Assembly: GCF_029227915.1 (NCBI RefSeq)
Contig: NC_079886.1
Coordinates: forward strand, 9,176,001 to 9,240,000
Direction of reading: 5' to 3'
Origin: Hydractinia symbiolongicarpus
Taxonomy: Eukaryota; Cnidaria; Hydrozoa; Anthoathecata; Hydractiniidae
DNA length: 64,000 nt
Part shown: positions 1 to 64,000 of the stretch, piece after piece
Layout of the letters: each line of letters starts with the position of its first letter
Numbering within the stretch: the stretch's first letter is position 1
Translations under genes and position numbers: made by a program
Notes under the pieces: generated by a model
The model's input: only the letters and a program-made list of their open reading frames with translations
Database searches by the model: none
Told to the model about the DNA's origin: nothing

Positions 1-1776
1 TAATTTTTACAAAGTAATAGACTTTCTCCTCACTGCTTTTTTCTAAATGGAGTCTGGGTACAAAGTTATCATACAAGGAAATCCCAATCAACCGAGGAAA
101 TCCCAACCAACTAAGTACATTCAATACTAGTCAGGTGCCAGTTTATAAATCAACTTGTGTGCCCGTCCTATATATATATCGCATTACGTATTTCCATAGC
201 ACAGCTAAAAAACCTCGTAGAGACAGAAAACTGTAATTAATGTAAGAAAAAATATGGACGCAAAGGAGTGTCGCAATTATATCGAGAGTAACAATTTCTG
301 CCATATGCGCCCAAGGGTGGGTTTTCACTAAATCAAATGTGGTCAAATCGATATTGGTGAACTGCAAAAATGGTTTCTACTTTCTCGTCGCTTAACGTCG
401 ACTAAATCAGCCATCTTTGCTTGAATGTAAAATTCGCCTAAACTTAATTAGGACCATGCTACCGGAGAGAGGCATATTTTTTAATATTTTGCTAAAGGAA
501 GATTAGATATTAAAGCCAGCCTTAGTTTTCAAAAACAAGCTGTGAGTCGGATATTATGCCAGCATTGAAAACCGAAGGTTCGCCGCCGAAAAAATTACAG
601 TTTTGAGGCAAACCTAAGTACAATTCCAGTATCCTCTAGGCACTAACAGAATACCTTGGAATACCCCAATGGTCCTATCTAAAAATATCATATTTACCTT
701 AAATAAAGTACCGTAATTTCTCTAGATGATTAACAAATTCTTATTTATAAAAACTACAAATATTTGGAATTTTTGGTCCTTCATTCGCTATACAAATACA
801 GTTACTGTTGTTTTCCCTCTTTCATGCTCTCTCTCAAATCTCATGTCACAAGGTAAAAGGGTCAGAAATCAGATAGGTATTCAAGATACATCGGATAAGT
901 ATCTTGCATCCTTTTTTGTAAAACATTTTTTCAAGTTCTCTTGACTATCGAGATATCGAAAGTAGACTGCGCGACAAAGACCATCAATAATCAAAACTGC
1001 AATGATTTTCAAAGTTGGGAAAAAAAGTAAAATAAACATTTTTTTTGCTTAAATCCGCCATATTTGCTTCTTTGTGTTAAGACACGCCCTTTTTTGATCT
1101 GCATATCATAAAGAGAAAATCCAGTTACAACCAGAACAACTTCTGTCTCCGGCTTTGTCTTTTTACAAACGTTGTTCCTGGGTACGAAGTCACACAAAAA
1201 AATGAATCACTTGATTAAAAAATACTTCAAATAAATTTTTAAAATACGAAAACAAAAAATTATCTGTTAAAAGAAAAAAAAAATGAAGTTGATTAAAAAT
1301 TTATCAGCGAATGTTCCTGTATGATCATCATCAGAGAAAATTTAGCTAGGCTAATATCTTGCACAATAAAATGATAACGATGTCTGATATCGATTTAATA
1401 ATTTCTTTTATTTTTGTTCATTGCAGATGTAACCCGCGCCATTTAAATAAAACAGAACTTTGTAATTTTTAATAGAATGGGTTCTATTAAAAATTATAAA
1501 GCTTGGTGCCCAGTTTAAATGCAGCAGACAAGGGTAGCATTCTCTATCAAAGACGTATGGAAAAGTTGATTCTAGCCTCGTCAGGTAGACGAGGTTAGAA
1601 CCAACTTTCCTATAGCCTTGTATTACCACCTATATTTTAATAATTGCAATCAGCCAATTGAAGCACTAAGCATAGAATTTCCAATATGGTCAAATATTCA
1701 CATTCTCACTGAAGAACAACAAAAGTTTTTTGAATATTAATGAGGACATTTTATTTAAACATCCTATTTGTTTTAG
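1..1776. other. Upstream region and first intron of alpha-tubulin; no other gene seen
   Basis: No convincing coding exon other than the expected (unlocated) tubulin start exon. The tubulin reading frame starts at 1777 directly after an acceptor with codon 2 (CGT GAG TGT), so an exon ending in ATG must lie upstream. ATG-GT candidates exist near 370, 669 and 1686, but none has a good donor, and the exon may lie outside the window. The region is AT-rich and holds two snap-back hairpins at about 1455-1611. Confidence 0.6.
1455..1611. repeat. Two adjacent strong hairpins (snap-back repeats)
   Basis: At about 1457-1503, TAATTTTTAATAGAA is followed by four bases and then its near-perfect reverse complement TTCTATTAAAAATTATAA. 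At 1560-1610, AAGTTGATTCTAGCCTCGTC is followed by five bases and GACGAGGTTAGAACCAACTT, with two mismatches. The outer arms (CATTTAAAT around 1440 and ATTTAAAC-like around 1515) are weakly complementary, so this may be a decayed foldback element. No function is known. Confidence 0.6.
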
Positions 1777-4013
1777 CGTGAGTGTATTTCCGTTCACATT
1801 GGCCAGGCTGGTGCCCAAATTGGAAATGCATGCTGGGAATTATACTGCTTAGAGCATGGTATTCAGCCTGATGGACAGATGCCATCTGATAAAACCCTTG
1901 GTGGTGGAGATGATTCGTTTAATACTTTCTTCAGTGAGACTGGCTCAGGAAAACATGTGCCACGAGCTATTTTTTGTGATTTAGAACCGACAGTTATAGG
2001 TAAGTTAGATTTTTACCTCCTTTCTTGATATTTTTTGTTATGTTTTTTTTTAAATATATGTTTGTTGGTTGGTAACATTTCGTACTGCATTTATCTTGTG
2101 CGTGGAAATGGAAAATAAAAAATTAAATAACGAAATTATGAAAAAAAATGTTTTCTTGGAAGTTTTTGATCTAAATGTCACGTCACTTTTATAGATTTAT
2201 TCCCACCCTTAGGCCCTGTTTAAGCAACTGCTTTGAAGTAAAAAGATTAGGGGTGTGGTCAGCAGGATCATAAATCACCATGGGTGTCACCTAGGGCGTG
2301 CTTTTTCTGTATGTTGGTTTTCTTATTCAGTGTATTTCGTTTAGATGAGATTCGCACAGGCACATACCGACAACTCTTTCATCCTGAGCAACTGATCACT
2401 GGTAAGGAAGATGCAGCTAATAACTACGCACGAGGTCATTACACAGTTGGAAAAGGGATGATTGATCAGATTGTCGATCGTATTCGAAAGTTGGCTGATC
2501 AATGTACTGGTTTGCAAGGATTTCTCATCTTCCACTCCTTTGGAGGTGGAACAGGCTCTGGTTTCACTTCTCTTTTAATGGAAAGGTCAGTTATTACTTC
2601 GTGTAGAATTTTATCTGTTGTGTAACTTTCGTTAGAAAAATCTCTGGTTAAGCACATCTCGGATGATACCGTATGCGGTGAAACATCCTAATAACGGACA
2701 TGCTTTATAGCGGAAACCTCTCTTCAACTGACACTTTTTCATAAGAAAACCTCTATGCAGCAGAGACTTTATAGCGCCAATTTTTCTATAGCGGGCGTGA
2801 TCTCAAAGTCAAACTATAGTGGGCATACAAAACATATCATAAATCATTTTAACTGAATCAAAACATCGAAGTTCTGACAGTACTGATTTTTGTGATAAAA
2901 TAAAACAAAATTGTCTTCGCTAAGACAAAACAAAATCTCAACCTAAACATATAGTATAAAGAAGATACCTTCTTATATTGGACACTTTTTATGTACTGAT
3001 GGTGTCCGCTATAGAGTTGTTCCACTGTATTAACCTTATCGCAGTAATGTGAATTCAATGCAGAAAAATCAAGATCAAATTATTTCAGACACGTAATGTT
3101 ACCTTCAAATTTTACCCTTAGGCTTTCTATTGACTATGGGAAGAAGTCAAAACTTGAATTTGCTGTTTACCCTGCTCCACAAGTGAGTACCGCTGTTGTG
3201 GAACCATACAATGCTATTTTGACCACCCACACCACCCTGGAACACACTGACTGTACATTCATGGTGGACAATGAGGCCATCTATGATATTTGTCGAAGAA
3301 ATTTGGACATTGACAGACCATCCTACAGCAATTTAAACCGTTTAATCAGTCAAATTATCTCATCTATTACTGTATCTCTTCGATTTGATGGCGCTTTAAA
3401 TGTTGATTTAACAGAGTTTCAAACTAACTTGGTACCATATCCGCGAATCCATTTCCCCATGGCAACATATGCACCAGTTTTATCAGCTGAAAAGGCATAC
3501 CATGAGCAACTAACTGTTGCTGAAATCACCAATGCGTGTTTTGAACCACAAAATCAAATGGTGAAATGTGATCCAAGACATGGTAAATACATGGCTTGTT
3601 GTTTACTATACAGAGGAGATGTTGTGCCAAAAGATGTCAATTCAGCTATTGCTGTTCTGAAAACCAAACGCACCATTCAGTTTGTTGATTGGTGTCCTAC
3701 TGGATTTAAAGTTGGAATCAACTATCAACCACCTACTGCAGTTCCTGGTGGAGATCTTGCTAAAGTGCAGAGAGCTGTGTGTATGTTGAGCAACACAACT
3801 GCTATTGGCGAGGCCTGGGCACGACTTGATCATAAGTTTGATTTGATGTATGCAAAACGTGCTTTTGTTCATTGGTATGTTGGTGAAGGTATGGAAGAAG
3901 GAGAATTTAGTGAAGCTAGAGAAGATCTAGCGGCGTTGGAAAAAGATTACGAAGAAGTTGGTGTAGATTCTGCCGATCAAGACGCGGAAGAGGAAGAAGA
4001 AGGCGAATATTAA
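1777..4013 (+). CDS. Alpha-tubulin, all but the start-codon exon
   Basis: Alpha subunit of the alpha/beta-tubulin dimer of microtubules. Coding exons: 1777-1999, 2345-2585 and 3122-4013 (stop TAA 4011-4013). With an upstream ATG exon this gives 452 codons, the normal length. Exon 2 starts with R-E-C, so the MREC autoregulation motif would form on joining. Lysine 40 (PSDKTLGG), the acetylation site, is present. The nucleotide-binding signature GGGTGSG lies in exon 3. The acidic tail ends EEEEGEY with a terminal tyrosine available for detyrosination. An intron directly after the initiator codon is common in animal alpha-tubulins. The family call is certain; the isotype is not determinable. The position of the ATG is unresolved. 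Confidence 0.97.
2655..3035. repeat. Probable decayed TIR element in tubulin intron 3
   Basis: The right part (about 3000-3032) reads GGTGTCCGCTATAGAG then TTGTTCCACTGTA. On the other strand this resembles the TACAGTGGAAC...CTATAGCGGACACC ends of pogo/Tigger-like elements. Related CTATAGCGGGC and TTTATAGCGGA words occur at 2708-2800. The left end is too diverged to place and there is no ORF. Confidence 0.3.
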
Positions 4014-4424
4014 AATATAAACAATTATAAACTTTCCGCATACAGAGCACGTAAACCCATTAACCAGTGAAAGAAAATGAAATTGCAGTAATTTTTATTT
4101 TACAAAAAATATATACTTGTTTTTTGAACTTGTTCTTTATTTCCACTACCTTTCCCGTATTATAGCGAAAAACTTACGCAATTTTTCAGAACGAACAATA
4201 TATATTTCTGTAGAAGTATCAAGTTTTTCGTTAGGCCAAACTGACATCCATTGTAAGTTTTCCTCTGTGAAGTTTGTATATCTTGATGTGCATAGCCGAG
4301 TTTTATTGTCTACAGATATTTCGCTGAAGTAATCTAATGTTCTGAGGACGTGAGTGAGGTTGAATGAAAAGTGTTACCAAACTTTTAGGATTTAACTTCT
4401 GTTACCTGTTCATGTGCGCTACCT

Positions 4425-4525
4425 CCTACTTTTTTAGATAGAGTGAGATTCAAACCCATGCACCTTAAACTTTCTGTTTTCAAATGATACGCCTAAGGTT
4501 GACGACTTAGTTGTTCTTGCTGGAA
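4425..4525 (-). repeat. Degenerate tRNA-Ser/Leu-like sequence (SINE head or tRNA relic)
   Basis: On the minus strand, TTAGGCG is followed about 30 bases later by TTTAAGGTGCATGGGTTTGAA and then TCTCAC. This matches the D-arm and box-B/T-arm (GGTTCGAATCCCAC) spacing of class II (Ser/Leu) tRNAs. Box A is poor and the anticodon stem does not pair well, so this is not a functional tRNA gene. Confidence 0.35.
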
Positions 4526-6404
4526 CCAATCTGTTACACAAATATTTTGTGATGATCTTGTTTGCATAACATTATGATCGGAACAGCTTATTCCCGTGTC
4601 AAATCGTGTCATCTCTTCGTAATTCACTATAAAAGTCAGAAAAAACAGCCTGGTTACTCTTTATATTGTATTAGTTCAATGCAGCATTACTTGTTAAAGA
4701 AAGCTCTTGTCTTTTTACTAGGCAGAATATTCCAATTGGGATTGTCTCGAATATTTTAATTGGCTGACAACAACTACAGCGAAAAATGTACAATCAATTT
4801 TTTACTTTTGGTGGCAACTGTTACAATACACAATATGAATATGTTTAGCCTGTCATATCTACCGGATAAGTCTAGCGAAGTACCAGACCTGTTCTCGTTC
4901 AATAACGAGGGTAGTAAAAAAATAAAATACAGCGACAAAAGATTTAAGAAGTTTAAATTCGCTTTTAGGGCCATCAGACTCAACTGTGGGCCAAAACTAT
5001 CTTAACCTATCCAAGCAGGCTAGGATTTTTATATATACCTGTGACTTTAGGTAGAGGTGGTTTATTTAGGCTCAAAACTAAATCCCCTGTACCTACGTTC
5101 AATAATACCAGCCCATAACGTACAGGAACTTCAAACCTCTCTTTAACAGGTGCTCAGCTTAAGTAATAAAGAGGAGATTACTGCTTAATAAGCAAACTGT
5201 CATCTGTCATTTGTACCCCAGGATGTACAGTCTGGCAGACCGTTTCTAAAGACTGATACCAAAAGCTTATTTCGTAAAAGAATTGTTTCATTTTGTTCGT
5301 CTGTTCTTTTTAAAAAGAGAATCTATTGTCAAACTTAGGAGGATAGAATACGACAGCCTCAAGGGAATGCGACATTACCCCGGGAAACGAATGGAAGGTA
5401 CTTGAATGATCCAAACCAACAACAGACCTAAAAATTGTAATGAAGGAACTTATTCCCATAGTGTTAGCGACTTATGTTTTTCTCGACCTGAAATAGAACG
5501 AATCTTTTGTACACGGCTTTTCAGTTTTGACCATAATTACAAATAAAATATCAAGCCTGTCCTGCTGACTAGATACTTCGCATTTTTTCGCGCTCTGCTA
5601 ATATCAATGGATCAAATCATACCTATCAAATTAACAGCTTCCGATATCCTTCCTACGATTTGCGAATATCAATGGTCTTGCGCAGTCTGAAAATGAAAAT
5701 AGCGATACACTATCGACTTCGACCAGTATAAAAAAGTGTCAGAATTTCTTCGAAATTCAAAACCTAAGACTCCAGAATATATCTATATCTTAGCCATATT
5801 ACTGTAGACTCGCGCGTACAATTTGTTTGGATAAAAGCTGCAAAAAACAACAACAATCATTTCACGGAAGAAACACAATTGGACATAGTAACTACAGGGA
5901 ACATCATTTACCAAGGCTCTTGTGAATATATCTACTGCGACAAGGGTGGAGGCAGGAAATTTCTCCTTCAACGGGAACGAAAGTAATGTGTCTGGATCCC
6001 GATTTTCTACAAAAAGCTGACAAAAATATACCAAAAAACAAACCAAATCTTAATAAAGAATACACCAGTCACTCATTCAGAATAAGAGAGGGAATAACAG
6101 CCTCTAAAAACGTAGTTTGGATCATTAGATATAAACACTTGGGTGTAGCCATTCTTACGTCTACACAATCTACGGCTTTGGCTGCGCTATCCGTCGTGAT
6201 CGTGAACAGCAATTAACACATTCAAGGTTAATCATAATTGTTAAAAGCCTTATCTCCTAATAGCAATACCTATTGCCATCTCACGATGGAGATAAAATGG
6301 TTATAAATACAGGTAATGCCACCCTCACACTACTCTGAGCGCAACTAAGGCGTTGTTGAACATATATTTACACAATTTCAGACGCCCTTCTTCAAGAGAC
6401 GGAC

Positions 6405-6740
6405 CGCTGTTGTGCAACACATTGTAATAAATGGCTCATTTTATAATACCTGCTGCGTTTTGTAATAAAAACGGCTCTTTTTGTATTAAGCTACTTTTTG
6501 GTAAATGAACTGGTAAAATCAAATGTTATAATTTTTGTGCTGAAATTCAACTCTGAATCGGCACATAGCAACAATAACAATATGGGGCGTTTTACTAAGG
6601 CAAAAAATACCTTTATTACAAAATGAGCCGTTTTTATTACAAACCGCGTTAGCGTCTTTATTACAAAACGAGCTAACAATTCATTGCAAACGCGGCAGGT
6701 ATTACAAAATGAGTCGTTTATAACAAGACGCGGTACAACA
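6405..6740. repeat. Inverted-repeat hairpin element with internal short repeats
   Basis: The arm at about 6415-6495 (GTAATAAATGGCTCATTTT, ATAATACCTGCTGCGTTTTG) is repeated in inverted orientation at about 6600-6730 (ATTACAAAATGAGCCGTTTT, CGCGGCAGGTATTACAAAATG). Within each arm the word (A/G)TAATAAA-CGGCTCATTTT recurs several times. A 330-bp non-coding foldback element (MITE-like). The 85-codon minus-strand ORF across it only translates the repeat (RFVIKT-type repeats). Confidence 0.65.
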
Positions 6741-8279
6741 CTGCACATTAATCTTCATAGACGTCAAGCAATCATTAAATATTTTTGACAAATTACCATT
6801 AGCAAGACAATATAAACCAATTCATTCTCTAAAAGAACTGAACTGTAGACCAAAGGAGAACGGCTGGCAAACGCATCATTAATCAAAGTACTCTCATTAA
6901 ATCACACGACAAAAGTTCGCTGAGGGATAGTGCATATCTCTCAGAAGCACTTGCTATTCTCACGATAGAGATAAGATTGGTTGGATGTAAGTAGGAAGTC
7001 TACGCCACAAGCATCCAAGCAATGATTTCTGCCACCCTTAGACCACCATGAACTTGACTAAGGCGTTATCAAGCTCCTGGTATAATTTGCAGGCTCTAAG
7101 GGTAATGGTATTCATCAATCCTTATGGATTTGAATTAAAGGAAAGGTACCGCGAGAATTTGACTTTACAAACTTGAAGATAACAGGCACTACGAACAAGG
7201 TCGAGTCTAAACAAAATTTACAATGCTCTGGAAATAAAATAGTGCTTTATAATATAATATAATGCTTTATGGCGGCTGTTTTGAAACTTAAAATTTAAAA
7301 ATATTTTTCTGAATGCTATCTGCTATTTTTGAGGCTTTAAAAAAAAGTCGGAAATTTCAGCTTTTTTTGGTGGTTTTTCTCAACATGATGCAATTTTTGT
7401 GATAATTATTTATTTTCATAATAAAATACTTAAGTGCAAAACATGTTTACGACAAAAACGTAATGTTTACTTCGTGTTGCTCGTTGTGTGGATCTTGTGT
7501 GGTCTTCTGGTTGGCATCGCGTTTTATAAAAGTAAAAAAATTACCCAACTTTGTTGCCAGGGCTGAAGAACTTTTTGTCCGTTGTCACACACACGCACAA
7601 ATTACTCAGCAAGTTACGCTGGGAACGAGGTTTGTGTTTCACGTTCGAAAAGAGAACATGAATAGTGTCTACAGCATCCGGTTATTTCACGCTTTGTTCA
7701 CGTGCATATGATAATGAAAAACAAAATGGCAGTAGAGCTGTGTTTCAACTGTGATTCGTGTCGTGTGCATTGGTTTGAAATGAAGTGAGCTGTACTGGAC
7801 ACGTAAAAAGCGAATTCATTTTTTTAATTGATAATAATAATTCTAAAGTTTTATTGTTATGAAAAAATATCGTTCTGCTTTCTGCAACTTAAATCCCGAC
7901 GACTGGCTACTGGGTAAGTCGAAAAAAACAACAACAAAAAAACAAACAAACAGAAAAAAAGTAATCAGATCCACGGAAAAAGCAAAAGCTTCTGAGCGCA
8001 ATAATCTTGGTGTTCTGTTCTGTTCTGTCTTTCTTTCTTTATTAAATGCTTCATAGCTAGCTAATTACAGATATTTAGTCTAATCACACCCATCAGATTT
8101 CTTCTGTTTTGCTTTTGACAGTCAGTTTTTATTAGTATATACCTATAATTGTTCCTGGAGTACTTCCTTCCTTGAAACAAGGTGTAAGTGGTGCTAAGTA
8201 AGGCCTTTCTTGTAAATATTTGTGGTTTGTGCATCTTTTGAGAGACTGTTAAAGCTTTAAAAAGTCCTAAAATATTTAA

Positions 8280-8705
8280 AGGTTACCTCCCATGAAAAAT
8301 CAAGTTGAGCTCATATGAAAGAGCTTGAAAGGTTGAATATTTTTTAAGATTCTTGATTGTTTCTTTAGAATTTGGACTAAGAAGATTCACTAATTATGCA
8401 TGATGTCATGACTATGCTCTGCAAGGGAGTTAATTTAACATTTTTAAAAAGCCATATAGAGTTAAAAATGTTTTCTGGGCATTCACTTTGACGGGTTTTG
8501 AACATTTTACATAGTTTTTTTATTTAGTTACCATAATTATGGTCAATGCATACTTATGACGTCACAATTTCGCATAATTAGCGCTAATTTTAAGACAAAT
8601 ATCTCAAGAACGGATAAAGATTTTTCAAAAAAATAACAAGATTTCTAGACAACTTTCAGAGATCTTTAATATGAGCTCAATTTGATTTTTAGCGGGAGGG
8701 AACCT
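8280..8705. mobile_element. TTAA-flanked MITE (piggyBac-type target site)
   Basis: The left end AGGTTACCTCCC (from 8280) and the inverted right end GGGAGGGAACCT (to 8705) are part of about 75-bp imperfect TIRs that also share AAATCAA(G/A)TTGAGCTCATAT. TTAA lies immediately outside both ends (8276-8279 and 8706-8709), the target-site duplication of piggyBac elements. The interior is also partly palindromic (AATTATGC... TGACGTCA). 426 bp, no ORF, so it is non-autonomous. Confidence 0.7.
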
Positions 8706-10037
8706 TTAAGTTGGTGAGTCAATCAATATCACTTTCACTCTTCTTGTTTTTTAAAACAATGCTTGAAAATCATTAAAAGTAAAATAAATGTTGCTTTTGA
8801 AGAGTGTACATTAAAACCTAATCAGCATAGACGACTTTCATTGTGACGCGTGTTCTTTATAATCCTCAGACCTCTTTCATAAATCGACAGGCAAAATAAT
8901 GCAGGCAGTAACTCGTGAACCAGTCCATTCTAAACGTTATTTTCAGTTGCAGGCATCCTAGAATATAGCTTGCATGTAGTTTATATTCAATCATATATCA
9001 GTGAAAAAATGTTAGTAGCCGCAGTACAAAAGTTTTTAATCATAATTTGACCTTCTGCATTTTTTTGCCTGTCAATTTTTCTGATTTTTCCTGCGCATGC
9101 TCAAGAATCCTGTAAAAACGTAAACATTGAAAGTCATCCATACCGTCATTATTACAAACAAACTGCTCACTACATAAATTTATCATTTTGACTATATGCA
9201 ACTTCGTGAAAATGAAGTAGAACAGGGTAAGTATTTGTGCAGGGAAGAGATAAGAACAAATTGGCTAAAATGCCATAGTCCTGTGATTTATGTATCAATT
9301 TCGTGATATGTTAACTTCAATATGAGACCCATTGGAATCATTTCTAAGCCTATGATTATAATTATTGCAGTACTTGTTGATTGATCTCAAATGCAGCTAA
9401 TACTGCTTCCAAAATCGTATATATTTTTTAAAAAGACTTGGTAAAGCGAATTAAAAAGAGGATCTGTGGAAAAGAGCAGATATGGCAATTAAATTATTTT
9501 CACAAAAAAAATATTGTCTAATAATATTGTAGGTTTGTTTTGTATTCAAAATGATTACAAAGATAACAATAGATTAAAGTATCATGGGTCTACCAGGCAC
9601 AAATTTTCTCATTGGTGAGCTAAGCGTTGTTTGGGCTGACCTTCACATGATATGGACAGTATATGCCACATCAAACCAATGTTACTAACTCTGGATGTAT
9701 CATACATAATATATAATTTTTCCCACTGTTACCACCATCTTCCTGGTCATATTGTTTCAAAAAGCATCAACTGTGAATAAAATAAAATAACCACTGCCAG
9801 TGATTTTTGTGGCTTCTTGGTGATAATATTATTATATACTCCTCCCCTGCAAAATCTGGTGGTGGTATATAAAATTCAAAAAGATATACTGCATCAATAC
9901 ATCAGATGACATAACAGTAGGATACCACTGGAAGCTAAAAAGTCTTTCTGAAATATGAAAAAGTGAATTAAGAAAATATCTAAATTTTAAAATTTCTATT
10001 TCAATTTGTATCTAAACTTTATGTATATTTTAGTAAA

Positions 10038-12703
10038 ATGGTATATTATGAATGGTCATTAAAGGACGTAGTTGGTTCACTGGCCGTTATTGCCTCATTC
10101 CTAATTTATGCAGCGGGAAGGTAATTTATTTTCAATCAAAATGTTTATACACTGTCTGTTTATAAAAGGGTTGTAAATAGCAGAATTGCTTTCCTTTTCT
10201 TGTTCTTCCTCCCACTATCAAAACAAAGTTCCCCCTCTTAAATAAGCACCAAGTGAGTATAGAAAATGCACCTTTTAGCCAAATACATGTGGTATATAGA
10301 GATATAGATATTACTTTCTAACTGCTGTAATAATACATTTTATGAAACTTTTATGCATGAAGCCTGGATCCTAACCATTCAATTTTATAAAGCACTAATC
10401 TTCATTTTTAATGTCTAGCAAAACCTGTTACAACATTATTAGAAGGAAAACAACTGGAGATGTAACATTATTTCCCTTCATTGCTTCCCTTTATTGGTAT
10501 ATTCTCTATTTATTTATTTATTTGTTTGCTTGTTTGCTTGTTTGTTTATTGTTATTTATTATTCTTTTGTTTTTATTCATTTATTCATTCATCCATCAAT
10601 CAATTTATGTTTAAACAAAAAATATGTTGTATTAGCAAGTGGCCAGGTCTTAGACATACTTATTTGACTTTGACTAAGCTTTTGTTTTACTTATAAAAAG
10701 ATGCTTTAATTATCTGTAGAAATTATAAATAACTTAGCATAACCCACAACTTTGTGGCTTGTCCAATTTTTTAATGACAAAAATGTCTTTGTTGTTTTGT
10801 TGTGTAGTGATAAGTCTCTGATGAAGATTGGACACAATATGGACAAAAAGTTGTTATAATAATGTTAACAAGTGAACTTTTGAACTTATTTTATTTGTTT
10901 TAGTGGTGTTATTTGGTTAAAGTATGGCTTACTGACCAATTTGTTCAATTTAACCCTTGCATCAGGGGTGAACACGATATGTCAAATTATTTTTATCATA
11001 GTGTATTACATATACTCACTGGACAGGGTAAGTGATATAAAAACTAACAGATACAGTTTAATGGTTCCTTCATTTACAAAAAATGTATATACCACAATTA
11101 TTATTTTTAAATAGCAATTGTTTTGAGAATTCTGTTACTTCTGCTTAGTAACATTGCTTCTCTGCAATGTTTGATTCCTAAAAAATTTAAATTTAGAGGA
11201 AATGCAATCGTCTTCTTATGTTATCTATTCCAACGCTGTACGCCGTTTTGTTTTACATAAAATATGTCACAACTAAACCAGAAGCTATTATATATCTTGG
11301 TCTTATTGGTTCTGCCACAAGTATTTTGATGAGTGGATCACCATTGGTTTCACTGGTGAGGATTTCAATTTTGTTAAGTGATTATTCTTGCGTGCCACCA
11401 AAGTTGTGTGTAAAAAAGAAAAAACCATATTCTTCCACAGATAAGCCTGGGCCTTAATCTTAACACAGGTGGGCTTATGCGCAAGTAAAAAAGGTGTAGG
11501 AAGGAAGAGAAGATGTTAGTTTTTTCAGTGAAAATTAAAATTTTATGTGAAAGCTCTTTGTTTTCTCATATTGATTTAAAATACGCAGGTCCATGATTTT
11601 GAAACTGATAAGGAGAACTGGGATTATACAAGGGTGGATTGATCAGCTTGATATATATGCAGGCAAGCTTATCTGCTGAAGAATACAGTATGAGAATAGT
11701 CTGTAATCTGCTGTAAAGATTTGAAATTTAATTCTTGATTTGGAAGGTGCAACTGTAAAGATAGAAGAACAAGATTTTTTGTTTTTACATTGTAGGTGGA
11801 AGTTATTAAATTAAAGTCAACACAATCTTTAGACTTTGGCTTCATAGTAGCAAATGCTCTCTCTGCTTTTTTATGGAGTTTATTTGGTTTTCTCGTTCAT
11901 GATATGAATGTGTTTGTAAGTAGTATTATGTTAATAACAATAATTTTTGTGTAATTTTAATGTTGTCTTGTGCTACATGCAAAATAGCTAGAACCAAAGA
12001 AAAATTACTGATACAATAAATAAACAGGTTCTGTTATATTTTAGATACCGAATGGAATTGGTTTTTTATTAACTGCTGTCCAGCTATCTCTCTTTAAACT
12101 CTATCCATCCAATATCAAAGAGTAAGTTTATTAACTTGTATAGAAATGTCTTGTACGAAATAGACTTTAGTTCCTTCCTTTTGTTCTGGGTTTCTCCATG
12201 TTACACTGAAACAATTAAAAAGTTTAAGAATTCTATACTAAAAATTTTTTTTCCTGTCTCCCAAGTATGGCAGTTTGAGTTTTATAGCTTAAGCCCACTA
12301 AGCATTGGTGTTTGTTATTCAAGTCAATATTCGACAATGCCAATACCAATGCCCACATATAAACAAAACAAGAAAGTGAATGCATATCATTTTGACAATT
12401 TTACGAAGTGAAACATTTGAATTAGAAGGGGTTCACTTAAGTTAACAATGCAATTATTGATTGTTTCAATCTTTTCTAGATTGGTATTGCCAACAGAAAA
12501 CGATCTTTCCAATATTTAACCTCTATTTTAATGTAAATTATTGTACTAGAGAATATCTATTTATCACAGACTATTTACATTATTTTTAAATTTTTAGGTG
12601 ATTTTTTAAGATATTTATAGAGATTATATAATTGCCATTAATTTTTAATTTCAGTGTGCCTCTACACAGAATTTTGTTTTATTCACAGTGCGAAGAGTTT
12701 TAA
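10038..12703 (+). CDS. SWEET-family sugar transporter (SLC50A1-like)
   Basis: Bidirectional sugar uniporter of the MtN3/saliva (SWEET) family, seven-TM, in plasma or Golgi membrane. Seven coding exons joined by eye in frame: 10038-10120, 10419-10496, 10904-11026, 11199-11355, 11796-11915, 12045-12121 and 12655-12703. They give 228 residues, the usual animal SWEET length. The first MtN3 repeat is in exons 1-3 (RRKTTGDVTLFPF then IWLKYGLL). The second is in exons 4-6 (SGSPLVSLVEVIKLKSTQSL, then LWSLFGF and the PNGIGFLLTAVQL helix). An acceptor TTTTAG ends only 4 bases before the ATG, so the 5' UTR is spliced or spliced-leader added. The last exon (14 residues) is the least certain because codon GAG at the end of exon 6 is followed by a read-through TAA; the GAGTAAGT donor favours splicing. 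Confidence 0.88.
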
Positions 12704-13499
12704 GATTTCTCAATGTAAATATCTTTAGTTAGAATCTTTAATAATAGCCGTATTCTGTCTGTTTGTTCGCAAGAAAAATGTCATGTTATATAATGGACAG
12801 GCAAACCCGTGGATTTATTCACAGCCTACTGACTAGTGTATATCAAACTTTCCATCTGTGAGCCGAAAATGGTAGCTGTTGGTAGCTATGGCCAAATTCC
12901 TATGAATTTTTTAATGGGCTAACGACTAGTATTTCAAAATATTTAGGATTTTGAGAAAATATCTTCTATTTTATTTCAATTTATTTTATTTTTTATTAGC
13001 TGCCTATATTATTTTTGTTTTAATATATAAATTAAACTAAAATTATTCTTTACATTTTTACACATATAACAGATATGCATCACTCTAAACAGTTTGAAAA
13101 CTTATATGAATAAATTCACAGGCTGTGCAGTGGAGTTTGTTCAAAAGGGAGTGAGTAGGGAGATTTGCTTCAAACCAAGCTTTCTAAATCACAACTTATT
13201 ATTTTAATACAAATTGAACTTAAGGCTGGTTTATGTAAAGAGAAATAACAAGTTTCTATTTTTTAATGGAAAGTGCGAGTTGAGATCCCATATTGGTGTT
13301 TTTGTATAATGGAATCAAAGTTTTATGTTAGTTTGAGGCTAATGCATGATTTTAAGTATGTCTGTGAATGGCATGCATCTAGTTACAGCAACTTGCATTT
13401 TTGATAAGCTGAATTTCCAATGCAATTTTTGCACAGATCAACATGAAATAATCAGTCTGGACATGTGATATAAAGTTTGTAAGTTACCTACAAGGAGAA
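12704..13499. other. Spacer between SWEET and aralar genes
   Basis: AT-rich, no gene seen. CACAGCCTACTGACTAGT-like text at about 12820-12838 recurs as CACAGGCCACTGACCAGT at about 13720, inside the first aralar intron, with similar flanks (GACAGGCAAACCCGTGGATTT). It also recurs in inverted form near 41513-41560 (TGGATAAATCCAATGG). This suggests a dispersed repeat family. Confidence 0.5.
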
Positions 13500-19623
<6,124 letters not shown>

Positions 19624-21024
19624 GAACATTCAAGAATTTATTTGACCGGAAGTTGTTTGTAGTTGTTGGTAACCGTGCGTTCGGTTTTTGAAAAAGATAA
19701 TGTATTTATTTATATTTCGTCGTACGTGATCACCGTGCGTGGTGACACGGACAGCATATACGCTAATACTGCGATATATTTTTAGTGGTTTTGATACTTT
19801 TTTGTACTGTGAGAATAGCAGCAAGGAGTTCGAAACGCGAAAAAAGTTTTTACTGCTTTGTTATTTAACATGCAAATTTCTTATGTGCTCACTGTCGTCA
19901 GTTACAAAAACAGAATTATTTATATCATAATTTTTATTTCTTTTTACAAAGCAAACACAAAAATGTAGAGAAGTTAACGTTATTTTCTTTCTCTGATATT
20001 CGAGTTCCCAGCATCCGTCATTTTGTCACTGTTGATTAACCTTATTCAGACTGGGGGCTTTTTTTAACCCCCCTCTCAATTTTTTGTAACAACAGGAAAT
20101 TTGGTGGCTTTTTATCACTTTAAGTTAGCTTCAGGATAGTCGAAAAAATTTCGGTGTGACGTCATGTCTGTTATGGTGACTCATCGGTTAACTTTTATTT
20201 TAATTTTCTTCATCTAAAACGTTTGAAACAGTGTCTTTAATTACAAAGTTTACTCTCGCCGTTTTGGCCTGTTTTCGGGTTCGAAAATGTATGATTTTAC
20301 CAAAAATAGGTCTACATGTTTGGGACTTTTCGGGATTCATTTTTACAAATTTTTCTTTGTTTGTGCTTCCGAACCTTTTTATGTTGTTAAAATAATAATA
20401 GTAAATATCCGTTTAAAAAAATTTTAAAAAATAGCTAAATACATTTGAAATTGTATAAAAAACATTCTCCTTACCAGAGCTCTTTGAGATAAACCTCGGT
20501 TAAGAGCCTCGCCTTAAGCCTCGCTTTCAAATATGCCTTGTTTGTACAGGGACGTTTTTTTTGTTGCGCATGTGCCCTGGGTGGTTTCCCGTTTTTTACA
20601 AAATCTGGCATTGCGAATTAAAAAGCATACTGGATATGGTGAAAGAAAAACAATTTTTTGTCAACTAAATACTGTTTTTAGACCAAAATTGGTCCGAAAA
20701 ATAAACAGGCTTTGTTTATCGTTAAAAGTTGGCATAGTAAATATACTAAAGTCAAAATATTGATTTTTCGTCACCTTAATTATGATTTGGGCCAAATTAT
20801 GATTCACTCATGCTTAATTATGATATCATGACGGTATTGGTATTTTTTTAACCAAAATTTAGATATAACATTTGCTTTTTTTTAGGTTATAGGTATATTT
20901 CGCCGTTATATAAATGTTACAGGTTAAAATATCTTGTAGTATATACAAAAATGGCAGGAGCAAAAAGGAAGGCACAAATTGCCTTATCACTAAGCCCCGT
21001 TGTTAAGCAAAAAGAAAGAGAGAG
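19624..21024. other. Intergenic region downstream of aralar; no gene recognised
   Basis: AT-rich. A short ORF starting MAGAKRKAQIALSLSPVVK at about 20951 stops after 25 codons at about 21028, beside the LINE fragment. It could be an exon or TE relic interrupted by that insertion. Nothing else is supported. Confidence 0.5.
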
Positions 21025-21727
21025 TTAAAATAATACTTAATATAATAAAGCAATATTCTAACTATCTATATTCCATAAAAAGATTAGTTGAATATACAAA
21101 GGTCTATGTGAGAGTGTTCATCTAAAAATATTTACAAATGTCTATAAGATCAGTCGTTAATATTTTTACATTTTTCTTGAAAATATTGAGAGTTGAGTTT
21201 GTTTTAATATCATCAGATAAAAATTTATTCCATAGGTATGTTCCCCTATGTCTAATTGAAAACGTGCAAGATTTTAATAAAATCTTTGGCACTTGATAAT
21301 TATTTTTTGAAAATCTAGTATGATATTTATGTTGTATTAAATTAAATTGGTTAGTAAACAATTTTGGTGTTATGTTTTGTTTCATCTTGTACATGAAAAG
21401 TAAAACTTGATGCATATTTAATTGATAAATGTTCAAAGCCCCAATTTGAAGAAATAAGTGTTGTGTTGGTGCATATCTGTCTAAACCAAAAATTATGCGA
21501 CAAGCAAGTTTTTGTTTATTATACAACTTTTTTAATTTATTTACATTGTTACTTGCCCAGGATATATTACAATACGTTAATAGCTGTGTAAAATATAGGT
21601 TCTTTAAGCAATGGAAAGTTAAGTATCGTTTGGCCTTATATAATATCCCTAAGTTTTTAGAGAATTTATTTTTAAGGGTTTGTATATGTTTATTCCATGT
21701 TATTGATTCGTCTAAAAGTACCAAATA
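21025..21727 (-). mobile_element. 5'-truncated non-LTR retrotransposon (CR1/Jockey-like RT C-terminus)
   Basis: The minus-strand ORF 21724-21122 (200 codons) is open at its 5' end and matches the post-catalytic C-terminal region of CR1/Jockey-group reverse transcriptases. It shows WNKHI near the start, LYNKQKLACRIIFG, LNIYQLNMHQVLLFMYK, HKYHTRFSKN and SIRHRGTYLWN. The palm-domain catalytic motif is absent because the copy is truncated at about 21727, as is typical of target-primed insertions. About 100 bp of 3' UTR follows on the minus strand; the exact 3' end and target duplication are unclear. The ORF is still open, suggesting a fairly young copy. Confidence 0.8.
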
Positions 21728-24054
21728 ACAAATACGTTGTTACACGCTGGAATCAATATTTTAAATACACATGTCCAAGCATTAAATGGGTTACTCAAGG
21801 AACATTTGAATGCGGTTGCACGGATGAGCAAGAAGGAATACAGTTTTAGCCCATGGTGTTGTATCCTGATGTCTTTAGCTATCTTATGTTTTATCCATCA
21901 GAACTAGGTAGTTTGGATTTAAATGACTAGAAAAACTCAAAGACATATAGCTATTAGAAATCTGGATGGCTTCAACCTCTCGCCTATCATGATTTAACGG
22001 GCAGTAATTTTTGTAGGCGGTGAAGAAATGGTGTAAAAGTGGTCTGGTATTGTCGGTGAAAAACATCCTTATGCATCAGAAATATATTGGGCTTTATTGT
22101 TGGGAACATCTTCCAAAACAAGGGATGACTTTTCCAGAGAATTACGAAATACTTCTCTCCTAGGTTTTTTAGTACCTTAAGGATAAAGTGTATCCAAAAA
22201 TTTTGCGGGAATTTAATTTCGCGGATCCAAATTTCGTAAAATTTTAAAAGTAAGAAATACAAATTTTATTAACTCTTAATATATTTTTTCCTTAACTATC
22301 CGCCATATCATCCTCTAAAATGGAAAATATATTTCCAACGTCATCCTCATAATTAGAATCACTATCCAGATTGTTTTCATGTATGTACATGTCTCTTTCA
22401 AGACTATAAAAGAAAACACAAATCAAGGAAAAACCAGCTCCACGATGTAAAGATATTAGAACCCTTTTTAATAGAAGCAATGTACGAAATGAAAATGAAG
22501 AAACCACCATTGTTATTAATTACACATTGTTAAACTAAAAGTAGTGTTTTCATTGTATCAACCTTACAAATTTTAGTCTCAAATCACAAATTTTAGTCTC
22601 AAAACACAAATTTTATACTTTAACATATATACCGTAAAGTTCCGAGTGTATTTCCAGTTCAAAATTCACATGGAATCACAAACATAGTTCATAATTGCGG
22701 GGTAGGTTTATTTACTGAATTTTACGGTATCTAAAATTAAAAAAAATAAAAATTAAAGAAAAAAAGGGAATTAATTTCGCGGATGAACGTCTCTGTTCGT
22801 TATTTCTAAAGACGCTTGGAAAGCAATACAAACTAAACGGTCGTTGACATGAACATTCTTCATGGTTTAAGAAGAACACAAGGAAGATTTTATCTGGCAC
22901 CCCTTCTTAGAACCCAGTTTCCTTCCCTAGCGCGGAATAATAATGGCACGCGTAATGTTAAATAGGTGTATAGTACGTTCATTATTATGACGACAGGGTG
23001 AGGAGTCATGTAATACAAAATGAAGAATGGAACGAGGCGTGATAGAATTGTGCACGTTGGTTTTCTAAAAAATATTTCTTCTGTTCTTTTTTGTCTGTTT
23101 TTAATTAATTATTTACCACGAGACCATATCGGGTAATTTTGACAAGCAGTTGATTATGATCGCTAGATTAATAACCACCTTTGTCCACAGGGATTTTTGC
23201 TTCTTTGATACGAGCTTATATCAAAAAGGCAAAAAACCCTAGGGATGAGGGTGCGATAATAACAACCAGGTCAACGCAAATAGGTGCTAAAATAGCGTCA
23301 GTGTTTTGTTATGACTGAGAGAAAAGGAGCAAGGTCAAGTCTCAAGTATGCACAAATAAACAAGCGTGATCGGTTATGAAAGAAGCGATCTTTAACAAGC
23401 AAGGAGGAGACAAGGGTCAAGAATGATGAGAAAAGTGAGAAAATGTCTAGATATAATATTTATATATAAAATTGTTTTATACAAAGAGTGAAAAATGCAA
23501 TAAATAAAGTTCAATCATAAAAAAGATATATTACAGTTAATTTTATACAGAAAAAAACACACAGAAAAACAACCCAGAAATATCATTGTCATGCTACAAT
23601 TATTGAGACTATTTGCTGCTGAATTTTATTTGGTATTCAAGGTTGAAACTGAACTTCGAAAATTTAATCGCGCTAACTTTAGCGAGAACAATTTCACGAA
23701 AATTAGTACTAGTAATTTGTTGCTTATTTAATTTCTTTAACAGGTGCCAAATATATCCAATCTAGAACTATCTCACAGTTGGACCGCCACGTTAGAAAAA
23801 AGATGAATTGAGCTACCCAACGGTGCCAAACACGAACCAATCTTGGTCTTATTCTGAGCCATAAAGCAAACTATTTTCTGGCTAAAAAGTAGTCTATAAA
23901 AACGTAAGGGTTAATCAACAGAAGCCTTTTACGGTTTTACTTTCAGCTGAGGAGTATCAAAATGTGTTGAATTTACCCATGGAAACACAAGTCTTAAAAA
24001 ATAATTTAAAATTTTTTAACTACAAAAAACAGCATATCGTAACAAAATGCAAAA
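21728..24054. other. Intergenic region between LINE relic and UNC45
   Basis: Just after the LINE breakpoint, the plus strand reads an open frame from about 21730 to a stop at 21849 (core TRWNQYFKYTCPSIKW, then FECGCTDEQEG). It looks protein-like but matches no family I know. TTTCGCGGAT-type words (about 22215, 22775) suggest further dispersed repeats. Minus-strand ORFs around 22292-22510 have no recognisable domain. No gene is called. Confidence 0.5.
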
Positions 24055-24060
24055 TTTATT
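24055..24060 (-). promoter_or_regulatory. AATAAA overlapping the UNC45 stop codon
   Basis: On the minus strand the last codons read CAA TAA A, so a canonical AATAAA spans the stop codon. If used, the 3' UTR would be only about 15-30 bases. A downstream signal cannot be excluded. Confidence 0.4.
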
Positions 24061-27000
24061 GACCAGGATTCTCTTGAATTATTTTCCATTTCTCCGCAGC
24101 ATTAAAACATCTGTTTAACTCATTGCTTAAGTTTTCTTGGGTTACTGTCGCTTTCAGCGCTAATAATACTTCAAAGAGTTCATCTTCAATCAACTTCGCA
24201 GCGATTTCTTTTTCACTCTCAAGCAGGTTTGCAACGATGAAAAGTCCTCGATGTCGAAGTTCCAGATTTTGTGATGTCAATAAAAATTTCAAAATTTCTA
24301 AATGCGATTTTATCTCGACTACCATTTTGCAAATTTCGGCATCAGAAGTTAAAATTGCAAGCGTACCTGCGGCGGCACGTGCTAATTCCGGCGGATCTTC
24401 CCCACAGTATAAAGTTATTAGCTTGACACGCTCCGTCGGGGATGTTTTGTCTTTGAAACGATTAAACGCTTGCTCGTTTAAAACCAAATTGCACATGCAT
24501 TCAGTTGCTGCTCTCCGTAAATCGTCATCTTCTTCAAACATCAACGCTTCGATCTCTTCAAAACCCTTCTCCTTCATAATTCTTCTGCGAACATCGTCAT
24601 TCATCGAAGCTAGGTTAGTCAAAGCCATTAAACCTTCAAAGCGTAACAATGGGTCTCGTCTGAAATGAAGCATTTTAACGAAGGGTCGCACAACTTCCAT
24701 GCAACGTTGACCAGTAAAAGCCAACCTAGGGTCATTTGTGATTGCAATTCTGGCTAAAGCTTGCGAAGCCAAGTCCTCTCCCTTTTCCGTACCGGACAGA
24801 GCAAAGGGAAGAAGAGTTTTCACACCACCTTGGGCGATTATTTTCCCACGCAGACTCACGTCAGTCGCAACGGCGGAGAATATCCGTGCTATCATTTCCT
24901 TGGTGTTATCACTTCGAACATTCTTGAAATTTACGAGGGCCGTTACGAGGCCATGCTCGATAAGTTTTGTGACACGTTTAGTAACAAAATCTTCAGCATC
25001 TTTCTCGTGAGCCTGGGGCAGAGGTTGTTTAGCAAATTTTGCAATTTCTTCGAGCTCTGGGTTCCTATCGGGTTTATCATAACTGTTCGTCAAATTAACA
25101 AGCGTATTACAGATGCCGTACATCACAGTCGTATCGTCGGATTTAGCAAGATCAAGTAATGTGTTCAGCGCGGCAGTGTCGTCGACTAAGAGTTCTTTGA
25201 CATCGGCGTCTAAGGTGAGATATGCTAGTCCCTCACACGCCCATTTTTTCAGCTCAAACTCTTTACTCGTGCTCATCAAAAACTTTCGACACGCTTGATA
25301 CAATTTTTCGGCTCCATCATCTACTAATATCTGATCGCGGACGCTACCAGAACCTTTCATGCACACCTTACACAGCGCCACCAAACCTCGCACACGTATG
25401 CTATGATCACTAGACTGGTATAACTTCTTTAAAATTTCCAAACCTAGTTCTGCGATGGAGTTGCATACTGTTTTGTCTGTGGCAGCAAGAGCCAATACTT
25501 CTCCAGCTAATCGCTTAGCTACGCTCTCCTCCCTGCAGGCCAACACCATGACCTTACTAATGTTATCATTCTTTGTAGCCAATGTTTGACCAGTTTCTCT
25601 CGATGAAAGAATTACTGTTGACAAAGCCACTAGGGCTTGAAGATTCACAGTAAAATTCTTAGAATCGATCAATGAGTTCACAACAGATTCAACCTGCTCC
25701 ACATATTTAACCTTCTCTTTCTCATGATACTGTATGTATTCGAAAATTAAAGATAACGCCACAGACACGTGAATGTAGGTTTTTTCGGTTACCGGCAGAG
25801 GAGCTGCTTCATTTATCATAGGAAAACAACTTAACGCTGCTAACTCCAACAGTTTCCGCACTCCTTTATTGACGATGATGAAATCTCCCACGCATTTATG
25901 ATAACCAATCGCTTTTATAAAAGCATCTACCACAGCATCTCTTCCTTCTGCGGGCAGTGCTTTATCGCTAAGCAAACTAACAAGAAGTTGCAGTAATGTC
26001 AAATACGAAGGAATCTTTTCCACGTCTGCCTTTACTTTATCCTGACTCTCCTTCACAAATACATACTTTCCTTCTTGCTCTGGTTTTAATTTATGCAGTT
26101 CCTTGAAGTGCTCAATCATTGCTTTTAAAATCACCGCCACAACGGAGAGTGTGTTTGTGGTGTGGTCAATGTTGCTTGGATACTCCAAGACAGCATGTTG
26201 AAGCTTACTGACTGGAAATATTTTCAACACGGCTAGTGACTGTTGCAAATTGTTCTCGCAAAACCCATGCAGAATTTTCATCAGACTAATTGAATTTTCA
26301 ACATCCCCACTGAGGAGAACAATTAGTTTCTCTAAGTAGCCCTCCTTAAATAACACGTGACGACCGCCGGATTGGTGAGAATAGATTACAAGATTTGACA
26401 GCGCCTGCCTTTTCCGTTCCGGGGTCTCTGTTTTGCTAGCCAGGGCTTCCATCATGTCGTTTATCATACCGCTGGTTGATTGTGTTTTCGATAGTTTTTC
26501 TTGTGCATTCAATCTGATTCGGCGAAAGGCTTCCTGAATAGCAGTGTTCTTTGGTTCCAACTGGATAAGTCTTTTGATGTCAATAAATGCTGGTTCCAGT
26601 TTTCCCAGGGCTTCGTTTGCCTGACATCTACATAAAAAACATTATAGGTATCAACTTTAACTAATCTACTGACTGGAAAAAATTGAATGGTTTTTACTAG
26701 CGTAAACAAAAATGTTTGACAAAGTTTGTTGATTCTTCAACCTGTTGGTGAAGAAGGACGATTTGTTTTTGAGATTAACAAATAAAGTCTCTCTAATGCC
26801 TGTGTCTAATTTAATCACCTATAACAATTCAAGAAAAGTTTCCCAATGTTAAACATATGCTTAAAAAACATTCCACGACCTGAGCGTAAATATGCTTATA
26901 AACGTCGCGCTTATTAAAGAAAAACTGAAAACATGCAGAGAATATTTTATTAATTGTTGCAATGTACTTTCCACGGACGCCGTATAGAAAAAATGTGTCA

Positions 27001-27716
27001 AATTACTTCTACAGACAATCATTAATCAGATTTTAAGACTATTATTGTTGTCAAGCTTTTTTCAGGGATGCCAAAATGAACATGCTTAAAAAATATTTAT
27101 GCCCCTACACATCCTCAAGCATAACACAACGAAGAGCTGTTAAACTATTGCAAAACAGACAGAATTTTACTTATTAAAACATTACATGTAAGTACAAGGG
27201 CACTGAGAGAACTGTAAAAAATTATAAAATTTCTTAATTATGAAGAGTCTGACTGACCATGTTTAAAAACCTAAAAAAATTCTGGAAATTTTAAAGGAAT
27301 TCCTGACAATTTCTGACAGAATGGACATCCTGTTTTAACTTTTGCTGCCAAAGCTTTATTTTTTGTCCTTGTTTACTCAATACGATCTTGCTTAAAATTC
27401 ATTTACTGCAAGTTTTAAGTGAGTCCTGTGAGGGAACCAGAAATTAAATTAAAAAACATTACCTTCTAAAAAGAGCTTTTACATCACTTCCATTCTGTTT
27501 CAATACTTTATCCACATCGTTGATAGCTTCATCATATTTCTTTAATTTCAAATAACATGCAGACCTGTTTTTATACAACGTGCTGATGTCATCTTTTTGT
27601 TTGCATGTTTCAAGAGCTGTAGAATAATTTCTAATCGCCTCTTCATACTTAGATAACTTAAATGCTTTGTTTCCTTCTTCTTTGTATTTCAGCCACTCAT
27701 TTTCATTATTTCCCAT
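24056..27716 (-). CDS. UNC45 myosin chaperone (TPR + UCS)
   Basis: Co-chaperone that folds myosin motor heads with Hsp90. Two exons: 27716-27463 and 26627-24056. They splice in phase (RR|CQANEALGK) to 941 residues, normal for metazoan UNC45. Residues about 5-115 form three TPR repeats (KEEGNKAFKLSKYEEAIRNY; LYKNRSACYLKLKKYDEAI) for Hsp90/Hsp70 tails. The rest is a helical armadillo-type central region and the C-terminal UCS domain (LTNLASMNDDVRRRI; RRAATECMCNLVLN). An almost intronless 2.57-kb second exon is unusual here, since neighbouring genes have many introns. An acceptor (TTATTTTAG) ends about 16 bases before the ATG. AATAAA overlaps the stop codon. NDPK lies 255 bp upstream on the same strand. 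Confidence 0.96.
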
Positions 27717-27967
27717 TTTAATTTATTTTTTCCTAAAATAAGCCAGTTTTACCATAAAAAATCAAAGGTACAATGGAAAATCAAGAATACTAGAAGTGTA
27801 GTAGACAGACAGAAGCTGCAACGGCAGACATGAGTTGTTTCATTACTTAACTTACTCTTTTGTGGATTTTTAAAGATAAATAAATCAGAAGTTAAATATA
27901 AACAAAACTATTAGACAAACGTCATTTATATATTTCGAATTGCAGTTATTTGTATTTACAAATAAAT

Positions 27968-27973
27968 TTTATT
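27968..27973 (-). promoter_or_regulatory. AATAAA overlapping the NDPK stop codon
   Basis: The minus strand reads GAA TAA TAAAATTT at the end of the ORF; AATAAA begins within the stop codon. Candidate polyadenylation signal for a very short 3' UTR. Confidence 0.4.
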
Positions 27974-28427
27974 ATTCATATGTTGCATTCTGAAGTGGAT
28001 GTGTCCAGTCAACCAATTCTTCCTTCTTAAACCAAAGATCGATCTCTTTTTGTGCAGATTCGACTGAGTCACTTCCATGTACAATATTTCGCCCCAAATC
28101 GATAGAATAATCTCCTCGGATTGAGCCAGGCTTCGATTTCAATGGGTCAGTTTCACCCATCATAGCTCGACCTTGCTTCACAACATCTTTACCTTCCCAG
28201 ACCATAGGGACAACAGGTCCGGAACCAATGTGTTTGATTAAAGAAGGAAAGAATTTTTTCTCGCTTAAGTCAGCATAGTGCTTCTTCAAGTGATCTTCGT
28301 CAGCTTTCATGAACTTCATGGCAACAAGCTTGTATCCTCTTTGTTCAAATCGCTTAGTTATCTTGGATACCAATCCCCTGGCAACGCCATCAGGTTTAAC
28401 CATAATGAAAGTACGTTCAGATGCCAT
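27972..28427 (-). CDS. Nucleoside diphosphate kinase (NME1/2-type)
   Basis: Transfers gamma-phosphate between NTPs and NDPs through a phosphohistidine. A single exon of 151 codons, the family's standard size, from [14 protein letters not shown] to the end. Key features: KPDGVARG with the catalytic-site lysine, the RGYKLVAMK strand, the Kpn loop region, and [10 protein letters not shown] with the active-site histidine. The ORF continues 30 codons further upstream, but the ATG before ASERT is chosen because it matches the family start and lies 26 bases after an acceptor-like TTTTCTTAG, so the 5' UTR is probably spliced. AATAAA overlaps the stop. The gene lies upstream of UNC45 on the same strand with a 255-bp gap. 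Confidence 0.97.
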
Positions 28428-28512
28428 TATGATATTGTAAAGCACAGAGTATCTAAGAAAATAAGACAATATCTTTAGTTTGGTATATCTCAATATGTAA
28501 CAAAATTTGTGC

Positions 28513-29030
28513 CACAAAACAAAAACAGGAAAGTGAAGCAGCCTTTTGAAGTTTGTTTACCTGCAATAATAAAAAGATTAGTTTTTGAAAACTACAATAT
28601 TTTATTGTTGCAGCTAATTTTACGCACTAAGAAAAGAAAAAAAAGTGATTTGACTTTTTTTAATGTCTTTGTTGACAGAGATTTTTCAGTATAAAAACCG
28701 TAACTTTTAAATGTTTACTGTTTACAGTAAGAGGAAATTCCATAATAAACTTCACCATGCTGTCAATCACACCCAATCAAATTTTTAAAAACTGTCCTAC
28801 ATGCAACTTTGTTTTAAAAGCTGCCACAAATTTTTATGATTTCATGTAAGAAATTTATTACCAAACCTTGTAAAAAATTTTTAAATCGTCTACAACCATG
28901 CAAGTTTATGTTTTAGCCCTTGTTTAACAAAAAACAGGAAAACGAAGTAGCCTTTTTCCAGTTTGTTTATCTTTAGTGATAAAAGGATTATATAGTTTTT
29001 AAAAACTATTTTATTATTATTATTCTGAAT
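28513..29030. repeat. Direct repeat pair upstream of NDPK
   Basis: About 28513-28610 and 28925-29030 share AAAACAGGAAA, GAAG(C/T)AGCCTTTT, AGTTTGTTTA and AAAAACTA...TTTTATT in the same order and orientation. About 400 bp apart and moderately diverged: a local duplication or two copies of one element. Confidence 0.6.
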
Positions 29031-29044
29031 ATTTATACAGGATA

Positions 29045-29250
29045 TAGCCACTTCAATGTTGTGTCCTGTATGTTAAATATATGTACACATTAGGTATACA
29101 CCCGCATTGCCTACCAAACCCCCTCACATGGCATGCGTTGACCCGTAGCTGTGGTAAAGACACTTGTTTAATACGCCTGCGCTGCTGTGAACCGAACCAC
29201 GGACTTTGTGATTTCGAAGCAAACTCCATAACAACAAGGCCATACGTCAT
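29045..29250 (-). mobile_element. tRNA-derived SINE, copy 1
   Basis: On the minus strand a tRNA-like head has box B GTGGTTCGGTTCACAG and an anticodon-arm-like segment (TTCGAAATCACAAAG). A body follows (GGGTCAACGCATGCCATGTGAG ... GGCAATGC). It aligns across its length with the sequence at 50035-50215, which defines the family. Box A (TATGGCCTTGTTGTTATGG) is a weak match, so this copy is probably inactive. Confidence 0.65.
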
Positions 29251-30851
29251 TAGATCTATATTATATTAAACGTGTATCAAGTATCAACTTAAATGTGTAT
29301 CAATAAATATCAACTTCACAGACTATACACTGCCACAGACAGAAAGAAATTTAATTATTTTACATTTTTTGACATAACTTACTGTAACCACATTTGATTA
29401 TAGCTAAACTGATTATAAGCAATGACTCAAGCTGAAAATATGTAGATTGATTTATCTTAGGGGGCAAGTATATAACTATAAACTACATACAAATTCTCAT
29501 TTTTTTCATAATATTTAAGGCATTCGCACAAGCAAAAAACGTGTTTAGGCTGAGCAATTAACAACATGCCTAAATAGTTATTGTATGTGTAGGCTATTCT
29601 CTTGTGGCAAAATGAGAAGTAACGAAAATACCTACATATTTGTTTTTTATAATTAAAACATTTATACATGGCACGAAAAGAACATGGCATAAACAAATTT
29701 TGTCCCCAGAATCAATAATTACATTAACGGTTGACACCGTTATCAAACAAAAGTCAACTTGGTTTGTACATGTTATTAATTTGTGACGTATACAGCGTAT
29801 TCATCTTCTCAGAGTGATTTAAATTTATTGAGATTCGAGTTAAATTTGACATGCGAAAACAGGTAAAGAATAAATAAAGAATTTGAGACTGTTTTTGTTT
29901 TGCTTTGCTTTTACAAAATAATTTCCAGTACACTTCATTGTGCATAATCTTCTGAACTGAAAAGGCTTCATCAACACTGTCATGGGGGCAACTGTAATAC
30001 TACTTTGACCTTAAATACCTTGAGAAGTTCACAACTTGTTATCAATCATTAGATCTCCTTTAATAAACAAATTAATGCAAAAATACTATATATATATATA
30101 AAATACATATAGACTTTCTGATGACAGGTTTCCATGTTAGTGGTTCTTACTGCCTGCCTGTTATAACCTTATGTTAAAATTTGTCTTTGTCAATGTTAGA
30201 TTTGTCTGATAAAATAAATTTTTGTTTCAGAGAAAAATTTTCATCATATAAAATTTTCTGAAATACTTTCACTTTTGTTTTAAAATAAATTTCTTGGCAA
30301 GGGAAGTGGTAAGGCAAATGTCCACAAGGGATTATATGGAACCAAATCAAACATAAAATACTGACTGAAAACCCTGTTTCAGATCAATCACGGTATCCTG
30401 CACATATTTCCCACCAAATTTTACCCTTACAATATAGCCAAAATAATAGCTGATTGCCTATTTGCCTCCAGTATCCAAATATCGCTGTAGAAAATAAAAT
30501 ACATTTTAAGCCAGCAAAATCATTGGCAAAAATATGTTCTGTATTACTTTTGTTACCACTGAGCTAAAACAGGAAAATTTGCATGTCCTGATTTGTTTGC
30601 CACGCAAAGAAATAACAAAAATATTGGGTAAACACAACAAGGTTAAATATCTGCTTAAAAGCATAGTAAAATATTAACTTTATTTGGCTTACCTAACGAA
30701 ATGCGGCAGTGGAAAGAGAACGTGTGAATGCGCCCTGATGAATTTACGTCCTAACACCCTCCATCGTAGATATTTAAGGGCATACGAAACGGCTGCTGGT
30801 TTTCGATTTCAGTGACTTACACGAAAGTCGAGCTAGGGGCGGTGTGGAAAG

Positions 30852-30898
30852 CACGGCTGTTTCAGCTAGCGAGATTTCGGAAACTCAGACTGCGCATG
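30852..30898 (+). repeat. Left terminal inverted repeat of RAG1-like transposon (47 bp)
   Basis: CACGGCTGTTTCAG, then a 12-nt spacer (CTAGCGAGATTT), then the 21-bp block beginning CGGAAACT and ending GCGCATG. An A-run (AAAAAAAAA) follows at about 30901. Confidence 0.88.
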
Positions 30899-31331
30899 TC
30901 AAAAAAAAATTTAAAATAAGGACTGGGGCGAGTTGCGCTTAAAAGTAAACAAATTTTAGGGTAGCTAGCACCAGGTTTAATAGGCATTTTAATCACATAA
31001 ACCAACTTAAGGACTGGAAACTAAGTGGTTTAAATAAAATATAGTCCTATACCAATAAGATTAATTCAAATACAAAGCTATTCGCTTGTTGCCTAGCTAA
31101 AACAAAACAAAAACTTTCAACCTCCATTTTGAAGACTGTGGACACCATGCCAACTTAAAGCAAAATATTTTCAGATACGAAGTTATCCCACAGATAATTT
31201 TTATAAAAATCATTCCAAGATAGTTACGAGATACGAATAAAAAAAGAACTGTAGGTGTATCAGTACATTACGAATTGATATTGTATCAAACATTAGGTAC
31301 TTTTTTTTCAAAATTTTTGTTAAAGTTCAAG

Positions 31332-34300
31332 ATGGCTACTGGGGATTTACACCTAGCTCGGTTGAACAAGCTGTGTCGAATATGTGGAAACACTCTGCCT
31401 GGACGATCACATATTGTCCAAGAGCACATAAAGAACTTGGACAGTATTTTCAGAGCTGATTTTTATTCTGATCGGGCAGGCATTCACCCAAAAAAATTCT
31501 GTCACTCGTGCTTTGCTACAATAAGTAATGTCCTAAAACGTGACTCAGCTACCGCTATTGTGCCTGTTAAATGGTATACACATAAAGACACCGAGTGCAA
31601 AACATGCATATTAAGTGCACAAAAAAAGAGAGGTGGCAAACCTATGAAAAGAAGGGGCGGTGGTAACCCAACACACAAAGCTGTGGATTCCGCAGAAAAA
31701 ACTTGGACACCCCTAGAACTTAATAAAATTTACAGAAAAACCTCTGAACTTTTTGACTATAGTGGAAACGTTCTCTCAGACATAAATATCAGTGAAGGCA
31801 ACTGGGAACATCTGATTTGTGCTTTGTGTAGCAATATTTTAAAAAGGCCATTAATGATAAACCAATGTAACCACGTGTTTTGTGCCTTGTGTTTAACAAA
31901 TTGGTTGGAAAATTCAAATAGATGTCCCACCTGCAGCATCCCAACAACACCCGGGGATGTCTCGCCTGGTTTGTGCATTTCCAGGATTTTAAACACACGA
32001 GTTGTCAAGGGAACATTTAAACTGCTGTCTGCACAATCGCACACATGCTCTCCAGCATTGTCATTTACAACACTAGAGATGATGCAGTTGAGCCCTTCCA
32101 AGCCTGTACCGAAAAAGGTAGAAGAATGCATTGCTCATGTGGTTGGAATAAAAATGCAGCAGTCAAACTTGCCGAATAAAACTGTCCAATTGCCCAGTGG
32201 AAGTTCACAAGTAAGATTACTTATGTATGGAGTGGACTCAGTAAAAGTGATTTGACATTGACTTTTTTTAACAAGCAACTGATTTTCAAACGGCTGATAA
32301 AGCAAAAAATTTTGATCTTAGCAATTTTAAGGCTGAAATCAAAACTGAAAATAAGTTGCTTTTGTATATGTCTATATATGTGCATACCTAGGTTATCATT
32401 TTTTTACAATTCCAGTGAAATGTTTCTTATACACATTTTTTATACAAAAAACAAGCCATAATAAGAACAAGACAAATTTTAAAATGTTCAGAGTAAATAA
32501 TTAAAAATAATAATAAATATAAGTAAGTGGCTAGAGGGGTCACAGAATATAGGAAGTTTTGGGGGTCAATAAAAACCATTCTATATATTAGGAGATTTAC
32601 TAAAATTTTGATGTGCCCACCCTAAATGCTAAGGCGTCTACATCGTTAAGTGATCTTATATAAAAAATGTGTATAACTACTTTATACAAAAATACAAAAC
32701 TATGCTATGTTATATTAAAAATAATGTACACATAATTGTCTGTAACAATATGATAATTTTAATAGTAATATTACATTTTACATAAAACAAATTAATAACA
32801 TATGTTCCATATTTTAGCCATTGACAATAACACCCATTAGAATTCCTCGCAAGTCTTCTGATGAAACATGTGAAAGGAATGTGCGGAAAAGAGCAAATAC
32901 AGCCAAGGAGTTAATCCATCTGATGTCTGGTGAAGAAACCCAATCTGTCACAAAACAGACCACAGCACTGCTAAAGTCTATGGAAGAAAGTGACAGAAAT
33001 ACTATCATTAAAAATTTGGGTACAGAAGTCATTATTCCAGCCAATCACATCACAGCAATGAAATCAAATTTAAACATGCCATGGAATCAACTACGTGAAA
33101 TATCACGTTGGTTGAAAACATTCAACATAAAAATTGAATCAGAAAAAAAAGCAAGAAGTGTCGCTGCTGAATGGGTAGGCCAAGGACTGAGAGTTGAGCT
33201 GGCTCCTCTCACCAAATTATCAGTTGGAAACAGGGTATCCGTTATACCTAGGCCCTGGGGGTATCTGTATAATGTAGTTGGCCACATTCTGTATCAACTC
33301 AAAAAGCTAGAATGTCACAATTTACTTGTAAAACATAGTTTCATTCCTGACAATGAGATCCATGTTAAAATTGGTGGAGACCATGGAGGAAATAGTTTTA
33401 AAATGGCATATCAAATAGGCAATGTTCTAAACCCAAACAAGAAGGAAAACACAATAATGTTTAGCATTTTTGAAGGTAACAAACATTAATGCAATATATT
33501 ACAAATATGAAAAAAAAAAAATTAAAACTGGAATTTCCAAAATTCTATGCATGTGATGTCTAATTGTGATCTAAAGTAGAAATGATCTAAGTGATCTAAA
33601 GTAGAAATCAAAACATTTTTTATATATTTTTTTTAAATTAGGGAAAGACACAAGAACAAACTTAAGAGTCTGCCTTGAACGGTTTCGACCACAAATAAAA
33701 ATGCTGCAACAAGTCAAATATAAAGAGTCGATATTCCGTGTATTTATGTATGGCGACTACGAATTTCTGTGTGCAATGTATGGTATAACTGGTGCAAATG
33801 GTAAATATTAATTACTTAAGATCTGGGGCAAGTTGCTAGTTGATAATCAAAATTAATTAATTTTTGACCACAAATAAAAATGCTGCAACAAGTCAAATAT
33901 AAAGAGTCGATATTCCGTGTATTTATGTATGGCGACTACGAATTTCTGTGTGCAATGTATGGTATAACTGGTGCAAATGGTAAATATTAATTACTTAAGA
34001 TCTGGGGCAAGTTGCTAGTTGATAATCAAAATTAATTAATTTTTACAGAACTTTTTTTGCAACTTCATAAAGTTCCTGTAGTTTAACAATGGGTTTTTAC
34101 TACGCAGATATGGGAAATGCATAGTTAAAAATGGTTTATTTTTAAAAGTTTCTAATAAAATATGTATACTTTAACATTTGTGTTTAGGGCGTCACAGCTG
34201 TTTGTTTTGCAACATTACCTCAAAACTAATGAACATCCCAGTGTTTACTCGCAAGAAATTTAAGAAAAGGTCACTGGCGACACTTGAAGAAAATTTAGCA

Positions 34301-35964
34301 GATTTCCGTGAAAGTGGTGGGAGCCCTAAAAATGCGAAAGAATTTTATAATGTCATTGACAACATATTTTTTGACATACCTATTGATCAAGTATACATCA
34401 TATTTTTATGCTTTTCCACTGCAAGTTGATTTAATAATCCCAAAATAAAATCTATATAAACACCTAATTTTAGGTCTGTATTCCTGGTCTTCATATTTCC
34501 TTGGGTGTATATCAAAAGATGTTTAAAATGTTTGAGTCTTCTTGCCAAGACTATGATGTAAAAATAGCTCTGCTGTTGGCAACAGAAGACAATGAACTGG
34601 ATTCAGATTATGGTGACTACATCGAAGTCCTTAAAGAAACAAATGACTTGCAGCAAAAGCTGGAAGATGAAAAAGCCAAATTAGCAAACCAGCAAGATCA
34701 GTTAAACTGGCTTGTAATATCTGGTGGCTTACAACGAAATATACTGACATACGAGAAAAGTATAATAAAAACTGAGAAGAAAATCACAGAATTAGAATTA
34801 GAAATCTCAACCTTGGGAAACAACAAAAGAATTTTAGTGGGTATGATCATTTTTATTACCTAAGTAATTTTTTGTGATATTCGCAAATGTTTTTTTGTCT
34901 GGAAATTCCAAGAAATTTAATTCCCGAAAAAAAACTTTCCAAAATTATAATTTTCATTCTGATCTTATGATGCAAGCCTTATATTCTCTCCAATCTAAAG
35001 CTATGTTTAATAGTTTGTTCATCTTATTTTAGGTGTTGGTCCTTGTGCTTCTTCAATAGATAAAACGCTGCAAAAAATGGGTGTTGAACGTCAGGCCTAC
35101 CATGGCCAAAGTTTTATCGGCAACCATGTACATAAATTGCTAAAGGTTTGTTAATACTAACAATAATGTAGCAATTTAAAAATAACATATTTAAAGAAAA
35201 TTAAAAAAACAATCTTGCTCTTATAGAAAGAAAACATCCAAAATTTAACATCCAGCATTAAAGAGATTGTTGCAGCACAAAAGCATGATGACCAGCTTAT
35301 TCACAGTGTGAATTTAGAAATGGATAAGTACGACATGTTATTTACTTACTTTGCAGAAGTTCATAACATTTACAATTCGGCAAAATATCTGTCATGTGAG
35401 GAAATACTGGCTTTAGGTGAGAAACTTGTTCCTTTTTTTAATAATAAATAAGTTTTTTTTAAAATTTCATGTGCCAAAAACAAAACAAAAAGAAAGAATA
35501 ATATACATATAGTACATAATTCTAGAAATTTCAATTAATAAATTCATGATGCATCTGCGAACTAACTGGCCAAAAGTTAATATTTCACCAAAACTGCATA
35601 TGCTTGAAGATCATGTCACTGAGTTCATAGCAAAATGGAATGTTGGATTTGGGTTTTATGGCGAACAAGGTAAACAGCCACTTAAATTTGTAACCTGGTA
35701 ACACCAAAATTTGTGTTTTTTACCAAAATGTGTTATTTTTCAGAAAATGTGTAGCTAGCTAGCTTAAATGTCAAATTATAACATTTTTAAGGTGGAGAAA
35801 GCTTGCATCATGAAATCAACAGGATGTCGAGCAGGTACAGCTGCATCAAAAACCCAGTCGAGCGGTTACGAAATACATTAAAGCAACATTTTGTTAATGT
35901 AAATCCTGAATCGAGCCAATTAAAACCAAAAATTAAAAAAAGAAAAATTGCACGTGAAGAATAA
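31332..35964 (+). CDS. RAG1-like transposase: zinc NTD + RING + DDE core
   Basis: Nine exons join in frame: 31332-32210, 32818-33475, 33642-33800, 34188-34390, 34474-34840, 35033-35145, 35227-35416, 35526-35669, 35792-35964 (961 residues). Residues 15-92 match the RAG1 N-terminal zinc region: CRICGN (C15, C18), IHPKKFCHSC (C57, C60), then V-x-W with C89 and C92. Next is a basic stretch. A C3HC4 RING follows: C163, C166, C179, H181, C184, C187, C198, C201. Core candidates for the catalytic triad: D481 (KIGGDHGG), D551 (MYGDYEF) followed by C570-x2-C573, and E907 (GEQGGESLHHE). A coiled-coil-like stretch lies in exon 5; the C-terminus is basic (KIKKRK). ATG 31332 is chosen at the start of RAG1 similarity. 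The residue-level triad is inferred by analogy with RAG1 and CMC transposases. No frameshift or stop was found. Confidence 0.88.
33687..34044 (+). repeat. Perfect 179-bp tandem duplication inside the transposase gene
   Basis: 33687-33865 and 33866-34044 read identically, covering the last 114 bases of transposase exon 3 (including the D551 codon), its donor and part of the intron. The second copy has no acceptor in front of it, so it should be spliced out. Identity implies a very recent event or an assembly duplication. Confidence 0.9.
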
Positions 35965-36275
35965 CTTTTAGACTTACAGCTTAGATAGCTAGTTATATCT
36001 TTAACTGCATATTAGCATTACTTTGCAAGCTCCTTTAGTCTTTGCATTATTTCAAAGGTGGATCAGCTGGTCTAGAAAGAAAAAGAATTGAACAGTTAAT
36101 TAGCTTACTACATGCATAGTTCATTTTTATTTGACTTTTTGTCGAGCTTACGTTAGTAGTGTATGAGACGCAGAAACCTTATTTAGAGTTACAGAATTGT
36201 TTATATAGAATGTTGTTTAGTGTTGTTATTCTGTGAAATATTAGCTTAGTAAACTACAACAGTTTTAATGCCTAC

Positions 36276-36281
36276 AATAAA
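36276..36281 (+). promoter_or_regulatory. AATAAA, candidate polyadenylation signal of the transposase gene
   Basis: First canonical AATAAA downstream of the transposase stop (about 310 bases), still inside the transposon. Confidence 0.4.
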
Positions 36282-36755
36282 TCATACAGTAGATTATGTC
36301 AAAGAGGGAGTTAAAATTTTCAGGTTTTACACTAACTTTTATTGCCAGAATTCAGCGCTCTAGCATTCTTTCAGAAGTACTGATACAGTTTTTTCGTTTT
36401 TCTTACCTTGTAGATGAGCCTTTCAGCTTTCCAAAAATATATAATACACCAGCCACATAACTTCGCAACGTCCACAAAACCAAAAATTAGTTGGAACAAG
36501 TTGCCATGTTAATTTTAACAAAAAAAAGTATGCCTTCAAAACTGCCACAGTATTACTCCAACAGCATGCTTGTCGCAAAGGTAAAAGAAAGATTTAGCTT
36601 CCAGCGTGTTGAAATGCTTTAAAAAACTAAATTAAATCCACTGAAATAGATTCTATCATGCAAAAGCGATTTCAAAAAGTTAGTTACTTATTTATCATGA
36701 TTGTTTTTATTTGCGCCCGCCATCTTGCGCCTCAACGTGGCCGTAATTATTGACG

Positions 36756-36792
36756 CATGCGCAGTCTTAGTTTCCGCTCTGAAACAGCCGTG
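36756..36792 (-). repeat. Right terminal inverted repeat of RAG1-like transposon (37 bp)
   Basis: Read inward on the minus strand: CACGGCTGTTTCAG, then a 2-nt spacer (AG), then the same 21-bp block with one mismatch. The spacer is exactly 10 nt shorter than on the left side. Confidence 0.88.
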
Positions 36793-38911
36793 AAAGCTTA
36801 AAGATGAGGACAAAAACAACAACTTAAATCATCTTAAATATTATATTATGCATCCAAATATAACTGAAAATGACAGAAAAGTTGCCTACATATTTAGACA
36901 TTCATTATTTATTCGATATAGAAGGATACCGCTTTTAACTCAAACTTTCTAATAATAAAATGACCTTTAAAAACCTTGGAACTATCTAGTCTGGCTAGCT
37001 CTATCCTTCGAAATTTTACTCAGAAACATATAAGTTTATTGTACATTAAGACAGTCTAAGCAGCAACATAGTAACATAACATTTCCTAACAAATACAGCT
37101 CCTAGTGTTGTCTCTGTGTTTCCTTGTCAAAACAAACTTAATATTTTTACAGACCGTAACTTATTTTACCGCCAAAAAAAATACTGAATTTTTCTTTCTT
37201 CAGAAAATAAAAAGCAAATTCATCATAAAAAATTAATTATTTATAAATGCTGTCTAGACGTCTATGTCTATAAATTTCTTGGAACTGGACTTTTTGAGTG
37301 GCCCGTTTATTACACGCCAGTCTTCGAAAATTGCAAGGGTTGAGCTCATTGAATCGTCCTGTAGCCCCTTTTAAATTGTAACTCCCCGCCCCCGCCCAAA
37401 ACTTTTATTAAGACAACAAAGAATGTTCGCATTATTTAATCTCTCATTTCCGAAGTTGTTATTACTTTCTCTAATTTTGTCAAAGTGCGCACGCGCTAAC
37501 AGAACAAAGTTCGTGTTAATTTTTTTCGCGCTATTTCTGATCTAAGAGTTAATCGTTAAGCATTTAGCGCGCGAAGGATTATAGTTAATATTAGCGCTTA
37601 TTGTTATCGACAGTAATATTTCATTTTGTAGAGAAAAACTTTTTTCACCCGCCGTTATTTGCGAAAAAAGTTTGCACAAATAGCTACAAAATGTGTTCGC
37701 GCTAACTCGCAATGAAACATCAAGAATTGTGGCGCACAAATTTGAATTGAAGTTGACGCGCTAATATAAATTGTCTGTGTTTTCATTTGGCGTAAAAGAC
37801 CTAACTACGATTAACGCGCCAGCTTAACGCGTACTAAAGCCAGATGGAAACCAATCTTTATAAGCGTTAAAAAAATAACTTCAATTAACACAACGGCTTA
37901 AGGCGAATTAAACAGGAAAGTAAACAACTATATGAAGCATAGCATGAGGAGCACATGTGCAGAAGTTGTAAGATAGATTGGTGAAATTTGCAGAATTTCT
38001 GCAAGAAAACTAACAAATTATTACTAGATTTAAAGAAAGAGCAGAGTTATGTTGCTTTATAAAAAATACAAAGGAACAAACGAACGATTAAATCAATTGA
38101 TATATTACAATAAACAACTTATACAAGAAATCCTCTGCAAAAACCACCACAAATTTACTTCTCAGAATAACCTCGTTCCAGGAAAGTTCATAACTACCTC
38201 CAAAGACAGGTTGTTAGATTTAGATTTCTGCAGATTAATCACCTGATTTCTTTTTTTTTGAGTAGACTTTACTTAAATAGTGTTAAAAAACTTTTCATTT
38301 CCGTTCCTTTAGAGTGGGAAGGTGAGAAAGCAAGGAAGATGTTGTGCACAACTGAAATTGATCTTTTGCCGTGCCGTCAAAAAGGTAATGATGGAAAGTA
38401 ATGTTGTCAGTATTTGACGTCGTCGTACGAGCTATCCAACAATTAACCCGAACTGCAGAAAAATTTATATAAATTAAAAACCATGTCAACTAAAATTTAT
38501 AATTATAGCTTAAATATACCAAAATTAACAACTTTGTACCCGGGGATTGGTAATTTTTTTTACATTTAGGAGGAATCTGGACTAGATCCTGGCCGGTTAT
38601 ATGGCGAATTTGTGTGAATGTACCACTCTGCATAATTAAATCGGACGAGTGATTTATCCGCGACTTATCGAGTAAGAAGTGAGAACGCACGCCATAAGTA
38701 TAAAAGACCTAACAATCCCTGGGTACGAGGATACAAAACTAAGAAAACAAAGAGTTGCATTGTATCTAAAAGAAGATCTATATAAACAAACCAATCCAAT
38801 TCCAGGAAGCTCTTTCTTTGAGTTCGACATTTACTATCCATATTTTGTCAAATTTAATTAAATTATCGTTTTCAGTTTTTCACTACTGTTCATGTTTTTT
38901 CATCCAAAGTA
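36793..38911. other. Region between transposon and integrin 3' end
   Basis: No gene is supported. 37490-37830 is dense in GCGCTAA/TTAGCGC-type words (GCGCTAACAG, TTAGCGCGCG, TTCGCGCTAACTC, GACGCGCTAATA), probably a dispersed repeat. Plus-strand open stretches at 38049-38246, 38312-38380 and 38679-38861 are bounded by splice-like sites, but I could not join them in frame and recognise no domain. Confidence 0.45.
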
Positions 38912-41900
38912 TTACTGTCCTCCAAAGGCTGGGTTAACGAACTGCTGATTCGGCTCCCGGTACAACGGATTATCACCCTAAAAAGAAGCAATAAATTTGT
39001 ATGAAAGTCTACAATTTCTCGTAAAATATATTGAGACAACAAATTTCAAGGTTAATCCCCACAAGTAGTCATAAAGACATTCTATACTACATTCACGCAA
39101 TTAGATTTGTCGCTGACGCCAGCGTAGCTATCTCTCTTAAGATCAAGTGTAGTGTCATTCTCGGCGGCCAAATGGCTAAGATCATGCACTTGGTCTGAGA
39201 AGCGATCGCTCAGTTCATCTTGGGCTGTTCTAATTCAATTCCCGGGTAGAAGACGAAGTTTTAACCGATGTCTACAGCCGTCCTACCTTGGAGGCGCTCA
39301 TTTTTTTATAACATATATCACGACTTCGTTTTCTATCCTGTCCCCGAGGCAGAGTGCCAGTGAGAGTCATCTGGTACGACCACTCACCACACATTCCAAA
39401 GCTCGGGTAATTCACCCTTGCCGACCATTCCTCAGGAATGGTCCAAAAAAAATTAAAAAAATTGAGGGGCCTGACGTGCTACTAGCGTAATTTGAACGCG
39501 GATAACATAACATACACATTTAAAAAGTGCATGCTGTTTGACAACTTTAAAACTGCAAAATGGCCAAAAAAATTCCATTGTCTCCATATTTTCATTAGGC
39601 GTTGTAGCTTTTTTCTAAAATACGCACACGTCCTTAGGGTAAATGTTCTTTAAAAATCCACTAAACTTAGAAATGTAAGTACATTGAACCTGGAATTGAT
39701 TTGGAACCTCTTAGATTTTTCTGTGCAAAAACTGTGCGTATGCATTAGTCCCGGGTGAATATTTCGTCCAGATTTAATATGAAAATCACCGGATCAATTA
39801 ACAAAAATGTGGGCAAATTAAAGAAAATAACAACGGGGAAATAAACCTAAACAAAACATTTTCGCAATTTCCCAACCCTTAGAGCGCGTAGACATCTTCC
39901 CAAATAAACCGGCTAAAAGTAAAATTTCACCAAACTTTGAAAGGTCACAACTCTCGCTTATCTTCAAAATGAGCTCTGCCACAGCTCATTCAACGTAGAA
40001 TTTCACGCAGATTTGAAAACTTGTACAAAATGTTTCAGAGCAATCAACACCGAAACACAGGTCATATAGTTTCAGATAGAAAATAGTTATTTCATATTCA
40101 TTTAAATAGGAATCAAATGTTTTTAGGTATTTCGTATGATTATTTTAGATGCAAAGAAGTCTAGCAATGTGAAGATCCGATGTAAAAATCGATTGAAGTT
40201 ACCTTTTCCCATACACCTTTGCTCTTAGACTTCACAAATTTCTCATAATCTCGTCGATCCTGGTAAAAGCAATAAATTATTACAACAAGGTTTCCAGAGC
40301 TTTATAGTTTGAAGAATTCAAGAAAAAATATGGCATAAAATGAGTGAAAACAGGATTTTTAGATTAAACAGATTCTACAAGCAAAGTCATAGTCAAACAG
40401 TTTAAATTCAAATCAAAATTCAGTCAACAACATTACATCTATAAGTCTTTCTATGCATTTTTTATGATGATTGGCTAGACATAATTAAAGTGAGAAAAAA
40501 AACAACAAAAATAGACCAGTAGAAAACGTGTTACAAAAGCAAATAGACAAACAAACAAACAAAAAGAACGAACGAACGAACGAGCAAGCGAACAAACAAA
40601 TGAGTAAACAAATGAGTAAACACATAAGTAAACAAACAAAACAAACAAGCAAACAAACTGAAGAAAATAATTTCCGCCTACGTGAATTGATGTTATTAAT
40701 TTCCATAACAACAAGGCGAGTATTCCTAGCAACAAAATAGCACCAATGATTGCGAGGATAATAACAAGTATGTCAGGATCATCATCGCTCGAACTCTTGG
40801 CTGTACATACTAAAAAAATAACATAAAATATGTTTTAGCGACTGTAGTAGAACTTTAAGTACAGCAGTTAGCAAGGAAAGTGTTCCACAGTTTGCTGTCA
40901 TTTTGCTTTTCCTAAGGACTATAACGTGAATCGCTTTTTCTTATACTCTACATAACTGCTGAAACATTGGCAGAAAAAAGATACGTCATTTACATGTGAT
41001 GTATGGTGTTAAAACGAAAATAAAAGACATCCGTCACTGTTTGTTTCACAAGTACCATACAAGTGAGATTTGTGAGATTTATGACAAAGAACATGGCACG
41101 GAGTGACACTTGTCGTGTGTACAAGGTGTACAAATCTGAGCAGGGTAAGTAGAGAAATACAAATATATACAACGATGCTTATAATCTCTAAATGTTTATA
41201 ATTACAGTTAAATCTCGCTAGCTTGAATTCTGAAGGAACATGCAAATGTTTTGACCCTAGGCTCGAGAAACGAGGTAAGACAAGGAGCAATCATAAAATG
41301 TATCCAACTTTATGTTTATCAAACTCACAAATCGAAGTGTACGGTAAACGTCAGTCCAACGTTTAGATCGGTTAGCTTTTGTTTTTCTGAGTCATAAATA
41401 AAATAATCATCGACATAGCATTTAAATTTTCAAATTTTTCCAAAGAAGTCTGAAACTTGACTTTGCCTTATAACTGACCAATTTTCTTCTTGCATGAAAT
41501 ATTTTTTAACTAGTCAATAGCCCGTGGATAAATCCAATGGTTCGCCCATAATTTATTTACCGCATTTCGTTGTCTCGGTGCTGTGGTTACCATTTTGCGT
41601 GACATATTGCATTTCGTGTTTCCGTAACAAAAATACAACAAGACGCACGAAAAGACAGACGGAATACGCCTATCATTAAAAATTTTTTTATTGAATAGGC
41701 ATTGTCAAAAAATCGAGATATCCAGTTTAGAGTTACAGAGAATATTTTATTTTAATCAAGTGCTCGGAATCCTGATAAATCATTCGATATAAAAACTCTC
41801 GAGACATTGTATGATAATAAGAATCAAATGGCGACGTTTTAATATATATACCTGGAGTCTTTTGAACAACAATGGTTTTATTTTTAGCATTACCAGCAAA

Positions 41901-44900
41901 GTGAAAATTCACCACACAGTTCGCCAAGGACGTCCCACAAACATTATCTTTGCCTATTTTTGTTTCGTTGATGAAGTCAACTTTCTCAATAGTTAACTTC
42001 TCACATGTGGCACATTTGTCGTTTTTCTGGTCGAAGGCCTGACACAATACACAGTCCTTAATTTGGTCACACTGACATTTGCCACTCTAAAAAACAAAAA
42101 CAACATCTGAATATTTTGGACATATGGATCTTACAAGCATTGACTTTGGATATTGTGTCATAAGTAGGAAGCGTAACAGTTATCCCCAAAATAATTCCAT
42201 GTGCTTCCCACTACTACAGTTTAATGTTTCTTAATGACTTCGGTATCAAATTTGCGTTAAGAAATAACAAGCTTAATTTTCAACAGCAAGATAAAGCAGA
42301 ACATTGCCTAAGATACAGATACAGAGGTCTGTACCAAATCAGTTGCCACATAGACTAACTTAGACCCAAAGTGGAAAACAAATTTTTTCCTGGATTTCCA
42401 CGAAAGCTTCTTTTTTTCCTGACTCAGCATGAAAAAGCAAGCGTTTCTTTACAAGTACTTAATAAAGAAATGAATAGAACTGAATAAAATTTGCAGCTAT
42501 AAAAATGTTCTTACCACACACGTCTGGCAATACTTCCCTTCATGGGTGCTGTTGCATACACAGCCTTGTAATGGACAATCACATCTACCCTGGTTATTGC
42601 AAACTTTCTAAAATATTAAAAAACACGTTTGAAACGTAATAATTCTTCCTTCAGCCCAATTTACACTGGCGGTGGGGCGGGAATGGGAACGGTGTTGACT
42701 TTTAATATTTGTTTGTTGGTAACTTTTGAGGATTTGCAATCCCATTTTGGGAGTTACCATGACAACCGTGATGCTAAGAGTGATCCCAGAAAAAAAATCC
42801 AGGCTATTATTTTTCTTGCTTTTTCCATTGTCCCAAATGGAAAATTACTGACTTTAGCAAATGTTTAACATGTTGATCATTTTGTTTTATGTTATATATA
42901 TATACTATACTATATTCAAGCAAAGCCATTACAAAGGTATTTAAGGTGGTTAATTTTCTCCCCTCCCCACGATATTTCATATTTTAGAAGTCCATTAAAA
43001 ATATGGTTAAGAGATAAGCAAATAAATATGTAATTGAAAGGGTTGTATAATAAAACAGTTGTACTTATTAACTGTTATGCGCTTAAAACGATCGGTAAAT
43101 CAACAAATTATGGTATTTAAAAATACTACAATCAGACCTACCCCGTCATTGGTGCATTTTGACCTCGTGATGCCTACACAGTCAATTTCATTACAATTAT
43201 CACCTTTGTATCCTTCGTTGCAAACACATGTACCACACTGGCAATTTCCACGAACACCTAAATGTCGAACGTCATTCAGTTACTAGCTAAACCAGTGTGT
43301 TGGTAAGCTTTTGCGTGATGCAGTAAATATATTGTTATCAATGCATCACTATATTCCAAAATTTGTTTTTTTATGACTTATAATTCGGAAAGAGACATAA
43401 ATTGATGTAATCAAAACCCAAGTTAAAAAACAAAATCGTATTGGAGCTTAAAAATTTATTACTTGAAGAACGCAATAAGAATTCTTTTATTTTACCACTT
43501 CAAATGTTTTGTTTTCTAATGTTGCTATGACAACTTACCGCCACATTCCTGTCCCAAAAATTTCGGACAGCCGAAATTTTTACATTCACAAAATGGACCA
43601 GATATAACGTTAGTAGGATTCTAAAAAAAAGCACAATTATTATCATTCTTTTTGTAGACAACAAATTTATGTTTCCCTGTGCTCTATCATTCTTTTTGTA
43701 GACAACAAATTTATGTTTCCCTGTACTCTATCATTCTTTTTGTAGACAACAAATTTATGTTTCCCTATGCTCTATCATTCTTTTTGTAGACAACAAATTT
43801 ATGTTTCCCTATGCTCTATCATTCTTTTTGTAGACAACAAATTTATGTTTCCCTGTGCTCTATCATTCTTTTTGTAGACAACAAATTTATGTTTCCCTGT
43901 GCTCTATCATTCTTTTTGTAGACAACAAATTTATGTTTCCCTATGCTCTATCATTCTTTTTGTAGACAACAAATTTATGTTTCCCTATGCTCTATCATTC
44001 TTTTTGTAGACAACAAATTTATGTTTCCCTATGCTCTATCATTCTTTTTGTAGACAACAAATTTATGTTTCCCTATGCTCTATCATTCTTTTTGTAGACA
44101 ACAAATTTATGTTTCCCTATGCTCTATCATTCTTTTTGTAGACAACAAATTTATGTTTCCCTGTACTCTATCATTCTTTTTGTAGACAACAAATTTATGT
44201 TTCCCTGTGCTCTATCATTCTTTTTGTAGACAACAAATTTATGTTTCCCTGTGCTCTATCATTCTTTTTGTAGACAACAAATTTATGTTTCCCTGTGCTC
44301 TATCATTCTTTTTGTAGACAACAAATTTATGTTTCCCTGTGCTCTATCATTCTTTTTGTAGACAACAAATTTATGTTTCCCTGTACTCTATCATTCTTTT
44401 TGTAGACTACAAATTTATGTTTCCCTGTGCTCTATCATTCTTTTTGTAGACAACAAATTTATGTTTCCCTGTGCTCTATCATTCTTTTTGTAGACAACAA
44501 ATTTATGTTTCCCTGTACTCTATCATTCTTTTTGTAGACAACAAATTTATGTTTCCCTGTACTCTATCATTCTTTTTGTAGACTACAAATTTATGTTTCC
44601 CTGTGCTCTATCATTCTTTTTGTAGACAACAAATTTATGTTTCCCTGTGCTCTATCATTCTTTTTGTAGACAACAAATTTATGTTTCCCTGTACTCTATC
44701 ATTCTTTTTGTAGACTACAAATTTATGTTTCCCTGTGCTCTATCATTCTTTTTGTAGACAACAAATTTATGTTTCCCTGTGCTCTATCATTCTTTTTGTA
44801 GACAACAAATTTATGTTTCCCTGTGCTCTATCATTCTTTTTGTAGACAACAAATTTATGTTTCCCTGTGCTCTATCATTCTTTTTGTAGACAACAAATTT

Positions 44901-47900
44901 ATGTTTCCCTGTGCTCTATCATTCTTTTTGTAGACAACAAATTTATGTTTCCCTGTGCTCTATCATTCTTTTTGTAGACAACAAATTTATGTTTCCCTGT
45001 GCTCTATCATTCTTTTTGTAGACTACAAATTTATGTTTCCCTGTGCTCTATCATTCTTTTTGTAGACAACAAATTTATGTTTCCCTGTGCTCTATCATTC
45101 TTTTTGTAGACAACAAATTTATGTTTCCCAATGCTCTATCATTCTTTTTGTAGACAACAAATTTATGTTTCCCTGTGCTCTATCATTCTTTTTGTAGACA
45201 ACAAATTTATGTTTCCCTGTACTCTATCATTCTTTTTGTAGACTACAAATTTATGTTTCCCTGTGCTCTATCATTCTTTTTGTAGACAACAAATTTATGT
45301 TTCCCTGTGCTCTATCATTCTTTTTGTAGACAACAAATTTATGTTTCCCTGTGCTCTATCATTCTTTTTGTAGACAACAAATTTATGTTTCCCTGTGCTC
45401 TATCATTCTTTTTGTAGACAACAAATTTATGTTTCCCAATGCTCTATCATTCTTTTTGTAGACAACAAATTTATGTTTCCAATGCTCTATCATTCTTTTT
45501 GTAGACTACAAATTTATGTTTCCCTGTGCTCTATCATTCTTTTTGTAGACAACAAATTTATGTTTCCCTGTGCTCTATCATTCTTTTTGTAGACAACAAA
45601 TTTATGTTTCCCTGTGCTCTATCATTCTTTTTGTAGACAACAAATTTATGTTTCCCTGTGCTCTATCATTCTTTTTGTAGACAACAAATTTATGTTTCCC
45701 TGTGCTCTATCATTCTTTTTGTAGACTACAAATTTATGTTTCCCTGTGCTCTATCATTCTTTTTGTAGACAACAAATTTATGTTTCCCTGTACTCTATCA
45801 TTCTTTTTGTAGACTACAAATTTATGTTTCCCTGTGCTCTATCATTCTTTTTGTAGACAACAAATTTATGTTTCCCTATGCTCTATCATTCTTTTTGTAG
45901 ACAACAAATTTATGTTTCCCAATGCTCTATCATTCTTTTTGTAGACAACAAATTTATGTTTCCCTATGCTCTATCATTCTTTTTGTAGACAACAAATTTA
46001 TGTTTCCCTGTACTCTATCATTCTTTTTGTAGACAACAAATTTATGTTTCCCTGTGCTCTATCATTCTTTTTGTAGACAACAAATTTATGTTTCCCTGTG
46101 CTCTATCATTCTTTTTGTAGACTACAAATTTATGTTTCCCTGTGCTCTATCATTCTTTTTGTAGACAACAAATTTATGTTTCCCTATGCTCTATCATTCT
46201 TTTTGTAGACAACAAATTTATGTTTCCCTATGCTCTATCATTCTTTTTGTAGACTACAAATTTATGTTTCCCTGTGCTCTATCATTCTTTTTGTAGACAA
46301 CAAATTTATGTTTCCCTGTGCTCTATCATTCTTTTTGTAGACTACAAATTTATGTTTCCCTATGCTCTATCATTCTTTTTGTAGACAACAAATTTATGTT
46401 TCCCTGTGCTCTATCATTCTTTTTGTAGACAACAAATTTATGTTTCCCTGTGCTCTATCATTCTTTTTGTAGACAACAAATTTATGTTTCCCTGTGCTCT
46501 ATCATTCTTTTTGTAGACAACAAATTTATGTTTCCCTGTGCTCTATCATTCTTTTTGTAGACAACAAATTTATGTTTCCCAATGCTCTATCATTCTTTTT
46601 GTAGACAACAAATTTATGTTTCCCAATGCTCTATCATTCTTTTTGTAGACAACAAATTTATGTTTCCCAATGCTCTATCATTCTTTTTGTAGACAACAAA
46701 TTTATGTTTCCCTGTGCTCTATCATTCTTTTTGTAGACAACAAATTTATGTTTCCCTATGCTCTATCATTCTTTTTGTAGACAACAAATTTATGTTTCCC
46801 TGTGCTCTATCATTCTTTTTGTAGACTACAAATTTATGTTTCCCTGTGCTCTATCATTCTTTTTGTAGACAACAAATTTATGTTTCCCTATGCTCTATCA
46901 TTCTTTTTGTAGACAACAAATTTATGTTTCCCTATGCTCTATCATTCTTTTTGTAGACTACAAATTTATGTTTCCCTGTGCTCTATCATTCTTTTTGTAG
47001 ACAACAAATTTATGTTTCCCAATGCTCTATCATTCTTTTTGTAGACAACAAATTTATGTTTCCCTGTGCTCTATCATTCTTTTTGTAGACAACAAATTTA
47101 TGTTTCCCTGTGCTCTATCATTCTTTTTGTAGACAACAAATTTATGTTTCCCTGTGCTCTATCATTCTTTTTGTAGACAACAAATTTATGTTTCCCTGTG
47201 CTCTATCATTCTTTTTGTAGACTACAAATTTATGTTTCCCTGTGCTCTATCATTCTTTTTGTAGACAACAAATTTATGTTTCCCAATGCTCTATCATTCT
47301 TTTTGTAGACAACAAATTTATGTTTCCCTGTGCTCTATCATTCTTTTTGTAGACAACAAATTTATGTTTCCCTGTGCTCTATCATTCTTTTTGTAGACAA
47401 CAAATTTATGTTTCCCTGTGCTCTATCATTCTTTTTGTAGACAACAAATTTATGTTTCCCTATGCTCTATCATTCTTTTTGTAGACAACAAATTTATGTT
47501 TCCCTGTGCTCTATCATTCTTTTTGTAGACAACAAATTTATGTTTCCCTATGCTCTATCATTCTTTTTGTAGACAACAAATTTATGTTTCCCTATGCTCT
47601 ATCATTCTTTTTGTAGACAACAAATTTATGTTTCCCTGTGCTCTATCATTCTTTTTGTAGACAACAAATTTATGTTTCCCTATGCTCTATCATTCTTTTT
47701 GTAGACAACAAATTTATGTTTCCCTGTGCTCTATCATTCTTTTTGTAGACTACAAATTTATGTTTCCCTGTGCTCTATCATTCTTTTTGTAGACAACAAA
47801 TTTATGTTTCCCTGTGCTCTATCATTCTTTTTGTAGACAACAAATTTATGTTTCCCTATGCTCTATCATTCTTTTTGTAGACTACAAATTTATGTTTCCC

Positions 47901-50900
47901 TGTGCTCTATCATTCTTTTTGTAGACAACAAATTTATGTTTCCCTGTGCTCTATCATTCTTTTTGTAGACAACAAATTTATGTTTCCCTATGCTCTATCA
48001 TTCTTTTTGTAGACTACAAATTTATGTTTCCCTGTGCTCTATCATTCTTTTTGTAGACAACAAATTTATGTTTCCCTATGCTCTATCATTCTTTTTGTAG
48101 ACTACAAATTTATGTTTCCCTGTGCTCTATCATTCTTTTTGTAGACAACAAATTTATGTTTCCCTGTGCTCTATCATTCTTTTTGTAGACAACAAATTTA
48201 TGTTTCCCTATGCTCTATCATTCTTTTTGTAGACAACAAATTTATGTTTCCCTATGCTCTATCATTCTTTTTGTAGACAACAAATTTATGTTTCCCTGTA
48301 CTCTATCATTCTTTTTGTAGACTACAAATTTATGTTTCCCTGTGCTCTATCATTCTTTTTGTAGACAACAAATTTATGTTTCCCTGTGCTCTATCATTCT
48401 TTTTGTAGACTACAAATTTATGTTTCCCTGTGCTCTATCATTCTTTTTGTAGACAACAAATTTATGTTTCCCAATGCTCTGCAGTTATTCTAGCTCTTCA
48501 GTAACCCACAATTTTTTTCATGTATTGCATAGATGGGGCAAGTTATCATAAAAGTACCAATAATTGTTTTTCAAGTTAAATTGAACTAAATTTAGAAATA
48601 TGCAAACTTAACGATACAGCATTTCAATATAAGAAAAATCTTCATGAGTATCATAGCATTCGTGAAAGGGTGTGTATTAAGTCATCACAGTATCAAGTTA
48701 ATTCTGCTTACCGTTTGTTTGAAACACTCACACTTTCCACAAACACAATTTCCTTGGTCACTACAAGTTGTTGTATTGTCATTTCCAATGCAAGCGTTTG
48801 TGTTGTTTACCTGCTGCTCCGTTGTTATATCACACTGGCAGGTGGGACCATAGTTCCCTTCATTGCATTTGCATATACCACACTCAAAAGTACCCGCACC
48901 GTTACATTGTGGGCTGTTCTTCACATTGTTGATGCTACAATCGCAGTCACATAAGTACTTCACAGGCACAACAACTTCACCGAAACCAGCAATACGAATT
49001 GAAAAACTAAGAATTAAACAATGATTGGTATTAATAGCTGAAGACTTTACAGATATAATGAGCAAGTGCTTAATATTCAACATATTTTTTGGATATATCC
49101 AATTCTTTCACTTTCCTGCCTCTAAGACTTTATACTGTAAATCATTAATTTTTTAGAAAAAAATTGTATATTTTACTGGTTGTCATCCACAAGCTTCACA
49201 GAAGCGCAGATGCTAGTGTTTGTAATTCCAGGGATTGACGGTACTGGAAGTTATATTTTTTGATTTTAACTTCTAGAGCAGAGGGGAGGGTGAGGGACAT
49301 ATCAGAAGATGGTCAGATTGACGTTTGGCTCACTCTTGTCAATTTGTGACTCCATGCTTCCTCTCTGTACATACTGTAATGCAGGTGTTTTCTGAGCATG
49401 CTGTATATAAGTTTTCTCACTTGAAAATACTACTTCTAATGATTGTTAGAAATTATTTTCCTAAACATGTATCTTCTATGTTACGTTTCACTCCTGCCCT
49501 TAAAATTTCCACCCTAGGAATTTATTTGCGATAAGATGTGACTCTGAAAAGCAACCGATTAATCAAAAACTGTCTGGTCAAATCAAAGCATTGTCTTACT
49601 TACCTCTTTGGTGCTTTAGATACATCTGGTGGACACGACAAAAGCTCCACATTGACATTAAAATCAACCTGCTGTCCTATCTTGACATCAGAACATTCGT
49701 TCGGTTTTAAATTGTCAGCGCTCGGACAACTACTTCCATTGACCTGGTAAGTGACTTTAAAGTAGTCTGGAGATGTATCTACAAGTCTGGCTGTAGACGA
49801 AATTTTCTAAAAGTATAACAAACATGTATAAACTTATATAAGACTTAATTAAAGCAAATACAAATTTGTATATACAACTATGTAGAAAAGTTTATTGGGA
49901 GGGGCTCATGAGAAGCTGGGGAGTTACCACACCCGCAGTATTGGTTAACAACAAAGTTATTTATTACCATTCCAAATAAACATTCTAAAGTTATTTATTA
50001 ACAGATTCAAAACACTGCAATGTGGGTTCTCTCTTCAGAATATATACATTAGGTGTACACATGCATTGCCTACACAATTTTTCTCACATGGCATGGGTTG
50101 ACCCGAAGATGTGGGAAAGGCACTTGCTAAACATGCCTGTGCTGTGGACCGAACCACAAACCTTGTGATTACAAGGCGAACCCCATAACCACAATGCCAC
50201 ATGCCACTCTGGTAAACGATGTAAGGTTTAAAATACGTTGCAAAGCTTGATATTAAAAAAAATTAAAATAAAATATTTTTATTGTTGCAAATTATTTTGC
50301 TACATGATGCTAAATCACTCAGAGCCTTTCTTTAAAAATAGCATTTATGCAATCTATATCTTTTGTAGATTGTTAATTTTACTCACTGCATAATTTTCTT
50401 TCACCAGTTCAACAATATTGGACGAGTCGCTGGTCAACTCACCAATTGCTGCGCCAAGGTCTTTCCACTCATTTGCAATTGCCTAAGATAGATTTTAATG
50501 TTGATTCTGTGAATGGTTGGGAATTTAAAGGAAATTAGCCAAAAACATCGTAAAAACATCCTAAAACACCCTATAAGAATTTCTTACAAACAGATTTTAA
50601 TCATCAGACTTTAAATATTTCTTCCAGACAAGCAAAAAAAATCGATTTTCAGTCAGAAAAAATCATTCTGACCAACATGACTACATATGACACATCTATT
50701 AATTTGAACGTTTAACTATTCACTACTAGTACAATCTGAAGATTTATTTTTGAAACTGAAATTTCTAATGTTATGTCAATTTTTTTGTGGAAACATATAT
50801 TTAAGTTGCCTCCTCCTTATAAATAGCTATGCAACGATTAGTCACCAAAACAATAAAACCTACATAACACGCTGTATATCCTGTATTGTATGAGAAGTAA

Positions 50901-53900
50901 TTTAATTTAAAAACAACCACAAAGCTGATGGACCTAGATAATCTATTTTTTTTATTAATTAAAACTTAACCAACACTATTTTCAAGCATTCTGGGTATTG
51001 AATGAGAATAAAACAAACATTATTGACTTCTTAACAAATTCAAAGTAGAAATATGGTTTATTAAAAACTTCATTTTCATTTCTAGATAGTTCTGATACAA
51101 AAAATACTAAAGCTTCCATTTTTAATTCCTTTTTTACATTGTTTTGTTTTTGTTGCCACCAATATTGGCACTTTTGGTTAAATCTTGTCGTTTCACCGAT
51201 ACCTACTAACTTATAAAAACAAACATGAGCAGGATAACATTGACCTGTTTAAATTTTAACCATGCATGTATTTCAACTTTAAGGTGGCAGTAACCCTTTT
51301 TTAGCATTCCTAATAGCTGAATTATTTACTCAGTGTTTTATTTATACAATTTTTTTCTACTATTTCCAAAAATATTGACTTTAATACATAATAAAATGAT
51401 TTTAACTTAACACTAAAATTGCTGAGTCTGCAAAAATTTCTATTTAAAAATGTATCAGAAACAAGAAAAATATTGGCTTCTACGAGTTCCAACTTTTTAC
51501 AATCGTTATTTTTCATCAGCTTCTGTTTTTAAATGCACCTTGGGTCAACCCTGTTAAAACAGTGTGCGGATTTTTTTTGTTCATTCTTATTTTTTTAGCA
51601 ATAACTTTTGTTTTTTTCAAAAGATTCTTTGATAGCATCCCCTGCTGCATCGATCGCTGTTAAAAGAAAAATAATCCGAATAAAAAGATTTCCGCACACC
51701 ACATCATGGCTGCATAGTTCTCCAAGCATGTCTGAAAATTTTAAAGTAAAAAGAAAATACTATCGAAAGTTAAAGCTCGTGCAGTGTAGCATAATGAAGA
51801 TTGTCTTAAATTTCTACATAATGCGCCATCTTTGTTGTTATTAACGTTTCTCTTTAATAATTACGTCATTTCTTTCTGTACAATTTCGCAAGTGCGTAGA
51901 CTTAGGGGTGATTTTCATCTCGTGTGCATATGAAGTTTTTTTCATCTCGGCCGGCCGGGATGGAAAAGTTGTTTACATTTCACAAAAGATTCATAAACAA
52001 TGAAGACAAAAGAATATATTTCGAACTTTAAATAATTGATGAGAATTTTTTAAATCTATTGTTAATTTCATCTCGCCTAGGAGGGCTGGCTCGCCTGCCA
52101 TATGAACACATTTTATTTTCTATGCATTTCTTAAGAACAGCGAGATCCCGCCTGACCGAGATCTCGGTACAAACAAGCGAGATCTTGGCAAGGCGGGCTG
52201 GCTCATTAATCATATGAACACATTTTTATTTTTTTATGTGTTTCTTAATAGCAGCGAGATCCTGCTCAGCCGAGCCAGCCCGGTCAATTGAGCCAGCCCG
52301 CATCCATATGAACAGCCCCTTAAAGTATATTTGGCAGAACTAATTAGTTATTCATGAATTTTATTTATTTTTATAAGAGGAATTGTTAAGGCTGAATAAT
52401 TTTGGTGAAATATAATAGTGTTTTAGCCGTAAAATCGTGACAAGTGTGTTATAACAGAAAAAATATGGATATATAGTCTGAAAATAACCTTTCTGACTAA
52501 TTATGTAAATTAAGAAATTCCGATTTTTGAAAGGGTTACTGCCACCTTCAATGTACGATAAACAATACATTGGAACTCACCTCATACACAGTAATTGCTC
52601 TCTTCCCAATCGCAAGAATTGGAACAACATTATTTTCCTGCATCATTTTTTTTAAATGGTATAGAGAGGGATAATCCTGAAACAGTTTGAATATAATCTC
52701 ATAACAATTAAATATTTTCTAACTAGATTATATAATCGTACAATTCATTAAATAGAGATATGTTGAATATTTCATGGGACAAAAGATATTTTGCAGTAAA
52801 AACCTTTTTTAAAGAAACATATTTGAGTAAAGATAACCAAGCAAAGACGCTGTAAAACGTTATAAGTAAGATATCACAAGTCATACACACCATTGTTTCT
52901 GATGCACTATACGTCTTTTCGGTACTATTCACAGATACAGATTTCATATGGCAAAGACCATCGTTGGGTGTGATAACTCCTGCCAGCTAAAATGGTGAAT
53001 TAAAATGTTTTTTTCACACTGTATCAAATCATTTAACTGTATTGCATTGTTTCTCATACATTAGATACAAAAACTTTGTGTTGTTTACAGTTTTAACAAA
53101 GTATTTTCAACAAAATCCTAGTCTTTCATACAATTTCCTAACAAAAAGAATATTAATACTTTTGTTTAAAGAATTCTTTCACTTTTTAATTTTAAAAAAA
53201 TGTTTTTTTCAAACTACCATTATTTTATGTAACAACAGCGCCCTGCTATGACAACAATGAAGAAGAATTAAAAGCATGCACAAACATAAAAATGGGGGAG
53301 CAAAAAGGCAAGCAAACAAACAAACAATACCTTAGCGTCACCCGCTATCTTAGGAAAATGATCAGTTACAAATATAACAATCCTTCTTGCTTTTTCTTTT
53401 TCTTGCCATTTGAGCACCTACAGGTGTAAATAGGACAATAATAATTGTTTAACAAAAAAAAACATTATTTAAAATCTTTTTAATCAGTTGATTCAGTTAT
53501 TTTAAAGAGCAGTATGCAATATTAAAGCTTCCCAAAAACCATAAAAGTGTTTCTTTGACAGTGTTTGGAGATAATCTTTAGAATAGTGCCTTAGATGCTC
53601 AACAGATATACACATTTTGTAACAAGAGTAAACAACTAACCTCTCCACAAACTGCAGTCTGCATCAAACCATCAAAACCTCCTTCAGGGCTATCAAGATC
53701 ACCTGTAATATTTTGAGCTGCAACCACATTCTAGTGAGCCAAATAAAAAGAGCATAATATGCAAGAAACAATACTTATTTATTGTATATTTTATTATCAT
53801 CTAGTATATTTATTTCAATTTGAGTATTACTGTGAGTTGTTTTGTAGCAAAAGAAAAAGCTAAAATGTTACCTCGAAAGCTTTTGTGTCGTTGCTAAAGT

Positions 53901-56900
53901 CAAAGAAGTGAATGTAACCAAAGGTTGGTCTGCAATTTGTATTACGAAGAGTGTCATGCGAGCAAGGAAACAGGCTAGAGAAAAATAAAAAGGTTGAAAG
54001 GTAAGTAACTGAAAGTATCATACAGATTCATACATTAGGTCATTATAAATAAACCATAAAAAATAATTCATTCATGTTTGTGTAGAAATGTGAACATGCA
54101 AGTTTTCCACTTTTGTTCATTTTGAAGTCACTAAACTTTCAGGGAATTTATTAGTTCAAAGGCTGAAATAAACAATAAGTTTAATTAGTTGTAACAGAAA
54201 ATATCTTATCGGGTAAACAGGAAAGACATACATTTTTCTCTGGTATAAAAAAGATGCAAGTGCTTGAATTTGCCCAACTAGTTGTACATCTTTATCCACT
54301 GAATTCTTTTGTGGTGCTACTTTCTGTACACTATTTTGAGGATATTCTTAATAAATTTTAGAGGTAAAGTGTGTGTAAAATTCATAGTAATAAATTGTTG
54401 TTTTGAGAACATTTAGGAAAGCAAAAAAAGATTTTTTTGAGAATAGGGTGGTTAATGGCATCTTGAAAGTGATTTAAAAGTGTATCATCAGCCTTTTATA
54501 AAACAATTGCTTGCCAATTTTTTGCTGCCACAAACAACTTTTAAATGGAGCTAAACACAGTTTAGCTCATGTTAATTGCAGTTCCCAATACTTGATAGTT
54601 GCTATGCAGATGCATCATTAAGGGTAGACAAGGTTGTCTTGCTCACCCAAGGCATCTTTATCCCAATTAAGCAAATCAAAGCTATGTGTCATAACTTGAA
54701 GCAACTTTCTTGTTGTTGATACTTTATAGTTGGGGACTAAAGGTTTGGGTATAGTATGTCCATATTAGGAGGTTCTAAGTTAGCCAATCAACAATCCAGG
54801 GGCCCTATAAATAGGAGGGAGTCACTCTGATTTAGCTTCTCACCAGTAGTAGCAATAACTTCCTTAACTGAAATAATTTTAAGCTAGCTCCACGTTTTCA
54901 AGAAGCATCTATCACTGCAACCTACTAATATCATCAACTCCATCTTTTGGCTTCAATTACTATAGCTAATGGCAGCGCATCCAATGACAACCAATGACTC
55001 TAGCAAATTTTGGATCATGTACCCCTGGTATCAGGAGAAACCTTCAGATATTTCTGCAGGACAGATATTGCATGTAGCCAGGTCGGTTTGTTTCATTTTA
55101 TATATTATATCATGTTAGGAGCCCAGAAACTGTCACTTTTTAACCACCCTAGAGCCATTATGGCTTTTATACAAGTAATGCCAGCCTTGTAGCCAGGTTG
55201 CCATTATGATAACTCGTTATGTTATGTATAGTGTTGTTTATGTTCATTCATCGCGATAGACGATCATGATACGATCCTGCTCCAACCTGTATATAGTGAA
55301 TTGTATCTGCGTGAAAATTTGGCCTCATGTTTTCCCTTTTTAATCTTATAATAGACTATACTTAGCTAGCCAGAAAAACTTCTTTTTTCCACATCCAGAA
55401 AAATATTTGCAGGCTTGTTTTCACAAGTTATTGGTCAATATAATTGTTTTTGGGGCAATATTCAGGCTATAAATTTGGAGAAACTATATTCTGTAAAAGA
55501 CATGCAAAACGGTATCTATTACTAATAAAACTTTTGATATTTATTCTATTTGAAACATTTAATCACATCAAAAAGGAGAAAGATAGAGAAATAAGCAACA
55601 ACAACAACACAAACTGCATTGTAAATAGGCTTTATTTGTATTATTAGATCATAGTACACCATAAACAACAACAGATAAATAAAATAAAAATAGCAAAATT
55701 ATATCATGATTTTGCACAAGTAAAGGCCGCTATATAAAATTTGTTTTTTACGCAGCAATAGCTAATTAAAAACAACACAACCTACCACAACAATTGAATG
55801 GCCACTGATTTAGCAAAGCATTCAGTCAAAAATATGTAGCTTTTATTGGCTAAGACTCTAAAATGTTGAATCACACTTGGAAATACCTAGCTGTTATGCG
55901 GTAAACACTAACTACTTGAAATTTTTACCAAAACAAATCATTTAAAAACAGATATCGTTAACTACATTTACACATTTTGTGTCAATCAGGATAGCGCTGT
56001 ATATGTATATATGCTAAGTCATTTCTTTATGTTGGTAGAACCACAAACATTTTCCATGCCTGTCAGCATAACTTCTTTAGTGAAATGTGAAAGACTTTCG
56101 TCATTTCAACCATTAATTAAAACCATGCCTTTTTCCTAATTTTTTATAATTAACATCGTTCCCAGGAATTATCTCGATATAAGATTAGAGCTTTTCAACC
56201 AATCATCATCAAGTCTTGTCGAAGTCATTCTCCCAAAGCTAGTCACGACTAGTGTTCTCGTCTGTGGCCTTGTGGCATTTTAAGAAATCGTTTAAAAAGT
56301 GTTTATTGCCAGAAGCTTTGAATCTACGAAGCAAACATACAAGTTGTTATGCAGCTATTCGATTTATTGTATTGCTATCAAATGTCTTGTTACTTGTGGG
56401 TACCCTAAGACAACACAAGAACTTTGAGTTTGAGACAGGCCTTTTTAGAGTTGTTGAAAGTGAAACTATAAACAGTTTCATGCTCAAACTTGCTAGCACA
56501 GCAATAGAAAGCTCAAGAATCAATGAAATTAAAAGTAAACAGATGTACCTGAAAACGTTGTCATTATAAAGTTAATGCTATAATTTTGTTAACTCATAAA
56601 AGTCTGTTTATTTTGCCAAACTGCTTTCTTCTGCAATCCCAGGCGTCACAGAGAATGTTTTTCAGTCATGTTTCTTTTTAGCAACATAGCTCAATTTCAT
56701 TCCGGCCTTCCATTTACTTGCTGCAAGTCAATACAAAACTCTCTTAGCCTTTAGACATGTTGAATCCTACCCTATCCAACCACCTGGCTACCGGGAGGCA
56801 ATAACAATAGGTAGAGTAAATTAATTTCAATCTTTCTTTACTGTAAATTTCGCCGACTTCCGCAGGATTCTTCTTGACGTCACATATTCTTTGTTTTACA

Positions 56901-59900
56901 AAAGTCCACACTTTGGCGCGATTCTTCTTGGCGTCAAAATTATTTGTTTGTTTAAGAGGGTCAAAGGTCCACACTTCGGCTGCCGCCGGGGTCGACTATT
57001 TTACGGCAGAAAACAAGGAATCACGCAACAATCGACAAAAAGTGGCAAAATGTAGTTAAATTACCGTGAAACCAGAGAGTTGAGCCTCGTGAGACACTCC
57101 TGAGTAGTTTAGATAAATTTTAACTCGACTCCTGGGCGCAGGGAGCCTTTTTAAACGCCAATAGTGGAGTTGTGTGTTGCTTTCAACCGATTACTAGTTT
57201 AGATCCACATGATCTTCTCATTGGCAATTTCTACTTAGGCGATCCTACCTCACTTTAAGTTGGATTTTTTTAATTTTTTTTTTTGCAATATGTGTCCAGT
57301 CTTTAGGATCAATTTTATAAACATTTCACATAGCCGTATTTTGAATGATACCCAAAATTGTTCGATCAGGCTATATCTTTTGTGCAATTTGGAAATCTGG
57401 AAATGCTTTTGTCAGTGCCCTTAATTTAGAATGGTTGGGCGTATAAATACGGTTAGGCTTCCGATTTTATGTATTTCCTTTATATTAGGCATTTAAATAC
57501 GTGTCATTGTAGAGTGATTCAGTACAGTACAGTCTGAATGTAATCTACCGCGTACATCCTAATATCACACCTTTGCGTGGAGGACGGCAGTCGTTTGTCT
57601 TTTGTTATAATTAAATCCCTTGAGCGTTTTGCGAGATTATATTTGCGTGTTAAAAAACAATGCGCTCGCGAAGAGATGTCGGAGCAATTCTATTTTTTTT
57701 TTATGGCGAGATGCATTGTGTAAATGTATTGATAAGCTATTCCCTTAAGTATTAGCGTGAAGTAATTATATAATAAAAATCTTTCGCGAAGTTTTATAAT
57801 ACATTGCGCGAGAATGTATTGTTGATTCAATTACTTAAAAAAAAAAAAAAAAAAAATTTCCAGCGCGTTTAATCTAAGAAACATTCGAGAAGCATGGTTC
57901 ACAACTATTAAATGCCGCTTTTCGTTTATAAACTTTTAAAATGCGATCTAAAAACACATTTCTATCGCCTCTTTTCGATTTTAAACTTTTAAAATACGAT
58001 CTATAAAAGCATTTCTATCGCCGCTATTCGTTTTATTGCCGCTTTTCGTTTTTATGTGTTTTAATTTTACTACAAAAGCTGTTGCATAGATTATGTATTA
58101 ACATTAGGATAAGGATGAAAAAGTTACTGTGGGACATGGGTTTTAAACCTTAAAAATTTCCAGGAAGAAAGTTGAAAACTAATGAATGACAAAATCCAAA
58201 AGTTTATCTTCAAATTTTTAATTTTGTTAATGTAAAAGTAATCCACATGAAAAAAGTTTCTGATATTTTTTATGAAGAAATCTTCCATATTAGCCATTAT
58301 ACATTTGCCCTAGAGTGATTAATAAATAAGGTCAGGGTTCTATTTTCAGAACTGCTATTTACATTTAACATCAAGGCATCCAAAACAGCTCCATTTAGGA
58401 AAGGTGTCACAATTCGTTTTGCTATGATTGAACACAAATTTTGGTCAGTAAAAGCTTTAAGAAATTACCTGTTATTTCGGGGGGCTAAGGGTGGCCCATT
58501 GTTCGTTTTATCAATGGGGATTTTATTACCCGAATTGTAAAAGGCTAATTTATAGGCACTTGCATGTAGTTTTCTTTTCATGTCTATTTGTTAAGCCTGT
58601 TATGGCGTTGAATGATCTCGTCGTAGTTCTCGTCAAAAATATTGCCTCATAGATAATGAATTTTCATTTGGGGAATTTGGGGGTGCTGGGCTGCCCTGGG
58701 CAGCCACAAAGTGTAGAGATGTGCGTGTACCCCTGGAAGAGTATGGTGAATTCAGTACAGGTGCGAGGAGATGAACGACGGTGCACCACGCGAGCAGGAC
58801 AGATGACTGGGGAAATAACAGCAGGGGCATGCGGCGCTGACAGTCAGAGGTGGTGCACCAAGAGGTTAATAACAGGTGTGAAATGCAAAAGAAGCTAGAG
58901 CTCATAAAGAGTAGGTTCTTGTGAGGTATGATAGAGGAAATGGAATCACAGGAGAGGTGCTCCGGATGTGATTGAGAGATTAGTTAAGCCAGAACACACT
59001 ACTAGGAGAAGAGCTCCGGATGTAGTGGAGAAGAGCAAACACTACTAGGAGAAGAGCTCCGGATGTAGTGGAGAAGAGCGAATTTATTGGGAACACGCAC
59101 GTGAGCTTGAGACAATATCTTCTCTTCAGCCTAGCATCCTCACCCGATTCCGCCAAATTATCCTCAGCTTATTCTTACAAAATTGAAATAAATTTTCTAC
59201 TCCAAGTTTGTGTTTTTATTGGGAACTACAGCAATTAATTAGAAAAACAGCTTCTTAGTCACAGTTCATTTTTCATATTTTTTTACCTGATGTTGCTTTT
59301 TAAGGAAATATGTTGCAAAATTAATTAATTAAATACATATGTATTTTTGTTGTTATCCATTATTTAATGATAGTTAAAATAGTTTGTAATAATTAAAATT
59401 TTCATAGCTCATTTATACAGGATTGCAACCTGTGTTTAAACTTATAATCTTTTAATCTCCTCCAATAAGTCTTATATTGTATTTCATTCTTGCTATTCAC
59501 TAACAACTGCCAAATGATAGATTTTTAAAGTGCTGCAAGACTTACCTATCGTGATAAAGTGGTTGAATGTAGGGAATTACTGTCTTGTCGCAAAATGAAC
59601 CAAACGCAAATCTATAATTCGTTGTTATTTCTTTTATCTCAGTGGCTAAAAATAGAAATATAACATCACTTAATTTTAATTTACACAAAGGGCTGACTTC
59701 AAATCTATAAATTGTGTATATCTTTATGTAAACATTCTTTTAATAAGAAAGTGGTTTATTTGTGAGGAAAAGTACTACAGTGGGGTATAAAACTTTAATA
59801 ATGAAGAGTCACCCCAAAAAATCATAAAAATACAAAATACAAAACATCATTTTCAATGATGGGATATGGAAACATATTTTGATAAGAACAAAATTAAAAC

Positions 59901-62900
59901 AAAAATTTCATTAAAGTATATATTCCCATATATATAATTCTTTTGTTATTATTACAATACAACTATATACCTATCTTTGCTCCAAGTGTTTGTAATTTCG
60001 CCAAATCATCTTTTAAGGAAGCAGACACATCCATCAAAAAATAAAGGTCTACTGGAAAGTTTGGTGCCGGTTTTACACTAACTTTAAAACTAGTAGGCTG
60101 TCCTAGAAATAAAATGAGGGTAAAGGTTTTTATTTTATTAATTAATTGCTACACATATTTTGGCATTATAAATTATAACTCTACCTGTTCTTAGTTCAAG
60201 TGACACTTTTTGTGGTTTAATTTGAACAGATTCATCGAAATCCTTTTCCTCGTTTGCTTTCTGAAAATACATAAATTAAAGTTCAGGGAATTATGTATTT
60301 AAACAATGTTTGGTAATTTAATAAATATCTCTATACAATATTTGTTTTCAAGAAACATTTATAAGAAACATAAGGTTAAGATACTGCTAAGAGGTGAAGT
60401 GAGTATAGATTAGGGTTTGGTGGATTTTTAAAAAAAGAAAAATGAATAAAAATCAAATCAGATCAATTTTATTTTAATCACAATTTTTTTTTTTTGTTGA
60501 TAAATGCTTAAATACCTTTATTCAATTATTGTATATGGTCACTTTTCTCTGACCACAATATGGTTTATGTTTTAGTCATAAAAAATTGTTTGTCTTTAGC
60601 AAATATTTTAGGGTATAAATTTGACGACAAAGCAAATACTGGATATAGGAAAGTAAAAATTAGATAAAAAAAAGTACAAGAAAAGTCGTTTCCAGTAGGT
60701 GCTTAAACTAAAAACAGTAATCTTTGATTCTCAAATTTAGTTGAATTAGAAATGTTAGAAATAGAAGTAGAAATGTTATTCTAAACTATGTAATTAATTG
60801 ATTTTGCAACATATATATGTCCATAAAAAGCATCTGTTCTTTACATCCAAAATACACTGAGCAGAGTTGCTCCATGTAAAATATCTTACTGGTGCAGCAG
60901 TCTTTATACCAACAGTGGTATTACTACACACTCCATCAAATTTTTCTGCAAAATCACATCGTGATCGAGGCTGTTGTGATTGTGAGGTAACACCAAGTGT
61001 AAAATTCTGAAAATAATAAAAACTTTATATAATTGTTTGGATTATCTACCTTAATATCATCCATGTAGCTTACTTCCGACTTGAAGTCGATTTCATATTT
61101 TACATATTTTTGAAAAACCTAGATTGGTTCTTATTATTTTAGAATAAAAATAGCTGTATGAGCATATCCTGTGCCAGCTAGCTATCCTTTAAAGCCGTAC
61201 CAGGCCTGTGCATATAAGCTAATTATTGGTTCTCCCCCTGACTACCTACTGTGATTTTAGTGTGTTTATACACACACATATATATATATATATACTTAAG
61301 GAAAATGGTTGGAGCTGTAATCATGGACAAAATTAAGGAAACAAAGACGATTTTTTCGTCATTCTTGGAATGGTCACTAATTTGTAGCCAGCGGGCTACA
61401 AAGTCCCTACTTTTGTGAACGCATTTTTTAGCATGCCCACACAACGAAATAATCCATATCGCAACAAGAGGGTGCCAACTCACCAGAAATGGGGGGCTGT
61501 CTGACAACTTAGCCCAAAGAAACCCGAACAACATTTTTTTAAACATTTATTTCCATGTATATATTTATAACTTATTCTTTTAATTTTGAGCAGTGGTAGT
61601 GGAAGAGCTCTAAAAAAACTGTTTTTTATATCATTTATTTAGTAAGTAGTTGTAATAAAATCCCACAAATAATAAAATGTAAGTACAACGACAAAATAGC
61701 ACCTTCCTTCTTCTCGATAACATTTAAATAAGAACAATAAGCTCGCCTGCGCTTTCGGACAGGTTTGGGCTTTTCCGGGCAGTTACAGATGAAAAACCTG
61801 AAAAACACCAGGAAAAAACGCCTGCAGCCACCCTCACATATACAGCGTTTTCGGCGAGTCGGCACCGTATCGCAACAAAGGTCACAAAATTCAGGGAAAA
61901 TAGTCATGCTGAGGTCAGAGTTTAATCAAATAACCTAAAATCCAACGCCCTAAGTCTGCTGTAAACAATGACAAGTTTTAAATGAGCAATGCTGATATAG
62001 AAACAATCAATGTGGTTACAATGATGTGGCAGCTAAATTTTCGAAAGTAGCCATCATCCGTATTATATTTTGTCCATGATTAGCTAACTATTGCAAAACA
62101 AAAAAGAAGTTATTTGACTTACAGCTTCCAAACACCAAACACATTGACTTCCAGCACGGATACAACTCCTGCAGTCTGTTGCAGAATTGCAAGGATTTGC
62201 CCTGACCTCTAAAAAACGAAAGCGAAACTTATGACTCTATCTTGTAGCTGAATTTGCTTTTGGTCCGGCTCCTCGGCCTTCTCATGTGCCGATATGCCGG
62301 TACTGCATAATAAGCCTATTTTAGCGGTAATACTTCCCCGATGTTTTTGTTATCTCCTTATGGTCGACAAAATTTCGCTTGTCATAATCCAGTAACACTT
62401 CAGCCTGGTGCCTGCCAGAACAGATTTTTTAGGTGCAATTTTGCTTATAAAAATTATTATTTTATTCTACATTGCTTAACAACTTATTTGTACTCTCAAA
62501 TTAACAACTTGCCTACCGAGATCGTTTTCTGGTAAAATAAAAAAAACGTTTTTGTAAAGTAACCGAAAGTGTCTTAAACCCCTTAGTTACACCGAACCAT
62601 TTATGACATTAATTCCATGATAGCTTTTCTTCTACGCTTAAACGACACTGCAAACTTAGATTAGGTTTCTTAAGGCTCACAGCACAATTCAGTTAGTTAG
62701 TTTAGTGTCAAAGTAATTCCTGATTTTACGATCGTTTCCGATCTTTGTCCTGCTTTTTGCGCTCCTTTTCTTTTCTCTCGTTAAAAATCTCAAAAAATCA
62801 CGCAAAAATTTCTTCCAAACACAAAACGCTAAATATGGTAAAATTGTTGTGTTTTTTATATTATATTTTTTCAGCTTTGCTTACAAACCATCGTCTAGAT

Positions 62901-63815
62901 GCTAAACTTTTGTCTTTGCTACTGGAACTAGCATATTTTTTTTTTTTTTTTAATTTAGGCTATAATTTCTTTTATTTATCGCCAGTAACAATCAAAATGT
63001 TCTTATGGGTCTTTTTGGCTACAGCTGGGCGATGAAGAAGTGCAGTCATAGTTTATCACATGGAAGGAATAATCTTAAAAGAGATTGCGTAAATTTATAC
63101 TACGGCAGGATAATGCAAAGCATTTTAAGTTCCAAAAATGGATTACATACAGTCTATGTTTAGTACTGTGGTTCGTGAGTCTGTGTTTTATACTGTGTGT
63201 CACGTGTTTGTAAATAAACCTGTATTTTTGTATCTAGAGTTAGTTTATGTTGAGCATATAATACGAAAGGCATTACTTGTGTTCTCTGTGTGAAGCTCCG
63301 TAATATCCCCTATCTTGTTTTGTTATACAGCTCTTTTGGGAATTCGAGTAAACGAAAGTTGACTGTGCTTAACAAAGCAGACTTATGTCCTATAAGTCGT
63401 AAATTTAAATTCATCTTTTAAAATTATTAAAACGCAAATTTAACAGTTGATCAAAGATGTTATTTTAAAAGTCACAAAACTGTAATAAAAAATTTGAGGC
63501 ATTAAAAACTGCTTTATTAGCCAAGAAGATTTTCATAATTTTCGTAAATGTTTTATTCAAGTTAAGTTTGCGTAGGTTATATTAATACCTTGGCAAGACT
63601 TAACGGAAAGCGAATTCCCAACAAATGACTGGCAGAGGTTTATCCTTTGCATTTTACTCCAAATAGGCCTTTTGAAAAGCCTTATTCAATAAATTTTGGG
63701 AATTTCGACCTCGCAGAAGTTTCCCTAATAAAGAATTTAAACTACCTTGGGATGAAACACATTCGAACAGGATTTGAAGCAAGATTGCTGATGTCAGCAC
63801 TAAAATAAAGAGCAT
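38912..63815 (-). CDS. Integrin beta subunit (complete)
   Basis: Beta chain of the alpha/beta integrin adhesion receptor. 21 exons from 63815 to 38912: 63815-63746, 62208-62123, 61006-60890, 60260-60187, 60102-59971, 59645-59546, 53974-53872, 53730-53641, 53417-53331, 52986-52891, 52676-52581, 50482-50387, 49806-49604, 49006-48712, 43620-43539, 43257-43142, 42607-42515, 42086-41852, 40809-40682, 40259-40203, 38977-38912. About 807 residues. Order: signal peptide ([13 protein letters not shown]), cysteine-rich PSI, beta-I domain with MIDAS DVSAS and ADMIDAS DD plus [19 protein letters not shown]-type cysteine repeats, beta tail, one TM helix ([20 protein letters not shown]) and cytoplasmic tail ([24 protein letters not shown]). 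Boundaries are good to a few bases; exon 4 is least certain (frame suggests 76 nt). The second tail motif is NPAF, not NPxY. Confidence 0.95.
39150..39500 (+). mobile_element. Probable tRNA (Leu/Ser)-derived SINE in the last integrin intron
   Basis: A class II tRNA-like head: GGCCAAATGGCTAAG (box A-like) about 65 bases before CTAATTCAATTCCCGGG (box B-like). Then comes an unrelated body (CCCCGAGGCAGAGTGCCAGTG) and an A-rich segment (AAAAAAAATTAAAAAAATTG). GC content is higher than its surroundings. Only one copy is in the window, so its ends are approximate. Confidence 0.5.
40545..40665. repeat. Degenerate tetranucleotide tract next to integrin TM exon
   Basis: Runs of (AAAC)n, (GAAC)n and TAAACAAATGAG-type units, starting about 15 bases beyond the donor of the transmembrane exon (40682) on the integrin sense strand. 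Overlapping ORFs here merely translate the repeat. A similar TTTA/TTTG tract is at 10508-10600 in a SWEET intron. Confidence 0.8.
43641..48480. repeat. 44-bp minisatellite, about 110 tandem copies, in an integrin intron
   Basis: The unit reads TCTATCATTCTTTTTGTAGA, then CAACAAATTTATGTTTCCC, then a variable TGTGC-type end: 44 bp, repeated over 4,840 bp with near-perfect identity. Variation is nearly confined to two sites: GACAAC versus GACTAC, and the CTGTGC / CTGTAC / CTATGC / CAATGC end. One copy near 45475 is one base short. The array fills the intron between integrin exons 48712-49006 and 43539-43620. It begins only about 20 bp from the acceptor of the latter, so that intron's branch point probably lies in or beside the array. 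ORFs within are repeat artefacts. Confidence 0.98.
50035..50215 (-). mobile_element. tRNA-derived SINE, copy 2
   Basis: The minus strand shows a tRNA-like head: box A-like TGGCATTGTGGTTATGG, an anticodon-arm-like CCTTGTAATCACAAGG, and box B-like GTGGTTCGGTCCACAG. A body shared with the 29045-29250 copy follows (GGGTCAACCCATGCCATGTGAG, then GGCAATGCATGTGTACACC). Inserted in an integrin intron in the same sense as the gene. Confidence 0.7.
51283..52546. mobile_element. Non-autonomous TIR element with TTAA-like flanks
   Basis: Ends GGTGGCAGTAACCCTTT (from 51283) and its exact inverse AAAGGGTTACTGCCACC (to 52546). The left flank is TTAA (51279-51282); the right is TTCA (52547-52550), consistent with a mutated TTAA duplication. 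About 1.26 kb, no transposase ORF. The interior (about 51930-52320) contains GAGATC/GCCGAGCCAGCC direct and inverted repeats and CATATGAACACATTTT twice, probably a nested insertion. Lies in the intron between integrin exons 50387-50482 and 52581-52676. Confidence 0.65.
54784..54814 (+). promoter_or_regulatory. CCAAT + TATA promoter-like pair inside an integrin intron
   Basis: GCCAATCAAC at 54783-54792, and CCCTATAAATAGG with TATAAATAG at 54806-54814. This is a textbook Pol II core-promoter arrangement, on the strand opposite to the integrin gene. It could be the promoter of a solo LTR or another element; no downstream ORF of note is seen. Confidence 0.35.
56860..56985. repeat. Two-copy ~57-bp tandem repeat
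   Basis: GATTCTTCTTGACGTCA ... GTCCACACTT (from about 56864) is followed by GATTCTTCTTGGCGTCA ... GTCCACACTT (from about 56920). Confidence 0.7.
57905..58065. repeat. Degenerate ~57-bp tandem repeat, about 2.5 copies
   Basis: TAAACTTTTAAAATGCGATCT and TAAACTTTTAAAATACGATCT (one substitution) are each followed by CATTTCTATCGCC and preceded by a CTTTTCG-type segment. Confidence 0.75.
58990..59080. repeat. Two-copy 41-bp tandem repeat in a GC-richer block
   Basis: CACTACTAGGAGAAGAGCTC then CGGATGTAGTGGAGAAGAGC occurs twice in direct succession, joined by AAA. A related GAGGTGCTCCGGATGTGATTG is at about 58956. The surrounding 58655-59160 is clearly GC-richer than its neighbours, suggesting an inserted element of different origin. 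Confidence 0.75.
61007..62122. other. Integrin intron 2; one unassigned Cys-rich ORF
   Basis: The minus-strand ORF 61907-61635 (90 codons) begins [20 protein letters not shown] and has CICEGGC. It starts with ATG but has no homology I recognise and no splice link to the integrin. Probably chance. Confidence 0.3.
62209..63745. other. Integrin intron 1; nothing recognised
   Basis: AT-rich intron between the signal-peptide exon and the PSI exon. Short ORFs (for example 62745-63035, plus) are low-complexity and carry no domain. Confidence 0.6.
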
Positions 63816-64000
63816 TAAAACTAACAATAAAAGTCGTATAATGTGTAAATGTTTTAAATTTGGTGAATTTTTAGAAGATGGTTAAGAATGAATTGGATTT
63901 GAGAATAAAGAAACATGGACGACAATAGGTACAAAGAGGAATGTCACTGTATTTTTCAAAAACAGAATTTTATTTCAATAATTATAAACAAAAGAAGCTT

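Follow-up and report, generated by a model that had tools for sequence, protein, structure and literature searches.

The stretch of Hydractinia symbiolongicarpus DNA analysed here (64,000 nucleotides, in the following termed the window) almost certainly contains one member of a family of cut-and-paste transposons that is young, of autonomous type and belongs to Chapaev (CMC/Transib-related). The Chapaev identity is concluded from the combination of a DUF1280 core, CAC...GTG ends and target duplications of 4 bp. Chapaev transposons were reportedly the subject of work by Kapitonov and Jurka in 2007. DUF1280 is described as the Chapaev transposase family (PMC3985635), and target duplications of 3-4 bp together with CAC..GTG ends are named as Chapaev hallmarks (PMC4079192). 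Both hallmarks, the 3- to 4-bp duplication and the 5'-CAC...GTG-3' termini, are present in the Hydractinia element, the outer features of which are the following:

30852..36792, plus strand: Chapaev DNA transposon, window copy, 5941 bp, recognized by its two ends and its duplication, and by another 23 two-ended copies elsewhere in this assembly
30848..30851, no strand: left target-site duplication AAAG, abutting the left end; 4 bp and not 5 bp according to the other copies
36793..36796, no strand: right target-site duplication AAAG, abutting the right end; 4 bp according to the other copies
30852..30898, plus strand: left terminal inverted repeat, a perfect 14 bp followed by an inner 21-nt block
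36756..36792, minus strand: right terminal inverted repeat, placed by alignment to the left end

Inverted ends beginning with CACGGCTG and flanked by AAAG had been noticed in an earlier, sequence-only reading of this DNA, and ends as well as AAAG were indeed found at these places. The end 8-mer CACGGCTG occurs exactly twice in the 64 kb, at 30852 on the plus strand and ending at 36792 on the minus strand, while two or more occurrences were present in none of 100 shuffled windows. The inverted ends are identical over 13-14 bp, followed by the 21-nt inner block at 95% in a gapped alignment over about 50 nt, and the termini read CAC...GTG. No second copy was found within the window. In the window alone GAAAG can be read as a 5-bp duplication with a shifted end, a reading that is excluded by the other copies.

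These copies are numerous. The first 149 bases of the element match 40 places in the assembly (40 of 48 candidates scored), 23 of them at 100% (window included), one at 99%, three at 92-96% and 13 at 75-83%. For the last 149 bases, 38 matching places were obtained (38 of 38 candidates scored), again with 23 at 100%. The 26 other loci with a left-end match of at least 92% were fetched whole, as were four stretches from the 13 matches at 75-83%. L014, which comprises only the left 508 bp, and the diverged L032 and L034, each with one inexact end, were left out of the copy count. The remaining 23 of the 26 fetched loci are two-ended, with an exact 4-bp duplication in 23/23 and a 5-bp duplication in 0/23. 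Together with the window this amounts to 24 two-ended copies, all 24 with a perfect 4-bp duplication. Since L012 and L013 share their flanks, they represent one insertion copied by regional duplication, such that the 24 copies occupy 23 distinct sites. Compared with the window copy, 22 of the others carry 0-13 substitutions (0-0.22%), while the older copy L033 diverges by 6.2%. Across the 23 young copies there are 29 variable columns, 19 of which vary in a single copy. L011, L016 and L030 share a dense patch of nine or ten neighbouring substitutions in alignment columns 1467-1478, as would be expected of a single templated or inverted event rather than of separate mutations.

Searches with joined flanks furthermore yielded empty paralogous sites, namely a pair of repeat units next to L012/L013 (88% and 87%) and, for the site of L019, one next to L025 (85%). 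Each contains a single 4-bp target and a junction without a gap; for L012/L013 there is a one-base mismatch between the empty target and the duplicated one. The search for empty sites that had been suggested earlier was thus successful for two other insertion sites, neither of which is that of the window copy. The recent mobility claimed from the window alone is well borne out by the duplications in 24/24 two-ended copies and by the fact that 23 of the 24 lie within 0.22% of the window reference. The outcome that would have spoken against it, no second copy and no empty site, was looked for and did not occur, 23 further copies being found. It is also scarcely conceivable that we are dealing with a host gene that was domesticated and lies between inverted repeats by chance: the reading frame is long and spliced, as such a gene would have it, but there are 23 near-identical copies at different sites, each with a duplication, the same ends also bound short deletion derivatives of 287 and 960 bp, and empty sites exist for other insertions.

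The single gene of the Chapaev element is distributed over nine exons:

31332..32210, plus strand: exon 1, start codon, Chapa (RAG1_imp_bd-like) at residues 5-102, RING at 163-201, post-RING stretch
32818..33475, plus strand: exon 2, onset of the core with DUF1280, D481 as putative first Asp of the catalytic triad
33642..33800, plus strand: exon 3, D551 as putative second Asp of the catalytic triad
34188..34390, plus strand: exon 4, CxxC at 570-573
34474..34840, plus strand: exon 5, helical (coiled-coil-like) insertion in the core
35033..35145, plus strand: exon 6, GNHVH motif
35227..35416, plus strand: exon 7
35526..35669, plus strand: exon 8, H(4)H, beginning of GEQGGES
35792..35964, plus strand: exon 9, remainder of GEQGGES, E907 or E903 as putative Glu of the catalytic triad, stop codon

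This nine-exon, in-frame gene of 961 codons had been proposed before, and reading of the exons confirmed it: there is no internal stop and a single one at the end, and GT/AG borders are present at 8/8 introns. The NCBI protein LOC130657379 (P0125, 429 aa, Hydractinia symbiolongicarpus) is an exact substring covering residues 533-961, which lends independent support to introns 3-8 (6/8), and introns 1 and 2 are based on unbroken alignment to relatives. A Pfam scan of the 961-aa protein returned RAG1_imp_bd at residues 5-102 (E 2.3e-6), RING at 163-201 (E 1.9e-11) and DUF1280 at 369-536 (E 4.2e-15, 56.4 bits with a cut-off of 25). Judged by sequence only, putative DDE-type motifs with C(2)C and H(3-4)H comprise D481, D551, C570/C573, H881/H886 and GEQGGES at 902-908. 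Pfam and motifs therefore agree with the prediction that a RAG1-type N-terminal zinc domain, a RING and a DDE-type core are united in one protein. RAG1_imp_bd was matched in 8/8 N-termini of the N-terminal alignment. L3MBTL chains likewise appeared among the matches of the Chapa profile, from 6.6e-4 upwards, but no stretch of theirs passed, and we take them as chance. In comparisons of exon 1 with the PDB by model, RING and U-box chains filled the matches listed; 1rmd was at rank 30 in one of them and RAG1 was absent among the best 50 matches listed in another, which excludes nothing.

When each exon was located separately, a complete frame was evident in 20 of the 24 copies, that is in 19 with 965 aa and in the window copy with 961 aa, and frames are broken in L018, L023, L027 and L033. 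The difference in length stems from a 12-bp in-frame deletion just after the RING that removes two cysteines and, among the 24 copies, is present in the window copy alone. Contrary to the earlier description as apparently intact, the window copy is thus not a fully intact one, and its own protein may be impaired by the private deletion. Mobility of the family is independent of that protein. That the family is young and the window copy nevertheless catalytically or functionally disabled by the deletion, moving only with the help of other copies, is a serious possibility to which we assign somewhat less than an even chance: the frame of the window copy remains open despite the deletion, and several relatives from the same clade, e.g. 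P0127 and P0130, are entirely without RING, so that the region may be dispensable. The copies also differ in the following feature, which like the deletion had escaped the sequence-only reading:

33683-34040, plus strand: 179-bp tandem duplication, extending from within exon 3 into intron 3

The number of 179-bp units is one in L010, L015, L028, L029 and L018 and three in L012 and L013; one, two or three tandem units thus occur among otherwise near-identical elements, and the frame is open in the complete ones.

A core alignment search of the databases identified 43 proteins at E 1e-3 or better (7995 candidates scored). With strict patterns, Chapa was found in 11/44, RING in 11/44 and both in 5/44 proteins, many of which are fragments. 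Among 10 relatives scanned with Pfam, DUF1280 was detected in all 10, RAG1_imp_bd in 6, RING in 5 and all three in 2. In a tree of 34 cores the window protein falls into a 7-row clade (100/98) inside a 13-row clade (100/97), the named members of which are all hydrozoan (Hydra, Hydractinia). Proteins of similar length that likewise combine Chapa, RING and DUF1280 are P0003 from Antedon mediterranea and P0138 from Ptychodera flava, 31-32% identical to the window protein. A search of viral contigs with P0001 gave four stretches that matched a pattern and no relatives.

The sequence-only reading had labelled the element a RAG1-like transposon. That it is truly RAG-like (RAGL/ProtoRAG) or of TransibSU type, and hence directly related to the ancestor of RAG1, is very improbable: although the RAG1-type N-terminus and the RING are present and a relative's core has a RAG1-like fold, the core of the window protein is DUF1280, a 5-bp duplication, the length reported for Transib and RAG1/2, was seen in none of the 23 fetched two-ended copies, and between the exons and either end no stop-free frame exceeds 56 aa, which leaves no RAG2L-sized gene there. 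ProtoRAG, too, has target-site duplications of 5 bp. By the same features, i.e. core family, duplication length (4 bp in 23/23 versus 5 bp in 0/23) and missing second gene, membership in RAGL/ProtoRAG and in Transib was ruled out and the earlier label gave way to Chapaev.

The N-terminal zinc domain, the RING and the RNase H core fold are common to RAG1, RAGL/ProtoRAG and the Hydractinia element; RAG1 and RAGL/ProtoRAG differ by their 5-bp duplication and their RAG2 partner, in RAGL/ProtoRAG a convergent RAG2-like gene, and their core gave no significant sequence match to the Hydractinia protein in the profile searches. An RNase H core with the RAG1 arrangement was found in the structure of a 32%-identical relative, not of the window protein itself. 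Against solved structures, the best match of the core profile was RAGL 6b40 with E 0.11, and a second core profile found no RAG1 among its 8 matches, those listed being coiled-coil or unrelated chains. The RAG1 core family PF12940 was absent among the 17 Pfam matches of the window protein; a PF12940 search of the Hydractinia genome gave 0 matches and is uninformative, as the control likewise gave 0/14 genomes. Transib (HzTransib) differs in its duplication, reportedly 5 bp as opposed to 4 bp, and in that it is reported to have neither Chapa nor RING (PMC4411706), both of which are present in the Hydractinia protein. Like the Hydractinia element, N-RAG-TP of Aplysia is a non-vertebrate transposon with RAG1 N-terminal-like sequence; it is described as consisting of nothing but such sequence (PMC8355894), whereas a full core follows in the Hydractinia protein.

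The combination of N-terminal and catalytic parts outside deuterostomes had also been taken to bear directly on the origin of RAG1, but it has precedents in the Chapaevs with Chapa and RING reported in 2015. Kapitonov and Koonin (2015) describe Chapa followed by RING in two Chapaev subgroups, and the species in their tree include Hydra and Nematostella (PMC4411706); on this account the Chapa-RING-Chapaev architecture was already known in animals including cnidarians. According to one view published in the same work, Chapaev, Transib and RAG1 descend from an ancestor in which Chapa and RING had already been fused to the core (PMC4411706). The Hydractinia element shares the Chapaev core, the CAC ends and the 4-bp duplication with the published Chapaevs that carry Chapa and RING, and stands out from them by a family that is unusually young with near-identical copies. 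A literature search on both names found no published Chapaev family in Hydractinia, and Repbase may catalogue this one.

The ends, duplications, empty sites, near-identical copies, unbroken frames and domain matches are direct observations, upon which the following mechanism is modelled. The single spliced gene encodes a transposase that combines a Chapa zinc domain, a RING with the zinc stretch behind it, and an RNase H core of RAG1 fold. The core most likely binds the CACGGCTG... ends, and the DDE triad D481, D551 and E907 or E903 would cut next to CAC. The 3' ends would then be joined to target strands 4 bp apart, repair of which would produce the 4-bp duplication. By analogy, hairpin chemistry may proceed as in RAG/Transib, and the RING may act as a ubiquitin ligase on the enzyme itself or on the host.

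The origin of the N-terminal third of RAG1 (zinc region plus RING) is unclear. The first half of the Chapa domain (31332-31550, exon 1) resembles ZAD, the dimerisation domain of insect zinc-finger proteins. We tentatively propose, well aware that the odds are against it, that the Hydractinia transposon is currently mobile with a transposase of the full RAG1 plan (Chapa, RING plus zinc finger, RAG1-fold core) and that in Chapaev and RAG1 alike the first half of this N-terminus is a dimerisation module of the ZAD type (zinc-finger-associated domain) and does not constitute a separate fold. With a mobile transposase of this plan, the 'non-core' N-terminus of RAG1 could be studied in a working transposase. 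Elements of this kind are already known; the interest of the present family lies in its youth and in the number of unbroken copies. Hydractinia is an animal kept in laboratories, and at least 19 unbroken, almost identical full-length copies make the family a candidate for cell tests of the roles of Chapa and RING in transposition, possibly a live test-bed, for which the window variant without the post-RING zinc stretch offers a ready natural comparison.

The transposon is accompanied in the window by ordinary host genes for tubulin, a mitochondrial carrier, UNC45 and nucleoside diphosphate kinase (2251-4013, 16816-17100, 24056-26641 on the minus strand and 27972-28556 on the minus strand); the closest named protein to UNC45 (24056-26641, minus strand) is from Hydra vulgaris (60%), while the best match overall reaches 98%. 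A 44-bp tandem array of about 110 copies at 97% (43641-48480) sits between integrin-beta-like exons at 41733-42086 and 48685-49107 (minus strand).

Elsewhere in the genome, two short elements (L035 and L036, on contigs C12 and C13) that measure 287 bp and 960 bp, have related ends and are flanked by 4-bp duplications are probably non-autonomous derivatives of a sister subfamily; a 3475-bp derivative with related ends has no matching duplication. DUF1280 gave 77 matches (83 of 83 candidates scored), 22 of them from the family of the window element. A second set of 15 matches with near-equal scores and a 279-codon open frame, on contigs C1, C2, C5, C6, C8, C11 and C12, is possibly another young Chapaev family in the same genome. 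On contig C14 (18470527-18471150) a DUF1280 match lies within an open frame that, at 1030 codons, is unusually long and perhaps represents an intronless relative.
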